NCBI GenBank assembly: GCA_964035015.1
Contig: OZ036010.1
Span: 2,734,104-2,798,103 of the forward strand
DNA from: Corallium rubrum
Taxonomy: Eukaryota; Cnidaria; Anthozoa; Scleralcyonacea; Coralliidae
Reading direction: 5' to 3'
Length of the DNA: 64,000 nt
Part shown: piece after piece, positions 1-64,000 of the stretch
Layout: each line of letters begins with the position of its first letter
Position numbering within the stretch: position 1 is the stretch's first letter
Notes under the pieces: model-generated
The model's database searches: none
What the model was told of the DNA's origin: nothing
The model's input: only the letters and a program-made list of their open reading frames with translations
Translations under genes and position numbers: made by a program

Positions 1-106
<106 letters not shown>

Positions 107-274
107 TAGACAAACAGATACTAAGCAGACAGAGACAATGGCTTATGGGTGGACAAACAGACCAACCAGCAGATATATAACTGTAAACTTAAAATGTTTG
201 TATATTGCAAATAATTAAAGGGCCATTTTGCCCATCTCAGCCATCCCTAGGTTAAGTAATTCTAGAAGACATCC

Positions 275-425
275 AACTCTTATATTACAAGTAATATTTG
301 GCATTTCACCTATGATTAAACTGGATGTTCTACCATTTGTAATTAATTAGTAAAGAGTTTAGAATATATACGTTACAAGACTTGAAACCAGGACCAGTTG
401 CATCCTGATGGCTAACAGCACCTGT
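275..425 (-). repeat. Degenerate SINE-type repeat
   Basis: This stretch resembles the repeat at about 4735-4990: the same order of a 'ggcatttcac' block, a 'tgttcta' block, an 'agaatatata' block and a 'gaccagttgc' block. The better copy at 4735-4990 has a tRNA-like promoter; this one has lost that part. Nothing coding is seen in 110-590 otherwise. Confidence 0.45.
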
Positions 426-596
426 CATGATTAATAGCAGACAATTTTATCATAAGAAAAATATACCAGGAAAGGGTAATTACATTCAAACAAGTACTAC
501 ATCTTCAAAAAACCCTTATGGAGACTGTACATTGCTTGCTAGGATGTCTGAGGGTTGTCCCTTTGATGATCAAGATGATTAAGTAAGATTGTCTGG

Positions 597-820
597 TATT
601 AACTCATAATTTCCTGTCTGAGGGCTTCCTCAGAGGTGAATAAAATCATCTGGTGTTAGCCAGAATAAAATACTAAAGACCAATGTGGACAGGAAAGAGT
701 TACCTACAGAGATAGTTTCTAACTCATTCCTGTCAGAGAGTGTCCCCAGAGGTGAATGAAATCATCTGGTGTTACCCAGAATAAAATACTAAAGACTGAT
801 TCGGACAGGAAAGAGTTCGA
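597..820. repeat. Two tandem copies of a short MITE-like unit
   Basis: Two direct copies of a ~100-bp unit (about 599-702 and 719-820). Each opens with TAACTCAT and a TTCCTGTC block, has 'aaatcatctggtgtta' in the middle, and closes with GGACAGGAAAGAGTT, so each is roughly self-complementary at its ends. The core also matches, on the other strand, the TTAA-flanked MITE at 25120-25212. I infer decayed members of one TTAA-type MITE family. Confidence 0.55.
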
Positions 821-918
821 GGGCTGTTTTTGGTCAGCAATACATGTACTTTTAAAAATGCTGGAAGTGCGACCAGGATTGAACATGATGATTTTGGAGA
901 AATGTCGAGAAATATAAA

Positions 919-1300
919 GTGGGCTCAAATATTGCGAATCATGCTTGGTCTTACGACCATAAAATTGATTTCAACAACAGCAAGATAATTGACAAAGCAA
1001 ACTACCGCCACAGAGCTACACTGGAATCTTGGCACACCGCGCTTACAACTAATGCTGACAATAATTCTAAACATCTACCCGAGCAATACCATTTTTTTAT
1101 TGAAGAAATAGAACAATCGTTAGAGTTCACAGAGTATCATACAGGTGGAACTGTCACATCCAGTTATTTGTCATTGTATTGTTAATCGTAGCGTAGGTGT
1201 ATAGTCTGTAATTGTAAACTGTAGTCGTCTGCAATCATTGTATTTTGTAACTACCTGTTGAAGGCTGCAGTCTGGCAGCCAAAAGCTCGTAATAAATAAA
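919..1300 (+). pseudogene. Penelope-like element relic (GIY-YIG endonuclease end)
   Basis: An 88-residue open frame (919-1185) contains SNIANHAWSYDHKIDF, followed by an Asn/Leu-Glu pattern like the end of the GIY-YIG endonuclease of Penelope-like retroelements (an invariant His, an aromatic-Asp segment, a catalytic-region Glu). No reverse transcriptase part is present, so it is a 3' fragment. Behind the stop a stem-loop (1263-1280) sits between CTGTTGA and AAAA, a decayed hammerhead-like arrangement, and an AATAAATAAATA tail follows near 1290. It lies on the + strand in the TAF1A intron before the 1384 exon. The family call rests on motif memory; a protein search would decide. Confidence 0.55.
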
Positions 1301-1383
1301 TATTTTCAACCAGAGAACGTCTCCAAAATCATCAATACATGTACTGTTGGTTAATTTTTGTTTCAATATTTTTGTTTTTCTAG

Positions 1384-1541
1384 GACAACTTCAAGGCATG
1401 TCATATATTACACGAACACATGTTTATTTCTTAACTAAGGTCCTCAAAGAAAGCTTGCTTAGTCATAGATATAATCAAGGCTTGGCATCATTGATAGGCT
1501 TGAGTAGGAGATGTGAAAAAATCCCAGAATTATTTTATCTG
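1384..1541 (+). CDS. TAF1A: TAF1A exon (first visible)
   Basis: The acceptor is tttttctag/GA and the donor CTG/gtgagt. The exon opens with the last two bases of a split codon, so at least one more coding exon lies upstream, outside the window or unrecognised. It encodes the helical segment FLTKVLKESLLSHRYNQGLA, which corresponds to the N-terminal helical repeats of the family. Confidence 0.82.
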
Positions 1542-4500
1542 GTGAGTGCAGTTGTGGGTTTAGTGAATAAATAGGGAAGCACGGGTAGGACAAGCTAATT
1601 AGCACACTGCCTGCCTGTCCTACCACTGAAGTTAATCCCGGTCAGACCAGGTTAGTACTTTAAGATGGGTGACCACCTTAGCTTCATGTGAGTAGAATTG
1701 TAGGTTCTCTCCTGTGCCTAAAGGGCTTTTCATGAGGTTCTCCAGTTTTCATCCTCCTTCAGCAAAATCAACACCATACTGTAGTTTCCCCAGTTAATTC
1801 AACTAGTTCCATCAAGGGAATGAGTCACATGTCACCCTCAATAAATAATGTCACTTCACTTCACTTCACTTCACTTCACTTCACTTCACTTCACTTCACT
1901 TCACTTCACTTTACTTTACTTTACTTTACTTTAATTTTACTTCACTTCACTTCACTTCACATCACATCACTTCACTTCACTTCACTTCACTTCACTTCAC
2001 TTCACTTCACTTCACTTTACTTTACTTTAATTTTACTTTACTTACCTACTTACTTACTTACTTCACTTCACTTCACTTCACTTCACTAATTACTTCACTT
2101 TACTTTACTTTACTTTACTTTACTTTACTTTACTTTACTTTACTTTACTTTACTTTACTTTACTTTACTTTTTACTTTACTTTTTACTTTACTTTACTTT
2201 ACTTTACTTTACTTTACTTTACTTTACTTTACTTTACTTTATTTTACTTTACTTTACTTTACTTTTTACTTCACTTCACTTCACTTTACTTTACTTTACT
2301 TTACTTTACTTCACTTCACTTCACTTCACTTCACTTCACTTCACTTCACTTCACTTCACTTCACTTCACTTCTCTTTACTTCACTTCACTTCACTTCACT
2401 TCACTTCACTTCACTTCACTTCACTTCACTTCACTTTACTTCACTTCACTTCACTTCACTTCACTTCACTTCACTTCACTTCACTTCACTTCACTTCACT
2501 TCACTTCACTTCACTTCACTTCACTTCACTTCACTTCACTTTACTTTACTTTACTTCACTTCACTTTACTTCACTTCACTTCACTTTACTTTACTTTACT
2601 TTACTTTACTTTACTTTTCTTTTTACTTTACTTTACTTTACTTTACTTTTTACTTTACTTTTTACTTTACTTTACTTTACTTTACTTTTCTTTTTACTTT
2701 ACTTTACTTTACTTTACTTCACTTCACTTCACTTCACTTCACTTCACTTCACTTTACTTTACTTTACTTTACTTTAATTACTTTAACTTTATAAATAATA
2801 TTTTAAATTTTGGAACTTGCCAATTTCCATGCTGAAATATTCTAACTTTACAGTAGTTTATAAAATTATTTATAAACAAAAATTATTGGTTCTGTTTTAC
2901 ACCATACAGGCTGGCCTGGAGATTCTGAAAAACATTCCAAACAGTCATGTTAATTGTATGCAGTTTTACAAAAATATGTTTCTTGCCTGTGCTTATCAGA
3001 AAGAAGAAATTCTTCTCAGTTTTGCCCTGTACCTTGTTTTAAGACAACAAGATGTGACGGAGGCTTTAGAATTGTTGAAATCGAAAAGCAGTCATAGCCC
3101 ATTTAATCAGAATTATTTACACAAAGCTTACGTTGCATTATTTGAGTACACACTCTGGTGTCCAAAATCAACGAATGATACCAAACTAATCAAGTACGAA
3201 GAGGAAGAGGATATTTTATTCTTTGACGAAGAGCAAGAGGAGGATGAATTTGGTGAAAAACCACCCACCCAAAGGGTTGACTATTCTGCAAAACACGCTA
3301 TTCATCTATTTGAGGAAGTATTTTCTCTTCCTGGTGTGTGGGATATGTTTGTACCAGCTTATCTTAATTTGCTTATGAACCTCAAACGACTCACCGAAAC
3401 GAGACAATTTTTGGAGAGTTACAGAGATAAAAATCCATTGAATCCAAACACACACAGGTACAGGCCGGTATTTAACAAATAGTGTAATAAAAGTAGCGTG
3501 CTGCGTAGGCAGTGTAGAAACAACAATCGAAATATAGTAAGGTTAGATATACTGCCGAAACAGAGAACGTAGGAGTCTAACGTTTCGAGCGAAGGCCCTT
3601 CGTTTCTCTCTGACGAAGGGCCTTCGCTCGAAACGTTAGACTCCCACGTTCTCTGTTTCGGCAGTATATCTAACCTTACTATATTTCGATTTAACAAATA
3701 GGTTCCATTTTGCCGTTGTCCGTTCAGTTATAGATGCACATATGACGTCACAACGTGGTAAGAACAAAAAAGTGGCCCACGAGACGCAGTCGAGTTAATT
3801 TTATGTTCTTACCACGTTGTTACGTCTTCTGTGCATCTATAACTGAACAGACAACAAAAAATGGAATCTATTTGTACAATACAAGGTTTTGTATTGTATT
3901 TGTACAAGGTTTTTATCGAAACTCTTGCCTGATTTTGGGGCATGAAGAAGGAAAAAAGCAAGTCAGCTGACGTGATCTGAAGGGAGCCTTTCCCAGTAAT
4001 GGAAGCAGAAGTGGTAAACTTGTGCTAAATTTAATGATCGTTCAGACTACAGATACGAATAAGGTTCATAGAGATAATATAAATACTAGAGGGGGCATTG
4101 GCGGGAAAATTTGGTAACCACATGGCAGCCGCCATTACCTATGATATTGCGGTCAATTGGTTGGCAAATGTACTAGACCCAGTCCTTTGCCAACCAACGC
4201 GCCTAATGTTTGCCTCCAAAAATATCCAAGAGCCGCCGTTCAATTGGTTACCCGCGGTTTACTGAAATCAAGATAGGATGCCCCCTCTAGTATTTATATG
4301 ATCTATGATAATGTTCATATAGCGATTGTGGCAAATGCCTAAAATTAATAGTCCTACAGTTCTCGAATAAGGCCACATAGAGTGGAACATTTTTTTGAAA
4401 TAAATACTGAACGTAAGAGAATGTTTATAATAATGGGAAGTTTTGTTACAAATCTTTTCTTCCGAACCATCACTTATATTGTTTTATATTATATAACTTT

Positions 4501-7500
4501 TTAGATATCTGTATTATTTTCTGAAGTCAAACTCTGGCACTGACGCTGATTTAATAAAAGTTTTAGAAGATTTAATAAAATTGGACCCAACCAGTGAATG
4601 TTTGACTGACTTGATTGACCTGAAAATTAAGACTGGTATGTTTGGAATATTATATTAGGGCTACGTCTACACATATCCGGATTTTTTTGAAAACGCAACT
4701 TTTTCGTTATGGATTGGCCTTCCGTCCACACGTAAACGATGAAGTAATAATATTATAAGTAATATTGGGCATTTCACTCGATTACATCGCATGTTCTAGG
4801 GATTTATGGTGAAGGAAAATTCGAGTGTAGAATATATACATTTTAAGACCAAACCGGGACCAGTTGCGAAAAATGCAACTACACAGGCCTTCCGGCAGGA
4901 ATTGAACCCACGACCTTGCGATTCTAGTGCAATGCTCTGACCACTGAGCCACGGAGATTTCACTCGATTACATGGCATGTTCTAGGGATTTATGGTGAAG
5001 GAAAATTCGAGTGTAGAATATCCGAGACGTTTGTTGAAAACCGAGGCGAAGCCGAGGTATTTGAACAAACTTCGAGGTGTTTGGATTTCCTGATGAAACA
5101 CTCCTCCGAGTGTATGATATAGCATCTCAAACAAATCAGTATTTTATGAGAAAATCGAGATGAAGTTTGCTTAATTTATGTAATTTCTTCCTCCGATATC
5201 TAAACCACAGACGCGGTATTGATTTCCTTTGTGTTTTCCTCATGAATTATTAAAGTGTCACTGTGATGAAAAATCGTCAGTCTTTTTTTGATCTTATTAT
5301 AAAGTACATTTACAATAAGGATGAACGGCGTTTGTGGTTTGTAAATAACTCATCTCGTTCAAGAGATATTCACGTTTTTGAAATATGCAAATTATATGGT
5401 TGATGACGTCATTTTCTCCAAACGAGAGAAATGAAAATCGTAAAATTAGGAATAGCTCTGACTAGAAATAAACCATAGAAAGTGCTCAAATTTTGCATGC
5501 CTATAGTATTAAATAAAATACGTTTTACTGTGGAACTTTAGTTGTTTTCGTGGAAACTACTGGTTCCTGGCCTCCTCCAATGATAAAATTAAATTTGCTT
5601 ATTTATCAGCAATCAAGTAACGTTTACTCCAGCGAATAAAAGTGAAGATTAGGGCATATGTATGCATTGTAATTCAAACGTTTAAATCTTTCTATTTTTA
5701 AACAATGAGACAAAAATGATAATTCCCTTTTTAAGGTTTAGAGTACCTGAGAGCATGCGCTTAACATGGCAATCACAAAAGTTCCACAGAGATGTGTATG
5801 TTATTGGATACTATAAGCATACAAAGTTTAAGCGCGTTCTATTGTTTATTTCCAGAGATATTCCTTATTTTACGATTTTCATTTCGCTCGTTTGGAGAAA
5901 ATGACGTCATCAGCTATAAATTTGCATATTTCCAAAACGTGAATATCTCTTGAACGAGATGAGATATTGACAAACCACAAACGCCGTTCACCCTCATTTT
6001 AAATGTACTTTATGATAAGATCAAAAAAAGGACTGACGATTTTTTCATCATAGTGACACTTTAATGAGTTTGAGATGTTGTTATCAAAAATGGAACTTTC
6101 CAAAGGCGCTCTCCAAAGTGGAACTTTTTGAAAACGCCGCGGCAGCCGTTTTCCTGTTCTTGTGTGGACGCGGATTTTTTTGAAAACGGATAAGAAAGTT
6201 GCGCTTTCAAAACAATCCAGTTACGCGGTGTGGACGTAGTCTAAGGACTTTCAGTAAGGCCTGCGCTAAACGTCGCACAGACGAATTTAATTGTTTGAAT
6301 TTTATTCGACGAAACTGCGACGTATAACTCGATTAAATTCGACACACGAATTAAATTCGTCTCGGCAGTTAAATTCGTCTGAGTCAGACGGATAATGCGA
6401 CGGTAATGCATGTTCGAGTTACACAACGAATTATCAATTAAAGGAATCATTTTCAGGGTCCACGCGTCCAAGTAAAAATAGTTAAATTCGACGTTTAACT
6501 AACTCGACGTTGAATTTGCGTCGCATTATTCGAATCAAATTCGTCTATTGTGCGACGTTTAGCGCAGGCCTCAATCTCGTTCCCGAGCCCACGTTCCCCA
6601 CCCGGGAAACGAGAGACTCTGGGATAATCCGTTTCACATCGATATTTCATTGGCTGATGAACACAGTGAACTCTATATAACAATCGAAATGTGGTATGTA
6701 GGTTAATACTGCCGAAACAGAGAACGTAAGTGGTCTAACGTTTCGAGCGAAGGCCCTTCGTCAGAGAGAAGCGTGGAACTCTATAGAACTCTATATAACT
6801 CTTCTTCCGGATAACAAAAATCCTGTGATGGCGTGAACGGATTATCCCAGAGTCTCTCGTTTCCCGCCCGCTGGGTAAGGGGAACGTGGGCTCTGGGAAC
6901 GAGATTGCGCAGGCCTAATCAACCTCGTACCCAGGCTTTTCGCTCCCGCCCTGGCGAAATCGTCGAGCGAAAACCCTGGCATGGGCTGGTCACGTGCCTC
7001 CCAGAATCTGGGTGTACTAATGGGGGTTGGGTCGTTTACAAGTTCGTGTTTTTTCTGACGCCATGTTTTTATCTTGTCTGGGTTCCGGTATCAAAAAGAG
7101 TATTTATACAAATGTTAATTTAAAGCCACAGCAAGTCACTTGCTTAGTGGCTCTTTTTAATTCAGTGAGTTACATCGCAAATCTTGAGACACAAGCGGCA
7201 GCACGAACTTGGAATTCCCTCACTGTAGAACTTTTTCGGTGTATTAAACTGTTTGGACATATCCATGTGCAGTTGCATTGTTAAATGATACGAAATGATA
7301 TGTGATCTCGTGTCGTGGCAATTTAATAAACCGAAACTATACGTTTGATGATAACACCACAAGACAATACGTACTTACCATCCCCTCCCTAATAACCGTA
7401 TTTTAAAACCTCCCAGATTCTGGGAGGCACGTGACCAGCCCATGCCAGGATTTTCGCTCGATGCGAGGGCGGGGGTGAAAAGCCTGGGTACGAGGTTGAG

Positions 7501-8897
7501 GCCTAATCCTACATTGGTCACCCCACAATATTTACCAGGTATTTACTTAAAAAGCATTACCAACAAGAGGGCACTGACTCAGAGACATGCATATCTCCAG
7601 CAGCGGGTTAATGGAACTGACATGGCTTTTCATAGTGTGGCTTAATTGCTTGTTTGTAAATATTTATGATTTGCATATAAAGCGTAATAATGATACAATC
7701 TGCAAGTATTTTTTCCAATTATTTCTTCCACTGTACGCGGAGAAACTTTCATGAGATTTTTGTCCAATCTTTAACCAAATTAAACCAAATTTTAATGACT
7801 TCGTCCTTGGTCTATGATCAATCATTCCACAAACTTATTAACTGTAAATCTATCATTAAACAATTGTTGTTTGTCTTTAGATTCAAAGGAACATATAATA
7901 GAGCTAATCTTTGAAAAATTGGATCATTCTGCTTCTATGTTAGATGAAGGAACGTGGAAAATACTTGAATCATGTTTAATACCTAAGACTGGAACTGAAT
8001 TGGAGTCAGAGCTAAAGCAAGAAGTGGAATTGTGTTGGCAAGAGCGAGAAAGTTGGTGGCCTCAGTATCATTTTAGGATACCTCAAGATTTTAGTAGTTC
8101 TCATGGTTGGGCTGTTATGTTGAGCAAAGCAAACATTGCAGAGTATTTGTTAGGGAAAGGTGAGTAAAGTTGATGTTTCGAGGAGGGAAGAAGGAAGGGA
8201 GGATGGGGGTGGGGGGTGGGTTGGTGGAGGGAGGAAGGATGGGGAGGGAGGGAGGGAGGGAGGGAGGAAGGAAGGTAGGGAGGGAGGGAGGCAGGCAGGG
8301 AGGGAGGGAGGGAGGGAGGGAGGGAGGGAGGGAGGGAGGGAGGGAGGGAGGGAGGGAGGGAGGGAGGGAGGGAGGGAGGGAGGGAGGGAGGGAGGGAGGG
8401 AGGGAAGGAAGGAAGGAAGGAAGGAAGGAAGGAAGGAAGGAAGGAAGGAAGGAAGGAAGGAAGGAAGGAAGGAAGGACGGACGGACGGACGGACGGACGG
8501 ACGGACGGACGGACAGAGGAAGGAAAGAAACAAGGAATGAAGCAACAGCGGAAGAGAGATAAGAGAGGATAAATGCAAGAAAGAAAGAAAAGAAGGAAGA
8601 GGATAATGTAAGCAGTGACGAAAACAAACAAACGATGAACCACTGGAAGAGAAGATACGTTTGAGAAGAAAACGACTATTTCCATATTAATAATTAATTC
8701 CGCACGTAACAATTTCTAAATTTATTTCAACTTCAGAAAACGAGTTCAGCAAAGAAGTTCGTTCTATGTACAGAGTATATACCACTAAATCAACCACAAA
8801 CGAACATGAAAACAGTTCAGGTGATGAAATAACGTCTGGAAAACGACCAAATAACGACACCACAGAGATACAGCGCTCAAAAAGGAGAAAGCGATGA
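1384..8897 (+). CDS. TAF1A: TATA box-binding protein-associated factor RNA polymerase I subunit A (5' end missing)
   Basis: TAF1A belongs to the SL1/TIF-IB complex, which brings RNA polymerase I to ribosomal DNA promoters in the nucleolus. Five exons are visible: 1384-1541, 2910-3457, 4505-4635, 7881-8159 and 8737-8897. All junctions are GT-AG and phases match (0, 2, 1, 1). Their 1277 nt are two bases of a split codon plus 425 codons including the TGA stop, so about 424 residues are seen; family proteins are near 450, so only the N-terminus is missing. Diagnostic stretches are SLPGVWDMFVPAYLNLLM, NPLNPNTHRY, the Trp-rich WQERESWWPQYHF and a final YLLGKGE. An acidic insert (EEEEDILFFDEEQEEDEFGE) follows the TPR-like first half, and the C-terminus is basic (KRSRR-like). 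Introns carry most of the repeats listed below. The 3' end of the transcript is probably near 9161. Confidence 0.87.
1855..2790. repeat. Pentanucleotide satellite (TTCAC)n / (TTTAC)n
   Basis: About 935 bp of five-base repeats in blocks of two variants, ACTTC and ACTTT, with a few expanded units (ACTTTTT). It fills most of the intron between the first two visible TAF1A exons and ends about 120 bp before the 2910 acceptor. The open frame through it (LHFTSLHFTS...) is an artefact of the repeat. Confidence 0.97.
2910..3457 (+). CDS. TAF1A: TAF1A exon (second visible)
   Basis: The acceptor is accatacag/GCTGGC and the donor ACACACAG/gtacag, phase 0 in and phase 2 out. It holds the middle of the protein, including the acidic stretch and the GVWDMFVPAY and NPNTHRY motifs that identify the family. 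The open frame runs on past the donor by 24 nt, but that tail (RPVFNK) is intronic. Confidence 0.88.
3483..3696. repeat. Palindromic Penelope-like tail with hammerhead-like core
   Basis: A near-perfect inverted repeat of ~75-bp arms (about 3523-3602 and 3608-3693). The right arm holds CTGACGA (3610-3616), a short stem, then GAAA (3630-3633), the order seen in hammerhead ribozyme cores. The leader 'gtaataaaagtagcgtgctg' before the left arm is shared with 49964-50000 and 61191-61220. I infer a head-to-head tail of a Penelope-like or related retroelement; self-cleavage is untested. Confidence 0.55.
3697..3873. mobile_element. Fold-back MITE, ~177 bp
   Basis: Inverted arms of about 70 bp (3697-3769 and 3802-3873) share 'cagttatagatgcaca' and 'acaacgtggtaagaaca', with a 32-bp loop. 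It follows the previous palindrome directly. No coding frame belongs to it. Confidence 0.75.
4068..4307. mobile_element. hAT-type MITE, copy 1
   Basis: Terminal inverted repeats include ATAAATACTAGAGGGGGCAT at both ends. The flanks ATAAGGTT and ATAATGTT look like an 8-bp target duplication with one mismatch. A second copy in the other orientation sits at 57228-57470 with a perfect 8-bp duplication. The size of the duplication points to hAT (or P) type transposition; no transposase is present. Confidence 0.75.
4505..4635 (+). CDS. TAF1A: TAF1A exon (third visible)
   Basis: A 131-nt exon, too short to stand out as an open frame. The acceptor is cttttttag/ATATCTG and the donor ACTG/gtatgt. It completes the Arg codon from the previous exon and reads YLYYFLKSNSG, then a Leu/Ile-rich helix ending CLTDLIDLKIKT. 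This matches the 'IYLYNFLKRQ' region of the mammalian protein. The intron behind it (4636-7880) is almost entirely mobile-element sequence. Confidence 0.82.
4658..6242. mobile_element. Non-autonomous TIR element with inner palindrome
   Basis: The outer ends match as inverted repeats (GGGCTACGTCTACAC on the left, GTGTGGACGTAGTC on the right, each followed inward by a 'ggatttttttgaaaacg' block). Inside is a second, longer inverted repeat: about 5253-5470 pairs with 5858-6066, including 'caaaccacaaacgccgttca' and 'gaatatctcttgaacgagat'. The space between the inner arms carries no recognisable protein. The target duplication is unclear (TA or TTA). It fills half of the TAF1A intron 4636-7880. Confidence 0.65.
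4840..4956 (-). repeat. tRNA-derived SINE (- strand)
   Basis: On the - strand an A-box-like TGGCTCAGTGGTCAGAGCA (4933-4951) is followed by a B-box GGGTTCAATTCC (4898-4909). These are the internal RNA polymerase III promoter parts of a tRNA gene, but the rest does not fold as a functional tRNA. It is flanked by two direct ~68-bp repeats (4769-4840 and 4955-5023), far longer than a usual target duplication, so a dimeric repeat is likely. Confidence 0.65.
6258..6570. mobile_element. PIF/Harbinger-type MITE
   Basis: The ends are inverted (GGCCTGCGCTAAACGTCGCA at the left, its complement ending at 6570). A TAA lies before it at 6255-6257. The matching TAA on the right is read only when the following element is removed (6916-6918). 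A three-base TWA duplication is typical of PIF/Harbinger. No coding sequence. Confidence 0.7.
6572..6907. mobile_element. Mutator-type (MULE) TIR element 1
   Basis: Inverted ends CAATCTCGTTCCC...GGGAACGAGATTG with arms of ~65 bp. It is flanked by a perfect 9-bp duplication CGCAGGCCT (6563-6571 and 6908-6916), the size usual for Mutator-type elements. It inserted into the right end of the neighbouring Harbinger-type MITE. A hammerhead-like fragment (6741-6764, - strand) lies within it. Relatives are at 61569-61690 and 63525-63570. Confidence 0.78.
6920..7499. mobile_element. Mutator-type (MULE) TIR element 2
   Basis: Inverted arms of ~95 bp start with CAACCTCGTACCCAGG and include 'cacgtgcctcccagaatctg'. 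A perfect 9-bp duplication AGGCCTAAT flanks it (6911-6919 and 7500-7508). It is younger than element 1, because its duplication includes the last bases of that element's duplication. A broken copy is at 57173-57510. The open frames in it are too short and unlike known transposases. Confidence 0.78.
7881..8159 (+). CDS. TAF1A: TAF1A exon (fourth visible)
   Basis: The acceptor is ttgtctttag/ATTCAAAGG and the donor GGGAAAG/gtgagt, phase 1 on both sides. It encodes the C-terminal conserved block, with a Trp-rich signature (CWQERESWWPQYHF) and the closing LLGKG. The intron begins directly with a purine-rich microsatellite. Confidence 0.88.
8170..8520. repeat. Purine-strand microsatellite (GGGA)n, (GGAA)n, (GGAC)n
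   Basis: Three successive tetranucleotide arrays right behind the TAF1A donor at 8160. Long Arg/Gly/Glu and Pro/Ser/Leu open frames on both strands come from the repeat alone. The one-strand purine run could form triplex structures (inference). Confidence 0.95.
8737..8897 (+). CDS. TAF1A: TAF1A last coding exon
   Basis: The acceptor is ttcaacttcag/AAAACGAG. It reads ENEFSKEVRSMYRVYTTKS, then a polar tail ending in a basic cluster before the TGA stop at 8895-8897. The basic C-terminus also occurs in the mammalian protein and could act in nuclear localisation (inference). Confidence 0.8.
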
Positions 8898-9155
8898 ACT
8901 CTGATAGAGATTAAGTTGGCTTTCTTTTCTATCTCCTCCCCCGAGACAAGTGCTCGTGCAATCAGTCTGATATCGACCCCTCGTCCCTTCCTAGAGGAAG
9001 GTCTATCAATCTGACTGTTTTAAAGTATGGGTAACAAAAACAAAGAAATTTAAAAAGCAAACCATTGACATGAAGTGTTACGCCCTAATCAAACGAGAAC
9101 GTAAGTTGGCAGTCACAAATTTCTGTGGCGGTCGTTCGAACACCCAAATTAACAA

Positions 9156-9161
9156 AATAAA
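9156..9161 (+). terminator. Probable TAF1A polyadenylation signal
   Basis: A canonical AATAAA lies 259 nt behind the TAF1A stop and about 20 nt before the end of the BEL-1 3' LTR. It is the first such hexamer after the stop on the + strand. Confidence 0.55.
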
Positions 9162-9182
9162 GGTTTCATAAGTGTTTTTATT

Positions 9183-9403
9183 CAGGATTTCCTTGCCTCC
9201 CGATAGTATCCCAAACAAATCACAAAGTTACAAATACAACAGAAATCTCTGAGTTTTATTGAATCGCTTGCTAAAGTTCACATCGCTCGCTCAGCTCTCT
9301 GTTGACTGTGGGAATATATTAAAAACAATGTAAACATTACAATCACACCCTCGTATGATGTGACGTCACCACTTCCACTTCCGGATGCCCAGTTCCGGAC
9401 ACA
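9183..9403 (-). repeat. BEL-1 3' LTR
   Basis: Read on the - strand it opens with TGTGTCCGGAAC behind a GGGGGAG tract and ends near TCCTGAATA. About 140 bp (9183-9322) match the 5' LTR at 19008-19145. The first ~80 bp have no partner in the 5' copy. Confidence 0.8.
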
Positions 9404-9531
9404 CTCCCCCGTATATACTCCTGCCAGGAGATATACGTTACCTTAATAGTTCTTAACTGTTTCAAACAACGTAAACGTTGCTCAAATTTAAAACTAATGT
9501 CTGTTCCTAACATTAAAGTTTCACATGCAAG

Positions 9532-12333
9532 TCAGTCATCCTCCCCTTCGTTGGCAATGTTTTGAATTCGTAACACAGCTGCCGCGGCTGCATCTCTTCG
9601 AGGTCTTGGTAAGAACTCTGGCGCTGTCGGGTTGAGTGGTACAAGCGGTAAACGGTCGCACGTCAATTCCAAAGGACTAAGGTGTTGGTTCGCTCTTTCG
9701 AGAACTCCGTTGCTTGTTTTGACTTTAGCTCCTCGTGTTATTCCATCTCTCCCTTGGATGAGGTCTTCTACAACTCCAAGTTTCCAGTGATTACGGTTCT
9801 TTGCATCACCTCTGATAATCACCACATCTCCAATCTTTGGGTGAGGAGTCTGTTCACCTCCAGCTCGTCTGTGCTGTTCTCGAAGGTGGCGTACATACTC
9901 TTTGGACCAACGACTCCAAACCATCTCCTTGCAACGGGCTAGATATCTTGCTCTCTTCCGAAGCTCCGTGTCGGGGACCTGGTGCGGCTCTAGGTTTGGT
10001 AGGACATTCGGATTAAGATTCAGCATCGAATTTGGTGTGAGCAGCGGGAGTTGAATGTCGTCCTCCAAATAGCTTAAGGGCCTGTTATTCAGGGCAATTT
10101 CCACATCGAGAACAAGTTCTTCCAGCTCTGACCAGCGCAGGGTGGCGTTGCCAATGGTCTTATAGAAAGCGTTCTTGAAGAGCCCAATGAGCCGTTCAAA
10201 TTGACCGCCCCACCATGGCGCTCGGCTTAGGTTGAACTGCCATGTGATCGATTGTTGAGCCAAATAGTCGTTGAACTTCTCACACATTTGTGCTTCCTTG
10301 AGCCACTTCGCTGTCGCCTTGAAGGTGCCACCATTGTCTGAGTAGATTAGCTTGGGTCTTCCACGACGGGCGATAAATCGTTTAAGACTGGTGATGAAAC
10401 CTTCAATCTCTAAGGATGGTAGTAGGTCCAGATATACCCCTCGAGTCAAACTGCATCCATACAGTGCGAGATAGGCTTTCTTCTCTACTTTCGACTTGGT
10501 TCGGTATCTTATCGGGCCAGCGAAATCGACTCCTATGACTTGGTAAGGTGTGTCGCCTCTGGTCCTGCTACTTGGTAAGTTGCCTGGTGGAGGTGACTTG
10601 AACGCCTTGGTCCGGAACCTCTTGCATCCCCAACACTTCCCTCGTACCTTCTTCACAAGGCGTCGTAGTCGTGGGATCCAGTACCGCTCCCTCACCCTTG
10701 CCACGGTGAGTCCAACTCCCCCATGCAATGTCACGAGATGTGTTTGATGAACCAGCTTGCTTGTGAAAAGGTGATCGTCTGGCAGGTAAATAGGATATTC
10801 TCCTTCAAGGCGTCCTCGACACTCTAGGACTTGTTGCTGGTTAAGCTGCAGATTCAACTGGAGTTGATCCTTCTCGAATTTGGCTGTGTTCCGGGCCTCG
10901 CACTGAGCTCGTTTAATCCACCAGGTCTTCTGGTTCTCTATTTCAGTTGTTGTCAGTGGACCCGATTCCCTGGTTACAGCCGTTGCCTTGCAGTTGTCAA
11001 TAAATCGTTTTACCCATGCCCCGATTCGCAAGACCTTCCAAAGTTCATGTTTGGATAGCAGTTGTTCGAAGGTGTCCTGGACGGTTATGGCTGCGGCGAG
11101 GACGTCTCTAGTAATCTTTGCTTCGGCTTTGCTGGAAGCGCTGGATTCAAGTGTTATGTTCGGTGGCCACTGACTTGGGTCTGCCAGCCACTGAGGTCCA
11201 TACCTCCAGAGTGGGGCGTCGACTACGCTCCCCCCACGGCTTCCTAAATCAGCGGGGTTCTCCAAGGTGGGTACATGGTGCCATGTGATACTTGTGTGTT
11301 GTTGGATCTTGTTGACCCGGTTTGACACGAACTGCTTGTATTCACCACTCCCCAGGATCCAAAACAACGCCATCGTGCTGTCCAGCCAACAATGGAGGTC
11401 TGCTGTGATGATTGGTTGGATTGCTTGATGGACGTTAGTAATCAGGTTAGTGGCCATGTGGCCAGCAACCAGTTCTAATCTCGGTATTGTTAGTCCACGT
11501 TTAGCTAAACGCGACTTGGCTGTCACAATATTCTGTGTGACTCCATCTTCTTGTTTCACCACTGCGTAAACCACAGAGCTAACTCCCTTACTACTCGCAT
11601 CACCGAAGGCGTGTAGTGTCAGTTCTTGAATGGGTTGTTTATGGGGTGTGACTGATCTTGGTATGGTTATGCAAGTTGGCAGAGTGTTGTACCACTTGTT
11701 CCATGATGTTCGCAACGTATCAGGTAGCTCGGTGTCCCATGCAAGCTTCTCATCACTGATGTCTCGGAATATCAGCTTCCCAGATAATGTTGTCGGTGAA
11801 ACTAACCCAAGGGGGTCATATACTTTGGCCAGGGTTGACAACACTCCTCGTTTGGTTGGCTCCATTTCCACGGGAAATTCCACTCTCAGGGTATCATTCT
11901 TTTTGTCCCAGGGAAGGCCGAGCATCTTAGTTTGTGATGATGTAGTTCCCAGCTGCTGTTTGGCGTACGATAGTTCATCGTGTCCCTCTTTGGCATCGTT
12001 GTCCATCTCTAACTCGCTTTCGTTGCTGTGCCACTTGTGCAGGTTGAATGTAGCATCTTCAAAGATCTTCTTTGCCATCAACTTCTTCCTTCGTGCTTCT
12101 TCGACAGTAGCTCCACCCGAGAGTAGATCATCCACATATAGACTTCTGCGTAGTTCCTCTACGAACTCGGGGTACTGGTCTTCCCATAATGTGAGATGTT
12201 GATTGATGACCCCTCCCAGCAGGAATGGAGAGCATGTTAATCCAAATAAAGCTCGAGTAAATCGGTAAGTTTCTACGTTCGATTGTCCAGGGCGTTTCCA
12301 GTAGAATCTAAGAGCATCGCGCTCTTCTTCCCT
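9532..12333 (-). pseudogene. BEL-1 pol, second part: RT end, RNase H, integrase
   Basis: In element order the frame contains the reverse transcriptase active site YVDDLL (just above 12135), RNase H motifs (HAFGDASSKG, CWLDSTMALFWI, NPADLGSRG), the integrase zinc finger (HQTHLVTLHGG ... CWGC), the integrase catalytic triad region (IGVDFAGPI, YSDNGGTFKA, APWWGGQFERLIG) and a C-terminal DUF5641-like domain (WSKEYVRHLREQH). BEL/Pao pol order is respected. The frame is the same as that of 12337-13911 and is cut off from it by one TGA at 12334-12336. The start seen by ORF callers (a GTG at 12135) lies inside YVDD and is not real. Confidence 0.88.
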
Positions 12334-12336
12334 TAT

Positions 12337-13890
12337 TCAGATCTGCAGAAAAGCTTTCTGTAGATCTCCGGTAATCGCAACTGGGTGGATTCGTGCTCGC
12401 ACAAGTACAGTCCATAGCAAGTTCTGTAGAGGCGGTCCAGGGTCTAGGCAGTCGTTCAGGGACGGCTGGTCTGCTCGCTCTCTCGCCGAGGCATCGTAAA
12501 CCACTCTCAGCTTCGAACTTTCTGCTTCAGGTCTGACTACAGCTTTATGTGGAAGGTAGAATTCTTTACCAACGACAACTGTGGGGGCTGCCTCAACAAC
12601 TCCCCGCTCGATCTGTTCTTGAATAACCTCGTCGTATGCTGCATAACTGTCGTTTTTCTCCAACTTCTTCACAACCAGCTGAAGTCTTCTGACGCTTGCG
12701 GCCTTGTTGGTGGGTAGCTCTGGGTGGTTGCCCTTCCATGGGAGCCCGGTTTCATACCACCCCTCTGGACTACGTGTTAGTTGCTCCTTGAACTCTTGGT
12801 ACACTTCATGTTGATCCCCTGCAGGTGAATCAGCCAAGCCAAGCACATCCAGACTGCAAAGCTGTTCGTAGTCGACACTCTTGGAACTGGTAAGCAATAG
12901 TGGACCAGTGTCTACTTCTCGGCCGGGCGACATGATCGTCCACCCAAGTAGGGTCTTCTCCGCCACAGGTTGACCAGGCGATCCGATTCTTGGTGCGGTC
13001 TTCGTTTTAATTGCAGCGTATTCACTGGCACCAAGCACAACATGGACCGGCAGATGTTGTTTGACTTCAACGTCATGGATATGTACTCCATTGAGATGTG
13101 AGTGGTTTTTCAACAAAGTCTTGTAATTTGGATTCTCCAAGTGCATCAACTGTGGTTTGTCCACCTTGGTTACATTGACATCCATGGCAAAGTCACCGTC
13201 TATTGACTTGATCTTAACATTATAGATTTCCACTTTCGTTGTAGTTGAACCGAGCATCATCTCTATGCGTTTGGTTTTGATTTCTGTAGGCTGTTTGTGA
13301 ATGGCGTCGATTAGCTTTGCTGAAGCATAGGAACTTCCGGCCCCTGTATCGAGTAATGCTCTTGTCTTGATACCATCTATCTCTAGCAACACAACTGGGT
13401 ATATCACTTCGCTGTCGTCGGCTTGATGCGCTGATAACAACTCTGATTTGGCTTCAGAATCGCAGATCGACGTATGGTGTCTTTTTCCACAGTTCCGACA
13501 AGTGGTGGTACTTCGACATTCAGCTGCACGATGTGACTCGCCAGCGCAATTATAGCATAGTTTCTTTTGCGCTAGTATCTTCCTTCGGTCTGCTGATGTA
13601 CTGACAATTGAACAAGTTGTCGACCTATGCTCCTTCGAATCGCAGTATACACACATGCGTGGTTTCGTTTGGTCTTTCTTCTGCTGCGTACTGAAGGCTT
13701 TACCCGATTTCTCTCGTCGTTTCTCATCTTGGTTATTTTCGACTGGGTTTCTTTCGGTCCAATCCCGTAGAGCTTTGCATAGTTTAACAAACGTCCACTC
13801 TTTCCATTTTGGGTCGGTTCGTACCAGATCTCCGCGTATATTCGGAAGTTTGTTAAGAGTCATCCTGACGTATCCGTTTAGATAGATAGA
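12337..13890 (-). pseudogene. BEL-1 gag end, protease and RT beginning
   Basis: It begins where the LINE breaks gag (near 13890), with GYVRMTLNKLPNIRGDLVR, the conserved gag segment of BEL/Pao elements. Cys/His knuckles follow (CVYCDSKEHRSTTC, CYNCAGESHRAAEC, CRNCGKRHHTSIC), then an aspartic protease (ALLDTGAGSSYAS) and the RT N-terminal part (KLRVVYDASAR, DPGPPLQNLLWTV). A TGA at 12334-12336 interrupts the RT just after FLQI. The residues ahead of GYVR (MCFEINVSIYLN) are LINE tail. Confidence 0.88.
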
Positions 13891-14234
13891 TACGTTTATT
13901 TCAAAACACACTGCAGCTTAAGACAGCTGAATTGCGTGTTACAAATGGTAAATTACATTAAGAACTTAAATTACTATAACTACTATAAATTACTTACAAG
14001 GAGTTGATGGATAAAACTGGTAAAAATTTACAATGTTTAAAAATCAGATACACATGCAGGAATAAAAGCTTGTTTGAATCTATTAGTTTTACATTTAGGA
14101 ATAATAAAATCTCTTTTCCTCCTAAGAAAATAGTTTGAATTATTAATATTTGGGAGGAGATTAAATAATTTATGTTCTGGGTTATCTGGAGAGGTATTCT
14201 CGGCGATCGTGAAGGCTTGTTAAATTTGTAAGCT

Positions 14235-16886
14235 CTAATCTGTTAGGATACGACTTCCCTGGCAGAATAATCGATAAGACGCGTTTTTGAATTCGTTCGA
14301 TGTTATCACTGAGGTATTGTGGCAATGAATGATGAAACACCTCACAACTGTACGAATACATGTGCAGTAGAATGTGACAATTGAAGCGATGGGAATTTTA
14401 GCGCGTTTCATTTGAACGATAAAGTATATGCGTTTGTTTGCTTTCTTAATAATGGTCTTGACGTGTTCGTTCCAACGGAAGTCATTGCTAATAGTAAGAC
14501 CTAAGATCCTTGCATGGCTAACAAGTTCGACTTGACCTGACTCTAAGTTTATGGGGAGAAAAGTGTCCTTTGTCCTTTTAAATTGGAAAATGAGTTCCTT
14601 ACATTTTGTAGCATTTAATTGAAATTTGTTTGCATTTGACCAAGCTTGGACATTGGATGCTGCTGATTGTATTAAACTTGGATTATTATTTTGGATTACT
14701 TCAGATACAGTAGTATCGTCGACGTAAATCCAATTGTCAAAATGAGGGATTAAAAGATCGTTGAGCATTAAGATAAAAAGCCATGGACCAAGTTTAGTTC
14801 CCTGCGGAACTCCTGCTGGGACTGGTGCCCAGTCAGAAAAACAGTTATTTGCCAGTTTAACACGTTGGAATCTGCATCGTAGAAAGTCAATTACCCAGTT
14901 AGTCACTTGTAGTGGCATATTAAGTTGGCGGATTTTATTCACTAAAAGGTGATGATCGATGAGATCAAACGCTTTTCGAAAATCTAGTAACATAACTCGA
15001 ACAGCAGCTCCCGTGCCGTCTGTAGCCTCAATCCACTTGTGCAACATACTAATTAAAGCTAAGGTAGCGGACGATTTTGGAATAACCCCAAATTGGGCAG
15101 GATTTATTATGCTGAGTATCTTGGGAGCGACGAACTTCTCGACTACAAAGTCTTCTGCAATCTTGGATATGACTGGTGTCAATGATATCGGTCTTAGATG
15201 CTTGTTTACATCTCGGACTATTTTTTCCTTTGGCACTGGAGTAACATTGGCCCATTTCCAATCCAGGGGCAGTTTCTGTTCTTCATAGGATGAGTTAAGG
15301 ATATTGGTGATGGGCTCTGCAAGAAGTTCTGCATATTCTTTGTATAACCAGTTTGGGATACCATCAGGTCCTGGAGATTTCCCAGAATTTAAAATCTTGA
15401 GTTTATTATAAGTTGATTGAATTGAAACTTGAAGAGGAGAGACGGGAAAGTTGGAAGAATTTAGGCACGGGATCGTTTGGGAAGTCACTGCTTCTTCTTC
15501 TTCTAATGGTGGGTAATTACTCATTGGATTTAGGAAACTCTTGTTTATCAAATTGGCGATTTCGGTTGGAGTTAAGTTGTCGATGGACTCAATCTGCAAT
15601 TGGGAGATGAGGTCAGACTGTTTTACAGGGGAAGTACCGGAAATGCGCTTAACCTCACGCCACCAAGCTTTGGGATTTGACTCCTTTAAGCCCTGGACTT
15701 TGCTGGCATAGAATTTTCGTCGAAGATTTTTCCTCTCGCGGTTTACTTGGTTCCGGTATCGATTAAAGCTTAGATTGTCGCCTCTAGAGAAGGCCTTTTG
15801 ACGTTGTTTGATTAGATGTTTAAAATGCTTGGTAATCCAGGGGGGGTCATTGTGGTGGAGTTTGACCCTCTTAATGGGCATAATGACGTCAAGGCCTAAA
15901 TTAATGAGGGATTCTAGTAGGTTAGACTTTTCCTCGCAAGATGGAGTGTTTTGAAATATGCTCCAGTCGATATCACGCAAGAACCTACCAAGTTCCTGCT
16001 TACGAGATGGACGTGTGTCTCTTTTGTACACAAATTTGCAGCTATGACTTCTGGATTTCCTTTGTTTCGGTTTGACTGATACGGAGATATGATCAGACAG
16101 GCCAAAAGGTGGGCGAGGTTCAATAGACTTTAGGTCGTAGTAACGGTGAAGGTTTGTAAGGACAAGATCGAGGGTGTTATTACCACGCGTGTGTAGGTGA
16201 ACCAGCTGTTTCAATTGAAATTGACGCTCAAGGACTTTGACGTTCAATTTATTAAAATCTCCAGCGATAATTATGCCGCAACCGGGAAATTGGCCCTCTA
16301 TTTCAATAAGGGAATTGGCTAGGTGCTCGGTCATAATGTTGTTGTTAGCACCAGGGGGGTGATAGACAGTGCCCGTTACTATGCACGGAATTCCTCTCGG
16401 AAGGCGTCTTGGTCTAGTGTGAACCCAAAGTACTTCCAGACCAGTTTCGTCAAATTGGTCTAGCACTTTGATTTTGGTGGATTCTTTAGAGTATAAACAA
16501 ACACCTCCGTGTAAACCAGTCGAGCGATCCCGTCGCGTGACTTTGTAACCCGGAAGTTGAATTTGATTGTCGCCAATAGACTTTTTTAGCCACGTTTCAG
16601 TGAAAAATAAGAAATCAAATGTCTCTTCCATTGTAAATGCTCGTATTTCATCGATTTTTGGAACGAGTGACATTACATTTGAAAGTAGGAGGCTTGGTGT
16701 GAATTCGTTTGGTGTAGTTGTAGGGGTAACGCATTGGATAGTCGATGTATCTAGAATCTCAGCACAAGAAATAGGCGTTAAATTACTCAGGTTACGTTCT
16801 CGCCCTACTATATTATTATTAAGTATGTGGAAAAAGTTCTCCGGTGGATGTGCAATTCGGACAGGAATATTATTTGTCTTGATCAA
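14235..16886 (-). pseudogene. LINE ORF2: APE endonuclease and reverse transcriptase
   Basis: It begins about 12 nt behind the ORF1 stop in another frame; its frame is also open a little into ORF1, so linked translation is possible. The endonuclease has FFTETWLKKSIGDNQI, GVCLYSKES, IIAGDFNKLNV and GLSDHISVSVKP. The RT has SGKSPGPDGIPNWLYKEY, LRPISLTPVISK, MLLDFRKAFDLIDHHLL, GVPQGTKLGPWLFILMLNDL and YVDDTT. Near 14370 the frame shifts: the end as read (RTVVRCFIIHCHNTS) is off-frame, and the usual C-terminal region resumes in other frames down to about 14045. The copy is therefore inactive. Confidence 0.87.
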
Positions 16887-16897
16887 CTTGAGAGTGT

Positions 16898-18031
16898 TTA
16901 AGTTCTCGTTACTTGGCGGACAAATTCGAGATATCTCTGCCAGTTGTTGGTCCGGTTGGTCTGATTGTACTTCGGTTTTCCTCGAAAAAAACCCTGACTT
17001 TGTGTTGTCTGGTTTGTCCTATCGACCGGTCTTTCGAAACTCTGGTCTGTTCCATTGAGCAAACCACTACACCGTCGTCGCTGATGATAGGGTATCCTGA
17101 TATTGATGGGTTGACCTCGGGGGAACCCCCGATTGGGGATCTTCCGGCTTTCACCATTTGACGGGCGTCTAATTTGTTTTTGGGGAGTATACATTACTCT
17201 TTTGTTAATACGTTGGCCCCGCGGCGACTCTTTTCTCCTCAGACTGTCAACTTGGTCAAATTGAGGATAGATAGGCGTATCAGTTTGTGAAATTTTGTTG
17301 ATCGTTGAATAAATTATCTCGTGTTGTTTTCTCCTTCCGTCTCGTATTTGTTCAGCGAATGATTTGCTGCTGTGAATATTTGTCTCCTGTGTCGAAGAAC
17401 CCAAAAATGAAGACACAGGGCAAGTGGGCTCCAAAGCTTCGGCCGTTTGTGTGCCAACATCTCGCTTTTCTTCAGCCGACTTCTTCAAACCGCCTTCTAA
17501 TTTAATTAATGACTCACGGTATCTATTTAACGTTACTCGTAAATTTTCGATGTCGAGTTTGACTTCGGCCATTTCCACAGATAAGCGCCTACACTCTGTA
17601 CATTCACTCTCTGTTCCATGCTGTTCATGCGAAGGCTGGTTTGAGGAAAATGATGGAAGCCCTTCAGAGACATCGCCGTCGTCGTCTAACACGATGCTTT
17701 CAGTTGTGTCCAAATTCAAGATCTGTCCTTTTAAGATGTTTCCCATTTGACCTTGAAATAGCAACGATCTCTTGTTGGTATACCAAGTGATAGTGATTTG
17801 GTCATTGCGAAACGCTTTGGAACTTCCCCCAGGCGAACTCCATTTGCCATCATCACCGAATATATCAAACATAAGTTGCTTTAATTCTTCTAAATCTCCC
17901 AACCATTTGACTTTACCGTCAATACTGTTTTCTAAATACTTGCTATATTTCAATAAAACTTTTGAAACACGAGAAATTTCCTGGACATTTTCGGAGGTCA
18001 AGGAGCTCGAAGAGACACGTCTGCTCGCCAT
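16898..18031 (-). CDS. LINE ORF1 protein with Trp/SPGG domain
   Basis: A 377-residue frame starting at an ATG (MASRRVSSSS). Residues ~40-105 contain WLGDLEELKQ, DDGKWSSPGGSSKAF and ITITWYTNK. A segment near residues 135-185 is Cys/Glu-rich and helical (CTECRRLSVEMAEVKLDIEN), a probable coiled coil. The C-terminal third is basic and Arg/Gln-rich, fit for nucleic-acid binding. No esterase or zinc-knuckle signature is seen. The N-terminal domain matches the gene of the TIR element at 40361-40870. ORF1 proteins usually package the LINE RNA; that role is inferred from position. Confidence 0.75.
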   Translation of the reverse strand: MASRRVSSSSLTSENVQEISRVSKVLLKYSKYLENSIDGKVKWLGDLEELKQLMFDIFGDDGKWSSPGGSSKAFRNDQITITWYTNKRSLLFQGQMGNILKGQILNLDTTESIVLDDDGDVSEGLPSFSSNQPSHEQHGTESECTECRRLSVEMAEVKLDIENLRVTLNRYRESLIKLEGGLKKSAEEKRDVGTQTAEALEPTCPVSSFLGSSTQETNIHSSKSFAEQIRDGRRKQHEIIYSTINKISQTDTPIYPQFDQVDSLRRKESPRGQRINKRVMYTPQKQIRRPSNGESRKIPNRGFPRGQPINIRIPYHQRRRCSGLLNGTDQSFERPVDRTNQTTQSQGFFRGKPKYNQTNRTNNWQRYLEFVRQVTRT

Positions 18032-18072
18032 GACACTGTATGTAATTTGTATGACACTGTATGTAATTTATT

Positions 18073-18572
18073 ACGTCGCTCAGTTTATTCAGTGTTTCGA
18101 GCGATTGTACATTATATCGAAGTTTCTCGAAGAACGAATGAATTTTCCCTTGTTGAGATCCGTTGATTGTCGGTAGCGCAATGATTTCTTCCACGTAGGA
18201 ATTCACGATCTCGCTTTCGTTGGCGTATTTTTCGACGAGGATTTCTTTTGCTTTGTCATATCCCTTGTCAGTAAATGGCAGCCCGTCGATACTTCTTTTA
18301 ACTTTCGGGTCGAGGTGCTCCTTAAGGTAAGAGAACTTCGTTATAGGACTAATGTTCTGGCTGTCAATAATCGCGGTAAACTGATTCCAGAATCTTAACC
18401 AATCGCTAAATTGCCCATTAAACTTAGTTATCTGCAGTTTCGGCAGTTTGGCAGATACCCCGTCCTTTGACACGTCTGGGTGCGATTCTTCCAAGAGTTT
18501 TTGGTACCTGAGCTTTTGATCCAACAGCTTGGCTTCTTGTTCAATCTGTTCGGCTCTCTCGTGTTTCTCGTG
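18073..18572 (-). pseudogene. BEL-1 gag, second part (before LINE)
   Basis: It carries KLPKLQITKFNGQFSDWLRF, the DUF1759-like gag block of BEL/Pao elements, followed by FWNQFTAIIDS and LKEHLDPKVKRSIDGLPF. The frame is identical to that of the upstream piece and separated from it by a TGA at 18570-18572. At about 18073 LINE sequence starts, so the tail read beyond that point is not gag. Confidence 0.85.
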
Positions 18573-18950
18573 TCACTGTTGTAATTCCACTTGAGCCCGT
18601 TCGAATTCAAGTTGGGCGGTTTTCTTCTTAACGTCGCTGGCTAGCTCAATCTCATTGTTCATGTCTCGAATCTGGTTTGTGATCTTTCGCACTTGATTGT
18701 CCGCGTTTTCGATTTGTTGTCCGATTTCGTCGCTCCATTCGCTAACTTCTTCTACGCTTGCCCCTGTGTTAAACTTATGCTCTTCGATAGCTTGTTTAGT
18801 GTCGTTTACTGCTTTTATTATAGCTTTAATCGATGAACATAGTCTGTCCGAGACTTCGATGTCTGCTTTGGCGATGGTAGAATCCGTCTTCCCAGCTGTA
18901 AAGGCCAAGAGTTTTAATTTCGCTTGTAGTTTGGCGATTTGATCTTCCAT
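18573..18950 (-). pseudogene. BEL-1 gag, N-terminal part
   Basis: The first ATG behind the primer-binding site is at 18950 (MEDQIAKLQAKLKLLAFTAG). The sequence is strongly helical and charged with heptad-like spacing, a likely coiled coil, as usual for the start of BEL gag. A TGA at 18570-18572 ends it early. Confidence 0.8.
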
Positions 18951-18993
18951 AGTCTTGTTCTTGCTTGATATCACAATCCCGTCGGAGGTGCCA

Positions 18994-19145
18994 CGTATTC
19001 ATGCAGGATTTCCTTGCCTCCCGAGGATAGTATCCCGAACAAATCACAAAGTTACAAATACAACAGAAATCTCTGAGTTTTATTGAATCGCTTGCTAAAG
19101 TTCACATCGCTCGCTCAGCTCTCTGTTGACTGTGGGAATATATTA
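18994..19145 (-). repeat. BEL-1 5' LTR remnant (truncated)
   Basis: About 138 bp match the 3' LTR. The outer ~80 bp, including the TGTGTCC start, are absent; the match stops at 19145 and unrelated tandem repeat follows. So the promoter-side end of the 5' LTR was deleted or replaced. Confidence 0.75.
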
Positions 19146-19149
19146 CTAG

Positions 19150-19470
19150 TAAATGACTTAAAACATTGATACTGTATATCTGGTATTAATGAAAGAGCAA
19201 ACAAATTAACACTGGTGTCTGAAGTAAAGGGCTTCTAGGACCACACAGTTGGAGTTGTGAGTTGGACTATTAAACCATCAGCCACCAATTTATTACTCTG
19301 GTATTAAATGACTTTATAACATCAACATATCTGGTATTAATAAAACAGCAAACTTAATTAACATTGGTGTCTGCAGTAAAGGGCCTGTACGACCACACAG
19401 TTGGATTTGTGAGTTGGACTACGAAACCGTCAACCACCAATTTATTACTCTGGTATTAAAATTAATTGAC
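19150..19470. repeat. Tandem duplication of a ~165-bp unit
   Basis: Two direct copies share 'tctggtattaat', 'gtctg..gtaaagggc', 'accacacagttgga' and 'accaccaatttattactctg'. They begin exactly where the BEL-1 5' LTR is broken off. No coding frame. Confidence 0.75.
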
Positions 19471-20017
19471 ATGACTGGTATTAATAAAAGAGCAACCCCA
19501 GTTAATGCCAATATGAATACCAATGTATACGAATACCAAAAGTATATTTATAAATGCTAAAAGTATATGTATCAATGCCAAAGTTATACAGTATATGTGA
19601 ACACCAAAGTTATATGTAAGAATGCCAAAGTATGTACAATGGTGATGCTAACTTGATATACATTATAGCATGAGCAGTGCTGTTGAGAATGCTGTTGCAG
19701 CCTTTAAAATGAATGACTTAAGATATCGTTATGTGAGATCTGTGAACACCATCTAAACAGTTTATTAACAATAACTAAAATATTAAAATGTAATATGTAC
19801 ACAAAATGTCACAATACTGTACATATAGTTCGAGATATAGTTAAAGCAATGTCATGATGGCTTTCAGTATATGAATTCTATGTTGTCCCAATCTAGGTTG
19901 TCCATGCATGTAAGTTTATAATAGTAGTCAATAAAAAAATTGTTCTTTGTAAAACAAGTGAGTGTGCTTTCTAAACTAGTAGCTTTCTAACATGTCTTCT
20001 TGACCATTGCCCATGCC
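19471..20017. other. Non-coding, A/T-rich
   Basis: A few loose repeats of 'aatgccaaa.tata' at 19500-19640. No exon, RNA gene or inverted repeat is recognised. Confidence 0.5.
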
Positions 20018-20053
20018 CAGTAGCCCGAGTTAACGCCTAGCGGGCGTCTTGTT
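20018..20053 (+). repeat. Short stem-loop repeat, copy 1
   Basis: Starts CAGTAGCCCGAGTTAACGCC and ends GGGCGTCTTGTT. ACGCC and GGCGT can pair around a five-base loop, and a T-rich run follows. Two more copies are at 23152-23188 and 62746-62786. Confidence 0.55.
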
Positions 20054-20357
20054 TTTATTATTTTTATTTTTATTTTTTTGCGACGCGTTATTAGTCCTCC
20101 GCGCGGCCGCTGGCGATATTCATGGCGGTTGTCTCTTGAACGAAGCTTTTCTTTCCATTTTATCGATGTTTTTGAATATTCCCACGACATTTCTTGGTAC
20201 ACTACACAGCAGTCGTCTCAAACAAAGATGTCAGAGTAGTCGGACTGTCAGCGAATCAAGGTGTATTAAAAATAATTGGAAACTTTAAACTGAAGGAGTG
20301 AAGGACAATAGGACATCAGAGAACAGTCATGTTTATTAAATATGTGACTATATCTAA

Positions 20358-20875
20358 AACCCTGTTTACACGGCCAAAATTTAAGCGGGATCTGAGCCAC
20401 ATCTGACTTTAAGCGGGCTTAAAATGTCCGTGTAAACAGATCGGCGTAAATTAATCGCGATTAGTTTGCACCACCTCAAGGAGGTGGATTAAACTGAGCA
20501 CGATCAGTTAATCGCGCTTAACTTGGCCGTGTAAACGCAACGGGATTGAAAAACGCTTGCTATTAATACGGTGTTAAGAATACGATAAAATGCATTTTTT
20601 TGCCCTGCTGTAGAAGCTTCCATCTCGCTATTCTTCGTTCCTTTCTTTCTTTTAGCTATTACTCTTTCTCGTGTACCGATGTCTTCCGTTGTTCTTTAAC
20701 GCACGCTACCCATACGAAGCTTCCAAAACAAAAAATATAGCTCGTCCGCCATGTTGAATAATGGTGTGCGTGTTTTAGTAAGGGATTATTAAATGACCGT
20801 GTAAACGCCCAAGGTGGCGCATTTTAAGCACGCTTAACTTAAGCGTGCTTAAATTTTGGTCGTGTAAACACGGCT
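20358..20875. mobile_element. PIF/Harbinger-type MITE, 518 bp
   Basis: The ends are AACCCTGTTTACACGGCC and, on the other strand, AGCCGTGTTTACACGACC, each followed inward by AAAATTTAAGC. TAA flanks it on both sides (20355-20357, 20876-20878). The internal words 'cgtgtaaac' recur as sub-terminal repeats. No transposase. Confidence 0.75.
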
Positions 20876-20878
20876 TAA

Positions 20879-23151
20879 GTGTTCTGATCTCAAGGACTCT
20901 TCAATCAATGCGACGGCGGACCTTTATTAGTATGGCTACGTCTATGACACCTTTGTCTGACTACGTGTTCTCCGAAAGAAACAAGGAATCAAGTTCTCGG
21001 CGATACTACACATTGTAATGATTGTGATCTGTTGAAGTAAAGGTGAGCTGTTTCGTTATTTCCATTAGTACAGTACGTAAGCTTATTTAGATAGCCGTTG
21101 TCTAAATTTAGTTTATAGAACAAAGTTTTTATACCATGTTTAAACGATTTTGTTTGAGCAGTTTGAAATCGGTTATCCGTGTATAAAAGTATCCTCAAAT
21201 AAAACAAGTCTCTTAAAAATTGACATTGTGATTACTATACTGGTATAGCTTCATATATTATAGATTCTTCATGTTATTGTACTTCATGGAGTACTAATCA
21301 CTCAAGATTTTGAGCCTTGGACCCTTAAGGTTGTCCACATTATGTCAACATGGTTTTGAGCATAACAGTGAGGCAAAGTATAGTTCCACTCTTTGTGTTC
21401 TTGAAAAAACTTTTGACAAAACTATATTAAAGATGGATTCCCACACAAGACACCAGTCCAGGGGCCAAGGACCCAAGACACAGCACTTTCTCGATACATA
21501 ACGTGCACAATGCAAACCGTAACCCATAACCATTTTGGTTGTGCATATACTGTATTGAGAAAGAGCCCCAGGCACCTCATTTTAAGACGATTCCTGGTTA
21601 TGACTTCCAGACATACATGCAGGCTTCCAGTATATCCAGTTCTACATGACTACTGGTACAAGTTTTAATGCTTCAGTGTCAGCTGCCTCCTGTGTTTACT
21701 GGCATCTACAAATTCATTTTACCTGTCTTTATGCTAATCATAATGGAGCATAATAGATAGTGATGCTACAGTACTTGAGCAAGGTTTAAAACACATGTTC
21801 TCTTTAGTTCATCCACCTGATATTGATTGAAATTTCACTTTTATACCCCAGACTAAATTACTGTAACTGTCACAAACCCGTACCCAGGGTCTTTATTATT
21901 GCCTTTTAAGGACCTAAAATTTAGAATTAGTGCTGGGCAATCCCTTTTTATCTGCCACCATCATCAACTTCAAATGGCTGATACATGAAAATCTTGGACC
22001 ATGGCTCTATTTTCTCTTATACAGTACTTTTTTGGCTAATTTTTTTTTATAATCTGTAGATCCAGGCCCAGAGCCAGGTTTGGACAATCACTACCTGTCA
22101 TGATCAGTGCTGGTAAAATCTGATGTTTCTAATATATTTCTGGAAGATAAATCTAAAAACCTGGAAGTTAAATTTACTGTCACAGCTGTCAGCATGTACA
22201 CAGAATGTTGGTGGAGTCACATTGTTATCATGCATGTACTGTTTATCAATACTATGGGACAACCATGCTGTCCTTTCGTTGAACATTGTCTACACTGATG
22301 GTCTGCAAACTATGGTCACAACCGAAAAGCAGGGCACAAAACATTTTCACAGGATTTTGTCAGAAGTTGAACAACTTATAGTTTTTCAGCATTTGCCGAC
22401 AAACATTAGTCGAGTTAACCCAGTTGTCTGTTACACAATGTTAGTAGACATGAAATCCCCAAATGCAGAAGTATTTTTTAGTCGCTACTTTCACAAGTTC
22501 ATCTAATTATAGTAAATGGTTACATATGTACAAGTCAACATATAATGTACTAAATTTATCGTGAAATCAATCATGGCACAATGCTTGAAATTGTGCAGTG
22601 GGTCATCAGCCTAAAAGTTTGTGGACTTGTTGGTCTACACATACAAATAGCTCAGCAAAAACAATTTCAACAACTTTCTAATCACTAATTAATGCTGTAA
22701 TTATTAGTCAATGCTTATGAGTACGTCAATAACTTTCTTTTTGAAATCATTGTTTAAAATGTTCTTCATCCTGACCTGTAACATACTCTCTTCTAAACCT
22801 TACTGCTACTGACCTTTGCTCTGGCCCCCACCTCTAACCATGACCCTAAACCTAACGACAACCCAGTCCCCCGGTAATCCTAAATCTAACCACAACCCCC
22901 CAGGGAGAAAGTTCCACCCACTGGTTCCACCTCTCAGACGACCTGACCACAACACCCCTACTGTTTTTTTGTTATATGCTTTTAGTTTAACATCCCACAT
23001 GTGGGACAGAGAAGTCCCCTAGGCATCAAGATCATCCTGACACTTTAAATTGACAATTCAGGATAGTCCTGCACCACATTCAGCGTTCGATCTGATCTTC
23101 CTTGGCCCACTCCCACCTCTGCTCATGCGTCGTAGAGACTTCTGCACTTTC
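20879..23151. other. No recognisable gene
   Basis: I checked the open frames here (for example 22123-22506) and saw no domain, splice context or codon pattern that supports a gene. The C/A-rich stretch 22800-22990 has loose 'cctaaac' words but is not telomeric repeat. Confidence 0.5.
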
Positions 23152-23188
23152 CAGTAGCCCGAGTGCAGACCTGACCCAGGTGTCTTGT
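23152..23188 (+). repeat. Short stem-loop repeat, copy 2
   Basis: CAGTAGCCCGAGTG is kept. The stem has changed to ACCTG/CAGGT, so one G-C pair became A-T and pairing is retained; the end TGTCTTGT is also kept. Confidence 0.5.
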
Positions 23189-25115
23189 CCTATTATTAAA
23201 TCTATGTTGATCACTGATCTCAAATAATATACTCATTATACTGGATAGAGCATCCCGTCCTAGCTGTGAAGTCGGAAATAGATTAGCGGCGGCCATTTCC
23301 GGTGGGACCCACTTGGGTCCCATACAATATGGCGTAAATAGGAGTCGAAGCAGTTGAACGGCGTTTTTCGCCAAATTCTGGGATGTTACGAAGAATTACC
23401 GCCGAATTGAGGTTTGTAATCTTATTTTAAGTAATAGTTTAGTGTTTTGAACTATTTTTTTGTTTCGAAAGTGCTTTTTTTACAAAATACACTTGCCTGT
23501 TTATTTGCTTCAAAGCTAGCAAATTCGGTAAACGAATGTCATGATGCGTTTGTTTAAGTTTTGATTTATTTCATGCCGATTAAACGCCAAGAAGTCATAA
23601 CTGTGTCTTTTTAAACTAATAAACTTACCTGCTGTTGATACTGTTCACATGAATTCGAACTTGAATAGAACGGTTTGTTCAGTTCTTTGTGGTTATAATT
23701 CAGTGAAACATGGTTGAGTCTGACTTGTGCTCATTGTCTTCCTGTTAATATTTTAAGTTGGACACTTTCACTACCAGGTTTGGTTGTTGACTAATAGTAA
23801 ATGAATTCATGGCCATGATAGAATGTGCTTGACTTTCTTGTAGTAAGTATATTTGCTTTCTAATGTGATAAGGTAACAAACGATACTTAGTTTTGTCGAA
23901 TTTGGGCTAATCTTCAACCATGCAGTTCAGATGGTTTTATTATGGTTACAGTACAGTATGTATTTTGCCCAAGCCCTTGTCCCTTGATAGTATTTTCAAT
24001 TTTAAGCAACACATTCATTTTGTCTACAGTGTGTTTCAAACAAAATATGTACATACTGTATAACATTTTGAGTTAGTGGTAGTTTATTATGGTTAGGGCA
24101 TCTTACTGGCCATTAAGAAGTTACACCCAAGTTTGATTCCTACTCGATCAATGCAGTTTTACTGTACATTTAGCAGATTAAAATTTTATCTAGTTTGCTG
24201 AAAGCAAGAAAAGTCTTTCCAGTTACATGCATCCAGGATTACTGTAGATGTAAGGATGTTACTCTGTAATCTGGGTTTAACTCCTACTTGATGCACTTAT
24301 CAGATTACAATTTCAACTTGGATGCATGTACATTAGAGGAGTGCTTCTAGTTTGACTCTACCAAACACCAGAGATTTCTTCTGGGTACTCCAGTTTCCTC
24401 CTGTAGTAACACTGACCAATGAGGAATGACTCTTGCTGGACCTCTAGGAAGAACAGTTTAGATATGACTGATAGAGTTATCAGTATCCAGTATAAATAAA
24501 GCTAGTTTAGTTCAGCTTTCTTTTGTAGTAACATCGACCAATGAGGGGTGACCCTTACTAGTTCTCTAGGAAGGACAGTTTACATATGACTGATAAGGTT
24601 ATACCACACTGTATTTGTAGGTGCAATTGTACAAATGGATTAATAAAAATGACAATTTATTTTTTCCAGGAGTCTCAAAACCATTGTACACTGATATAAC
24701 AAAATCAACAAAATAAAAACTGCACTTACAAATGGAATGTTCTTGGTTGTTGTCATTTACGAGATGATTCATCATCAGTGCTTCCTTCACTATCACTTCT
24801 GCTGCCTTCTTTTTTACACTTCTTACAGCCAAAGTCATGGAAGTATGGATAATTTCAAACCACGTTTTAAACCGGCAATAATTTGTGGGCATTGGAGGGA
24901 AGATCATGCCAGTGCTCCAGCCACAGCTGGTGCTAGATATTATTTTAAAATTTTTTTGACATTTTAATAGTCCTTTGCGACTCACTTAGTCTGTATTAGA
25001 GAAAACTTAAATTAATTTCAATAAAATTGTTTGTACTATCCAGAGCGGCTTACACTAGCTTCAATTAAACTAAAATCTTATAAACATCTGTATGATCACT
25101 CATCTCAAAAAAAAA
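23189..25115. other. No firm gene; one GC-richer promoter-like patch
   Basis: Around 23280-23345 lies 'ggcggccatttccggtggga', whose near complement recurs at 26188-26225. The opposed open frames at 24599-24985 (-) and 24737-24967 (+) overlap each other and show no known domain. Confidence 0.4.
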
Positions 25116-25119
25116 TTAA

Positions 25120-25212
25120 CCCTTTATCGCCCAACAATGTCTTTAGTATTTTACTCTGGTTAACGCCAGATGATTTTACTCGTCACTAGAGTGGCTACTG
25201 GGCAATAAAGGG
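25120..25212. mobile_element. TTAA-flanked mini-MITE, 93 bp
   Basis: TTAA stands on both sides (25116-25119, 25213-25216). The ends are CCCTTTATCGCCCA and TGGGCAATAAAGGG. TTAA duplication with CCC-starting ends is typical of piggyBac-type elements, though Kolobok also uses TTAA. The core matches the repeats at 597-820. Confidence 0.75.
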
Positions 25213-25216
25213 TTAA

Positions 25217-26625
25217 TGACTGATCTTGTCTTCTGCCAAGATCAGCTAGTGATATGTGTGGATCCAATAAGGAAAAGACCACTGAAAAAGACATATAGAT
25301 GCATGGGCATGAAGCCTAAAATGTTTTATGATGCAAGATAATAAGTAAGGTATGATAAATGCAGTAAAGATTAAAAATTTTTCCAAAATATCTTGAAGTG
25401 AAAACACTTCTGTAGTAAATAATAGTTTGGAATCATCCTTAGTGTCATGACGTACACTGAAGTATATAAAATACAAAAGAATATAGTAGATTATAACCAA
25501 TAAATAATTATTTCTGTGCGTAAATCAGAACTGGCCAAACCATGCCCCATTATTATAATTTTACTTCAATCTCAAATGATTCTACTCTTTCAAATACCAA
25601 TAGAAAACCCTTGGCAAGTCTCTCCAGCAAGCCTATAGGCAGCCATGAGTTCATCACAGATACAAATATTGAAAATGCACACCATAAATGCTAGGTGAAC
25701 AGGGGTTATCTTCGTCAATATTATAGTAGCAGGACTTCATCCGACTTCATCAATAATAGTAAAACAGTGAGTTAAATGCTTATAAATTTGCCTGTTAAAT
25801 AACTAACTACAAACTTCCAATAAACATCTTGTATAAAACCCTCAGATCGTCTGATCCAAGATACGTTGAAAAAGACGGATATAGAAACGGTAATATTTTT
25901 ACTTTGTCATAAAGTCACTGTCAAACTGCTAAAGTGAATACAAGATGTTATTTGTTTCTTACTTTAGTCCTTAATAATTCTTCAAACTGTAGCCTGGGTC
26001 GGTGCTGATTTTCGCTCAGTAAAATCGTGAAATTTCGGCTGATTTTCCATGATCCCAGCCACTTTTAAGTTCTCCTATAGCGACAGGTACATTTTCTTGT
26101 TAAGAATGTAAAATTTAGCTGGTTTTCGTTAAAAATCCGATCATTTGAAGCGAAAACTATGATTCAGCAATAGTGATAAGCGACGAACTAGGGTCCCACC
26201 GGATATGGCCGCCGCGAGATTTTCAGCCTCACTTCCGACTTCAATTTTTGCTAGGCGCGAACCAATAGGAGATCAGCTCGCATGCGAGCCCACAATACTT
26301 TAGGCTGCGGTGTAATGAATTTGCTTGAATTTTAATACACGAAGTATTTGCTAACTTGCCAAGCCGTTACGAGTTGAAAATCCAGCCATCCAAAGCCATC
26401 CAGGTTTGTGAATTGATACATAAGTTGTCAAAGGTAAGACGTTCAGTAAATATAACTCGTACTTGACTTCTCTGCTCCCTGTGGATGCCTTAGATGTTCC
26501 ACGATTTTAAGAGCCTCGCGCTGATTGGTCAAGAATCAAGAAAGGAATGTATCGCTCATCTGAGCAGATGTTAGTGAGGGAATAGAGTGACGGAAGCGCC
26601 TCGCCGCCCATGAAGAAATGATCAA
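25217..26625. other. Non-coding, no gene recognised
   Basis: Contains the 'gggtcccaccggatatggcc' patch (26186-26215), the inverted partner of 23280-23310. Words at 26545-26600 recur at 41640-41700 in the 2.6-kb TIR element ('gcagatgttagtg'). Confidence 0.4.
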
Positions 26626-26741
26626 ATGAAACTTTCATGACCATATTTGGTGAAACCGGAAATCCTTCTGTACGAAGGGCTTCGTACAGAACGATTTCCG
26701 GTTTCACCAAATATGGTCATGAAAGTTTCATTTCTTCGATT
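26626..26741. repeat. Near-perfect hairpin, ~55-bp arms
   Basis: Left arm (about 26626-26680) and right arm (about 26683-26741) pair almost fully: 'ttcatgaccatatttggtga' against its complement, then 'aaccggaaat' and 'tgtacgaag'. The loop is only a few bases. It may be a tiny fold-back element or could give a long hairpin RNA. Confidence 0.75.
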
Positions 26742-27287
26742 ACTGTTATACATTGGATCGAATTATAAGTTCATTTGCGACGAAACTTCATTTGCGACGA
26801 AACGTCTTGTAACCAGTAGTGCTTAATCCGACCAACTGAGAGGTAAGATTCACTTATTTTTAAGGATCATAAAAACGATATGGATGGAATAAAATAACTT
26901 CTTACTATAGTTCTCGTTACAACTTGGTATTAAACATTTTTTTTACTCTCGCTCCAACGTAGCCGAAGAGCGTACCTTTTGTGTTAATCGGTTGAATAGT
27001 CAGTAGTAATTTTTATACATTTTAATAGTTAGGTCACAGTAGCAATGACAGCAATTGCCAATCACAATTTACAACTCGGGTATCCTCTCTTAGTTTGGCA
27101 GCTTTGCTCTTATTGCTTATCCACGACGAGATACGCGTCTAATGATGATCAGGATGCAATTTATTTAGAGCAGATATAGATAGTGTATATAAGAAATCTA
27201 AAGTAGCTTGAAACTCAAGAACATGAAGATTACAAAAGATCTCATATCACAACGTAGACTATAGCAAGTTGATTGCGAGCATTACCT

Positions 27288-27417
27288 TTAGTCTGATACT
27301 TCGAAATCCGTGTCCACTTTGAAGCTGCCGCCAATCTTCATATCTGTGCTTGGGCAGTATACTCCGTCACGGATCTTCTGGGCTGGCGTGGCCGTGTTCA
27401 GTTTGAAGCTGACCAGA
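27288..27417 (-). CDS. Candidate terminal exon of an unknown gene
   Basis: On the - strand a 43-residue open frame (LVSFKLNTATPAQKIRDGVY ... VDTDFEVSD) ends in TAA at 27288-27290. It lies in a GC-richer patch among A/T-rich sequence and is preceded by a T-rich run and an AG acceptor (exon from 27417, first base completing a split codon). The amino-acid mix looks coding. I do not recognise the protein and found no partner exons upstream (towards 31 kb), so it may also be chance or a pseudogene piece. Confidence 0.4.
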
Positions 27418-28618
27418 CTTTAAAAAAATACTTGGAAATATTAAACCGCAGCAGATTTTTCTTCCAGTAATTTTGTATGCAGTCAAAATGATGCAATCTA
27501 AAGACCGAGGGGTCCGACACAGCCATCAAAGTGTACGACATTTCGAAATCACAAGATTTTCAGTTGAGTTGATTTCCAGATTTCAGTGTGGGATATCTCC
27601 TGATTTCAAAATTCCTAATAGAGTTTAAATTTCGAAATAGATTTAATGGTTTCTTCACGTCGCTACGGTTTTCTGTTGTGATTTCTGGGAAACTACTGCT
27701 GCCTTCTCGGAACCTTTGAAGTTTTCGTCCTCGCGCAGGTCGCGTCGCGCATGACGGAAATTCGAGCGACGCCATTGCTCTGGCCAGAAAACTCCAGCCA
27801 GGACGCTGAGCGGGGGGTTATTTGCTCTAAAATGGTCATATTTCGAAACTTCATCCGTAGATTAAAGTTTTATGATGAAGGACATTCAGGAAGAAGGTAG
27901 GGGACGTATAATTTACTGCTTAGAAGCCGATTAAGAACATTTAAAGCTATTTTGACTGCATGAGCTTTCTCCAATCGACTAGCCGAGTCCGCAAGTATTT
28001 AATATAAGACAGCCAATACAGTATGCTTTATGATTTGAAGTTATTAGCTGTTTACACGGCTTTTGCATAAATTGTTGCCAAGGCTTTACAGCTTTTCTCG
28101 GTAAATATGTTGAACATGAAGTTGCCTCTTTATCGCGAGTTTATATTGAATCTCCTACTGTATTTCAGTCTTTAATATTACCAAACCTGGAACCAGTAGT
28201 ATTTTAGTACTGATGGATGAATTTGTTTTGCCTTTGATTTTGCATTTGAATATAATATGTTTGAAATATGCAGTATCCTCTATTTTATTGCTGCAGTGTT
28301 ATTCCCATTCACATGTTGCCATAATGTAAATATTATTTTACATATATATCCAAATATAAAATATCCAGTGCACATGCTGGTCTCAATTCTTCACAAGTGT
28401 GAAACCCTTCTTCTTCCAGTTTCTTGTGATTTGTTTATCTGATTCTCTGACAAAGCATCATGAAAAACTGCGTGGCAAAAGGACTAAGGCAAGACTGCAT
28501 GGGTACAGGGTATGATCTATTAGTAAAAAATTGGAAAAAGCCCCCACCCCCTGGGTACAAGATTCTGTGTGACCTGAATATTTTAGCCATTTGATGCCCT
28601 TGACCAATTTCAAGAAAT
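27418..28618. other. Non-coding; fragment of the 58-61 kb palindrome family
   Basis: The patch 27705-27755 ('ggaacctttgaagtt..cgtcctcgcgca') matches the palindromic repeats at 58919-59212, 59541-59874 and 61354-61567. The rest shows no gene. Confidence 0.45.
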
Positions 28619-29504
28619 CAGGGTTCTGCCCACGGTGGGCGGTGCTGGGCGGCAGCACCCGACACTCAGCAGTGCTGCCCGGCACTCACACCAAAACGGA
28701 CCCTTCCACCCAGCACTCGAAATATGATTGACTGATTGATAATATTTATTCAGGAAAAACCAACATCACAAAAAGTGTTTTTCAGAAGGTTCCTGAGAAA
28801 CAAAAAAATACAAAATATAAAAAGAAATAAAGTACAGGATATGCATTACAAAATTATGAAGTAAGAATACATGTGTTAATGATTAATATAGCTATATTAC
28901 AAAGAAAGAACAACTAAAGTAAACAGTAACATTATGGTCGTGGTAAGTTGGCAATTGTTCAATTGATCTTATATTGGGATCCAAAGCGTTATACTCTTTA
29001 CAAGCATGATAAGTGAGTTTCTGCTTCCCCCAATTTGTCTTTGGGAATTTTTTTTTTATTGAAACAAATCAAACAATATTATTTGGTGAAATTCAGCACC
29101 ACAACGCACACAATATATATTAGCTACCAGACTTGTGTTTTGGTGAAATACAATATTCCTTCAAAGCCAGATTGGATTGTCTACTTTGTTTATTAATGCC
29201 TGTAAGATGATATACACCGGCGTTGGTAGTCGTAGAACATACGCAAGAAACCTTGCCCTAGCTTTACGTAGAGAATTCGTTATGCTGTATATTCTAGCAT
29301 GCCCTAGCATGTATATAAATATATAATAAATAAGCCCTTAATACTTAATATAGTCTGACACATGATGTAAAGGATTATGAATTTCACTTGCTCGCGTTTG
29401 GAAAATATCATTTTCAGATTACTAATTTTCACATATTCTTTGGGGGGGGGGTAAGCCCCCGGGCCTGTAGGTACCCGGCACTCACATGCTTCTGGGCAGA
29501 ACCG
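28619..29504. mobile_element. hAT-like TIR element candidate
   Basis: The left end CAGGGTTCTGCCCACGG and right end GGGCAGAACCGTG are inverted, and 'cggcactcaca' recurs inside both ends. CAGGG starts are common in hAT. No clear target duplication is seen. An inner segment from 28725 ('tgactgattgataatattta') resembles a LINE tail on the - strand. Confidence 0.5.
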
Positions 29505-30495
29505 TGAAATATAAACTAATTAATTCTTTGAAAGTTTTCATGGTGATACATAAAATATTTCTTTGCAAATATAAACTAGTTGTAATAAAAGTTTACAGTG
29601 CAACCATTATATGACCATTAATGTTTAATAATATGCCAATATATATTTATATATGTTAAAATATGCCAAATATTATTCGAACCGAATTTCAATGACAATA
29701 TCATACATATCTTTGACATCTTTGCTAACAAATTCCTCAATTGAATTTGCCACTACTGCTTTTTTTACTGATCTACTTAGATTCCACGCATTATAAACAG
29801 ACATGTTTTGTATGGGTATACTATATTATAAAATACTTTCGAAATAGCACGCTGTCAAAACCTTGAAAAAACGCCCCCAAACTGCAGGAAATCCCGCCAT
29901 GATAACCCCAACCGCTGACCGCTAAAGACAAAACCCCGGGGTATAAGATCCGTGGGTAATATACGATTGAGCAAAATGTTGTCAATTCCCCGCGGCCTGG
30001 GAGAACAAGGAAAGGTAAAAAATCAACAAAAGCCCCTGGATTCCCGTGGGTTCCCCGGGGGTCGGCCCGAGGGTGGTAGATGCATTATTCCAGCGACATG
30101 TTTCTGGCCAGAGTAATGGCGGACGTAACGCATGCGCACTAAAAAACGAGGACATGTTGCATTCTGTGGTCTGTACCCCCGAGTGGCCTTTCTGCTCAGT
30201 TCTTTATTCTGTGGTTTTATCCTGCGAATACAGCCGCCTCACATCGGGCGATCGTGGCAAAATGGACCCCTGCGAGTCGAAAGTAAACATTCATTCCATA
30301 CAGATGACATAGAATTCGTCCTGAGTAGAAAGGCTCAGACGCTCACACCAAAATCAACGTCAGTGCTCAGTTTCTGTCTCAAATTCCAAAGCGAAAGCTT
30401 AGTGATTGCCAAACAAAGGAAAACGGATAGCTGTTCTTTTCACTACGAGTTCGATTTGCGATAAATTGCAAGATTTCCTATCGAAATCGAACGAT
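29505..30495. other. Non-coding, no gene recognised
   Basis: A/T-rich to about 29800, then a GC-richer part (29980-30300) with several short open frames on + that have no known domain. It might be a promoter or first exon region; I cannot support either. Confidence 0.4.
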
Positions 30496-30633
30496 TTTCC
30501 AGTCATCAAGCGGGACTTCCTGTCCAGACAGTTGAATATTCTCACGGTTGAGTGAAATTTGAAACGTAGGTTGCTAAGGTTACGACTATTTAAAGATTCA
30601 ACAGGAGGTCCCGCTTCATATTGACTGGGAAAT
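30496..30633. mobile_element. Short fold-back element
   Basis: Arms 'tttccagtcat..aagcgggac' (30496-30522) and 'gtcccgctt..atgactgggaaa'-like (30601-30633) are inverted copies. About 138 bp, no coding. Confidence 0.6.
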
Positions 30634-30796
30634 GGCTTGATATTGATATTGATATTTTAGATTTTGTACTTGTCCCCGAGCCCGGGCGTAGGGCCGAAGT
30701 CCCGGAGCCCAGTGAGGGTGCTAATCTCGACACGCGTCGCGTGGAGTCCATTTTACACGCGTGTAGAAAAAGCGAGGGAGACGAAATCTGTGAAAT

Positions 30797-30871
30797 AGTT
30801 TATTTATTTATTTATTTATTTATTTGTTTGTTTGTTTGTTTGTTTGTTTGTTTGTTTGTTTGTTTGTTTGT
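30797..30871. repeat. (TTTA)n/(TTTG)n microsatellite
   Basis: Two adjoining tetranucleotide runs. An open frame (30621-30944) passes through it as LFVCLFVCLFVC, which is a product of the repeat. Confidence 0.92.
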
Positions 30872-31503
30872 TGTTATGTTTGGTACGGTGTCACGCGGTA
30901 AGAATAGTTGGACACTGGTGACTAGCGACGAAGAAAACTATTAAATTTGTCAGTATTTTGCTTTCGTTCAACGAAATGGAGCCTGTTCTACTTAAATAAT
31001 AAAAGAGAACAACGATCCCGAAGCGAAACCAGAGAACCTGAAGAAACCAAACGCCGTATGGTAAACAAAACTCGATCTGAATTACAGTGGTTGTGGTCAC
31101 TCAGTGGTCTCAAAATCATTTTAAGTTAACGGTACTTACGGTAGGCGATTTGTATTTTGTCCTAAAACAATATACAGCTTCACGTTTTCGTGCTTTCCCA
31201 TTGCTCGTCCAAACCATAAGTCATTTAAAACACTACCTTAGGCTTATGTGGACGTGAGCTTTGTCGGTTTTCTTGCCTGTATTTCCAATTTTTCCACTGA
31301 TTCTTCTGAATTATTTTTATCTCAGACTCTATTATAAATGTAATTTTTGATCTGTTAACTTTTAATTCTGCTTTTGCAAAACATCTATTGCATAGGGAAG
31401 CCATTTAAAGGCTTGCTAAAAAAATAATCCTTTTGAAACCTCCTAAAAACAATATAATTTTTACCAAAATTTCATAATGAAATCTAAGTTTTGCTTTGAT
31501 ATG

Positions 31504-31687
31504 TGAACTCGATTGGGGACTGTATTGACGGTTTTCTTTCTTGGTTTAATCGATCTTTACTCTAACAAAATACAAATGTGCTCGACCACAAAGGTCTACT
31601 CTAAACTCGACTCTCAAAACTCTACTGTTCTCGTCCGATCACGCGACTCGGGTCATGTGATATCACATAATCTCTAAATTTAGTACA
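31504..31687 (-). repeat. BEL-2 3' LTR
   Basis: 184 bp, TG...CA. It differs from the 5' LTR by an extra ~9 bp near 31573 and an extra 3 bp near 31669; otherwise no difference was seen. Confidence 0.88.
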
Positions 31688-31802
31688 CACAGTCACTCCC
31701 CCCTTGATTGACGAGGAGTCCAATCAACTTCTCTAGTAACAATACATAAATGTCTCTTAAACTAAAACTTAATCTAAACAGTCTTGTTAAAGTTCAGTTA
31801 AT

Positions 31803-32640
31803 CAGTTCTCTTCTACAGCATGCTCCACAAAGGTAATGGGAAACTCAGTTTCTTGTTCCCTCTTTGACTGCAGTTCAATTGGGAACAATCTTTGCAGTGG
31901 TCTCTTAAGTTGCACTGGATTTCCACTCTTACCAATGGCTCGTACGACTGCGGCTCGAACTATACCGTCTTTACCAACTAACAAACGCTCGACCTTCGCC
32001 ATACTCCAATTCAATCTCTTCACGTTGTCTTCATACACGCACACCGCATCTCCAACATTGATCGCTGGACCGCTTGCTTCTCTGTATCGATGCTGCTCAC
32101 GTAATTGCGTTAGGTAGTCTCGCTGCCAGGTCTTCCAAAAGTGCTGTAACAGGGTTTTCAAATACCTCTGTCGTCTTGAAACACCTTGGCTATCTTCGGA
32201 GCTCGTTAAGACTTGGTTCGATGCCTCTCGAGGGTTAGAGAGTAAGCGTCGTCCAACCACCAGTTGCGACGGGGTCAACGGCTCTCCCCCATCCTCACAC
32301 AGATACGTTAACGGGCGGGAATTCAGGACTCCTTCCACCTTGATGAGTAATGTCAGCAGCTCTTCGTATGTCAATCTTGCTGTTCGTAAGCTTTTCTTCC
32401 CAAACACCTCTTGCTCGATCTCACCAATCGTTCGAAGAACCCTCCCCACCAAGGAGAACGCTCAACATTATGTCGCCATTTAATTCCTTTCGAGGCCAGA
32501 AAACTCTTCAGCTCTTCGCTCTTGAAAGCTTTCCCGTTGTCGGACAAAACTAAGGAAGGAATACCACGACGACCGATAAACCTTTCAAAACTGCGAATAA
32601 ACGAACGTGAACTTACGTCTGGGGCAAGATCCAGGTGTAC
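31803..32640 (-). pseudogene. BEL-2 integrase C-terminal part
   Basis: A 216-residue frame (31802-32452) with NSRPLTYLCEDGGEPLTPSQ, the end of the integrase core, and a DUF5641-like tail (WQRDYLTQLREQH, AKVERLLVGKDGIVRAA). Upstream to 32640 further integrase pieces occur in other frames ([15 protein letters not shown], with the catalytic Asp). The Gypsy element at 32644 separates it from its N-terminal half at 38187-38606. Confidence 0.82.
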
Positions 32641-32643
32641 AGC

Positions 32644-32835
32644 TGTAGTATATTAATATTAATCACGTGATCTAGGCTAAGTGGAGAACAGTGACCGCAT
32701 GGTCTGGACAGTTGAGTTAGGACTCGAGTACTTGATCGAATAGTATCGGAGACTAAACAAGTAATACATTAAGATTGTAAACAAGTTTATATTGTTCTTT
32801 ATTAAACATATTCAAGTAAAGATCAGAATATTACA
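32644..32835 (+). repeat. Gypsy 5' LTR
   Basis: TGTAGT...ATTACA, 192 bp. One nt behind it begins TGGCGACGACGGGCG, the primer-binding site, which overlaps the gag ATG at 32836. Confidence 0.92.
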
Positions 32836-33147
32836 ATGGCGACGACGGGCGAAGATCCTACGGGAAGCCAAGCCACAGCAAACAATCAACAATCGACAAC
32901 AATAAACGTCCCACGAAGCGGCTTACCACCTTTTCCACCGTTCGACCCACACAGCGATCGAACAACACTCAGTACAAAATGGCGCAAATGGCAGCGAAGA
33001 TTCGAGAACCTCATGATAAGTCTTCGAGAGAATGATCCAACAGTTAAACGAGCTCTACTTCTTACGTATGTAGGTGAGCAAACGAACGATATTTTTGACA
33101 CTTTCCGAACACAGGAACGGATTACGACACGGCGATTCTACGTTTAA
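32836..33147 (+). pseudogene. Gypsy gag, N-terminal part
   Basis: MATTGEDPTGSQATANNQQS starts directly at the LTR border. KWRKWQRRFENLMI and ALLLTYVGEQTNDIFDTF are typical of the gag capsid start. The frame shifts near 33100 and the gag goes on in the 33180-34481 frame. Confidence 0.85.
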
Positions 33148-34445
33148 CAGAACATTTCTCACCGACCGAAAACAAGGATATGGCTATATTCGACTTCCGA
33201 CAAGTAAAGCAACAAAGTGGAGAATCCATCGACGAATTCTACCGCCGACTAAAAGAAAAAGCCTGTCTTTGTGGATTTCACGATGAAGATAACGAAATTA
33301 AAACGCAAATCATACACAAAACGTCAGACCCTCGTTTACGTCGCAAAGCCCTTCGTGAACAGCTAGATTTGAAAAACATCCTAACCTACGGAAAAACCTT
33401 GGAAAAATCCGACCTGAGTGCTCGAAAGCTAGAACAAGTAGAGAAACACGAAACGGCAACCAGCGAAACGACAAATCATATCGAATTCAACAAGCGTCAA
33501 TACGGCCAAAGCGGAAATCAACATAATCAGCGACCTCGACAAAACAAAGGCGCTCGTCATCCCCAAAATAACACCAAACCGCAACAACCAAGTAAGCAAT
33601 TATGTCGAAATTGCGGAGGAACCTATTCCCATCAAAATGGCAAGTACAACTGTCCTGCACATGGAAAAGAATGCCATAACTGTCGTAAAATTGGACATTT
33701 TGCGAAATATTGTTTATCGAAGACAATGTCAAAGCCACCCAGACAAAAGACAGATGTCAACAAGAAGTACGCCGACAACATCACTTCAGAAGCTCCTCCA
33801 AGCAGTGACACCGATGACGAATTTACGTTTAGCTTGTACGATAAACAGAAACAACCGCAAGTTAAAGTCTCCATCGCCAAGATTCCAATTCGTGTTATTA
33901 TCGATTCAGGTTCGACAGTCAACATAATAAACGAAAACACATTCAACGTCATCAAACGAAGCAACCGCAACGTGAATCTAGAAAAATCAAACGCTAAAAT
34001 TTATCCATACGGCGCAGAGAAACCACTGCAAGTCTTAGGACAATTCACCGCCACTGTAGTCCACGACTCAACGTCAACAACAGCGACATTCCAAGTCACC
34101 AAAAGTTCAACAAAGTGCCTACTCAGCTGTAATACATCTACTGTTTTAGGACTGTTAAAAACATTTGTTAACAACGTCAATGTTCAACATCCTAATCCAG
34201 ACGTACAGCGAATTATCAACAAGCATAAATCATTGTTTCAAGGCATCGGAAAGCTCAAAGGAACAGAAGTTAAGCTAGACATCGACGAGAACATCACACC
34301 AGTAGTTCAACGCGCTAGAAGAATACCTCATAGCCTGAAAATTAAGGTAAATGCAAAGCTTAAAGAAATGCTCGAACAGGATATTATTGAGAAAGCTGAA
34401 GGTGCTACGCCTTGGCTAACACCGCTCATTGCTATTCCAAAAAAT
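33105..34445 (+). pseudogene. Gypsy gag end, zinc knuckles, protease, RT beginning
   Basis: From about 33105 the frame carries gag (FRQVKQQSGESIDEFYRRLK), a Cys-rich region with the knuckle CHNCRKIGHFAKYC, a protease (IDSGSTVNIINENTF), and the start of RT (VQRARRIPHSLKIK, WLTPLIAIPKN). Past 34445 the TIR element begins, and YAMRTCDYRC at the end is not Gypsy. Confidence 0.87.
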
Positions 34446-34463
34446 AGGTACGCAATGCGTACA

Positions 34464-35366
34464 TGTGACTACCGCTGTTAAGTACAGAATGAGATATAGA
34501 CTTGAAATGCATGAAAATGTGTGAGAAGCACAGACACACACAAAAAAATGGTGGATAAATCCTAGCTAGAGAACCACTCTAGTGGTGCTTTGAACAACCC
34601 AATTTTTAACTTTTATCCACTGAACAGCACTGTCAGATACATAACTATTCAGTGGATAAAATTTTATATTAGGTTGTTCAAAGCATGATTAGTGCTGTTC
34701 TTTAGCTAGAACTTATCAACTAGATAAGCTTATCATGATATATACATGTATTGTACATGCAGTATAAACATGAGTCACTCACCAGTGAGCACAACACACA
34801 ATTCAACCAAAATTAAACTTCTAAAAAATAAAGAATTTTGGTATATATCAGTTTCTTCGATAAAAGAAGGTTGAAGGCCCAACTTCTAGCAAACTTTATA
34901 AGCTGAATATTTCTAGTACTGCTATGAGTACCCTGTTTCCGATGAAGTACTTTATATAGATTTTGTATGTAGTATATAAGATAAACAACGTCACAGTTTT
35001 GAAACTATATCTTACCTTGTATAAACTGATCAATGCGGACAGAAACCGTTCCAAGAAGAAAAGATTTGCAAAGTAATAATTAACACTTTCAAAAATCAAA
35101 ACTGTCATCGAGAGAGCAACCAAAATGCAAAGACGAGATTTAGTTTACTTTACTCCCCGCGAGGCCACGAAAACAACTCGACTGCTTCCCAAATACTTGG
35201 CGATCAATGGCGATCTTCTTGACTATATAGCGATCAATAGCGATCGCGTCGAATATCTGGCGATGGCTGCACGAGTATGACGTAAGTGCGGTCCAAGACA
35301 ATCGCGCAAGCAAGCAAGCAACACGCCGACATTATGGCTACCGCTGACAGGTCAGCGGTAGTCACA
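34464..35366. mobile_element. TIR element inserted in the Gypsy RT
   Basis: The ends TGTGACTACCGCTG (34464-34477) and CAGCGGTAGTCACA (35353-35366) are perfect 14-bp inverted repeats. It separates two RT halves, so it is the youngest layer here. A short stretch on each side (34446-34463, 35367-35381) also seems foreign to RT, so the true ends or duplication are uncertain. No transposase; an inner inverted repeat ('cagtggataaa') is present at 34610-34670. Confidence 0.65.
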
Positions 35367-35381
35367 AAACGTCCAGTGATG

Positions 35382-35602
35382 TTCGACTAGTTTTGGATAT
35401 GAGAGTACCTAATCAAGCTCTTAAAAGACGACGTGTACAGATGCCAACCGTCGACGAGATTTTACAGAAAATGCAAGGAGCAACCGTCTTCACTGAAGTT
35501 GACCTATCGCAGGGATATTTACAGATATCCTTGGCACCAGAGTCCCGATATATTACAGCTTTTCCAACTCCTGAAGATGGACCACATGGTTCAAAAGGTT
35601 AA
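35382..35602 (+). pseudogene. Gypsy RT middle part
   Basis: Reads DMRVPNQALKRRRVQMPTVD and FTEVDLSQGYLQISLAPES, RT motif A region with the first catalytic Asp. It ends in a frameshift and stop near 35600, in the segment that normally reads into the MG-P-S-E motif. Confidence 0.85.
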
Positions 35603-35604
35603 TC

Positions 35605-37197
35605 ATGGGAGCCTGTCCCTCGGGGGAATACTTTCATGAAGAAATCCATAACATTATCAGAAATATACCAAACTGTGCCAATATTTCTGATAACATTTGG
35701 CTATGGTCCGACAACATGACAACACACCTGAAAGATTTGGATCACCTTTTGACAACCCTTGAGAAGAGTGGAATCACCCTAAGGCAACAAAAGTGCTCAT
35801 TTGCTGTCCCAAGAATTAATGTGTTTGGACACATTGTATCCAGCAATGGTATTCAACCAGATGAAGCAAAGATCAGTACAATTACCACGGCTCCACGACC
35901 AAAGTGTGCAGCAGAAGTTCGATCGTTTCTCGGACTAACAAATTACTGTTCTCGCTATATTGACAATTATAGCAGTATAACCTACCCCCTACGCCAGTTG
36001 ACAAAAGCAAATGCAAAGTTTCATTGGACGGATCAGCATCAAGCAGCCTTTGACAAGTTGAAGACATCACTCAGCAACTCTCCTGTACTAGCACATTTCA
36101 ATCTATCGTCTCCTACACGACTAGTCACCGACGCCTCACCTTGGGCTGTTGGAGCAATCCTTCTTCAGCAACAACCTGACATGTCATATCGTCCAGTTGC
36201 CTATGGTAGTAGATCGTTAACTGTGACAGAGATGAAATATGCCCAGATTGAGCGAGAAGCACTAGCAATCGTGTATGGGTGTGAACATTTTCACACATAT
36301 CTCTATGGGAAAACATTTGAATTAGAGACAGACCACCGACCCCTTGAACACCTATTCCAACCTAAAGTTCGTCCAGCAGGAAAACCACCACCAGCCAGAA
36401 TTGAACGTTGGATTCTACGGCTTCAAGAGTATGATTTTACAGTTATTTATCGACCTGGTGCAAAGAATCTAGCAGATCCCTTATCCAGACTACCATTACC
36501 AACAACAGCACGCAGCAGTATGGAATCCTGTGCTGACCGATATATTTGCAACCTGGTACAACAGATGACACCGTGTGCAATGGAAACCGAAGAAATCAGA
36601 CAAGCATCTCTGGCAGACCAAGAAATCAAGCAAGCAAACCATGCACTAGCAACCAACCAACTGCATTCACTTCCAAAAGCTTTTCAAAGTATATCAGATG
36701 AGTTATCTACAACAAACGACATCTTACTACGTGGAAACCGAATTGTACTTCCAAAGAGCCTCCAAACAAAAGCAGTACTACTAGCCCACGAGGACCACGC
36801 TGGGATAACACGAACCAAACAACGTCTGCGTTCGAAATTATGGTGGCCAAAAATGGATGCATTTGTGGAAGAGCACATCAACAAATGTCACGCCTGCCAA
36901 GTAACAGGAAATCCATCACATCCTGAACCAGTCCAGCCCACAGAACTACCTAACGAAAGATGGTCGTCATTAGCTATTGATGTATGTGGACCGTTCCCCA
37001 CTGGTGAATATGTAGTCACGCTTATCGATTACTATTCTCGATGGCCAGAAGCTAAAATTATGAAATCTATTACATCAAGCAACATCCTCGCATGGCTTGA
37101 TGAAGTTTTCGCAACCCATGGATACCCAAAGCAGATCAAATCTGACAACGCTTCCTATTTTAAATCAAACGAGTTTTATACAACACTCAAATCCTGA
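35605..37197 (+). pseudogene. Gypsy RT end, RNase H, integrase
   Basis: Contains MGACPSGEYFHEEI, then ISDNI where Gypsy RTs have a two-Asp box (the second catalytic Asp is replaced by Asn), the RNase H motifs LVTDASPWAVGAILLQQ, EREALAIVYGCEHF, ETDHRPLEHLF and GAKNLADPLSRL, the integrase finger (HEDHAGITRTKQRL ... CHACQ) and catalytic region (SSLAIDVCGPFP, IKSDNASYFKS). A TGA at 37195-37197 ends it before the integrase Glu. Confidence 0.9.
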
Positions 37198-37916
37198 GGT
37201 GTTACTGTAAAGTACGTAACAGAGTACTGGCCTCAAGCAAACGGACTTGTAGAACGTTTCAACAAGGTACTATTGAAACATGTACAAACATCTTTGGTGA
37301 AGGAAAAGATTGGAGAAAAACACTCCCAACTCTACTTAGAAACTACCGCACCACTCCACACCGAACAACTGGAGAAACACCATCACATCTCCTGATGCAT
37401 AGAGAATTGAGAACCAAGATACCATCACAAGTAACTGATATTCCACTTTTTAATGATTTAGACACTCGACGAGCTGATGAACAATCAAAACAAAAGGGAA
37501 AGGAATATGCGGATACACGACGACATGCCAAGCCAAAGGACATTCAGCCAGGAGATTATGTCTTAGTTCAGCAAAAACACCAAAACAAGTTTTCTACAAC
37601 TTTTCATAAAGACCCAATAAAAGTCATCAAGGTAAATGGATCCCAAATCGTAGTTAAAGATAATGATGGACAGACTCATCGCAGAAACTCAGCACATGTA
37701 AAGAAAGTTCCACATGAAGGAATCCTGATCTCCATTGATGAAGAGATTGACAATGACACAGTCACCCAAAACCAAGAAATTGACCTAGCACCAGAACCAC
37801 CAAACCAACCCATTCATCCACCTGAAGCAATAGAAGAAATCCCTCCACCAGTTCCACAAAGAAGATCAACCCGCACTCACAAAGCACCAGAATATTACCA
37901 GTCAGGATACACTTGA
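37198..37916 (+). pseudogene. Gypsy integrase C-terminal part
   Basis: Directly behind the TGA the same frame goes on with EYWPQANGLVERFNKVLLKH (catalytic Glu). Near 37300 it shifts, and from 37395 a clean 173-residue frame gives the C-terminal region (KPKDIQPGDYVLVQQ, a GPY/F-like start, then a Pro/Glu-rich tail ending at 37916). Confidence 0.82.
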
Positions 37917-37994
37917 GTTATAAACGATATACAATAATGTAGAACCTAATAAATGATAAGTACATTACATTTATTAATACTAGTAAGGGAGGAA

Positions 37995-38186
37995 TGTAGT
38001 GTATTAATATTAATCACGTGATCTAGGCTAAGTGGAGAACAGTAACCGCATGGTCTGGACAGTTGAGTTAGGACTCGAGTACTTGATCGAATAGTATCGG
38101 AGACTAAACAAGTAATACATTAAGATTGTAAACAAGTTTATATTGTTCTTTATTAAACATATTCAAGTAAAGATCAGAATATTACA
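37995..38186 (+). repeat. Gypsy 3' LTR
   Basis: 192 bp, two differences from the 5' LTR. A short purine run just before it would prime plus-strand synthesis. Confidence 0.92.
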
Positions 38187-38606
38187 ACAGCTCGACTGGA
38201 TGCGCATGCAAGTGTACAGAACGATGTACACCTTGTGCATTTCGTTTGATTTCGAATAAATATCCTTCACGTACAGCGGACCAGCGTGATCAACTCCTAT
38301 GTTGATGAAGGCGAAGTCATCTGACAAACGGAATTTCGGTAGTGGTGGAGAAGCCGGCACTCCGTAGGATTTTCCTTCTAATCTCTTGCAAATATTGCGG
38401 TTCGACAGTGTTCGTTTGACCACTTGACGACCCTTTACCACCCAAAACTTCGACCGCAGCTGCGCCAAAGTTTCTTGAACACCATTGTGCATAACTTCTT
38501 CATGACCTCCTTGAATAACTAGGTTCGTGTAATGGTGTTCGGCTGGAAGAAGAACAGGAAACTTAGACTCGTAGGTAAAGGTGAGTTTTCCAAACGACCA
38601 CGACAT
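38187..38606 (-). pseudogene. BEL-2 integrase N-terminal part
   Basis: Contains the His/Cys finger (HHYTNLVIQGGHEEVMHNG ... NRNICKRLEG) and the first catalytic Asp region (FINIGVDHAGPLYV). The open frame runs on to 38163, but those last residues are Gypsy LTR. The Cys expected as the last finger ligand is hard to place, so that motif may be damaged. Confidence 0.8.
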
Positions 38607-39892
38607 CGCAGGATACCGTTGTCATCCTCGAACAGACCAAGCGATGACTTTACTTGCTGGAACTTCTCGTTTCTCTTTATGGATTCTTGTAATTCCTTAA
38701 TCCATCTTTGTTCTGCGTCAGTGATTTCCTCAGCAGTTAGTTCACCGGTTCTGTTCTCTGATCTTGTCACTCGACATTTCAAATTATGCCCAAAACGTAG
38801 CACATACGCTGTTACTCTCTTCAAAGATAACGCGCTGCTATATTTCGTAGCTTGCATCACTTCCTGTAATCCCAACTTTCTCGTGGTCTTTATCACTGCG
38901 ACGGTAACCTTTACTTCATGATCAGCTAGTTCATGAGACAAATTTGCAGAGGGCTGGGTTGGCCATTCTTCGGATCTGCGTAGAAACTTTGGACCGTGCC
39001 ACCATTTCTCATCACTAGCTAGCTCGGTAGCTACAGCTCCACGCGACGCGACATCTGCAGGATTGTCCTTCGTGGGACAGTATCGCCAAGACTCAGCAGA
39101 TGTTAGACTTCGAATCTCCGTCACTCTATTTTGCACAAATTGCTTGTATTCTCTGGTCAAACTTCTGATCCAACTCAAAACGACAGTCGAATCCGACCAG
39201 TAAACCATGCGATCAATAACTAAGGAGCCATGAAGAGCTCTTCTTAAACTCTGCGACAGACGCGCTGACACCAGGCAGCCCAATAGCTCGAGACGTGGGA
39301 TGGTCTGTTTTGCCATAGGAGAAACTCTGGTTTTGGATGATACTAGATTGCAGCAAACACTAGACTCATGTTCGCATCGTAGATAAATGCACGAACCGTA
39401 TGCAGACTCGGAAGCATCTCCAAACACATGTAACTCTGTAAATTTCGGTTCTTCACTACTCTGGCAACAGCACCGCTTTAGCGAAATGGTACCAACTTCT
39501 CGTAAATTCTGGACAATCGCCTTCCACTTGGAACAAATACTCTCGTCTACAGGATCATCCCACTTGAATTGTTTCTGACACAGCTCTTGGAATATCAACT
39601 TGAAGGTCAAGACAATAGGAGAAATCAGACCAACGGGGTCGTGAAAACGGGATGCAACGCTGACAATGACTCGTTTCGTAATAATGTCAGTCTCTGCAGC
39701 GCCTAAAATCTTAGAGAATTCAAACTCATCACTTCGGTGGTTCCATCTCTGTCCAAGAATCTTTGGAGTAGACTCGCTGTTCTGGGTGAAAACTGAATGG
39801 GCGTATCCTTGATCTTCTTCCGTTACACTTGCTTGAGAGGTTCTCGGTTGGATCTTCTGGGAATTTCCATCGTCTTCGAGTGTCTCCACCAA
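38519..39892 (-). pseudogene. BEL-2 RT end and RNase H
   Basis: A 457-residue frame with RFHDPVGLISPIVLTFKLIF (BEL RT thumb region), RNase H motifs HVFGDASESAYGSCIYL, LELLGCLVSARL, YWSDSTVVLSWIR and NPADVASRG, and the linker to integrase (GILRCRGRLENSPLP). It shifts frame near 38560 against the integrase piece. Confidence 0.85.
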
Positions 39893-40289
39893 TCTCTTGG
39901 AATTGATTTTTTACTTACGCATGTTATAATTAACCTCCATCAGCTAACCTTGATTTAATTTTCTTACACAGTTCCACTGTAGAGGACACAGTGCTTGCTC
40001 CTGAAGCATAATCATCAACGTAGAGAGACTTCAACACTTCTTCCACAAATTGTGGGTCAGATGAGGCGTACTGACTTACATGGTAGCGGATGCATGGTAG
40101 CATTGAGAATAAAGGGACTTGATGTCACTCCAAAAACCACTCTTGCAAATCTCATTGGCTTGATTGTGGGACAGCTACTAAAGGGATCGTCCACCCACAG
40201 GAATCGCAGAAAGTCTCGGTGTTCTGGAGCAATGGATATGTTAAGGAACGCTTTCTCACTATCTGCTGTAACAGCCACCTTATTCATTC
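39893..40289 (-). pseudogene. BEL-2 RT fragments with YVDD box
   Basis: Right below the TIR element, [18 protein letters not shown] and [19 protein letters not shown] continue the RT (40057-40289). The active site LYVDDYASGA is encoded at about 40006-40025 in another frame. At least two frame breaks and a stop lie between these parts. Confidence 0.8.
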
Positions 40290-40360
40290 GGAAACTACGG
40301 TGGCACACAAGTGCCAACGCAAACAATTATGATGGGAATGCAAATAAGAACAAAACTGTA

Positions 40361-40870
40361 TCAATGTAGCGACGATGCAAATCCTGCTTCATTTTGTTTG
40401 ATTCTGGTTTCAGCAATCGCTATATCTAATTTAAGACCTTCGATATCCGTTACTAGCTCACTAGATGAGCAAGGGCTTGAATGCTTCGCTTCACTCGGGT
40501 TAAATTCGCTATTATAAAGGTTGTAGCTTTCACCAATATATTTCAGTAAAATATGTGCCACACGATTCGCATTTACACCGTTTATTGCTATATATTTTTT
40601 GTTCTTCCACCAAGATATTTCGACATATTCACTTGTGAACAGTTTCTTTTCTCCGCCGGGGGAAGTCCATTCACCTATAAGATTTAACTCGTCCTTTACG
40701 AAATTCTTCAGGGATTCGTAGTCGCCACTCCATGCTATCTTTAGGTTTAATAGAGATAAAGACTTTGAGTTCTCTGGCTGATTTTGATCCTGTTTGGAAT
40801 CAGGTATCACGGTGCTAGTAACGGCTTCAAGATTATCAGCTGAGGGAATATAAGCGACCTCCGCCATCAT
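40361..40870 (-). CDS. TIR-element protein with Trp/SPGG domain
   Basis: From the ATG at 40870 (MMAEVAYIPSADNLEAV) it gives ~169 residues; the TAG stop... read as TGA in frame, lies within the left TIR. Residues ~45-110 carry WSGDYESLKNFVKDELN, LIGEWTSPGGEKKLF and VEISWWKNKKYIAINGV. This aligns, in order and spacing, with the N-terminal domain of the LINE ORF1 at 16898-18031. The last ~30 residues are helical (TDIEGLKLDIAIAETRIKQN), as in the ORF1. It could be a first exon of a spliced gene whose rest is lost. Function unknown; nucleic-acid binding is a guess from the ORF1 link. Confidence 0.6.
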   Translation of the reverse strand: MMAEVAYIPSADNLEAVTSTVIPDSKQDQNQPENSKSLSLLNLKIAWSGDYESLKNFVKDELNLIGEWTSPGGEKKLFTSEYVEISWWKNKKYIAINGVNANRVAHILLKYIGESYNLYNSEFNPSEAKHSSPCSSSELVTDIEGLKLDIAIAETRIKQNEAGFASSLH

Positions 40871-41720
40871 TGTTTTAGAACTATTGAATACACAAAGAAC
40901 GCCTGTAAATGAGACTACTGCGACGGATTCGTTGGACAACGAAAGTAAATCTGAATCGGCGAATCCGATACCGCTGCATGCATCTACAGCTATAGACCTT
41001 GAGGCTTGAGCTGACCGTTTTAACCAATATTTCGAAGACTATTACTTATACGGTTTAGTAAAAATTTTGCGTAAATAGAATCAATAAGATGATGTTGTAA
41101 CTGTGAATCGCGATATGAACACATGTGCATGAAATAAAGTTAAAAGTGTCACTGGAATATATGAGGCTGGCCAGACATCCAGGTAAATAATTATAATCCA
41201 CTAGATACATTTCGCCGAGACTTGTAGCTTTTTTAAAGCTTTTAGCACAGATTTATTTACACGACCAGCAAGAACATATTCATAATACCATTCTTCGTAA
41301 ACTTTGTAAAGCTCTGAGCTATAGTAAGCGAAATATTAGCTTTCTAGTAAACTAATTCGGGCAGTCGCTTCAGACACTAAAACACCTTTAGCTTTGAGCT
41401 TTTGTTTACAATCTTAAATTTCTCTTACGCTCTACACTAACTTTCACGCTTATTTGTTTGCATAGGCAGCAAAAACATAGTCAAAACAGTATTCTTCGTA
41501 AATTTCGTGTAGTTCTAGGCTAAACTTTTCAAAATATTAGCTTTCGACTAAACAAATTACACATAACAATACCAGCCCAGGACGGCTTTATTTAGCACGA
41601 CAATGGTGTAATTTCATTGGTCCATGTACACAAAAGGAACGGAATGTGTCGCTCTGTTGAGCAGACGTTAGTGGGGAGGGACTAGAGTCCGACCGAAAGA
41701 ACGGCTGCGAGGGAGACTAA

Positions 41721-41889
41721 AGCCCGTTCTCCACTAGGCGAATTTGTTCGCGCGAGTCGAATCGAAATACCCGTTCATGCAATGTAATTGGTTGGCGCTG
41801 CTAGTTTTCGCGCCAATTTTCTTACTTGCCAATCATATTGCGGGAGAATTCGCTTCGCGCGAACAAATTCGCCTAGTGGAGAACGGGCT
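41721..41889. mobile_element. PIF/Harbinger-type MITE nested in the 2.6-kb TIR element
   Basis: The 34-bp ends begin AGCCCGTTCTCCACTAGGCG and are perfect inverted copies. TAA flanks both sides (41718-41720, 41890-41892). 169 bp, no coding. Confidence 0.8.
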
Positions 41890-41989
41890 TAATAATTGCC
41901 CGACCTGATGCCGACTTTGGAAAGTACTTCATCTTGCAGGGATATTAGTGGATCATCTCTGCTGACTTGCATTTCCGCTGGCGCTTTTC

Positions 41990-42850
41990 TTACTTGCATC
42001 TAGTGTCCTTACTTGCATCTAGTGTCCTTACTTGCATCTAGTGTCCTTGCTTGCATCTCCGCTGTTCTTACTTGCATCTCTACTGTCCTTACTTGCATCT
42101 CTGCTGTCCTTACTTGCATCTCTACTGTCCTTACTTGCATCTCTACTGTTCTTACTTGCATCTCTACTGTCCTTACTTGCATCTCTACTGTCCTTACTTG
42201 CATCTCTACTGTCCTTACTTGCATCTCTACTGTTCTTACTTGCATCTCTACTGTCCTTACTTGCATCTCTACTGTCCTTACTTGCATCTCTACTGTCCTT
42301 ACTTGCATCTCTACTGTTCTTACTTGCATCTCTACTGTCCTTACTTGCATCTCTACTGTCCTTACTTGCATCTCTACTGTCCTTACTTGCATCTCTACTG
42401 TCCTTACTTGCATCTCTACTGTCCTTACTTGCATCTCCACTGTTCTTACTTGCATCTCTACTGTCCTTACTTGCATCTCTACTGTTCTTACTTGCATCTC
42501 TACTGTCCTTACTTGCATCTCTACTGTCCTTACTTGCATCTCTACTGTCCTTACTTGCATCTCTACTGTTCTTACTTGCATCTCTACTGTTCTTACTTGC
42601 ATCTCTACTGTCCTTACTTGCATCTCTACTGTCCTTACTTGCATCTCTACTGTCCTTACTTGCATCTCTACTGTCCTTACTTGCATCTCTACTGTCCTTA
42701 CTTGCATCTCTACTGTCCTTACTTGCATCTCTACTGTCCTTACTTGCATCTCCACTGTTCTTACTTGCATCTCTACTGTCCTTACTTGCATCTCTACTGT
42801 TCTTACTTGCATCTCTACTGTTCTTACTTGCATCTCCACCGTTTTTATTT
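41990..42850. repeat. 21-bp minisatellite, ~40 units
   Basis: The unit is TTACTTGCATCTCTACTGTC plus one base, with mostly T/C and A/C single-base variants. As 21 is a multiple of three and the unit has no stop, five frames stay open for 280-310 codons (EMQVRTV or LLASLLS repeats); these are not genes. The unit resembles the 'ttatttgcatcgtcgctaca' part of the adjoining TIR, from which it may have grown. Confidence 0.95.
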
Positions 42851-42939
42851 GCATCGTCGCTACATTGATACAGTTTTGTTCTTATTTGCATTCCCATTAT
42901 AATTGTTTACGTTGGCACTTGTGTGCCACCGTAGGAAAC

Positions 42940-43558
42940 GCACCATGATGTCGAAGATTAGTGGTGAAAGTGGAGGACCTGAATGCAAGCAGTCATTCAG
43001 ACTGGGACCATTCTTCTTAGCTGACGCGTCATATACAACTCGTAACTTGGTCGTATCTTTGTCCATTCTAACAACCTCACGATGGGGAAGATAATGAAAA
43101 GTTCCTGCTGGACACACATCTTCTACTTGGACAGTTTCAATGATTCCTTCTTCGTGCTGTTCCTTGATCATTCTATCATATTCATGAAGGATTTCTGGTT
43201 TTGATTGAAGACGCGAGAGGAGTGTTCCCAATCTCTTTACACAAATGGAATGATTATCAGGAAGAGTGGGATGATTCTCCTTGAAAGGAAGCTTGGTTAC
43301 ATATCGCTTGCCATCGAAACTCACTTCTTGGATGAACTTTTCCTCAACTGACATCTCGTTCTTCTGGATGCCAAGGCTTTCAAGGTCCCAGAACCTGCTC
43401 AGTTGGTCGTCAATGCTGTCAGGGAGTTCCATAATGTTAGTGGTTGATGTGTTAACTTGAAGAGTGTGAGTTGAACAAATGTTCACAGCACACTCGGGAT
43501 TTCCTTGGCAGTTGGAGACTAATGGACCTGACAATACCCATCCTAGCTTGGTACGCAA
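42940..43558 (-). pseudogene. BEL-2 protease end and RT beginning
   Basis: Contains KLGWVLSGPLVSNCQG (the protease-RT linker typical of BEL), YVTKLPFKENHPTLPDN, LRVVYDASAKKNGPSLNDCL and SGPPLSPLIFDIMVRF, where the TIR element interrupts. The residues read beyond 42940 belong to that element. Confidence 0.85.
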
Positions 43559-43586
43559 TGCAACAGGACCTGGAGATCTTCCTTTC

Positions 43587-44357
43587 CTAATTTCCCCAGT
43601 GAAGAAGTTCCAGTAGTATACTATCAGCCCCGATTAACACATCAATTTCAACTTCACTTCTTGCTTCATGGTTGTCGGTCAACTGTAGACCTCGTAGATG
43701 AGGATATTCTTGAACCGCTACTTCCACAGCTTGGTTACTGAGAGGATTACAGATGGTTGGTACATTGTAGGTATTAACATAAAGTTCCATTCCATCATCA
43801 CTTATTAGGGCCAACTGCACCAAATCACAGGATCTTAGTCTTGGGGATTTATCACCAAAAGCCTTGATTAGCAGATTGTCATTTCCAACTACTGGCAATT
43901 TGAGGGCGTGCTGTAGTCGGTGAGTGACGTATGAGCGTTGGCTACAGGAATCGAATATCACTCTGGCATTCACCTTGTTTCTAGGATCATTCGGTGGCCC
44001 CACCAAGCTTTGTGCTGTTTGTAGTAATACCGAGGTCTGGTTGTCAACACACACAGTAGATGCAGCTACCACTTCTTGTTTTGGTTGTTCGGGTGTAGGT
44101 TTCCTCTCTCTCTTCGGCACATTACCACACAATGCTGTGTGATGAAAGCCTCCACACTTGAAACACCTCAACCTTGAAGGGCAGTCTCTCATTATATGTC
44201 CAGACTTCAGACAAACGAAACACTTCCCTTTCCTACGAAGAATTCCTCTTCTGGCAGCTACATCAGTGACCACCTCACATTTCACTGAAGGGCGCTCTTT
44301 CTCACAAAAGACACAATATGGTTTTGACTTCGGATAATCATCTTTGCCAGCAAACAA
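43587..44357 (-). pseudogene. BEL-2 gag zinc knuckles and protease
   Basis: Cys/His knuckles CFVCLKSGHIMRDC and CFKCGGFHHTALC, then a retroviral-type protease region ARVIFDSCSQRSYVT. The usual D-T/S-G triad reads D-S-C here, as in several BEL lineages. A stop at 43584-43586 splits it from the following piece. Confidence 0.82.
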
Positions 44358-45350
44358 AGAGGCAGCAGACAGGGGTTGATCGGACTGCTGGGGTTGGCAT
44401 TTAACAAGCTACATCTCTCTCTTGCTTCCAATTCACTCTTAAGTTGGGATAGAACTTCATTAACGTTCCAATTGCTTTTATCAATCTTTCTACTCAGTAA
44501 AAGTGTAAGCTCTTCGGGAATTCTACTCATGATAATTGGAACTAAAAGGTTACCATATGATCCAGACGAAACTCCAAGGTTCTGCAAACTTCTCAGGTGT
44601 GTCTCGATAGTATCGTATAATTTACGTACCTTCTTTATCTCATCAACGTTGGTCACTCTTTCCAAACTCAGCAAGGCGTCCATATGTCTTGACACAATAA
44701 CTTGATTATCTGCGAATCTTTCCTTCAACAAACTTACAGCAGTGTCATAGTTCTCGGCTGTCAAGGTAAATCCAGCAATCGTAGCCGCAGCTGGGCCATC
44801 TAAGAGACTTTTCAGATAGTTAAACTTATCTACCTTCGAAACATCTTCGTTGTTGTGTACAGCAGCCTCGAAGCTATCCCAGAACGACTGCCATGACATC
44901 GAATCTCCCGAGAACTTTCTCAACGTTAACTTCGGTAATCTTGCTTTCTGCTTCGTTGGACTTGGCGTCGTTTGCGACGTTCCACTTGACTGACTATCAC
45001 TCGCACTGGCTTCAGCATTCTTCGACGACGTACTAACTTTATCCAAAACTCTGTTAATCTTAATCAAGGCTCGACTCAAAATCTCGCTAAATTCACTTGC
45101 CCCAAATATCTCGTCGTTGATTTTCGTCTCATTAGTCGCCTCTACTATAACATCATCCAGTTTATTGATAAGTTCTTTCTTGCTGAGTAACGTTGCCTTG
45201 TATCCCTTCTAGCTTGTCAAACTCACTCGGCGAACCGTGGAAATCGCTTAGTAATTCTTCGACATGTTGCATTGTTTTCTCCACAAACAGTCAGTGCCCT
45301 GCGCGAAGTTTCACTTTCTTAGCAGTGTTTGCTTTGGACATCTCTACTCA
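44282..45350 (-). pseudogene. BEL-2 gag
   Basis: The clear part (44282-45079) has LPKLTLRKFSGDSMSWQSFW, the DUF1759-like gag core, NYLKSLLDGPAAATIAGF and a long helical region. The likely start is an ATG near 45350 (MSKANTAKKVKLRAG), but a stop follows at once and frames change several times before 45079. It shifts frame again into the zinc-knuckle segment near 44350. Confidence 0.8.
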
Positions 45351-45379
45351 AACTGCATATAATCTGGCTCGAAGTACCA

Positions 45380-45550
45380 TGAACTCGATTGGGGACTGTA
45401 TTGACGGTTTTCTTTCTTGGTTTAATCGATCTTTACTCTAACAAAATACGACCACAAAGGTCTACTCTAAACTCGACTCTCAAAACTCTACTGTTCTCGT
45501 CCGATCACGCGACTCGGGTCATGTGATATCACATCTCTAAATTTAGTACA
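45380..45550 (-). repeat. BEL-2 5' LTR
   Basis: 171 bp, followed on the - strand by TGGTACTTCGAGCCAG, the primer-binding site. The LTR drives transcription towards lower coordinates. Confidence 0.88.
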
Positions 45551-45555
45551 ATATG

Positions 45556-46081
45556 CTCAACTTTCGTTAAATGATTTAAATAAGTTTTGTCATCCTATCC
45601 ATAAATTCTATAAGACTATAATTATCCCAAGGATTTAATATCATTTGTTTTTATATCTTTATATCTGTTTGTTTTTATATTGGTTGTATATCAGGAGTGC
45701 TTATTTTAATCAGGGGGTGGGGGGTGGGGGGTGGGGTGTTTCAAAAAAGCATGTAAAAGTGGGCGAGGGGTTGTTGCGTTTATGTATTCCTAGTTATGTA
45801 TATATGACTTGTTAAATCTTATTATTAAAAGTTATGTTTACTTACCTGTTTAATACTTTGATATTTCTGAAGCGATGTCAGCGTCAGTCGGCATTGAACG
45901 GTGTGGACGAACTTTATTTCCAACTACTCTCCCCCCCCCCCTCGGACATCTAAATTAAATTTTCCCCTCCCCCCTTCCAGACAGCGAAAATTTATTACGT
46001 GGGGGGGGGGGGGGGGTTATGGATCTTTTCTGGAACGACCCATTTTGAATTTCAAAAAGCCATTGCACTTTGTGAAATGTA
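45556..46081. other. Non-coding, with G- and C-homopolymer runs
   Basis: G-rich words at 45714-45740 and paired C/G runs at 45930-46016. No gene is seen. Confidence 0.5.
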
Positions 46082-46089
46082 CTTCTCAC

Positions 46090-46419
46090 CAGGCCTGACG
46101 AGAAGGGGGGGGGGCAGCCTGGTCGTTAACCAGGGGGCCGCAGTCGAATTTAGTTTTATAATAATCAACAACTGAAGTTTTAGTAATGAGCATTGCATTG
46201 GGCCCCTAATGGATTTGTCAATGTCACGGCGGCTTTTGTACGGCTTCATTAGTGCCATTGGAACTTTTGTGACTTTGTTATTACCGTCATGGGGCCCTCT
46301 ATAGCCTTTTCAATTATGGGTTCCTTTTATGGTTTGATTAAATAAGACAAACATGAAGAGGGGTAGGGGCCCACAAATATTTTTTGGCCAGGGGCCCAAA
46401 ATTTCTCTCGGCAGCCCTG
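46090..46419. mobile_element. hAT non-autonomous element, 330 bp
   Basis: The ends are CAGGCCTGACGAGAA and, on the other strand, CAGGGCTGCCGAGAGAA. A perfect 8-bp duplication CTTCTCAC flanks it (46082-46089, 46420-46427). Both traits are those of hAT. No transposase. Confidence 0.85.
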
Positions 46420-46597
46420 CTTCTCACTTTATAATAAAATGTTGACACATCAAGTAATATACATGTAAAATGGTCTCATCATTAATTTCTTAAGACTTTA
46501 ACAGAGTTGAATTTAAGACTGCGTTCACACGAGTCCGGTATAGAAAATATACGGTAAAATGTGTCAATAAACCTAGAAACTTAAAACTTAAACTGAG

Positions 46598-46942
46598 GTA
46601 CAATTTAAGACTTGAAATTGAATTCTTCTGTTTTTCAGTTTATATTATCGTGAAGTTTCTTCGTTGTCGCCTTGTCGGAAATGAAGAAAAACAACGAAAT
46701 TTAAAGGTTTTACAGCTCAGCAATAGAAACAAATGCAAGAATTGGCGTCTTAAACTTTATTGAGTACTTCTTGTGTCCTTACATTCGTTTAAATTTTCTT
46801 AAAATAACTCTTTTTGTCTGTTTTCAATCTAAGAAAGCTTATGAACTATAGTGGCGCCCATCTTAGGTAGTGGTCAGGTCATCATATACAATTGGCACGC
46901 TAAATTCGGCCTCATGTCCTATCCAGTTTTATTGAGATCAGT
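46598..46942 (+). repeat. Interspersed repeat, copy 1 (~345 bp)
   Basis: Matches 56605-56953 in the same orientation with few differences, including 'agtttatattatcgtgaagt' and 'gagtacttcttgtgtcctta'. No terminal repeats or coding frame identify its class. Confidence 0.75.
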
Positions 46943-48020
46943 GATGTTCCCTCGGTAGAAGGTAAAATCAATATGGCGACAGCGAAGAACACATATCACC
47001 GTTAAGCATGCTGGGTACTCAAGGCCGGCTTCGACACGCTGGACACTATGCGATACTGGTGCACTACTATATACTTGGCAAGTGCATGTAGTTCGCTACT
47101 GGCTACAGTTACCGTTTCAAAAGTTTAACAAACTATTTCGCTACTTCAATTTGATACTATACATTGTTACGTTCGTATATGGATTTTTCAAGTTTTAAAA
47201 TATCTGTCGGTCGCGGACCATTTATGAAACTGTCAGACGTAAAGAGGAGCCCGCCGGACATTCTGTCCGTCCCAAGTGAAATTGAGGTTAATAGTTTGTA
47301 TGACTCGAGTTATTAGTGTCCGACAAAACTGTAAATTTGTCTCACAAAACTGTAAATTTGTTCAACGTAAATATACCCTGGTCCAAGTACGGAGGCTAAC
47401 GCCTTAAGACAACGTTTTTTTGTCTTCTGAGCTCCCGCGTGGAACGAAGAAATAGAAACTCTTCAATTTGCGCAATTGAAAAGTCGAGTGCACGACATTT
47501 ACAATTTGACATCTAGTTTTACGTCAACCTTTAAATGGGGGAACGGGGGTAATATATTGCATGAAAAGTGGTTTATAATCAAGCACAATGACATGGTTTT
47601 CGAACTGAACTCAAAGTCACCGAACATTATCAGAGATTTTGTCCCACTCAAACTCACAGTCATCGGACATTTTGTCAGACAGCTCTGCAAAACATATTAT
47701 AATACCTAGGACTGTTTATTCCAGACCTTGGCAGTTAAATAACTAAAACTTCTCATTGATTTGAAGTTTCAGTAGCGCCAGTATAGGTTGTTATTTCTAG
47801 TTTATAACTCTCGTTTGTAGAGATCCTAAACATGTTAGCTATACTTTGCGGCCATTCTTGCCTTAATGCTTTGCTAACTAGTTTAATAGTTTGTTTTTCT
47901 CTTCTTTCATCAAGAGTTTTCCAATTTAATTTTTTAAAATGTTATCTGCATGAGTGCATGTATCTCATACGTAGTACATCTTTTATTTTAATTCCTTGAA
48001 AGTTTTCATGGCGATAATGT
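46943..48020. other. No firm gene
   Basis: A 77-codon frame (47476-47709, +) has a plausible amino-acid mix but no known domain, no supported splice sites and no partner; I do not call it. Confidence 0.4.
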
Positions 48021-48021
48021 A

Positions 48022-48093
48022 ATATAAATAAGTTTTGTGGAAACACCACGTAAAATATTTCTTTGCTAAGTGTTCCACAAAACTTATTTATAT
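48022..48093. repeat. Small hairpin
   Basis: 'atataaataagttttgtgga' (48022-48041) pairs with its complement at 48073-48092 around a ~30-base loop. Confidence 0.65.
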
Positions 48094-48706
48094 CTTTTAT
48101 TTTGCTGGAAGTATTTCACATATTATGATTCCCTTTACTACAGTTTGACATTTCCTTCTTTCGTTACTTTCCTTCCAGAATTTCTGGTTCTTTAGTGTTC
48201 TTCAAGTTAATACACAAACTGTGAGCAAACAAACCTTTCATCTTTGAAAATGTCTCACGTAAGTACGGATATACATTGGAGATTATTATGTTTAGGATGA
48301 ACAATTTCTGCCATAGCGATGCATTATGGGAATCGAAGTAGCACTTTTCTTTCAGCCAATTTGCTTGCTGTTAGCTGAGTGTGGATGCTATATTAGGGGT
48401 TTTTTATATGGAGGCGAGCTAGTCTGGGTACCCGAGCTGACCCGCTTTGCCGAACTGAATTTCATCTTGTGTTTACATGAGAATTTCTAGCCCTCCTACC
48501 TGGGTTGGCTTGCTTACTCAAGTTACCCGGGCTGAATCCTACATTTGCGAGCATGTTTTCATTTTATGACTTACACAAAAGCAAGCAGGACTTGCAAAAT
48601 AACAATTTGACTAGAAAATACTTGTAAACGAGAAGGTTGACGCATGTACAGAACTTTTACATGCATTCCAGGTGAAGTATAGGCGAGCCAGCGTGGTCGA
48701 TCGCGT

Positions 48707-49079
48707 CAGGGGCGGATCTAGGATTGTTGAAACGGGGGGGGCGAGGGCGAAGCCCGAGCCTTCTAGGGGGTCCGGGGGGTTGGCAGCACGTTTGAGCACT
48801 CAGCAGTAGAAAAAAGTTATATATTTGGGTTACTTGTACTTTTTTGTAACACTTTCAAAAAAAACAACTTAAAAAAAGCAAATGAAAACTACAACTTCAC
48901 GGTCAACTAGAGCTGTCCTAAACGGAAGAGCAATAGTAGCTCAGTAACTTCAACGGACAGTTAAGAACAATGAAGGCGCATCAATATTTAGCGTCATTTA
49001 TTAATTTTTTCTAGACCAAAGAGGGGGGTGGCTAGCCACCCAATCCACCTCCCCCCCCCCCCCCCTAAATCCGCCCCTG
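48707..49079. mobile_element. hAT-like (5-bp TSD) element with CAGGGGCGGAT ends
   Basis: Ends CAGGGGCGGATCTAGGA and TAAATCCGCCCCTG are inverted. The flanks carry CGCGT at 48702-48706 and 49080-49084, a 5-bp duplication as in the hAT5 group. It has long C and G runs near both ends, no transposase. Confidence 0.72.
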
Positions 49080-49267
49080 CGCGTTTATATGGAAAAATGG
49101 CCAGCCCGGGTAACCGAAATCTCAAGCCCGGTTGCTGTCTCGCCTCGATATCAACACATGCACTTCTCGGTGTTTTCAAATCAGATAATAAACAGCTTCT
49201 CGTGTATGATGTATTATACTTTATATCCTCTCAGTTTTAATGAGAGTTTCAAAATTTATCTATTTAA

Positions 49268-49942
49268 GGTGGCTCCATACAGTTTCTCGAAAAATGGAAA
49301 ATACAAGTTTGAGAGTCCAAAACACGTGATTAAACAATTCGGAAAAAGAATAAAACTAAATGTTATGCATAGTTAAACAGTCGGACAATCAAAAACTGTT
49401 ACCAAATAAATAGCAACAGTTGTTGCTATGGCAACAATGACATTTCAAAATGGCTACCAATTACCTTTCAAACTAATTTAATTCAAGAAAAACTTTGGTG
49501 ACCCCCAATTTTTTTTTCATTAAAACTTTCCTGGAAGTGCGAGTAATCACTAGGCCGATTTTAAAAAAATTCTGTAGAACGAAATTTTTTAAAAATTAAC
49601 AAACATGATTTTTCTGGAAAAAAAATTATTCCTTCTACAGAATTTTTTTTAAATCGGCCTATTGATTACTCATACGTCAAGAAAAGTTTTAATGAAAAAA
49701 AAATTGGGGGTCACCAAAGTTTTTTTTGAATTAAATTAGTTTGAAGGGTAATTGGCAGCCATTTTGAAACGTCATTGTTGCCATAGCAACAACTGTTGGT
49801 ATTTATTTGTTAACAGTTTTTGATTGTCAGACTGTTTAACTATGCATAACATTTAGTTTTATTCTTTTTCCGAATTGTTTAATCACGTGTTTTGGACTCT
49901 CAAACTTGTATTTTCCATTTTTCAAGAAACTGTGGAGCCACC
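49268..49942. mobile_element. TTAA-flanked palindromic element, family GGTGGCTCC, copy 1
   Basis: TTAA on both sides (49264-49267, 49943-49946) and ends GGTGGCTCC/GGAGCCACC. The two arms of ~330 bp are nearly perfect complements over the full length, leaving almost no loop. TTAA targets point to piggyBac or Kolobok. The open frames on either strand are not protein genes. Confidence 0.82.
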
Positions 49943-49963
49943 TTAAAATGGAATGCAAATAGT

Positions 49964-50095
49964 GAAATAAAAGTAGCGTGCTGCGTAGGCAGTGTTGAAG
50001 CAACAATCGAAATATAGTAAGGTTAGATATACTGCCGAAACCGAGAACGTAGGAGTCTAACGTTTCGAGCGAAGGTCCTGAAACGTAACGAGTGT
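49964..50095 (-). repeat. Penelope-like tail fragment
   Basis: Shares the 'aaataaaagtagcgtgctgc' leader and the 'ctgccgaaac.gagaacgtag' block with 3483-3600. The hammerhead-like half is cut: the GAAA side is present, but the CTGACGA box is replaced by 'ggtcctgaaacg'. Confidence 0.55.
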
Positions 50096-50429
50096 AAACA
50101 AACAACAAGCTTATATAAGAAGGATAATCATGTGACCAAAAATAAGCCAATCAGATAAAAATAGCAATAACAAATAAATGAGATGCGAAAAAATTAGCCA
50201 ATCCAAGCAAAATAACAATAACAAATAAATAATGAGATGCGCAAGACATTTGCTATTAGAACAATCAAATCGAAATATAGCAAGGTTGGTGTGCAAATAC
50301 ATTATCATAATGGCATTTCTTCATATCATAATGTAAAGTTGAATTTTGAACCTCATTACGCGCCATATACTGGAGCGTGGAATATGGTTCTGTAATGTTT
50401 CAGTCATGTGCCTACGTACCTGTTGGCCT

Positions 50430-50517
50430 TCCTTCCTCCCCTCCCCTCCCCTCCCCCTCCCCTCCCTCCCTCCCTTCCTTCCTCCCTTCTTTCCTTCCTT
50501 CCTTCTTTTCTTTCTTC
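50430..50517. repeat. Pyrimidine microsatellite (CCCTC/TTCC)
   Basis: A T/C-only run with CCCCTC units, then CCTT units. Open frames through it (PSPPLPSLPPFLPP) are artefacts. Confidence 0.9.
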
Positions 50518-50590
50518 CATATGCATCGTATAACCATCCCACTTCTAGTGAGAGTTTCAAATTCTCCTACGTCAAATAGAATGTTATTAA

Positions 50591-51154
50591 GGTGGCTCCC
50601 TATGGTTTCAATAAATACGCGCTGTTTCATACGCTCATTATCTAATGTTATTCATAAGTTTAAAAATTTGTTAGATGAATACTAAGTAGACCTTACTATA
50701 GCAGAACTATCGCAGATATAAAATATCTATCAAAAAGTTCAATGACGTTGGAACTTTGGTATATTTTCAAATATTGCATAATTGAAGCGGCATGTCTTCA
50801 GTTTGCTTCGGTGAAATTTTTTAAAAATTGCTGAGATGATAGATATTGTTGTAGGGAATATCCATGCATAAACTGAAGGTAGGTTGTAGGGACAGATTTT
50901 TCGCTATAAAAGTTATCGATTTAAAAAAGTTCTGTCTTATGAAATTTTTTTAAAATTATATATACTTTAGAAATTCTTATAAGCTACTTAATTACAAAAT
51001 TTTACCAAAATTTACCGAAGAAAACGTCTACAAGTCTAACATCCATGTCGACGCGGTCATAGAATTTCGAAAGGACAAGGTCGCTGTTTACGCATGCGTA
51101 GCGATACTATTTCTAGTCACCAGTCCCCTATTGAAATTACTATAGGGAGCCACC
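50591..51154. mobile_element. TTAA-flanked element, family GGTGGCTCC, copy 2
   Basis: TTAA at 50587-50590 and 51155-51158; ends GGTGGCTCCCTAT and ATAGGGAGCCACC. Unlike copy 1 it has a ~500-bp unique interior with no coding sequence. It may be an intermediate form between a full element and the palindromic one. Confidence 0.8.
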
Positions 51155-51307
51155 TTAAAATCATCGGATTTTTCCCAAGTAAAATGCAGATGCTTACCTG
51201 CAGATGCTGTCTCAACTCATATATGCATTGATTTATGGGGAAACTTGTTAACGGTTTCGTCTAAATGATTTTGAAAGCTTTTGAATGAACTGTTGACTTT
51301 TCTTTAG

Positions 51308-51677
51308 GCAGGGAATCTGTTGTATCCACTTTCTGGGACAGAATATAAAATGGTTCCTAACAAACCAATTTCAATCAATTTGGACCAAGAACGCGTTCCT
51401 AAAAGTGCTTTTGAAGTCATTGTTTATGCTAAAGTTGACTCTGGATACGTCCAAGGAAAAGATCAATCTGGTGAGCTGGTTGTAAGCACCACCACTTTGA
51501 ACGGGACGATTGAGAGGAAGCTGTTCTACCACGTCTACGGACAGTCGGCATGGTCCTATAATTCGGAGAATATCCCACTTCCTGTAGCAGCTGGATATAC
51601 CCAAGATGTTGCTGCTGAACTAAAAGGTCCTGACGGAGGTAGTTTTCGTGCGACAGTTCAAATTGTTGGTTACAAGA
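51308..51677 (+). CDS. Isolated coding-like exon, unknown protein
   Basis: Open from an acceptor (tgacttttctttag/GCAGGG) to a donor (TACAAGA/gtaagt), phase 0 in and phase 1 out. It encodes ~123 residues rich in beta-type alternation: NKPISINLDQERVPKSAFEV, YAKVDSGYVQGKDQSGELV, LFYHVYGQSAWSYNSENIPL, and FRATVQIVGYK. This looks like a compact beta-sandwich of a secreted or surface protein, but I do not recognise the family. No neighbouring exon was found. It lies between two mobile elements, so it may be a real internal exon with long introns or an orphan. Confidence 0.65.
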
Positions 51678-51737
51678 GTAAGTAATTGACAGCTCAACCT
51701 CAGTTTTGTTATGCAACAAGTCACCAAAGAACTTAGT

Positions 51738-53180
51738 TTAATCATAGGCAGCATAGACATATAGAATACGACTGACCCTTGATGCGAGCAGCGTTGTGTT
51801 TTACTTGCTTTGTGGGGAGGAGGGGAGTACGTTTGTTAACCGTTGGTATACGAATTGAAATCGAATAACACTATATGTCTGTAAATGTTCAGAATATAGA
51901 CCTAAATCCATATATAGAAATGCGAAATAGATATTCTTACCTTGTTTCTACATTGTATTTGCTAATATTTGTGTCTTCTCGAGTCGAGTACTATTAGTGT
52001 CTTCCCAAACCTATTTCAGCGTGTTGTCACTCGCTATCTAAAAATAAGGAAGGCTGGTGAGTTCTTTTGCAAATATTTCAGACGGCCTTCACTTGAAGCT
52101 CCATAAAATCGAGAGAAACTGCTCGATCTCGCCAAAATTACTACTAGCCTATAATTTTCCTTTTCGTTCCTTGCTTTCTCGATCCCGAAGTTTATCTTCG
52201 CAGCTCGAGAAACGCTCATATGCAAACTCTTTGGTTTTGCAAAAGCTTCGTCTGGACGCGTTCTCACGAACGACCGGTATCACTCGGTTATGGATAACCC
52301 CGCGAAATCAGGGACGGCCGAGCAGGCTATAGCAGGCTGTAACACCCCCAATATTTTTTCGGACTGAAAGTTTCATCGATCGCATAATCAAATATGGCAG
52401 CCAAAAATGGCTAGTTATATTGCGCTTGATAGTGTAAAAGGTATACAATGATAACAACATAAATACGTTACGATACAATGTCTTATGAGAGTACAATATG
52501 GTTAAAACACTTTACCGTGCGTCAGTTGTTACAGTATACATTCAAAAACAAGCAAACAGCGGCAATGTTCCACTTTTTTTACTACCTTTGTCAAAACCTG
52601 GCTATGGCTTATGGTTAAATAATATGAAATAAAAAAGGGTAAAGGGACTGGGGGGACTAATCATCCTTACTTGAGCCAGCGGCTGAATTGCGAAGGACGC
52701 AAATCAATGTGGCCGTGTCGAGGCATACATAGGTACTGTAACAATAGCTCAATGCTGTGTCTTAACTTAAATACACCAAATGCATTTCAGCACACATCAA
52801 TTAAAAAATAATAATTTGGGGGGGGGGCCGCGGGAGTATGGCCCCGACCCCTTATAAATCTTGCACTTTCCGTTAGCACCCCCAATCTGAAAATGCTCCG
52901 CGGTCCCTGGAAATAGATACAAAGTCGACTCGGGAAAACACAAACATCAACAAATACAATGAAGAAACAAGGTAAAAAGATTTATTTCGCATTTCTATAG
53001 ATTTTGGTATATCGTGTATTTATAATGTTATTCGATTTGAATTCGGACCAATGGTCGACACTCGTAGCCCCTCCCCCTCCCCGCAAAGCAGGCGTGTTTC
53101 AAAACGGAATACAAAAGGAATACAACACCACCCGCATCAAGAGTCAGCCTCGTATCGTACGGGCTGCCCTGGGGTTTAAT
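51738..53180. mobile_element. Long-arm palindromic element, copy 1 (with hAT-like insert)
   Basis: The left arm (51738-52308) and right arm (52910-53180) are inverted relatives; both carry a GT donor behind 'aacaag' facing outward (51939-51940 on -, 52972-52973 on +). The right arm is shorter. A hAT-like element sits at 52309-52909. The same family forms 55609-56516. No transposase found. Confidence 0.7.
52309..52909. mobile_element. hAT-like (5-bp TSD) element, 601 bp
   Basis: Ends CAGGGACGGCCGAGCA and, on the other strand, CAGGGACCGCGGAGCA. GAAAT is repeated at 52304-52308 and 52910-52914. Both ends also carry a 'cacccccaat' word. It lies in the centre of the palindromic element. Confidence 0.75.
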
Positions 53181-53356
53181 CAATATTCAGCATTAGAAAT
53201 TTTTAGTGGTGATGATATATACGTATATGATTAGACATGTGTCATGCAGTGTATTTAGCTTACTGTGAGAAGTAATTAACTACTTGTAACTGTACATGTG
53301 TACTAGAGTCAGTCGCTTAAGAATTAGTCGCTTGTTACGAATACTGGAGGTTATAA

Positions 53357-53750
53357 GCCTGGCGCACATGCACGCTACGATTTTATTCCGCCGATCAAAA
53401 GCATTGGACATTACGTGTGCCGTGTCATTACAGAGTGATTTTCATCGGCCGATTTTTGTCGTAAAATATCAAAATGTTTTGATATTGCCCAACTAAAAAT
53501 CAGTTGAAATATAGCATCGTATCGCATCGTATCGTGTGAGGCGAGTATCAACTTTTATCGTTCACTAATCACTCAATATTCTTCCTGATATTTTTTGATT
53601 TGATGATCGTAAAAATGGTCGCTCCATTTGCTAAGATGTGGGCTTTTACATGCATGTAACTGGCACACGTTTTTGGTAAACGCCAATTTTTATCGGTCGA
53701 CCAGCCGTTAAATTAAAAATCGACCGACTAAAATCGTAGCGTGCGCTTTA
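53357..53750. mobile_element. MITE with GCACGCTACGATTTTA ends
   Basis: 'cacgctacgatttta' near the left end and 'taaaatcgtagcgtg' near the right end are inverted, with 'ccgatcaaaa'/'atcggtcga'-like sub-terminal words. The exact borders are unclear. Confidence 0.6.
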
Positions 53751-55608
53751 GTGCTGGTTTTATTAAATCGTATAGCCAGGCTTTATAGTGATAATTATTT
53801 TGTCTTGTAAAGTTAATAATTAAGACTTTTTACTTTTAGTCAACTAATAAATATGACAAAATTGCTCTGAAGCATTTATTGGTCTTTGCTTTTGCTATCC
53901 TAGTTATCAGCTACAGTCAAGGGGACGCAAACTTCCGTCCCGGCGAAACATCGATGTAATCTCTGTAGTTTTTACCATAGAGATCATAATTATAAGACTA
54001 GAGAGGGTATTCATATGCTGACGTGTTACCCAGTATAAAATATTAATATTAGTGTAATAATAAAGTTTACCAATGTATGAATACCTTTTCAGCTTAATTT
54101 CTTTCTCTCTTGATTTAACCGAAGAAAAAAGGCTGTTTGTCGTGTTATTTATGTCTCTAAAGGGCCTAGATACTAGCTTTGCCCCTCTAATGGTGGCGTT
54201 CAATTTTCTTCGAAATTTTGCCGGCGTTAATGCCCCCTTTAGTCTTATACTTATGACCTCTATAGTTTTGTATCTTGAAGGGGCACCTCTATTAAGGCCT
54301 TAGTGGACGGGGAATTTCTGAGGTGTCCAGAGGTGTAAGTTGTTTCAACCTCCATATGGGGGACAACTAATGTGCCAGATACCTCTCATAAGAGTCGTGA
54401 TGAAGCTTAGATTAAACTTTACATTTATAATGATTTGGCGACATGTATACAAAGTCTTGCTAAGGCCCTTGCATATGGCAGATCAGCTGGATCGCATGGG
54501 ATGACTACTGGGAACGAGATTGATAAGTTGGCTGAATTGCAGTGTGCACTGGAAACGAACGATTGTCAGGGCTCATGTTGAGGGCATGTGATCACATAAA
54601 AATATAGCCTAGTTTTTAAGCCTTTCCTTTCCGCCATGAGCTGGGCCGCGTAGTCGGTTTGGGTTCTTGGGAAGACTGGGGAGAGGCTGGAAACGAGAAG
54701 GCCTAGCAACATTCGCAAAAAGGTCCTGCCCAGAATCGTTCTGGCCCTGCCTCCTCCGCAGGCCCTTGTTGCATCATGGACAGGTCACACACGCCGAATT
54801 TAGGAGATCCTGTAAAAAATTTGGCAAAACTTGGCACGGAATAAATTTGCATAATTAACTACCATTGTTAATAGCCATGGCTATATCCGAAGATTTTGAA
54901 GGCCATTGAAGACTTCTGGCATACGAATCCTAGCTTTAAAATGAAGGAATTGTTGAAAAAATTAATTACGGTTGAACTTTGTCAACTTTCGGCCGGAATC
55001 AACGAAAATGCACTTTAGTCTACCCAGAGACTCTTGGGTTTATACTTTTGCGGTTTCCACAACAACTGAATTACGCTACACTAGCCTACAATTTAACAAA
55101 ATTAAATCTCATTAACTCTTGGTCAGTTGACAGTCTTCGATAGCTAAATAAACCGAAAAACAATAAGAAAAACCTGTACTTTCCTGACCGTCGAATTAGC
55201 TTTTGTTCGGCAGATATTTTTCCTTCAATTCCTTTTTGTCGCTAAAAATATCATTGGCAGAAGGTTGGTAATTCTAAAACATATTGGTTTCTTCATTGTC
55301 AATGGGTCACAGTGTTAAAAGAACTTGGACGTACACGTTTGTCGAACAGCGGCCGGAAAAAAATTGCAGGCCCTCTCAAAACTATCGCCTCTAGGGCCTA
55401 GTCTCGCTGTGCATAGTGGGATCAGTCCCCATTTTGTTTAGTGGAACATATGACGCAATGTGGCCTTAGAACTTGTTCCCAATCCTAAAGTTGACTAGCA
55501 TAAGCAATCTTGACGTCAGCACGGTCAGATTATCCGGGGGTAGGAATATTATGTGTGCTGTGCCAGGGGAGTCGGAAAAGCCGTAAAGCAAACAACAGAT
55601 GCCGGTTC
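53751..55608. other. No gene recognised
   Basis: A short patch (54738-54788, 'gcatcatggacaggtcacac') is repeated inverted at 56977-57016. Short open frames lack any support. Confidence 0.45.
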
Positions 55609-56516
55609 ATTTAGTCACAGGCGGCCCAATCGTATACCACACGTCAGCATTTTCGGGGGGAGGCGGGCTACTAGCTCTATGTTGACCGTTGGGACGAATT
55701 CAAATCGAATAACACTATAAATGCATGAAATATATACCAAAATCCATAGAAATTCGAGATAAATGTTCTTACCTTGTTTCTGCTTTGTATTTGTTGGTAT
55801 TTGTGTCTTTCCCGGTCGAATTTCAACTATAGTTCGGCGAGTTCCATTCACGGTCGTTGCTCTCCTTACTAAAAGAAGGAAAGGCTGGTGACTTCCCAAG
55901 GCTATATTTCTGATCGCCCTCACTTGAAGCTCCATAAAATCCACAAAAATCGCTCGATCTCGCCAAAATTGCCATCAGGGCATTCGTCGAGAACTTAGCT
56001 TTCGATTCATGGCTCTTTCGATCCCAACGTTCATCTTCGCGCCGCGAAAAACGCTCATATGTAAACTCTTTGGCTTCCAAAATGCTCTATCCGTATGCGT
56101 AATACGAACGCCTGGTGTCACTTCCCGACAAACTTGCTCCCAACCGTGGGAGGCATAGTAGACTTTTCACAGTAAAAAGTTTTGTGGATTTTATGGAGCT
56201 TCAAGTGAGGGCGATCAGAAATATAGCTTTGGGAAGTCACCAGCCTTTCCTTCTTTTAGTAAGGAGAGCAACGACCGTGAATGGAACTCGCCGAACTATA
56301 GTTGAAATTCGACCGGGGAAGACACAAACACCAACAAATACAAAGCAGAAACAAGGTAAGAACATTTATCTCGAATTTCTATGGATTTTGGTATATATTT
56401 CATGCATTTGTAGTGTTATTCGATTTGAATTCGTCCCAACGGTCAACATAGAGCTAGTAGCCCGCCTTCCCCGAAAATGCTGACGTGTGGTATACGATTG
56501 GGCCGCCTGTGGTTTA
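55609..56516. mobile_element. Long-arm palindromic element, copy 2
   Basis: Arms 55609-55947 and 56182-56516 are almost identical inverted copies, with ends 'cacaggcggcccaatcgtat'. Each arm has an open segment (MELQVRAIRNIALGSHQPFL ... GKTQ-PTNTKQKQ) running from the centre outward into an intact donor (55781-55782 on -, 56356-56357 on +). The left arm's segment has a longer upstream frame (56080 down, MEAKEFTYERFSRREDERWD). TTTAG flanks may be a 5-bp duplication. The ~230-bp centre would then be a two-way promoter (inference). Confidence 0.72.
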
Positions 56517-56604
56517 GTTTTCACTGTTTAACAACAAATACAGTCAAACGATGGCAAGTACAGTAGTACACAACACGAAATATTGTTAAGGCATTAAGAT
56601 TACT

Positions 56605-56953
56605 ATAAAAGACTTGAAATTGAATTCTTCGTAGATTTTATAGTCTGTTTTTCAGTTTATATTATCGTGAAGTTTCTTCGTTGTCGCACTGAAGAAAAAC
56701 AACGAAATTTAAAGGTTTTATAGCTCAGTAACAGAAACAAATGCAAGAAATTAACGTCTTAAACCTTACTGAGTACTTCTTGTGTCCTTACATTCGTTTA
56801 AATTTTCTTAAAATAACTCTTTTTGTCTGTTTTCAATCTACGAAAGCTATGAACTTCAGTGGCAGCCATCTTGGGTAGTGGTCACGTCATCATACAACTG
56901 GCACGCAAAATCCGGCCCAATGGCCCATCCAGTTTATATAGAGATCAGCGGAT
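56605..56953 (+). repeat. Interspersed repeat, copy 2
   Basis: Direct-orientation match to 46598-46942, ending in the same 'tccagttt.atagagatcag' border. Confidence 0.75.
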
Positions 56954-57172
56954 CTGGCAGGCCCTCTCAAAAGTGTGACCTGTCCATGATGCAACGAGGG
57001 CCTGCAGAGGATCCAGCGTAGCGACAGTATATTATTGCTGCCGAAGGCAGCACACTAATCTTGACATGGGTGTCTCGTGTCCTTGACCGTTTTACGACGT
57101 TTTGTGACGTAGGACGTTTTCTTCCTGCAACTTACATCACATACGCCAGAAGGATTTGCTGCGACATATTGC

Positions 57173-57510
57173 CAACCTCGTACCCAGGGTCTTCACTCGG
57201 CGCACGCTGGAGAAAAGACCCTGGTATCATAGAGATCATATAAATACTAGAGGAGGCATCCTATCTTAATTTCAGCCAACCACGGGTAACCAATTGAACG
57301 CCGCCATCTTGGATTTTTTTGGAGGCAAACATTAGGCGCGTTGGTTGGCAAAGGACTGGGTCTAGCACATTTGCCACCAATTGACTGAAATATCATAGGT
57401 AATGGCGGCCCCCATGTGGTTACCAAATTTTCCCGCCAATGCCCCCTCTAGTATTTATATGATCTCTATGCCTGGTATCGGCTGCATGGTCACGTGTCTC
57501 CCAGAATTTG
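57173..57510. mobile_element. MULE element 2 remnant split by a MITE
   Basis: The left piece CAACCTCGTACCCAGGGTCT and the right piece ('catggtcacgtgtctcccag') match the left arm of the MULE at 6920-7499. The hAT-type MITE (57228-57470) sits between them. Confidence 0.65.
57228..57470. mobile_element. hAT-type MITE, copy 2
   Basis: Inverted copy of 4068-4307. The ends are CATAGAGATCATATAAATAC and its complement. A perfect 8-bp duplication CCTGGTAT (57220-57227, 57471-57478) comes from the MULE remnant it entered, which proves its borders. Confidence 0.85.
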
Positions 57511-57652
57511 GGAGATAGTGAAAACTTTCTCCAAAATCTCTTTGGCGTTTTCGCGCATTTATCGGTGTCGTGTGACCAATTGAAATATAACCTCCCCTCC
57601 CTTGTGACAATTTCTGAGGTCTCACAATGTATGAATCGTTGTAGGAAACTTA

Positions 57653-58062
57653 CGAAACCGGAAACGATGTTTGCACAACTTGCTATGGTAATTCTACGCT
57701 TATAAGCGGGCAATGCACCTAACGGGTGGTCCCACATGGCTAAAATCAGACACTGCTGAACTTAAGTGATATTACACTTTTGTCTAATTTCAGCAATAGG
57801 TGCATTAAGCCTAGTTTACACGAGCAATATTTCCTTGACAAGTTTTTCCTTGACAAGTCTCCTTGTTGAAAAGCTGGCATGCCAGCTTTTCAAAAGGGAG
57901 ACTTGTCAAGGAAAAACTTGCCATGTTTCCTCATACACACGGGCAAATAAAACTTGTCAAGTTGAAAATTGCCGAAGAAAAGTTGCCCGTGTAAACTAGG
58001 CTTTAGCTGCTTATAAGTGCGTAATTACCATAGCAAGTTGTGCAAACAACGTTTCCGGTTCT
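57653..58062. repeat. Inverted repeat around a MITE
   Basis: 'accggaaacgatgtttgcac' (about 57656) and its complement near 58062, including 'caacttgctatggtaatt', form arms of ~50 bp. The Harbinger-type MITE at 57808-58002 lies inside. Confidence 0.65.
57808..58002. mobile_element. PIF/Harbinger-type MITE, 195 bp
   Basis: Ends AGCCTAGTTTACACG and CGTGTAAACTAGGCT, TTA on both sides (57805-57807, 58003-58005). The inside holds palindromic 'aaaagctggcatgccagctt'. The end sequence is related to that of 20358-20875. Confidence 0.82.
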
Positions 58063-58471
58063 TTAACCTCCTTTGAAGTTTCCTATCCAGTTCCCCTCCA
58101 TTATCTATGCTATAACCTCAGAAAGACTTCTGGCATGGACCTAAGATATTTCTTGAACAGAAGCTAATTCAAATATGAAAGGAGTGGAAAAGTTTGCAGA
58201 TTTCTAGTTGAAGTTGAGAACGTTTTTGGTGCAAATTAGTGATCATACATTTTGAATATATGAAAAAATATTAAAACTTTTATGGTCAATGGTCAGAACA
58301 TTTTGAACATTTTAAAAAGTTACAGGTAACACTATGATTTGAACTATATACCGAATGAAAGCTTATAAAATTTCTAACAACATACGTACCCGATGTATTT
58401 CAACAATGCGTAGTTCCGAAAATTTTAGCCATCTTCTATAAACAAATGTGTCGGCATTAATCGAGAAATGT

Positions 58472-59530
58472 ATAGTAAAACCCGCTTCGTGAGTACAGGA
58501 CTTTTTTGCCACGGACTTTTACCCGTAGTATCCGCGTACTGAAGTTTTAATAACCTCGTGGTCAAAGAATTTTATCTCCAAGAATTGTTTTGTAAAGTAC
58601 ATGACTTATTTACTTAACTAAATATTATTTATATATATAGATAACAATATAAAGTTAATTACAAGGTCACAAGAAGGCCAAAAGTAATTGACTACAGGAG
58701 CCCGAGGGTCGTAAGGACGAGGGGGATAATTTCCCGGGTGCACTTACTTTCAAAATGGCGGACTGGCGCATGCGCATAAAAATAATGGGACACTTTTTTC
58801 CGCGAGTTGGACTCATAGAAATAATAGTTGGACTTCTGGTTGATCCTTATTCTGTGTCCGAGCGTCCGACCGTTATTTAATTTTCGGAACGCGCTCGGGT
58901 TTCTTTCTGCCCCGTAAGCACAGAATAGTAATACAATCAGAAGTCCAACTCGCGTCGGAACCTTTGAAGTTTATGTCCTCGCGCATGTCGCCTCGCGCAT
59001 CTGGATTCCTCGCCATCCTACGCCATCCTACGCCATCCGGCAAGTTCCCCCGGCAGTTTGGTCCTTCAAAAGAAGGTTAAAACTGTCGGGGGAACTTGCC
59101 AGGATGGCGTATAGAATGGCGTCGGATGGCGTAAAATATCGCGCCTGCGCATTGAAGAAATGCGGACAAGTTTTCACTTGAGTTGGACTTCTGGTTGTAT
59201 TACTATTCTGTGCCTGAAGGTTGTGGGTTCGATTCCCGCTCAGAGCTCAGAGTTTTTCTGAGTATTACTAACTAACACAGCTTGTACAGCAAACAACTAA
59301 CAATTATTACTAACATCAAGCTGCAATTTCTGAAACTAACTAACTTTATATTGTTATCTGTATATATAAATAATATTTAGTTAAGTAAATAAGTAATTTA
59401 CTTTAGAAAACGATTCTTTGGAGATAAAATTCTTCGACCACGAGGTTATTAAAACTTCAGTACGCGGATACTACGGGTAAAAGTCCGTGGCAAAAAAGTC
59501 CTGTACTCACGAAGCTGAGTTTTACATTTC
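58472..59530. mobile_element. Large inverted-repeat element with nested palindrome
   Basis: About 58472-58660 pairs with 59340-59530 ('gacttttttgccacggactt', 'gtactgaagttttaataacc'). The palindrome 58919-59212 and a tRNA-SINE piece (59215-59300) lie inside. Confidence 0.65.
58919..59212. repeat. Palindromic repeat CACAGAATAG, copy 1
   Basis: The ends CACAGAATAGTAATACAA and its complement are perfect. The centre is a strong hairpin of 'caagttcccccggcagttt'. A copy in the other orientation is at 59541-59874, a shorter one at 61354-61567. Confidence 0.78.
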
Positions 59531-59540
59531 TCGATTATGC

Positions 59541-59874
59541 CACAGAATAGTAATACAGCCAGAAGTCCAACTCAAGTGAAAACTTGTCTGCATTTCTTCA
59601 ATGCGCAGGTGCGATATTTTACGCCATCCGACGCCATTCTACGCCATCCTACGCCATCCTGGCAAGTTCCCCCGGCAGTTTTAACCTTCTTTTGAAGGTC
59701 CAAACTGCCGGGGGAACTTGCCAGGATGGCGTAGTCTGGCGTAGGGTTGGCGTAGGATGGCGTGGGATGGCGTGGGATGGCGAGGAATCAAGATGCGCGA
59801 GGCGACATGCGCGAGGACATAAACTTCAAAGGTTCCGACGCGAGTTGGACTTCTGGTTGTATTACTATTCTGTG
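59541..59874. repeat. Palindromic repeat CACAGAATAG, copy 2
   Basis: Inverted relative to copy 1, with the same hairpin centre (59660-59721) and short 'gccatcctac' tandem words. Confidence 0.78.
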
Positions 59875-59937
59875 CTTCAGGACTGGGCACAGTCTAAGGT
59901 ATAAGTACCTTAATTAACCTTGCTCCGCTATCTGAGT

Positions 59938-60075
59938 TCTGGTGGCTCAATGGTTAGAGCGTCTGGCTGGCATTCAGAAGGTTGTGGGTTCGATTCCCGC
60001 TCAGAGCTCAGAGTTTTTCTGAGTGTTACTAACTAACACAGCTTGTACAGCAAACAACTAACAATTAATATAAAG
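59938..60075 (+). repeat. tRNA-derived SINE (+ strand)
   Basis: An A-box TGGCTCAATGGTTAGAGCG (59943-59961) and B-box GGTTCGATTCC (59987-59997) with tRNA-like spacing; TCTG/CAGA can form an anticodon-type stem. The acceptor stem does not close, so it is a SINE head rather than a working tRNA. Its 3' part ('cagagctcagagtttttctg') recurs at 59240-59300. Confidence 0.7.
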
Positions 60076-60255
60076 TTAATTAAAAGGTCACAAGAAGGCC
60101 AAGAGTAATTGACTACAGGAGCCCGAGGGTCGTAAGGACGAGGGATAATTTCCCGGGTGCACTTACTTTCAAAATGGCGGACTGGCGCATGCGCATAAAA
60201 ATAATGGGACACTTTTTTTCGCGAGTTGGACTTCTGGTTGATCCTTATTCTGTGC
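60067..60255. repeat. Direct copy of 58647-58860
   Basis: 'ggagcccgagggtcgtaagg' and 'tggcggactggcgcatgcgc' occur in both in the same order, so a local duplication or two insertions of one repeat. Confidence 0.7.
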
Positions 60256-60660
60256 CCGCGGTAGGGTGACAGTTGGCACTCCTTAAAAGCATTTAGCTAT
60301 ACAGAAAACAAATCACAAACACACAAAAGAAACAAACTAGCATTACGTTACCTGTTAGAAGATGAAAAAGCAGAAAAGATGTTAAAGATCTGGTCGTAAA
60401 TGATGCCATTTAGTCTCGCAGCAAAACCAGACAGCGTCAGACGAAAGAGATATAAAAAGAACTTTGGTCGTCGGATGGGGTGATCACTAAAAAGGATAAC
60501 TCAAAAGGACCCTTCCCCAGTCTTTCCGCGGCTTTTCCAAGTCAATTTTTCCAAAGACAAAATCACCTGTGAGACGATAAATTTAGAAAAACAAATTTGA
60601 CATTATATTGAAATTTTGATATTATATATAGTAGTCTAAAATATTCAGCATTGAATGTAG
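60256..60660. other. Non-coding, no feature recognised
   Basis: A/T-rich, no open frame or inverted repeat of note. Confidence 0.5.
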
Positions 60661-60663
60661 AGG

Positions 60664-60868
60664 TGTGAGTGTTCAAACGCGTTTGTTTACGTTTCAACTT
60701 TCAAACGTACAAGTTTAACTGGAAAATTTAACGTTTCAACAATTAATACCCCAATCAATCACCTGTCAAAAAATGCGGGTGACTCATCAGGCTATTGTTG
60801 AAACGTCAAAATGTTCCAGTTAAACTTGCACGTTTGAAACGTAAACAAACGCGTTTTAACTCTCACGG
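60664..60868. mobile_element. Fold-back MITE
   Basis: The arms 'aaacgcgtttgtttacgttt' (from about 60674) and its complement (to about 60859) extend for ~80 bp with a ~40-bp loop. Confidence 0.78.
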
Positions 60869-61024
60869 AGTAACGGTTGATCGCAATAGTAGTAAAATTT
60901 TGGAAAAGCTGTATGGAAGAGCTGCGAGGACGTCCTTTTGAGGCATCCGATTTAGTGACGACCGCGCACATGATGGCGTGGCGTGATCAGTGGGCGTGAT
61001 CAGTACGTACTTTGCGGGATAGCT

Positions 61025-61300
61025 AATGATCTGGTGGTCGGTATATGCCTACTGTTTTCTGATATACTATTATCCACCTGGTGGTTACAGGCATACCGTT
61101 TTACGTGCATGTATGTGCATACCGTTTTCCAGTAGGCTGCAGATAACCATCTGGTTGTTATATGCATACCGTTTTGCGGTATATGCTAGTGTAATAAAAG
61201 TAGCGCGTTGCGTAGGCAATAACCATCTGTGGTTATATGTTTACCGTTTTCTGGTATGCTAATAACTATCTGGTGGTTATATGCATATACCGTTTTTGGT
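61025..61300. repeat. ~60-bp degenerate tandem repeat
   Basis: About five units built on 'taaccatctggtggttatat' plus 'gcataccgttttctggtatg'. A 30-bp Penelope-tail word ('gtaataaaagtagcgcgttg', 61191-61220) interrupts the array. Confidence 0.7.
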
Positions 61301-61353
61301 TCTTTTTCATCTGGGGACTGAGGAGGAGAAAGGACTTTCTTGGTGACTTCAGA

Positions 61354-61567
61354 CACAGAATAGTAATACAACAGAACCAGAATTCCAACTCAATGAAAAC
61401 TTGTCCGCATTTCTTCAATGCGCAGTTTACGTCATCCTACACAATCTTGGCAAGTCGATCCCCCGGCAGTTTTAACCTTCTTTTGAAGGCGTAGGATGGC
61501 GATTAATCACGATGCGCGAGGCGACATGCGCGAGGACATAAACTTCAAAGGTTCCGACGCGAGTTGG
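61354..61567. repeat. Palindromic repeat CACAGAATAG, copy 3 (truncated)
   Basis: Keeps the left end and the 'gaggcgacatgcgcgaggac' right half, but the right terminus is replaced by MULE element 1 type sequence. Confidence 0.68.
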
Positions 61568-61568
61568 T

Positions 61569-61690
61569 CAATCTCGTTCCCGACTCTGGGATAATACGTT
61601 TCACATCGACATTTCATTGGCTGATGAACATGATTAATCTTCTTCCGGATAACAAGAATCCTGTGATGGCGTGAACGGATTATACACCAC
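61569..61690. mobile_element. MULE element 1 relative, internally deleted
   Basis: Starts CAATCTCGTTCCCG and keeps the middle ('catttcattggctgatgaac', 'cctgtgatggcgtgaacgga') of 6572-6907, but lacks most of both arms. Confidence 0.65.
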
Positions 61691-62239
61691 TAGTTTCATC
61701 ATGGATAGTAAAAAGACTAAATCCATGATTTCATTTAGGCCCACATGCAAATTAGTTTCCTATTAAATTTGGGCTCCTATGCAAGTTACATCGTGTCTAT
61801 CTATTAAAGCATAACGGGAAGATAACATAGGCTGGGACTGTTTTTTTCATGTTTTGAGTTCATTATTTGTAGACACTACGTTTAGGATTATTGTCAAGGA
61901 TAATCGGTAAGTAAATTTTATCCTTTATATAGAATACCTAAACATTAAAAAGTTTCTGAAATCAGAAATGTTATGTTTACTACGGCTGCTCAGCCTCAGA
62001 TTGTGAGATAGACGAAATCGGAGTTTCGACTAATTACTCGGGCTACCTGTGGTAGGCCGAGTCTAGGTTTCGGCCTTGTTTTGGGTTTTTTTCCCTTCTG
62101 TGTCACGCTCTTGGCCTACTCCGCAGGCCTCTCTAATCAGAAAGCGCAGGCTCAAGTCAAGTGCGCATTTAACTTATTCCGCCGTCTCGATCAAGACAAA
62201 CATAATAAGACTTTGCGAAACTGATGCGTACATACCAAA

Positions 62240-62560
62240 TGCTTTCTTTCTTTGCTTTCCTGATGTCTGATCAAGTCTTTCTCCTCTCGGATGTGTTTGT
62301 GTTTTCACAGACATAGTTATTGGTCAGTAATGTCGCTGGCAAGTATCTTGATATTATATACGCTTACGATATTTAATACCCAAAGAGACTTGACATATGA
62401 ACGCTGTACATGTGTGGAAATAATGCTTTCTTTCTTAGCTTTCCTACTGTCTGATGATCAGAGTCTGATCAAGTCTTTCTCGTCTCGGATGTGTTTTGCG
62501 TGTTCACAGACATAGTTTGATATTGGTCAGTAATGTCGCTAGCTGTGTTGATATTTAATG
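62240..62560. repeat. Tandem duplication, ~185-bp unit
   Basis: 'tctgatcaagtctttctc.tctcggatgtgtt' and 'ttggtcagtaatgtcgct' occur twice in the same order (62240-62355, 62425-62560). Confidence 0.72.
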
Positions 62561-62745
62561 TTTTATTTTATTTTATTTTTTTTACATGTGTGGAAATACG
62601 TTACAGGCAATCGTGTTTTGTGTATTGCAAATTCCGTTTTCTATCGGGGATTGGATTGTGTTTTGACTTTTGTCTGTGACCTGAATGTGTTTAGACGCCG
62701 GCTTTAGATCTTAGCACTGCATGTGACAACCAGCGCGTGATTTTG

Positions 62746-62786
62746 CAGTAGCCCGAGTGAACGCCTGACCGGGCAGGCGTCTTGTT
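62746..62786 (+). repeat. Short stem-loop repeat, copy 3
   Basis: CAGTAGCCCGAGTGAACGCC, with a seven-pair stem ACGCCTG (62761-62767) and CAGGCGT (62774-62780), then CTTGTT. It is the best-paired copy. Confidence 0.55.
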
Positions 62787-62796
62787 GTAAGAGCAT

Positions 62797-63065
62797 TGTA
62801 GGCAATAAATTATTGCAGTGTAATATGAATTCACTGCGCATCCCACAATCTTTGCCAACAACTTTTGATCATGACTATAAATTACCAACGATATTAGGGG
62901 TGGTCGGCCGGGGACGGGGGACGATAAACCCCCCGACATTTTTTCAGGTTAGGGTTGAGGTTCCCCCTGGGAACTCAACATTTTTGAGATTAGGGTGCGG
63001 GGGTTTGGGGGGGGGGGTTCATTAATAACCTCTTTCAGCATTACAATGCAATAATTTATTGCTAC
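62797..63065. mobile_element. MITE candidate with GCAATAAATTATTGCA ends
   Basis: 'gcaataaattattgca' near both ends in inverted order, each followed by a TGTAAT-type word. The inside is G-rich and non-coding. Confidence 0.55.
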
Positions 63066-63524
63066 AACGGTTACAACATGAGGAACGGCTGACTGCGCAT
63101 ATCATTTAAAAGAAATGGCTCATGGTTTAGCGTACTCCATCGAGTTATGGATACACGCGGGAAGTTGGGAGAACACGAAAAAATCGTAAGGCGAATCGTT
63201 ATGGTTGTTATGTTTTTCTACTTTCGTAGCCAAGTCTTTTTTGTTCACTAAAATCCAACCAAAAGGACAGTTTAAACTTGGTTGGTTACCCAGACCCAGT
63301 TTGTCTTCTGGGTCGTTGTTCTTTATTACTCAATAAAATTAAATGACTTGGTATTTTGAAAATATAAAAGGCCATAAAAAGTCAATTTAAAACTCAGTTT
63401 TGTTTTGAAATTTTTCCCCGCGCTTTTTTGCCGTGCTCCATCGACTTATGGAGCACGCACAACAGCCGATCAAAAACGTTGCTATATCAAAGCTATGTTA
63501 TAAAGAGCCTTTCGTCACAGGCTT

Positions 63525-63570
63525 TCGTTTCCCGCCCGCTGGGTAAGGGGAACGTGGGCTCCGGGAACGG
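63525..63570. repeat. MULE element 1 end fragment
   Basis: 'tttcccgcccgctgggtaag' and 'gggaacgtgggctc' match the right arm of 6572-6907. Confidence 0.65.
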
Positions 63571-63685
63571 ACTCTTGACCAAGAGGCAAATAAGCAAAGA
63601 AAACTCCATATATTGTTCTATTTTTCATGTGGCCAACTTGATAAAAGTAGCTTCAAGCAACGTCTTTCCAAAATAATCAATAAAT

Positions 63686-63809
63686 ATGGAATATGAAAAA
63701 AATCCTAAAGACAAAAGTCGCCCAAATGGCCATCTGTACGAGTCGCATTATTATGATTCTACTTTGGGTTTTCAGAGTGTTTGGCAGTCATTGTGCAAAC
63801 CTGTTGCAG
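63686..63809 (+). CDS. Candidate first coding exon, gene continues beyond window
   Basis: The ATG at 63686 has an in-frame TAA upstream (63674). The frame reads MEYEKNPKDKSRPNGHLYES, then HYYDSTLGFQSVWQSLCKPV, and ends at a strong donor CAG/gtaagg in phase 1. It is too short to show in long-ORF scans. The polar, then Tyr/Trp-rich mix looks coding. I do not recognise the family. The upstream 250 bp are free of elements except a MULE fragment, so a promoter could lie there. Confidence 0.55.
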
Positions 63810-64000
63810 GTAAGGGATAATTAATGAGTGCCTATAAACTTAAATAAGATATTACTGATATGGATTCTATAAAAAGTGAATAGTTGAATGCCAAAACATT
63901 TTTTGAGTTGAACTTCTATTTGTTGTTTACATATTGCGGTTCACTGCATATATAAGTCTGCAACTCATTTTTTGTAAACAATTTTCGTTCTTGATTAAAC

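Follow-up and report, generated by a model that had tools for sequence, protein, structure and literature searches.

Here we address a question raised by a 64,000-nucleotide stretch of the Corallium rubrum genome (the window, in what follows): why should a protein encoded by a DNA element, and the ORF1 protein of a LINE located in the same window, share an N-terminal segment marked by tryptophans and an SPGG signature? An earlier note on this DNA had seen in it two unrelated transposition systems using one domain, either by domain capture or as a common host-derived module. The features compared are the following:

40361-40939, minus strand: open reading frame of the DNA element, whose most likely start, matching that of the relative P0001, is 40870 (frame 40361..40870)
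40526..40744, minus strand: W/SPGG domain (RNase HIII N-domain-like, see below) of this frame, model residues 66-138, from the domain profile and the structure search
16898-18031, minus strand: LINE ORF1, 377 aa, from the ORF list, the profile-profile alignment and the model
17717..17914, minus strand: W/SPGG domain of the LINE ORF1, residues 40-105, from the domain profile and the model

The two proteins align by BLASTP with 53.1 bits (E 4e-13, 22 of 62 residues identical), and the motifs originally listed, W-x-GD, a Leu-Lys helix, G-x-W-[ST]-SPGG, K-x-F, I-x-W and an Asn-Lys pair, are all found in order in this gap-free alignment. Profile-profile comparison of the two families, built from 6 and 9 sequences, resulted in a probability of 99.3% (E 4.1e-20 over 117 columns), and a joint domain profile was significant at these two places only within the window (3.1e-33 and 9.1e-32; next E 1.1). 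The profile alignment spans the domain and the linker and reaches the next helix (DIEGLKLDI / VEMAEVKLDI), in agreement with the helical segment said to follow the domain. The similarity between element protein and LINE ORF1 is thus confirmed as real, and far beyond chance; since it continues past the linker into the helix, what is shared amounts to the N-terminal half of a single type of protein, and not an isolated domain placed in two different ones.

Structure prediction, by which the earlier note had proposed to check the likeness, gave folds with an identical order of elements. In both AlphaFold2 models the domain features a common beta-alpha-beta4-alpha core, with block pLDDT of about 75-93: strands and helices are predicted at E66-69, H74-84, E90-95, E98-102, E107-111, E116-120 and H124-138 in the element protein, and at E41-43, H47-58, E63-68, E71-75, E80-84, E89-93 and H95-105 in the window ORF1. 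Both models rest on shallow alignments, of 6 and 9 sequences; the core alone is confident, the remainder being mostly of low confidence; a long helix is predicted in the window ORF1 at 140-193, with moderate confidence.

The LINE to which the window ORF1 belongs is apparently complete, with ORF1, ORF2, a short 5' end and a TATC-type tail:

13888..18072, minus strand: LINE, approximate extent, with its short TATC-type tail, from reading of the sequence
14235..16886, minus strand: LINE ORF2, 883 aa, endonuclease and reverse transcriptase (Pfam: Exo_endo_phos 2.7e-6, RVT_1 1.3e-22)

Judged by eye, it seems placed inside a second BEL/Pao element; its extent is approximate because several joins of the flanks yield an open frame. 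Elsewhere in the window, open frames at 33180-37916 are presumably those of a Gypsy-type retrotransposon (zinc knuckle, protease, reverse transcriptase and integrase, by eye), and the ORF at 2817-3482 has what we take to be a resemblance to TAF1A, which suggests a host gene beside the repeat cluster.

Searching the genome (474 Mb, 312 contigs) with the element protein produced 150 scored matches among 352 first-look candidates, some of the 150 being pieces of one copy. Twenty matched loci, mostly from the top of the match list, were examined with about 10 kb each. In 16 of them a same-strand ORF2 match lies within 2.1 kb downstream of the domain; it is found farther off in L021 (4.6 kb) and L036 (7.3 kb by tblastn, with a weak nearer match by phmmer), while the last two have no same-strand match, L024 having one on the opposite strand only and L030 none. 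All ORF2s checked in Pfam contain a reverse transcriptase, and all an endonuclease, except for L035, where the domain is fused to the reverse transcriptase in one ORF. Given its position upstream of ORF2 in 16 of the 20 loci, the shared segment is almost certainly the N-terminal ORF1 domain of a large two-ORF, endonuclease-bearing LINE family in this genome. In a domain tree of 24 rows, which leaves out L021 and in which 5 of 21 inner branches are starred, the element is grouped with LINE ORF1s, at 96/94 with P0003, L022, L023 and P0001. A scan of IMG/VR for relatives gave 10 pattern matches to the domain alignment, none of which was confirmed, and none to the TIR.

Three further relatives, P0010, P0011 and P0023, also have this N-terminal domain, followed in P0010 (Pfam) and P0023 (by eye) by C-terminal CCCH zinc fingers. 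The common N-terminus and different C-termini of P0010 and P0011 suggest an exchange of modules.

What, then, is the domain? For both models, and by two aligners, the top-listed solved structure is the N-domain of RNase HIII (RNase H3). A genome search with the corresponding Pfam family, PF11858 (DUF3378), recovered divergent LINE ORF1s of like plan: no match in the genome exceeds the family cut-off, the best score being that of L073, 25.8 bits against a cut-off of 27 (hmmscan, E 1.2e-5). Profile matches to the RNase HIII N-domain beat all shuffles. The RNase HIII profile was built from 17 of 23 loci and two PDB chains (L064 was dropped as incomplete, L066-L070 were unused), and that of the divergent group from 4 of 10 sequences, the rest being identical or nearly so; the window control of the profile comparison used the ORF2 set without L035, with which ORF2 windows reached 39.6. 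Global alignment of the SPGG domain to the RNase HIII N-domain is weak, with a probability of 1.2%, though none of 400 shuffles reaches its score, and sequence searches with the SPGG domain were unconvincing (the lowest E-values being 0.007 for Pfam, 0.0044 for NCBIfam and, with the profile, 0.27 for PDB).

The sheet of T. ammonificans RNase H3 is described as binding RNA/DNA hybrids with its open face, across the minor groove, where Tyr43 stacks on a deoxyribose and Gly52 contacts a 2'-OH (excerpts of PMC4132731). By hand alignment, the second residue of I-x-W-[YW] falls at the Tyr43 position, and the glycine of the last strand at that of Gly52; the latter is conserved in 21 of 22 SPGG sequences, while the former is aromatic in only 17 of 22, a difference from RNase HIII. 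The LINE domain also differs in having no RNase catalytic domain, in its W-x-SPGG signature and in scoring below the Pfam cut-off. Some RNase LS proteins are noted to be fused to a TBP-like domain resembling that of RNase HIII, a fact taken as support for binding of DNA-RNA duplexes (PMC3710099, in excerpt).

The same structural matches could be read differently, the domain serving ORF1p in protein-protein contacts (as a longin, KA1 or PH-like module) or in multimerisation, and its likeness to RNase HIII just a common arrangement of sheet and helices. Longin, roadblock, KA1 and AMPK domains are indeed found among the structure matches, where all Foldseek E-values are weak and RNase H3 is tied by Z with other rows, and one of the 22 domain members matches the INTU longin domain. 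Yet RNase H3 comes first for both models with either aligner, PF11858 retrieves LINE ORF1s from the genome, and the profile matches exceed every shuffle, so that we regard this reading as rather unlikely. On sequence profiles and models, a beta-alpha-beta4-alpha fold is predicted for the domain, which is likely related, at a distance, to the TBP-like N-domain found in bacterial RNase HIII.

Among the divergent ORF1s found through PF11858, a GDSL/SGNH esterase is recognized by Pfam in L073/L083 (PF13472, 1.1e-11 in L083) and by eye in L076 and L082. With a putative coiled coil, the esterase and then ORF2, they resemble type IV ORF1ps such as that of ZfL2-1, as outlined in excerpts of PMC3905857; in contrast to these, they start with an extra N-terminal RNase HIII-like domain. 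Most frames in L072-L081 extend upstream into simple repeats (SVCL or LS runs), as if these LINEs sat in or next to TCTG-type microsatellites. Unlike esterase-type proteins, the window ORF1 has no esterase match in Pfam and ends in a short W-x-x-YL-x-x-V motif. The C-terminal half of ORF1 in L038 and L039 resembles, by eye, a decayed SGNH region (VLVIGDSS); L039 ORF1 has no Pfam esterase match. In its N-terminal place within a two-ORF LINE, and in the long helix predicted for it, the segment recalls the RRM-type ORF1ps (types I to III, according to excerpts of PMC4120745), from which the ORF1s of the window, L026, L033, L037 and L039 differ in having no Pfam match to RRM, CCHC, PHD or transposase_22. 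In the literature, by titles and abstract openings, we found no report of an RNase HIII-like domain in a LINE ORF1p.

It remains to be explained how an ORF1 domain came to lie within a DNA element. The latter is bounded as follows:

40290..40295 (left) and 42934-42939 (right): TSD, GGAAAC, from reading of the flanks
40296..40382, plus strand: left TIR of the IS3EU-type element (inverted repeat 40295-40382 / 42847-42934, 88 nt, 98%)
42847..42933, minus strand: right TIR, from the inverted repeat and genome TIR matches
38163..45079, minus strand: BEL/Pao retrotransposon interrupted by the element (Peptidase_A17 in 38519-39892; extent by eye from ORFs)

Joining the BEL/Pao flanks with one TSD copy restores one open frame. 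The TIR has 11 genome matches, corresponding to four facing pairs, spaced 2.6 kb in the window and 7.7, 8.2 and 11.6 kb elsewhere, and three single ends. Exact 6-bp TSDs are found at three pairs (GGAAAC in the window, CGCACA in C13, CTTATC in C22), and one of 5/6 bases, CTTTTC/CTTTTT, at the fourth, in C179; termini at the four pairs are TACGG or TATGG..CCGTA, of the TAYGG..CCRTA type. A 2-bp TA target site is ruled out for the element by the 6 bp seen in other copies. As given in excerpts of PMC10045372 and PMC12730594, IS3EU elements feature 6-bp TSDs, TA..TA / TAYGG..CCRTA termini and TIRs longer than 30 bp, and are known to carry passenger genes, TET/JBP and, in fungi, alpha-kinase.

TSD, termini and long TIRs of the window element agree with this, as does the 7.7-kb relative, L041, which encodes an integrase-core protein, a putative transposase (PF24764, rva_4, 6.1e-21). 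In contrast to IS3EU, the window copy has no transposase ORF, and carries the LINE ORF1 piece and other repeats. In L041, a second protein has a weak zinc-ribbon match, under the Pfam cut-off (E 0.003), and is encoded at 1075-2217 on the plus strand, opposite to the integrase core (5733-6467, minus). The end of this protein looks to us like the start of a HECT domain, with no Pfam match to HECT.

The interior of the window element is composed as follows:

40361..40870, minus strand: captured ORF, comprising the N-terminal ORF1 domain and the first part of the helix after it, and ending in the TIR with its last six codons and stop
40383..40872 (start about 40382), minus strand: LINE-derived piece of about 490 bp, 97% identical to L021 (C12:8692552-8693037)
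40892..41715: a further abundant repeat with inverted ends, truncated in this copy and adjoining the LINE piece; at least 63 matches (from 788 first-look candidates, of which 40 were scored)
41720..41890: snap-back inverted repeat, arms 41720-41762 / 41848-41890
41892..42855: end sequence of the IS3EU type, including a 21-bp minisatellite at 41989-42855

One end of the match to L021 coincides with the TIR edge, and the other lies two bases ahead of the start codon; in L021 itself, the ORF1 similarity runs on past the break. The piece has 16 DNA matches in all, the next best after L021 being 79% identical. The longest alignments of the repeat at 40892-41715 begin at query base 20, and in several of its other copies about 1 kb separates the inverted ends. 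Over 41892-42729, the sequence matches the end of L041 at 91% identity. Since the LINE-derived piece matches one LINE copy at 97% identity, as far as the TIR edge, we conclude for a single capture, and not for one module in two systems; the capture envisaged in the earlier note thus holds, and its direction is from LINE ORF1 to DNA element. Very probably, we are dealing with an IS3EU-type transposon that is non-autonomous and filled in its middle with foreign pieces, one of them being the initial 490 bp or so of a related LINE's ORF1; the domain is carried there as a passenger, cut by the TIR.

That two unrelated transposition systems use the domain is not borne out: L041 has no significant match to it, none of the listed genome matches to the element protein falls within the 8.2- and 11.6-kb TIR pairs, and the window copy is the only one of the 16 DNA matches to lie in a TIR pair, the other 15 being outside the other pairs. 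A host-derived module finds no support in view of the LINE context, with 16 of 20 copies directly upstream of ORF2, though two have no same-strand ORF2, and of the break at the TIR, and is rejected. That a host gene family gave the domain independently to LINEs and DNA element would be compatible with those two loci and with relatives having other C-termini, such as the CCCH zinc fingers of P0010, but is highly improbable, as the piece shares 97% identity with a LINE copy, is cut off at the TIR and has LINE ORF1s for its nearest relatives, and as the profile likeness extends into the post-domain helix of ORF1; a remote cellular origin, from an RNase HIII-like N-domain, is possible. Use of the piece by the element for its own movement, as an accessory protein, might be suggested by the frame being open from start codon to TIR while the L021 copy has frameshifts, and is just as improbable, the protein being truncated by the TIR, which encodes its last six residues, the element being a mosaic of repeats, and both L041 and the other TIR pairs speaking against it as above.

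Capture of a LINE ORF1 domain, once, with the domain RNase HIII-related and nucleic-acid binding, is, as a whole, the best explanation, and one we hold to be quite probable. In functional terms, the N-domain of ORF1p would bind nucleic acid via the open face of its sheet, the helix after it would multimerise ORF1p as a coiled coil, and ORF1p would thereby hold the LINE RNA, or the RNA/DNA hybrid of target-primed reverse transcription; we infer this scheme from the features above, and give it about even chances. A preference of the domain for the hybrid is a more tentative proposal. Similarly speculative is the wider one, that a whole branch of animal LINEs, the esterase type included, may have ORF1ps that begin with an RNase HIII N-domain homologue, which would grip the hybrid during target-primed reverse transcription.

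The capture is an ordinary, if clean, case of a DNA transposon acquiring part of a retrotransposon gene; what is notable is the LINE domain, as a candidate nucleic-acid-binding module. Esterase-containing ORF1ps in Repbase are reported, in excerpts of PMC3905857, to lack structural RNA-binding domains, the way they join the RNP being left open there and arginine-rich peptides proposed. If our reading is true, the domain would be the structural nucleic-acid-binding part reported missing from these proteins, and a compact N-terminal domain, related to a hybrid-binding module, is a candidate answer to how RRM-less ORF1 proteins hold RNA.
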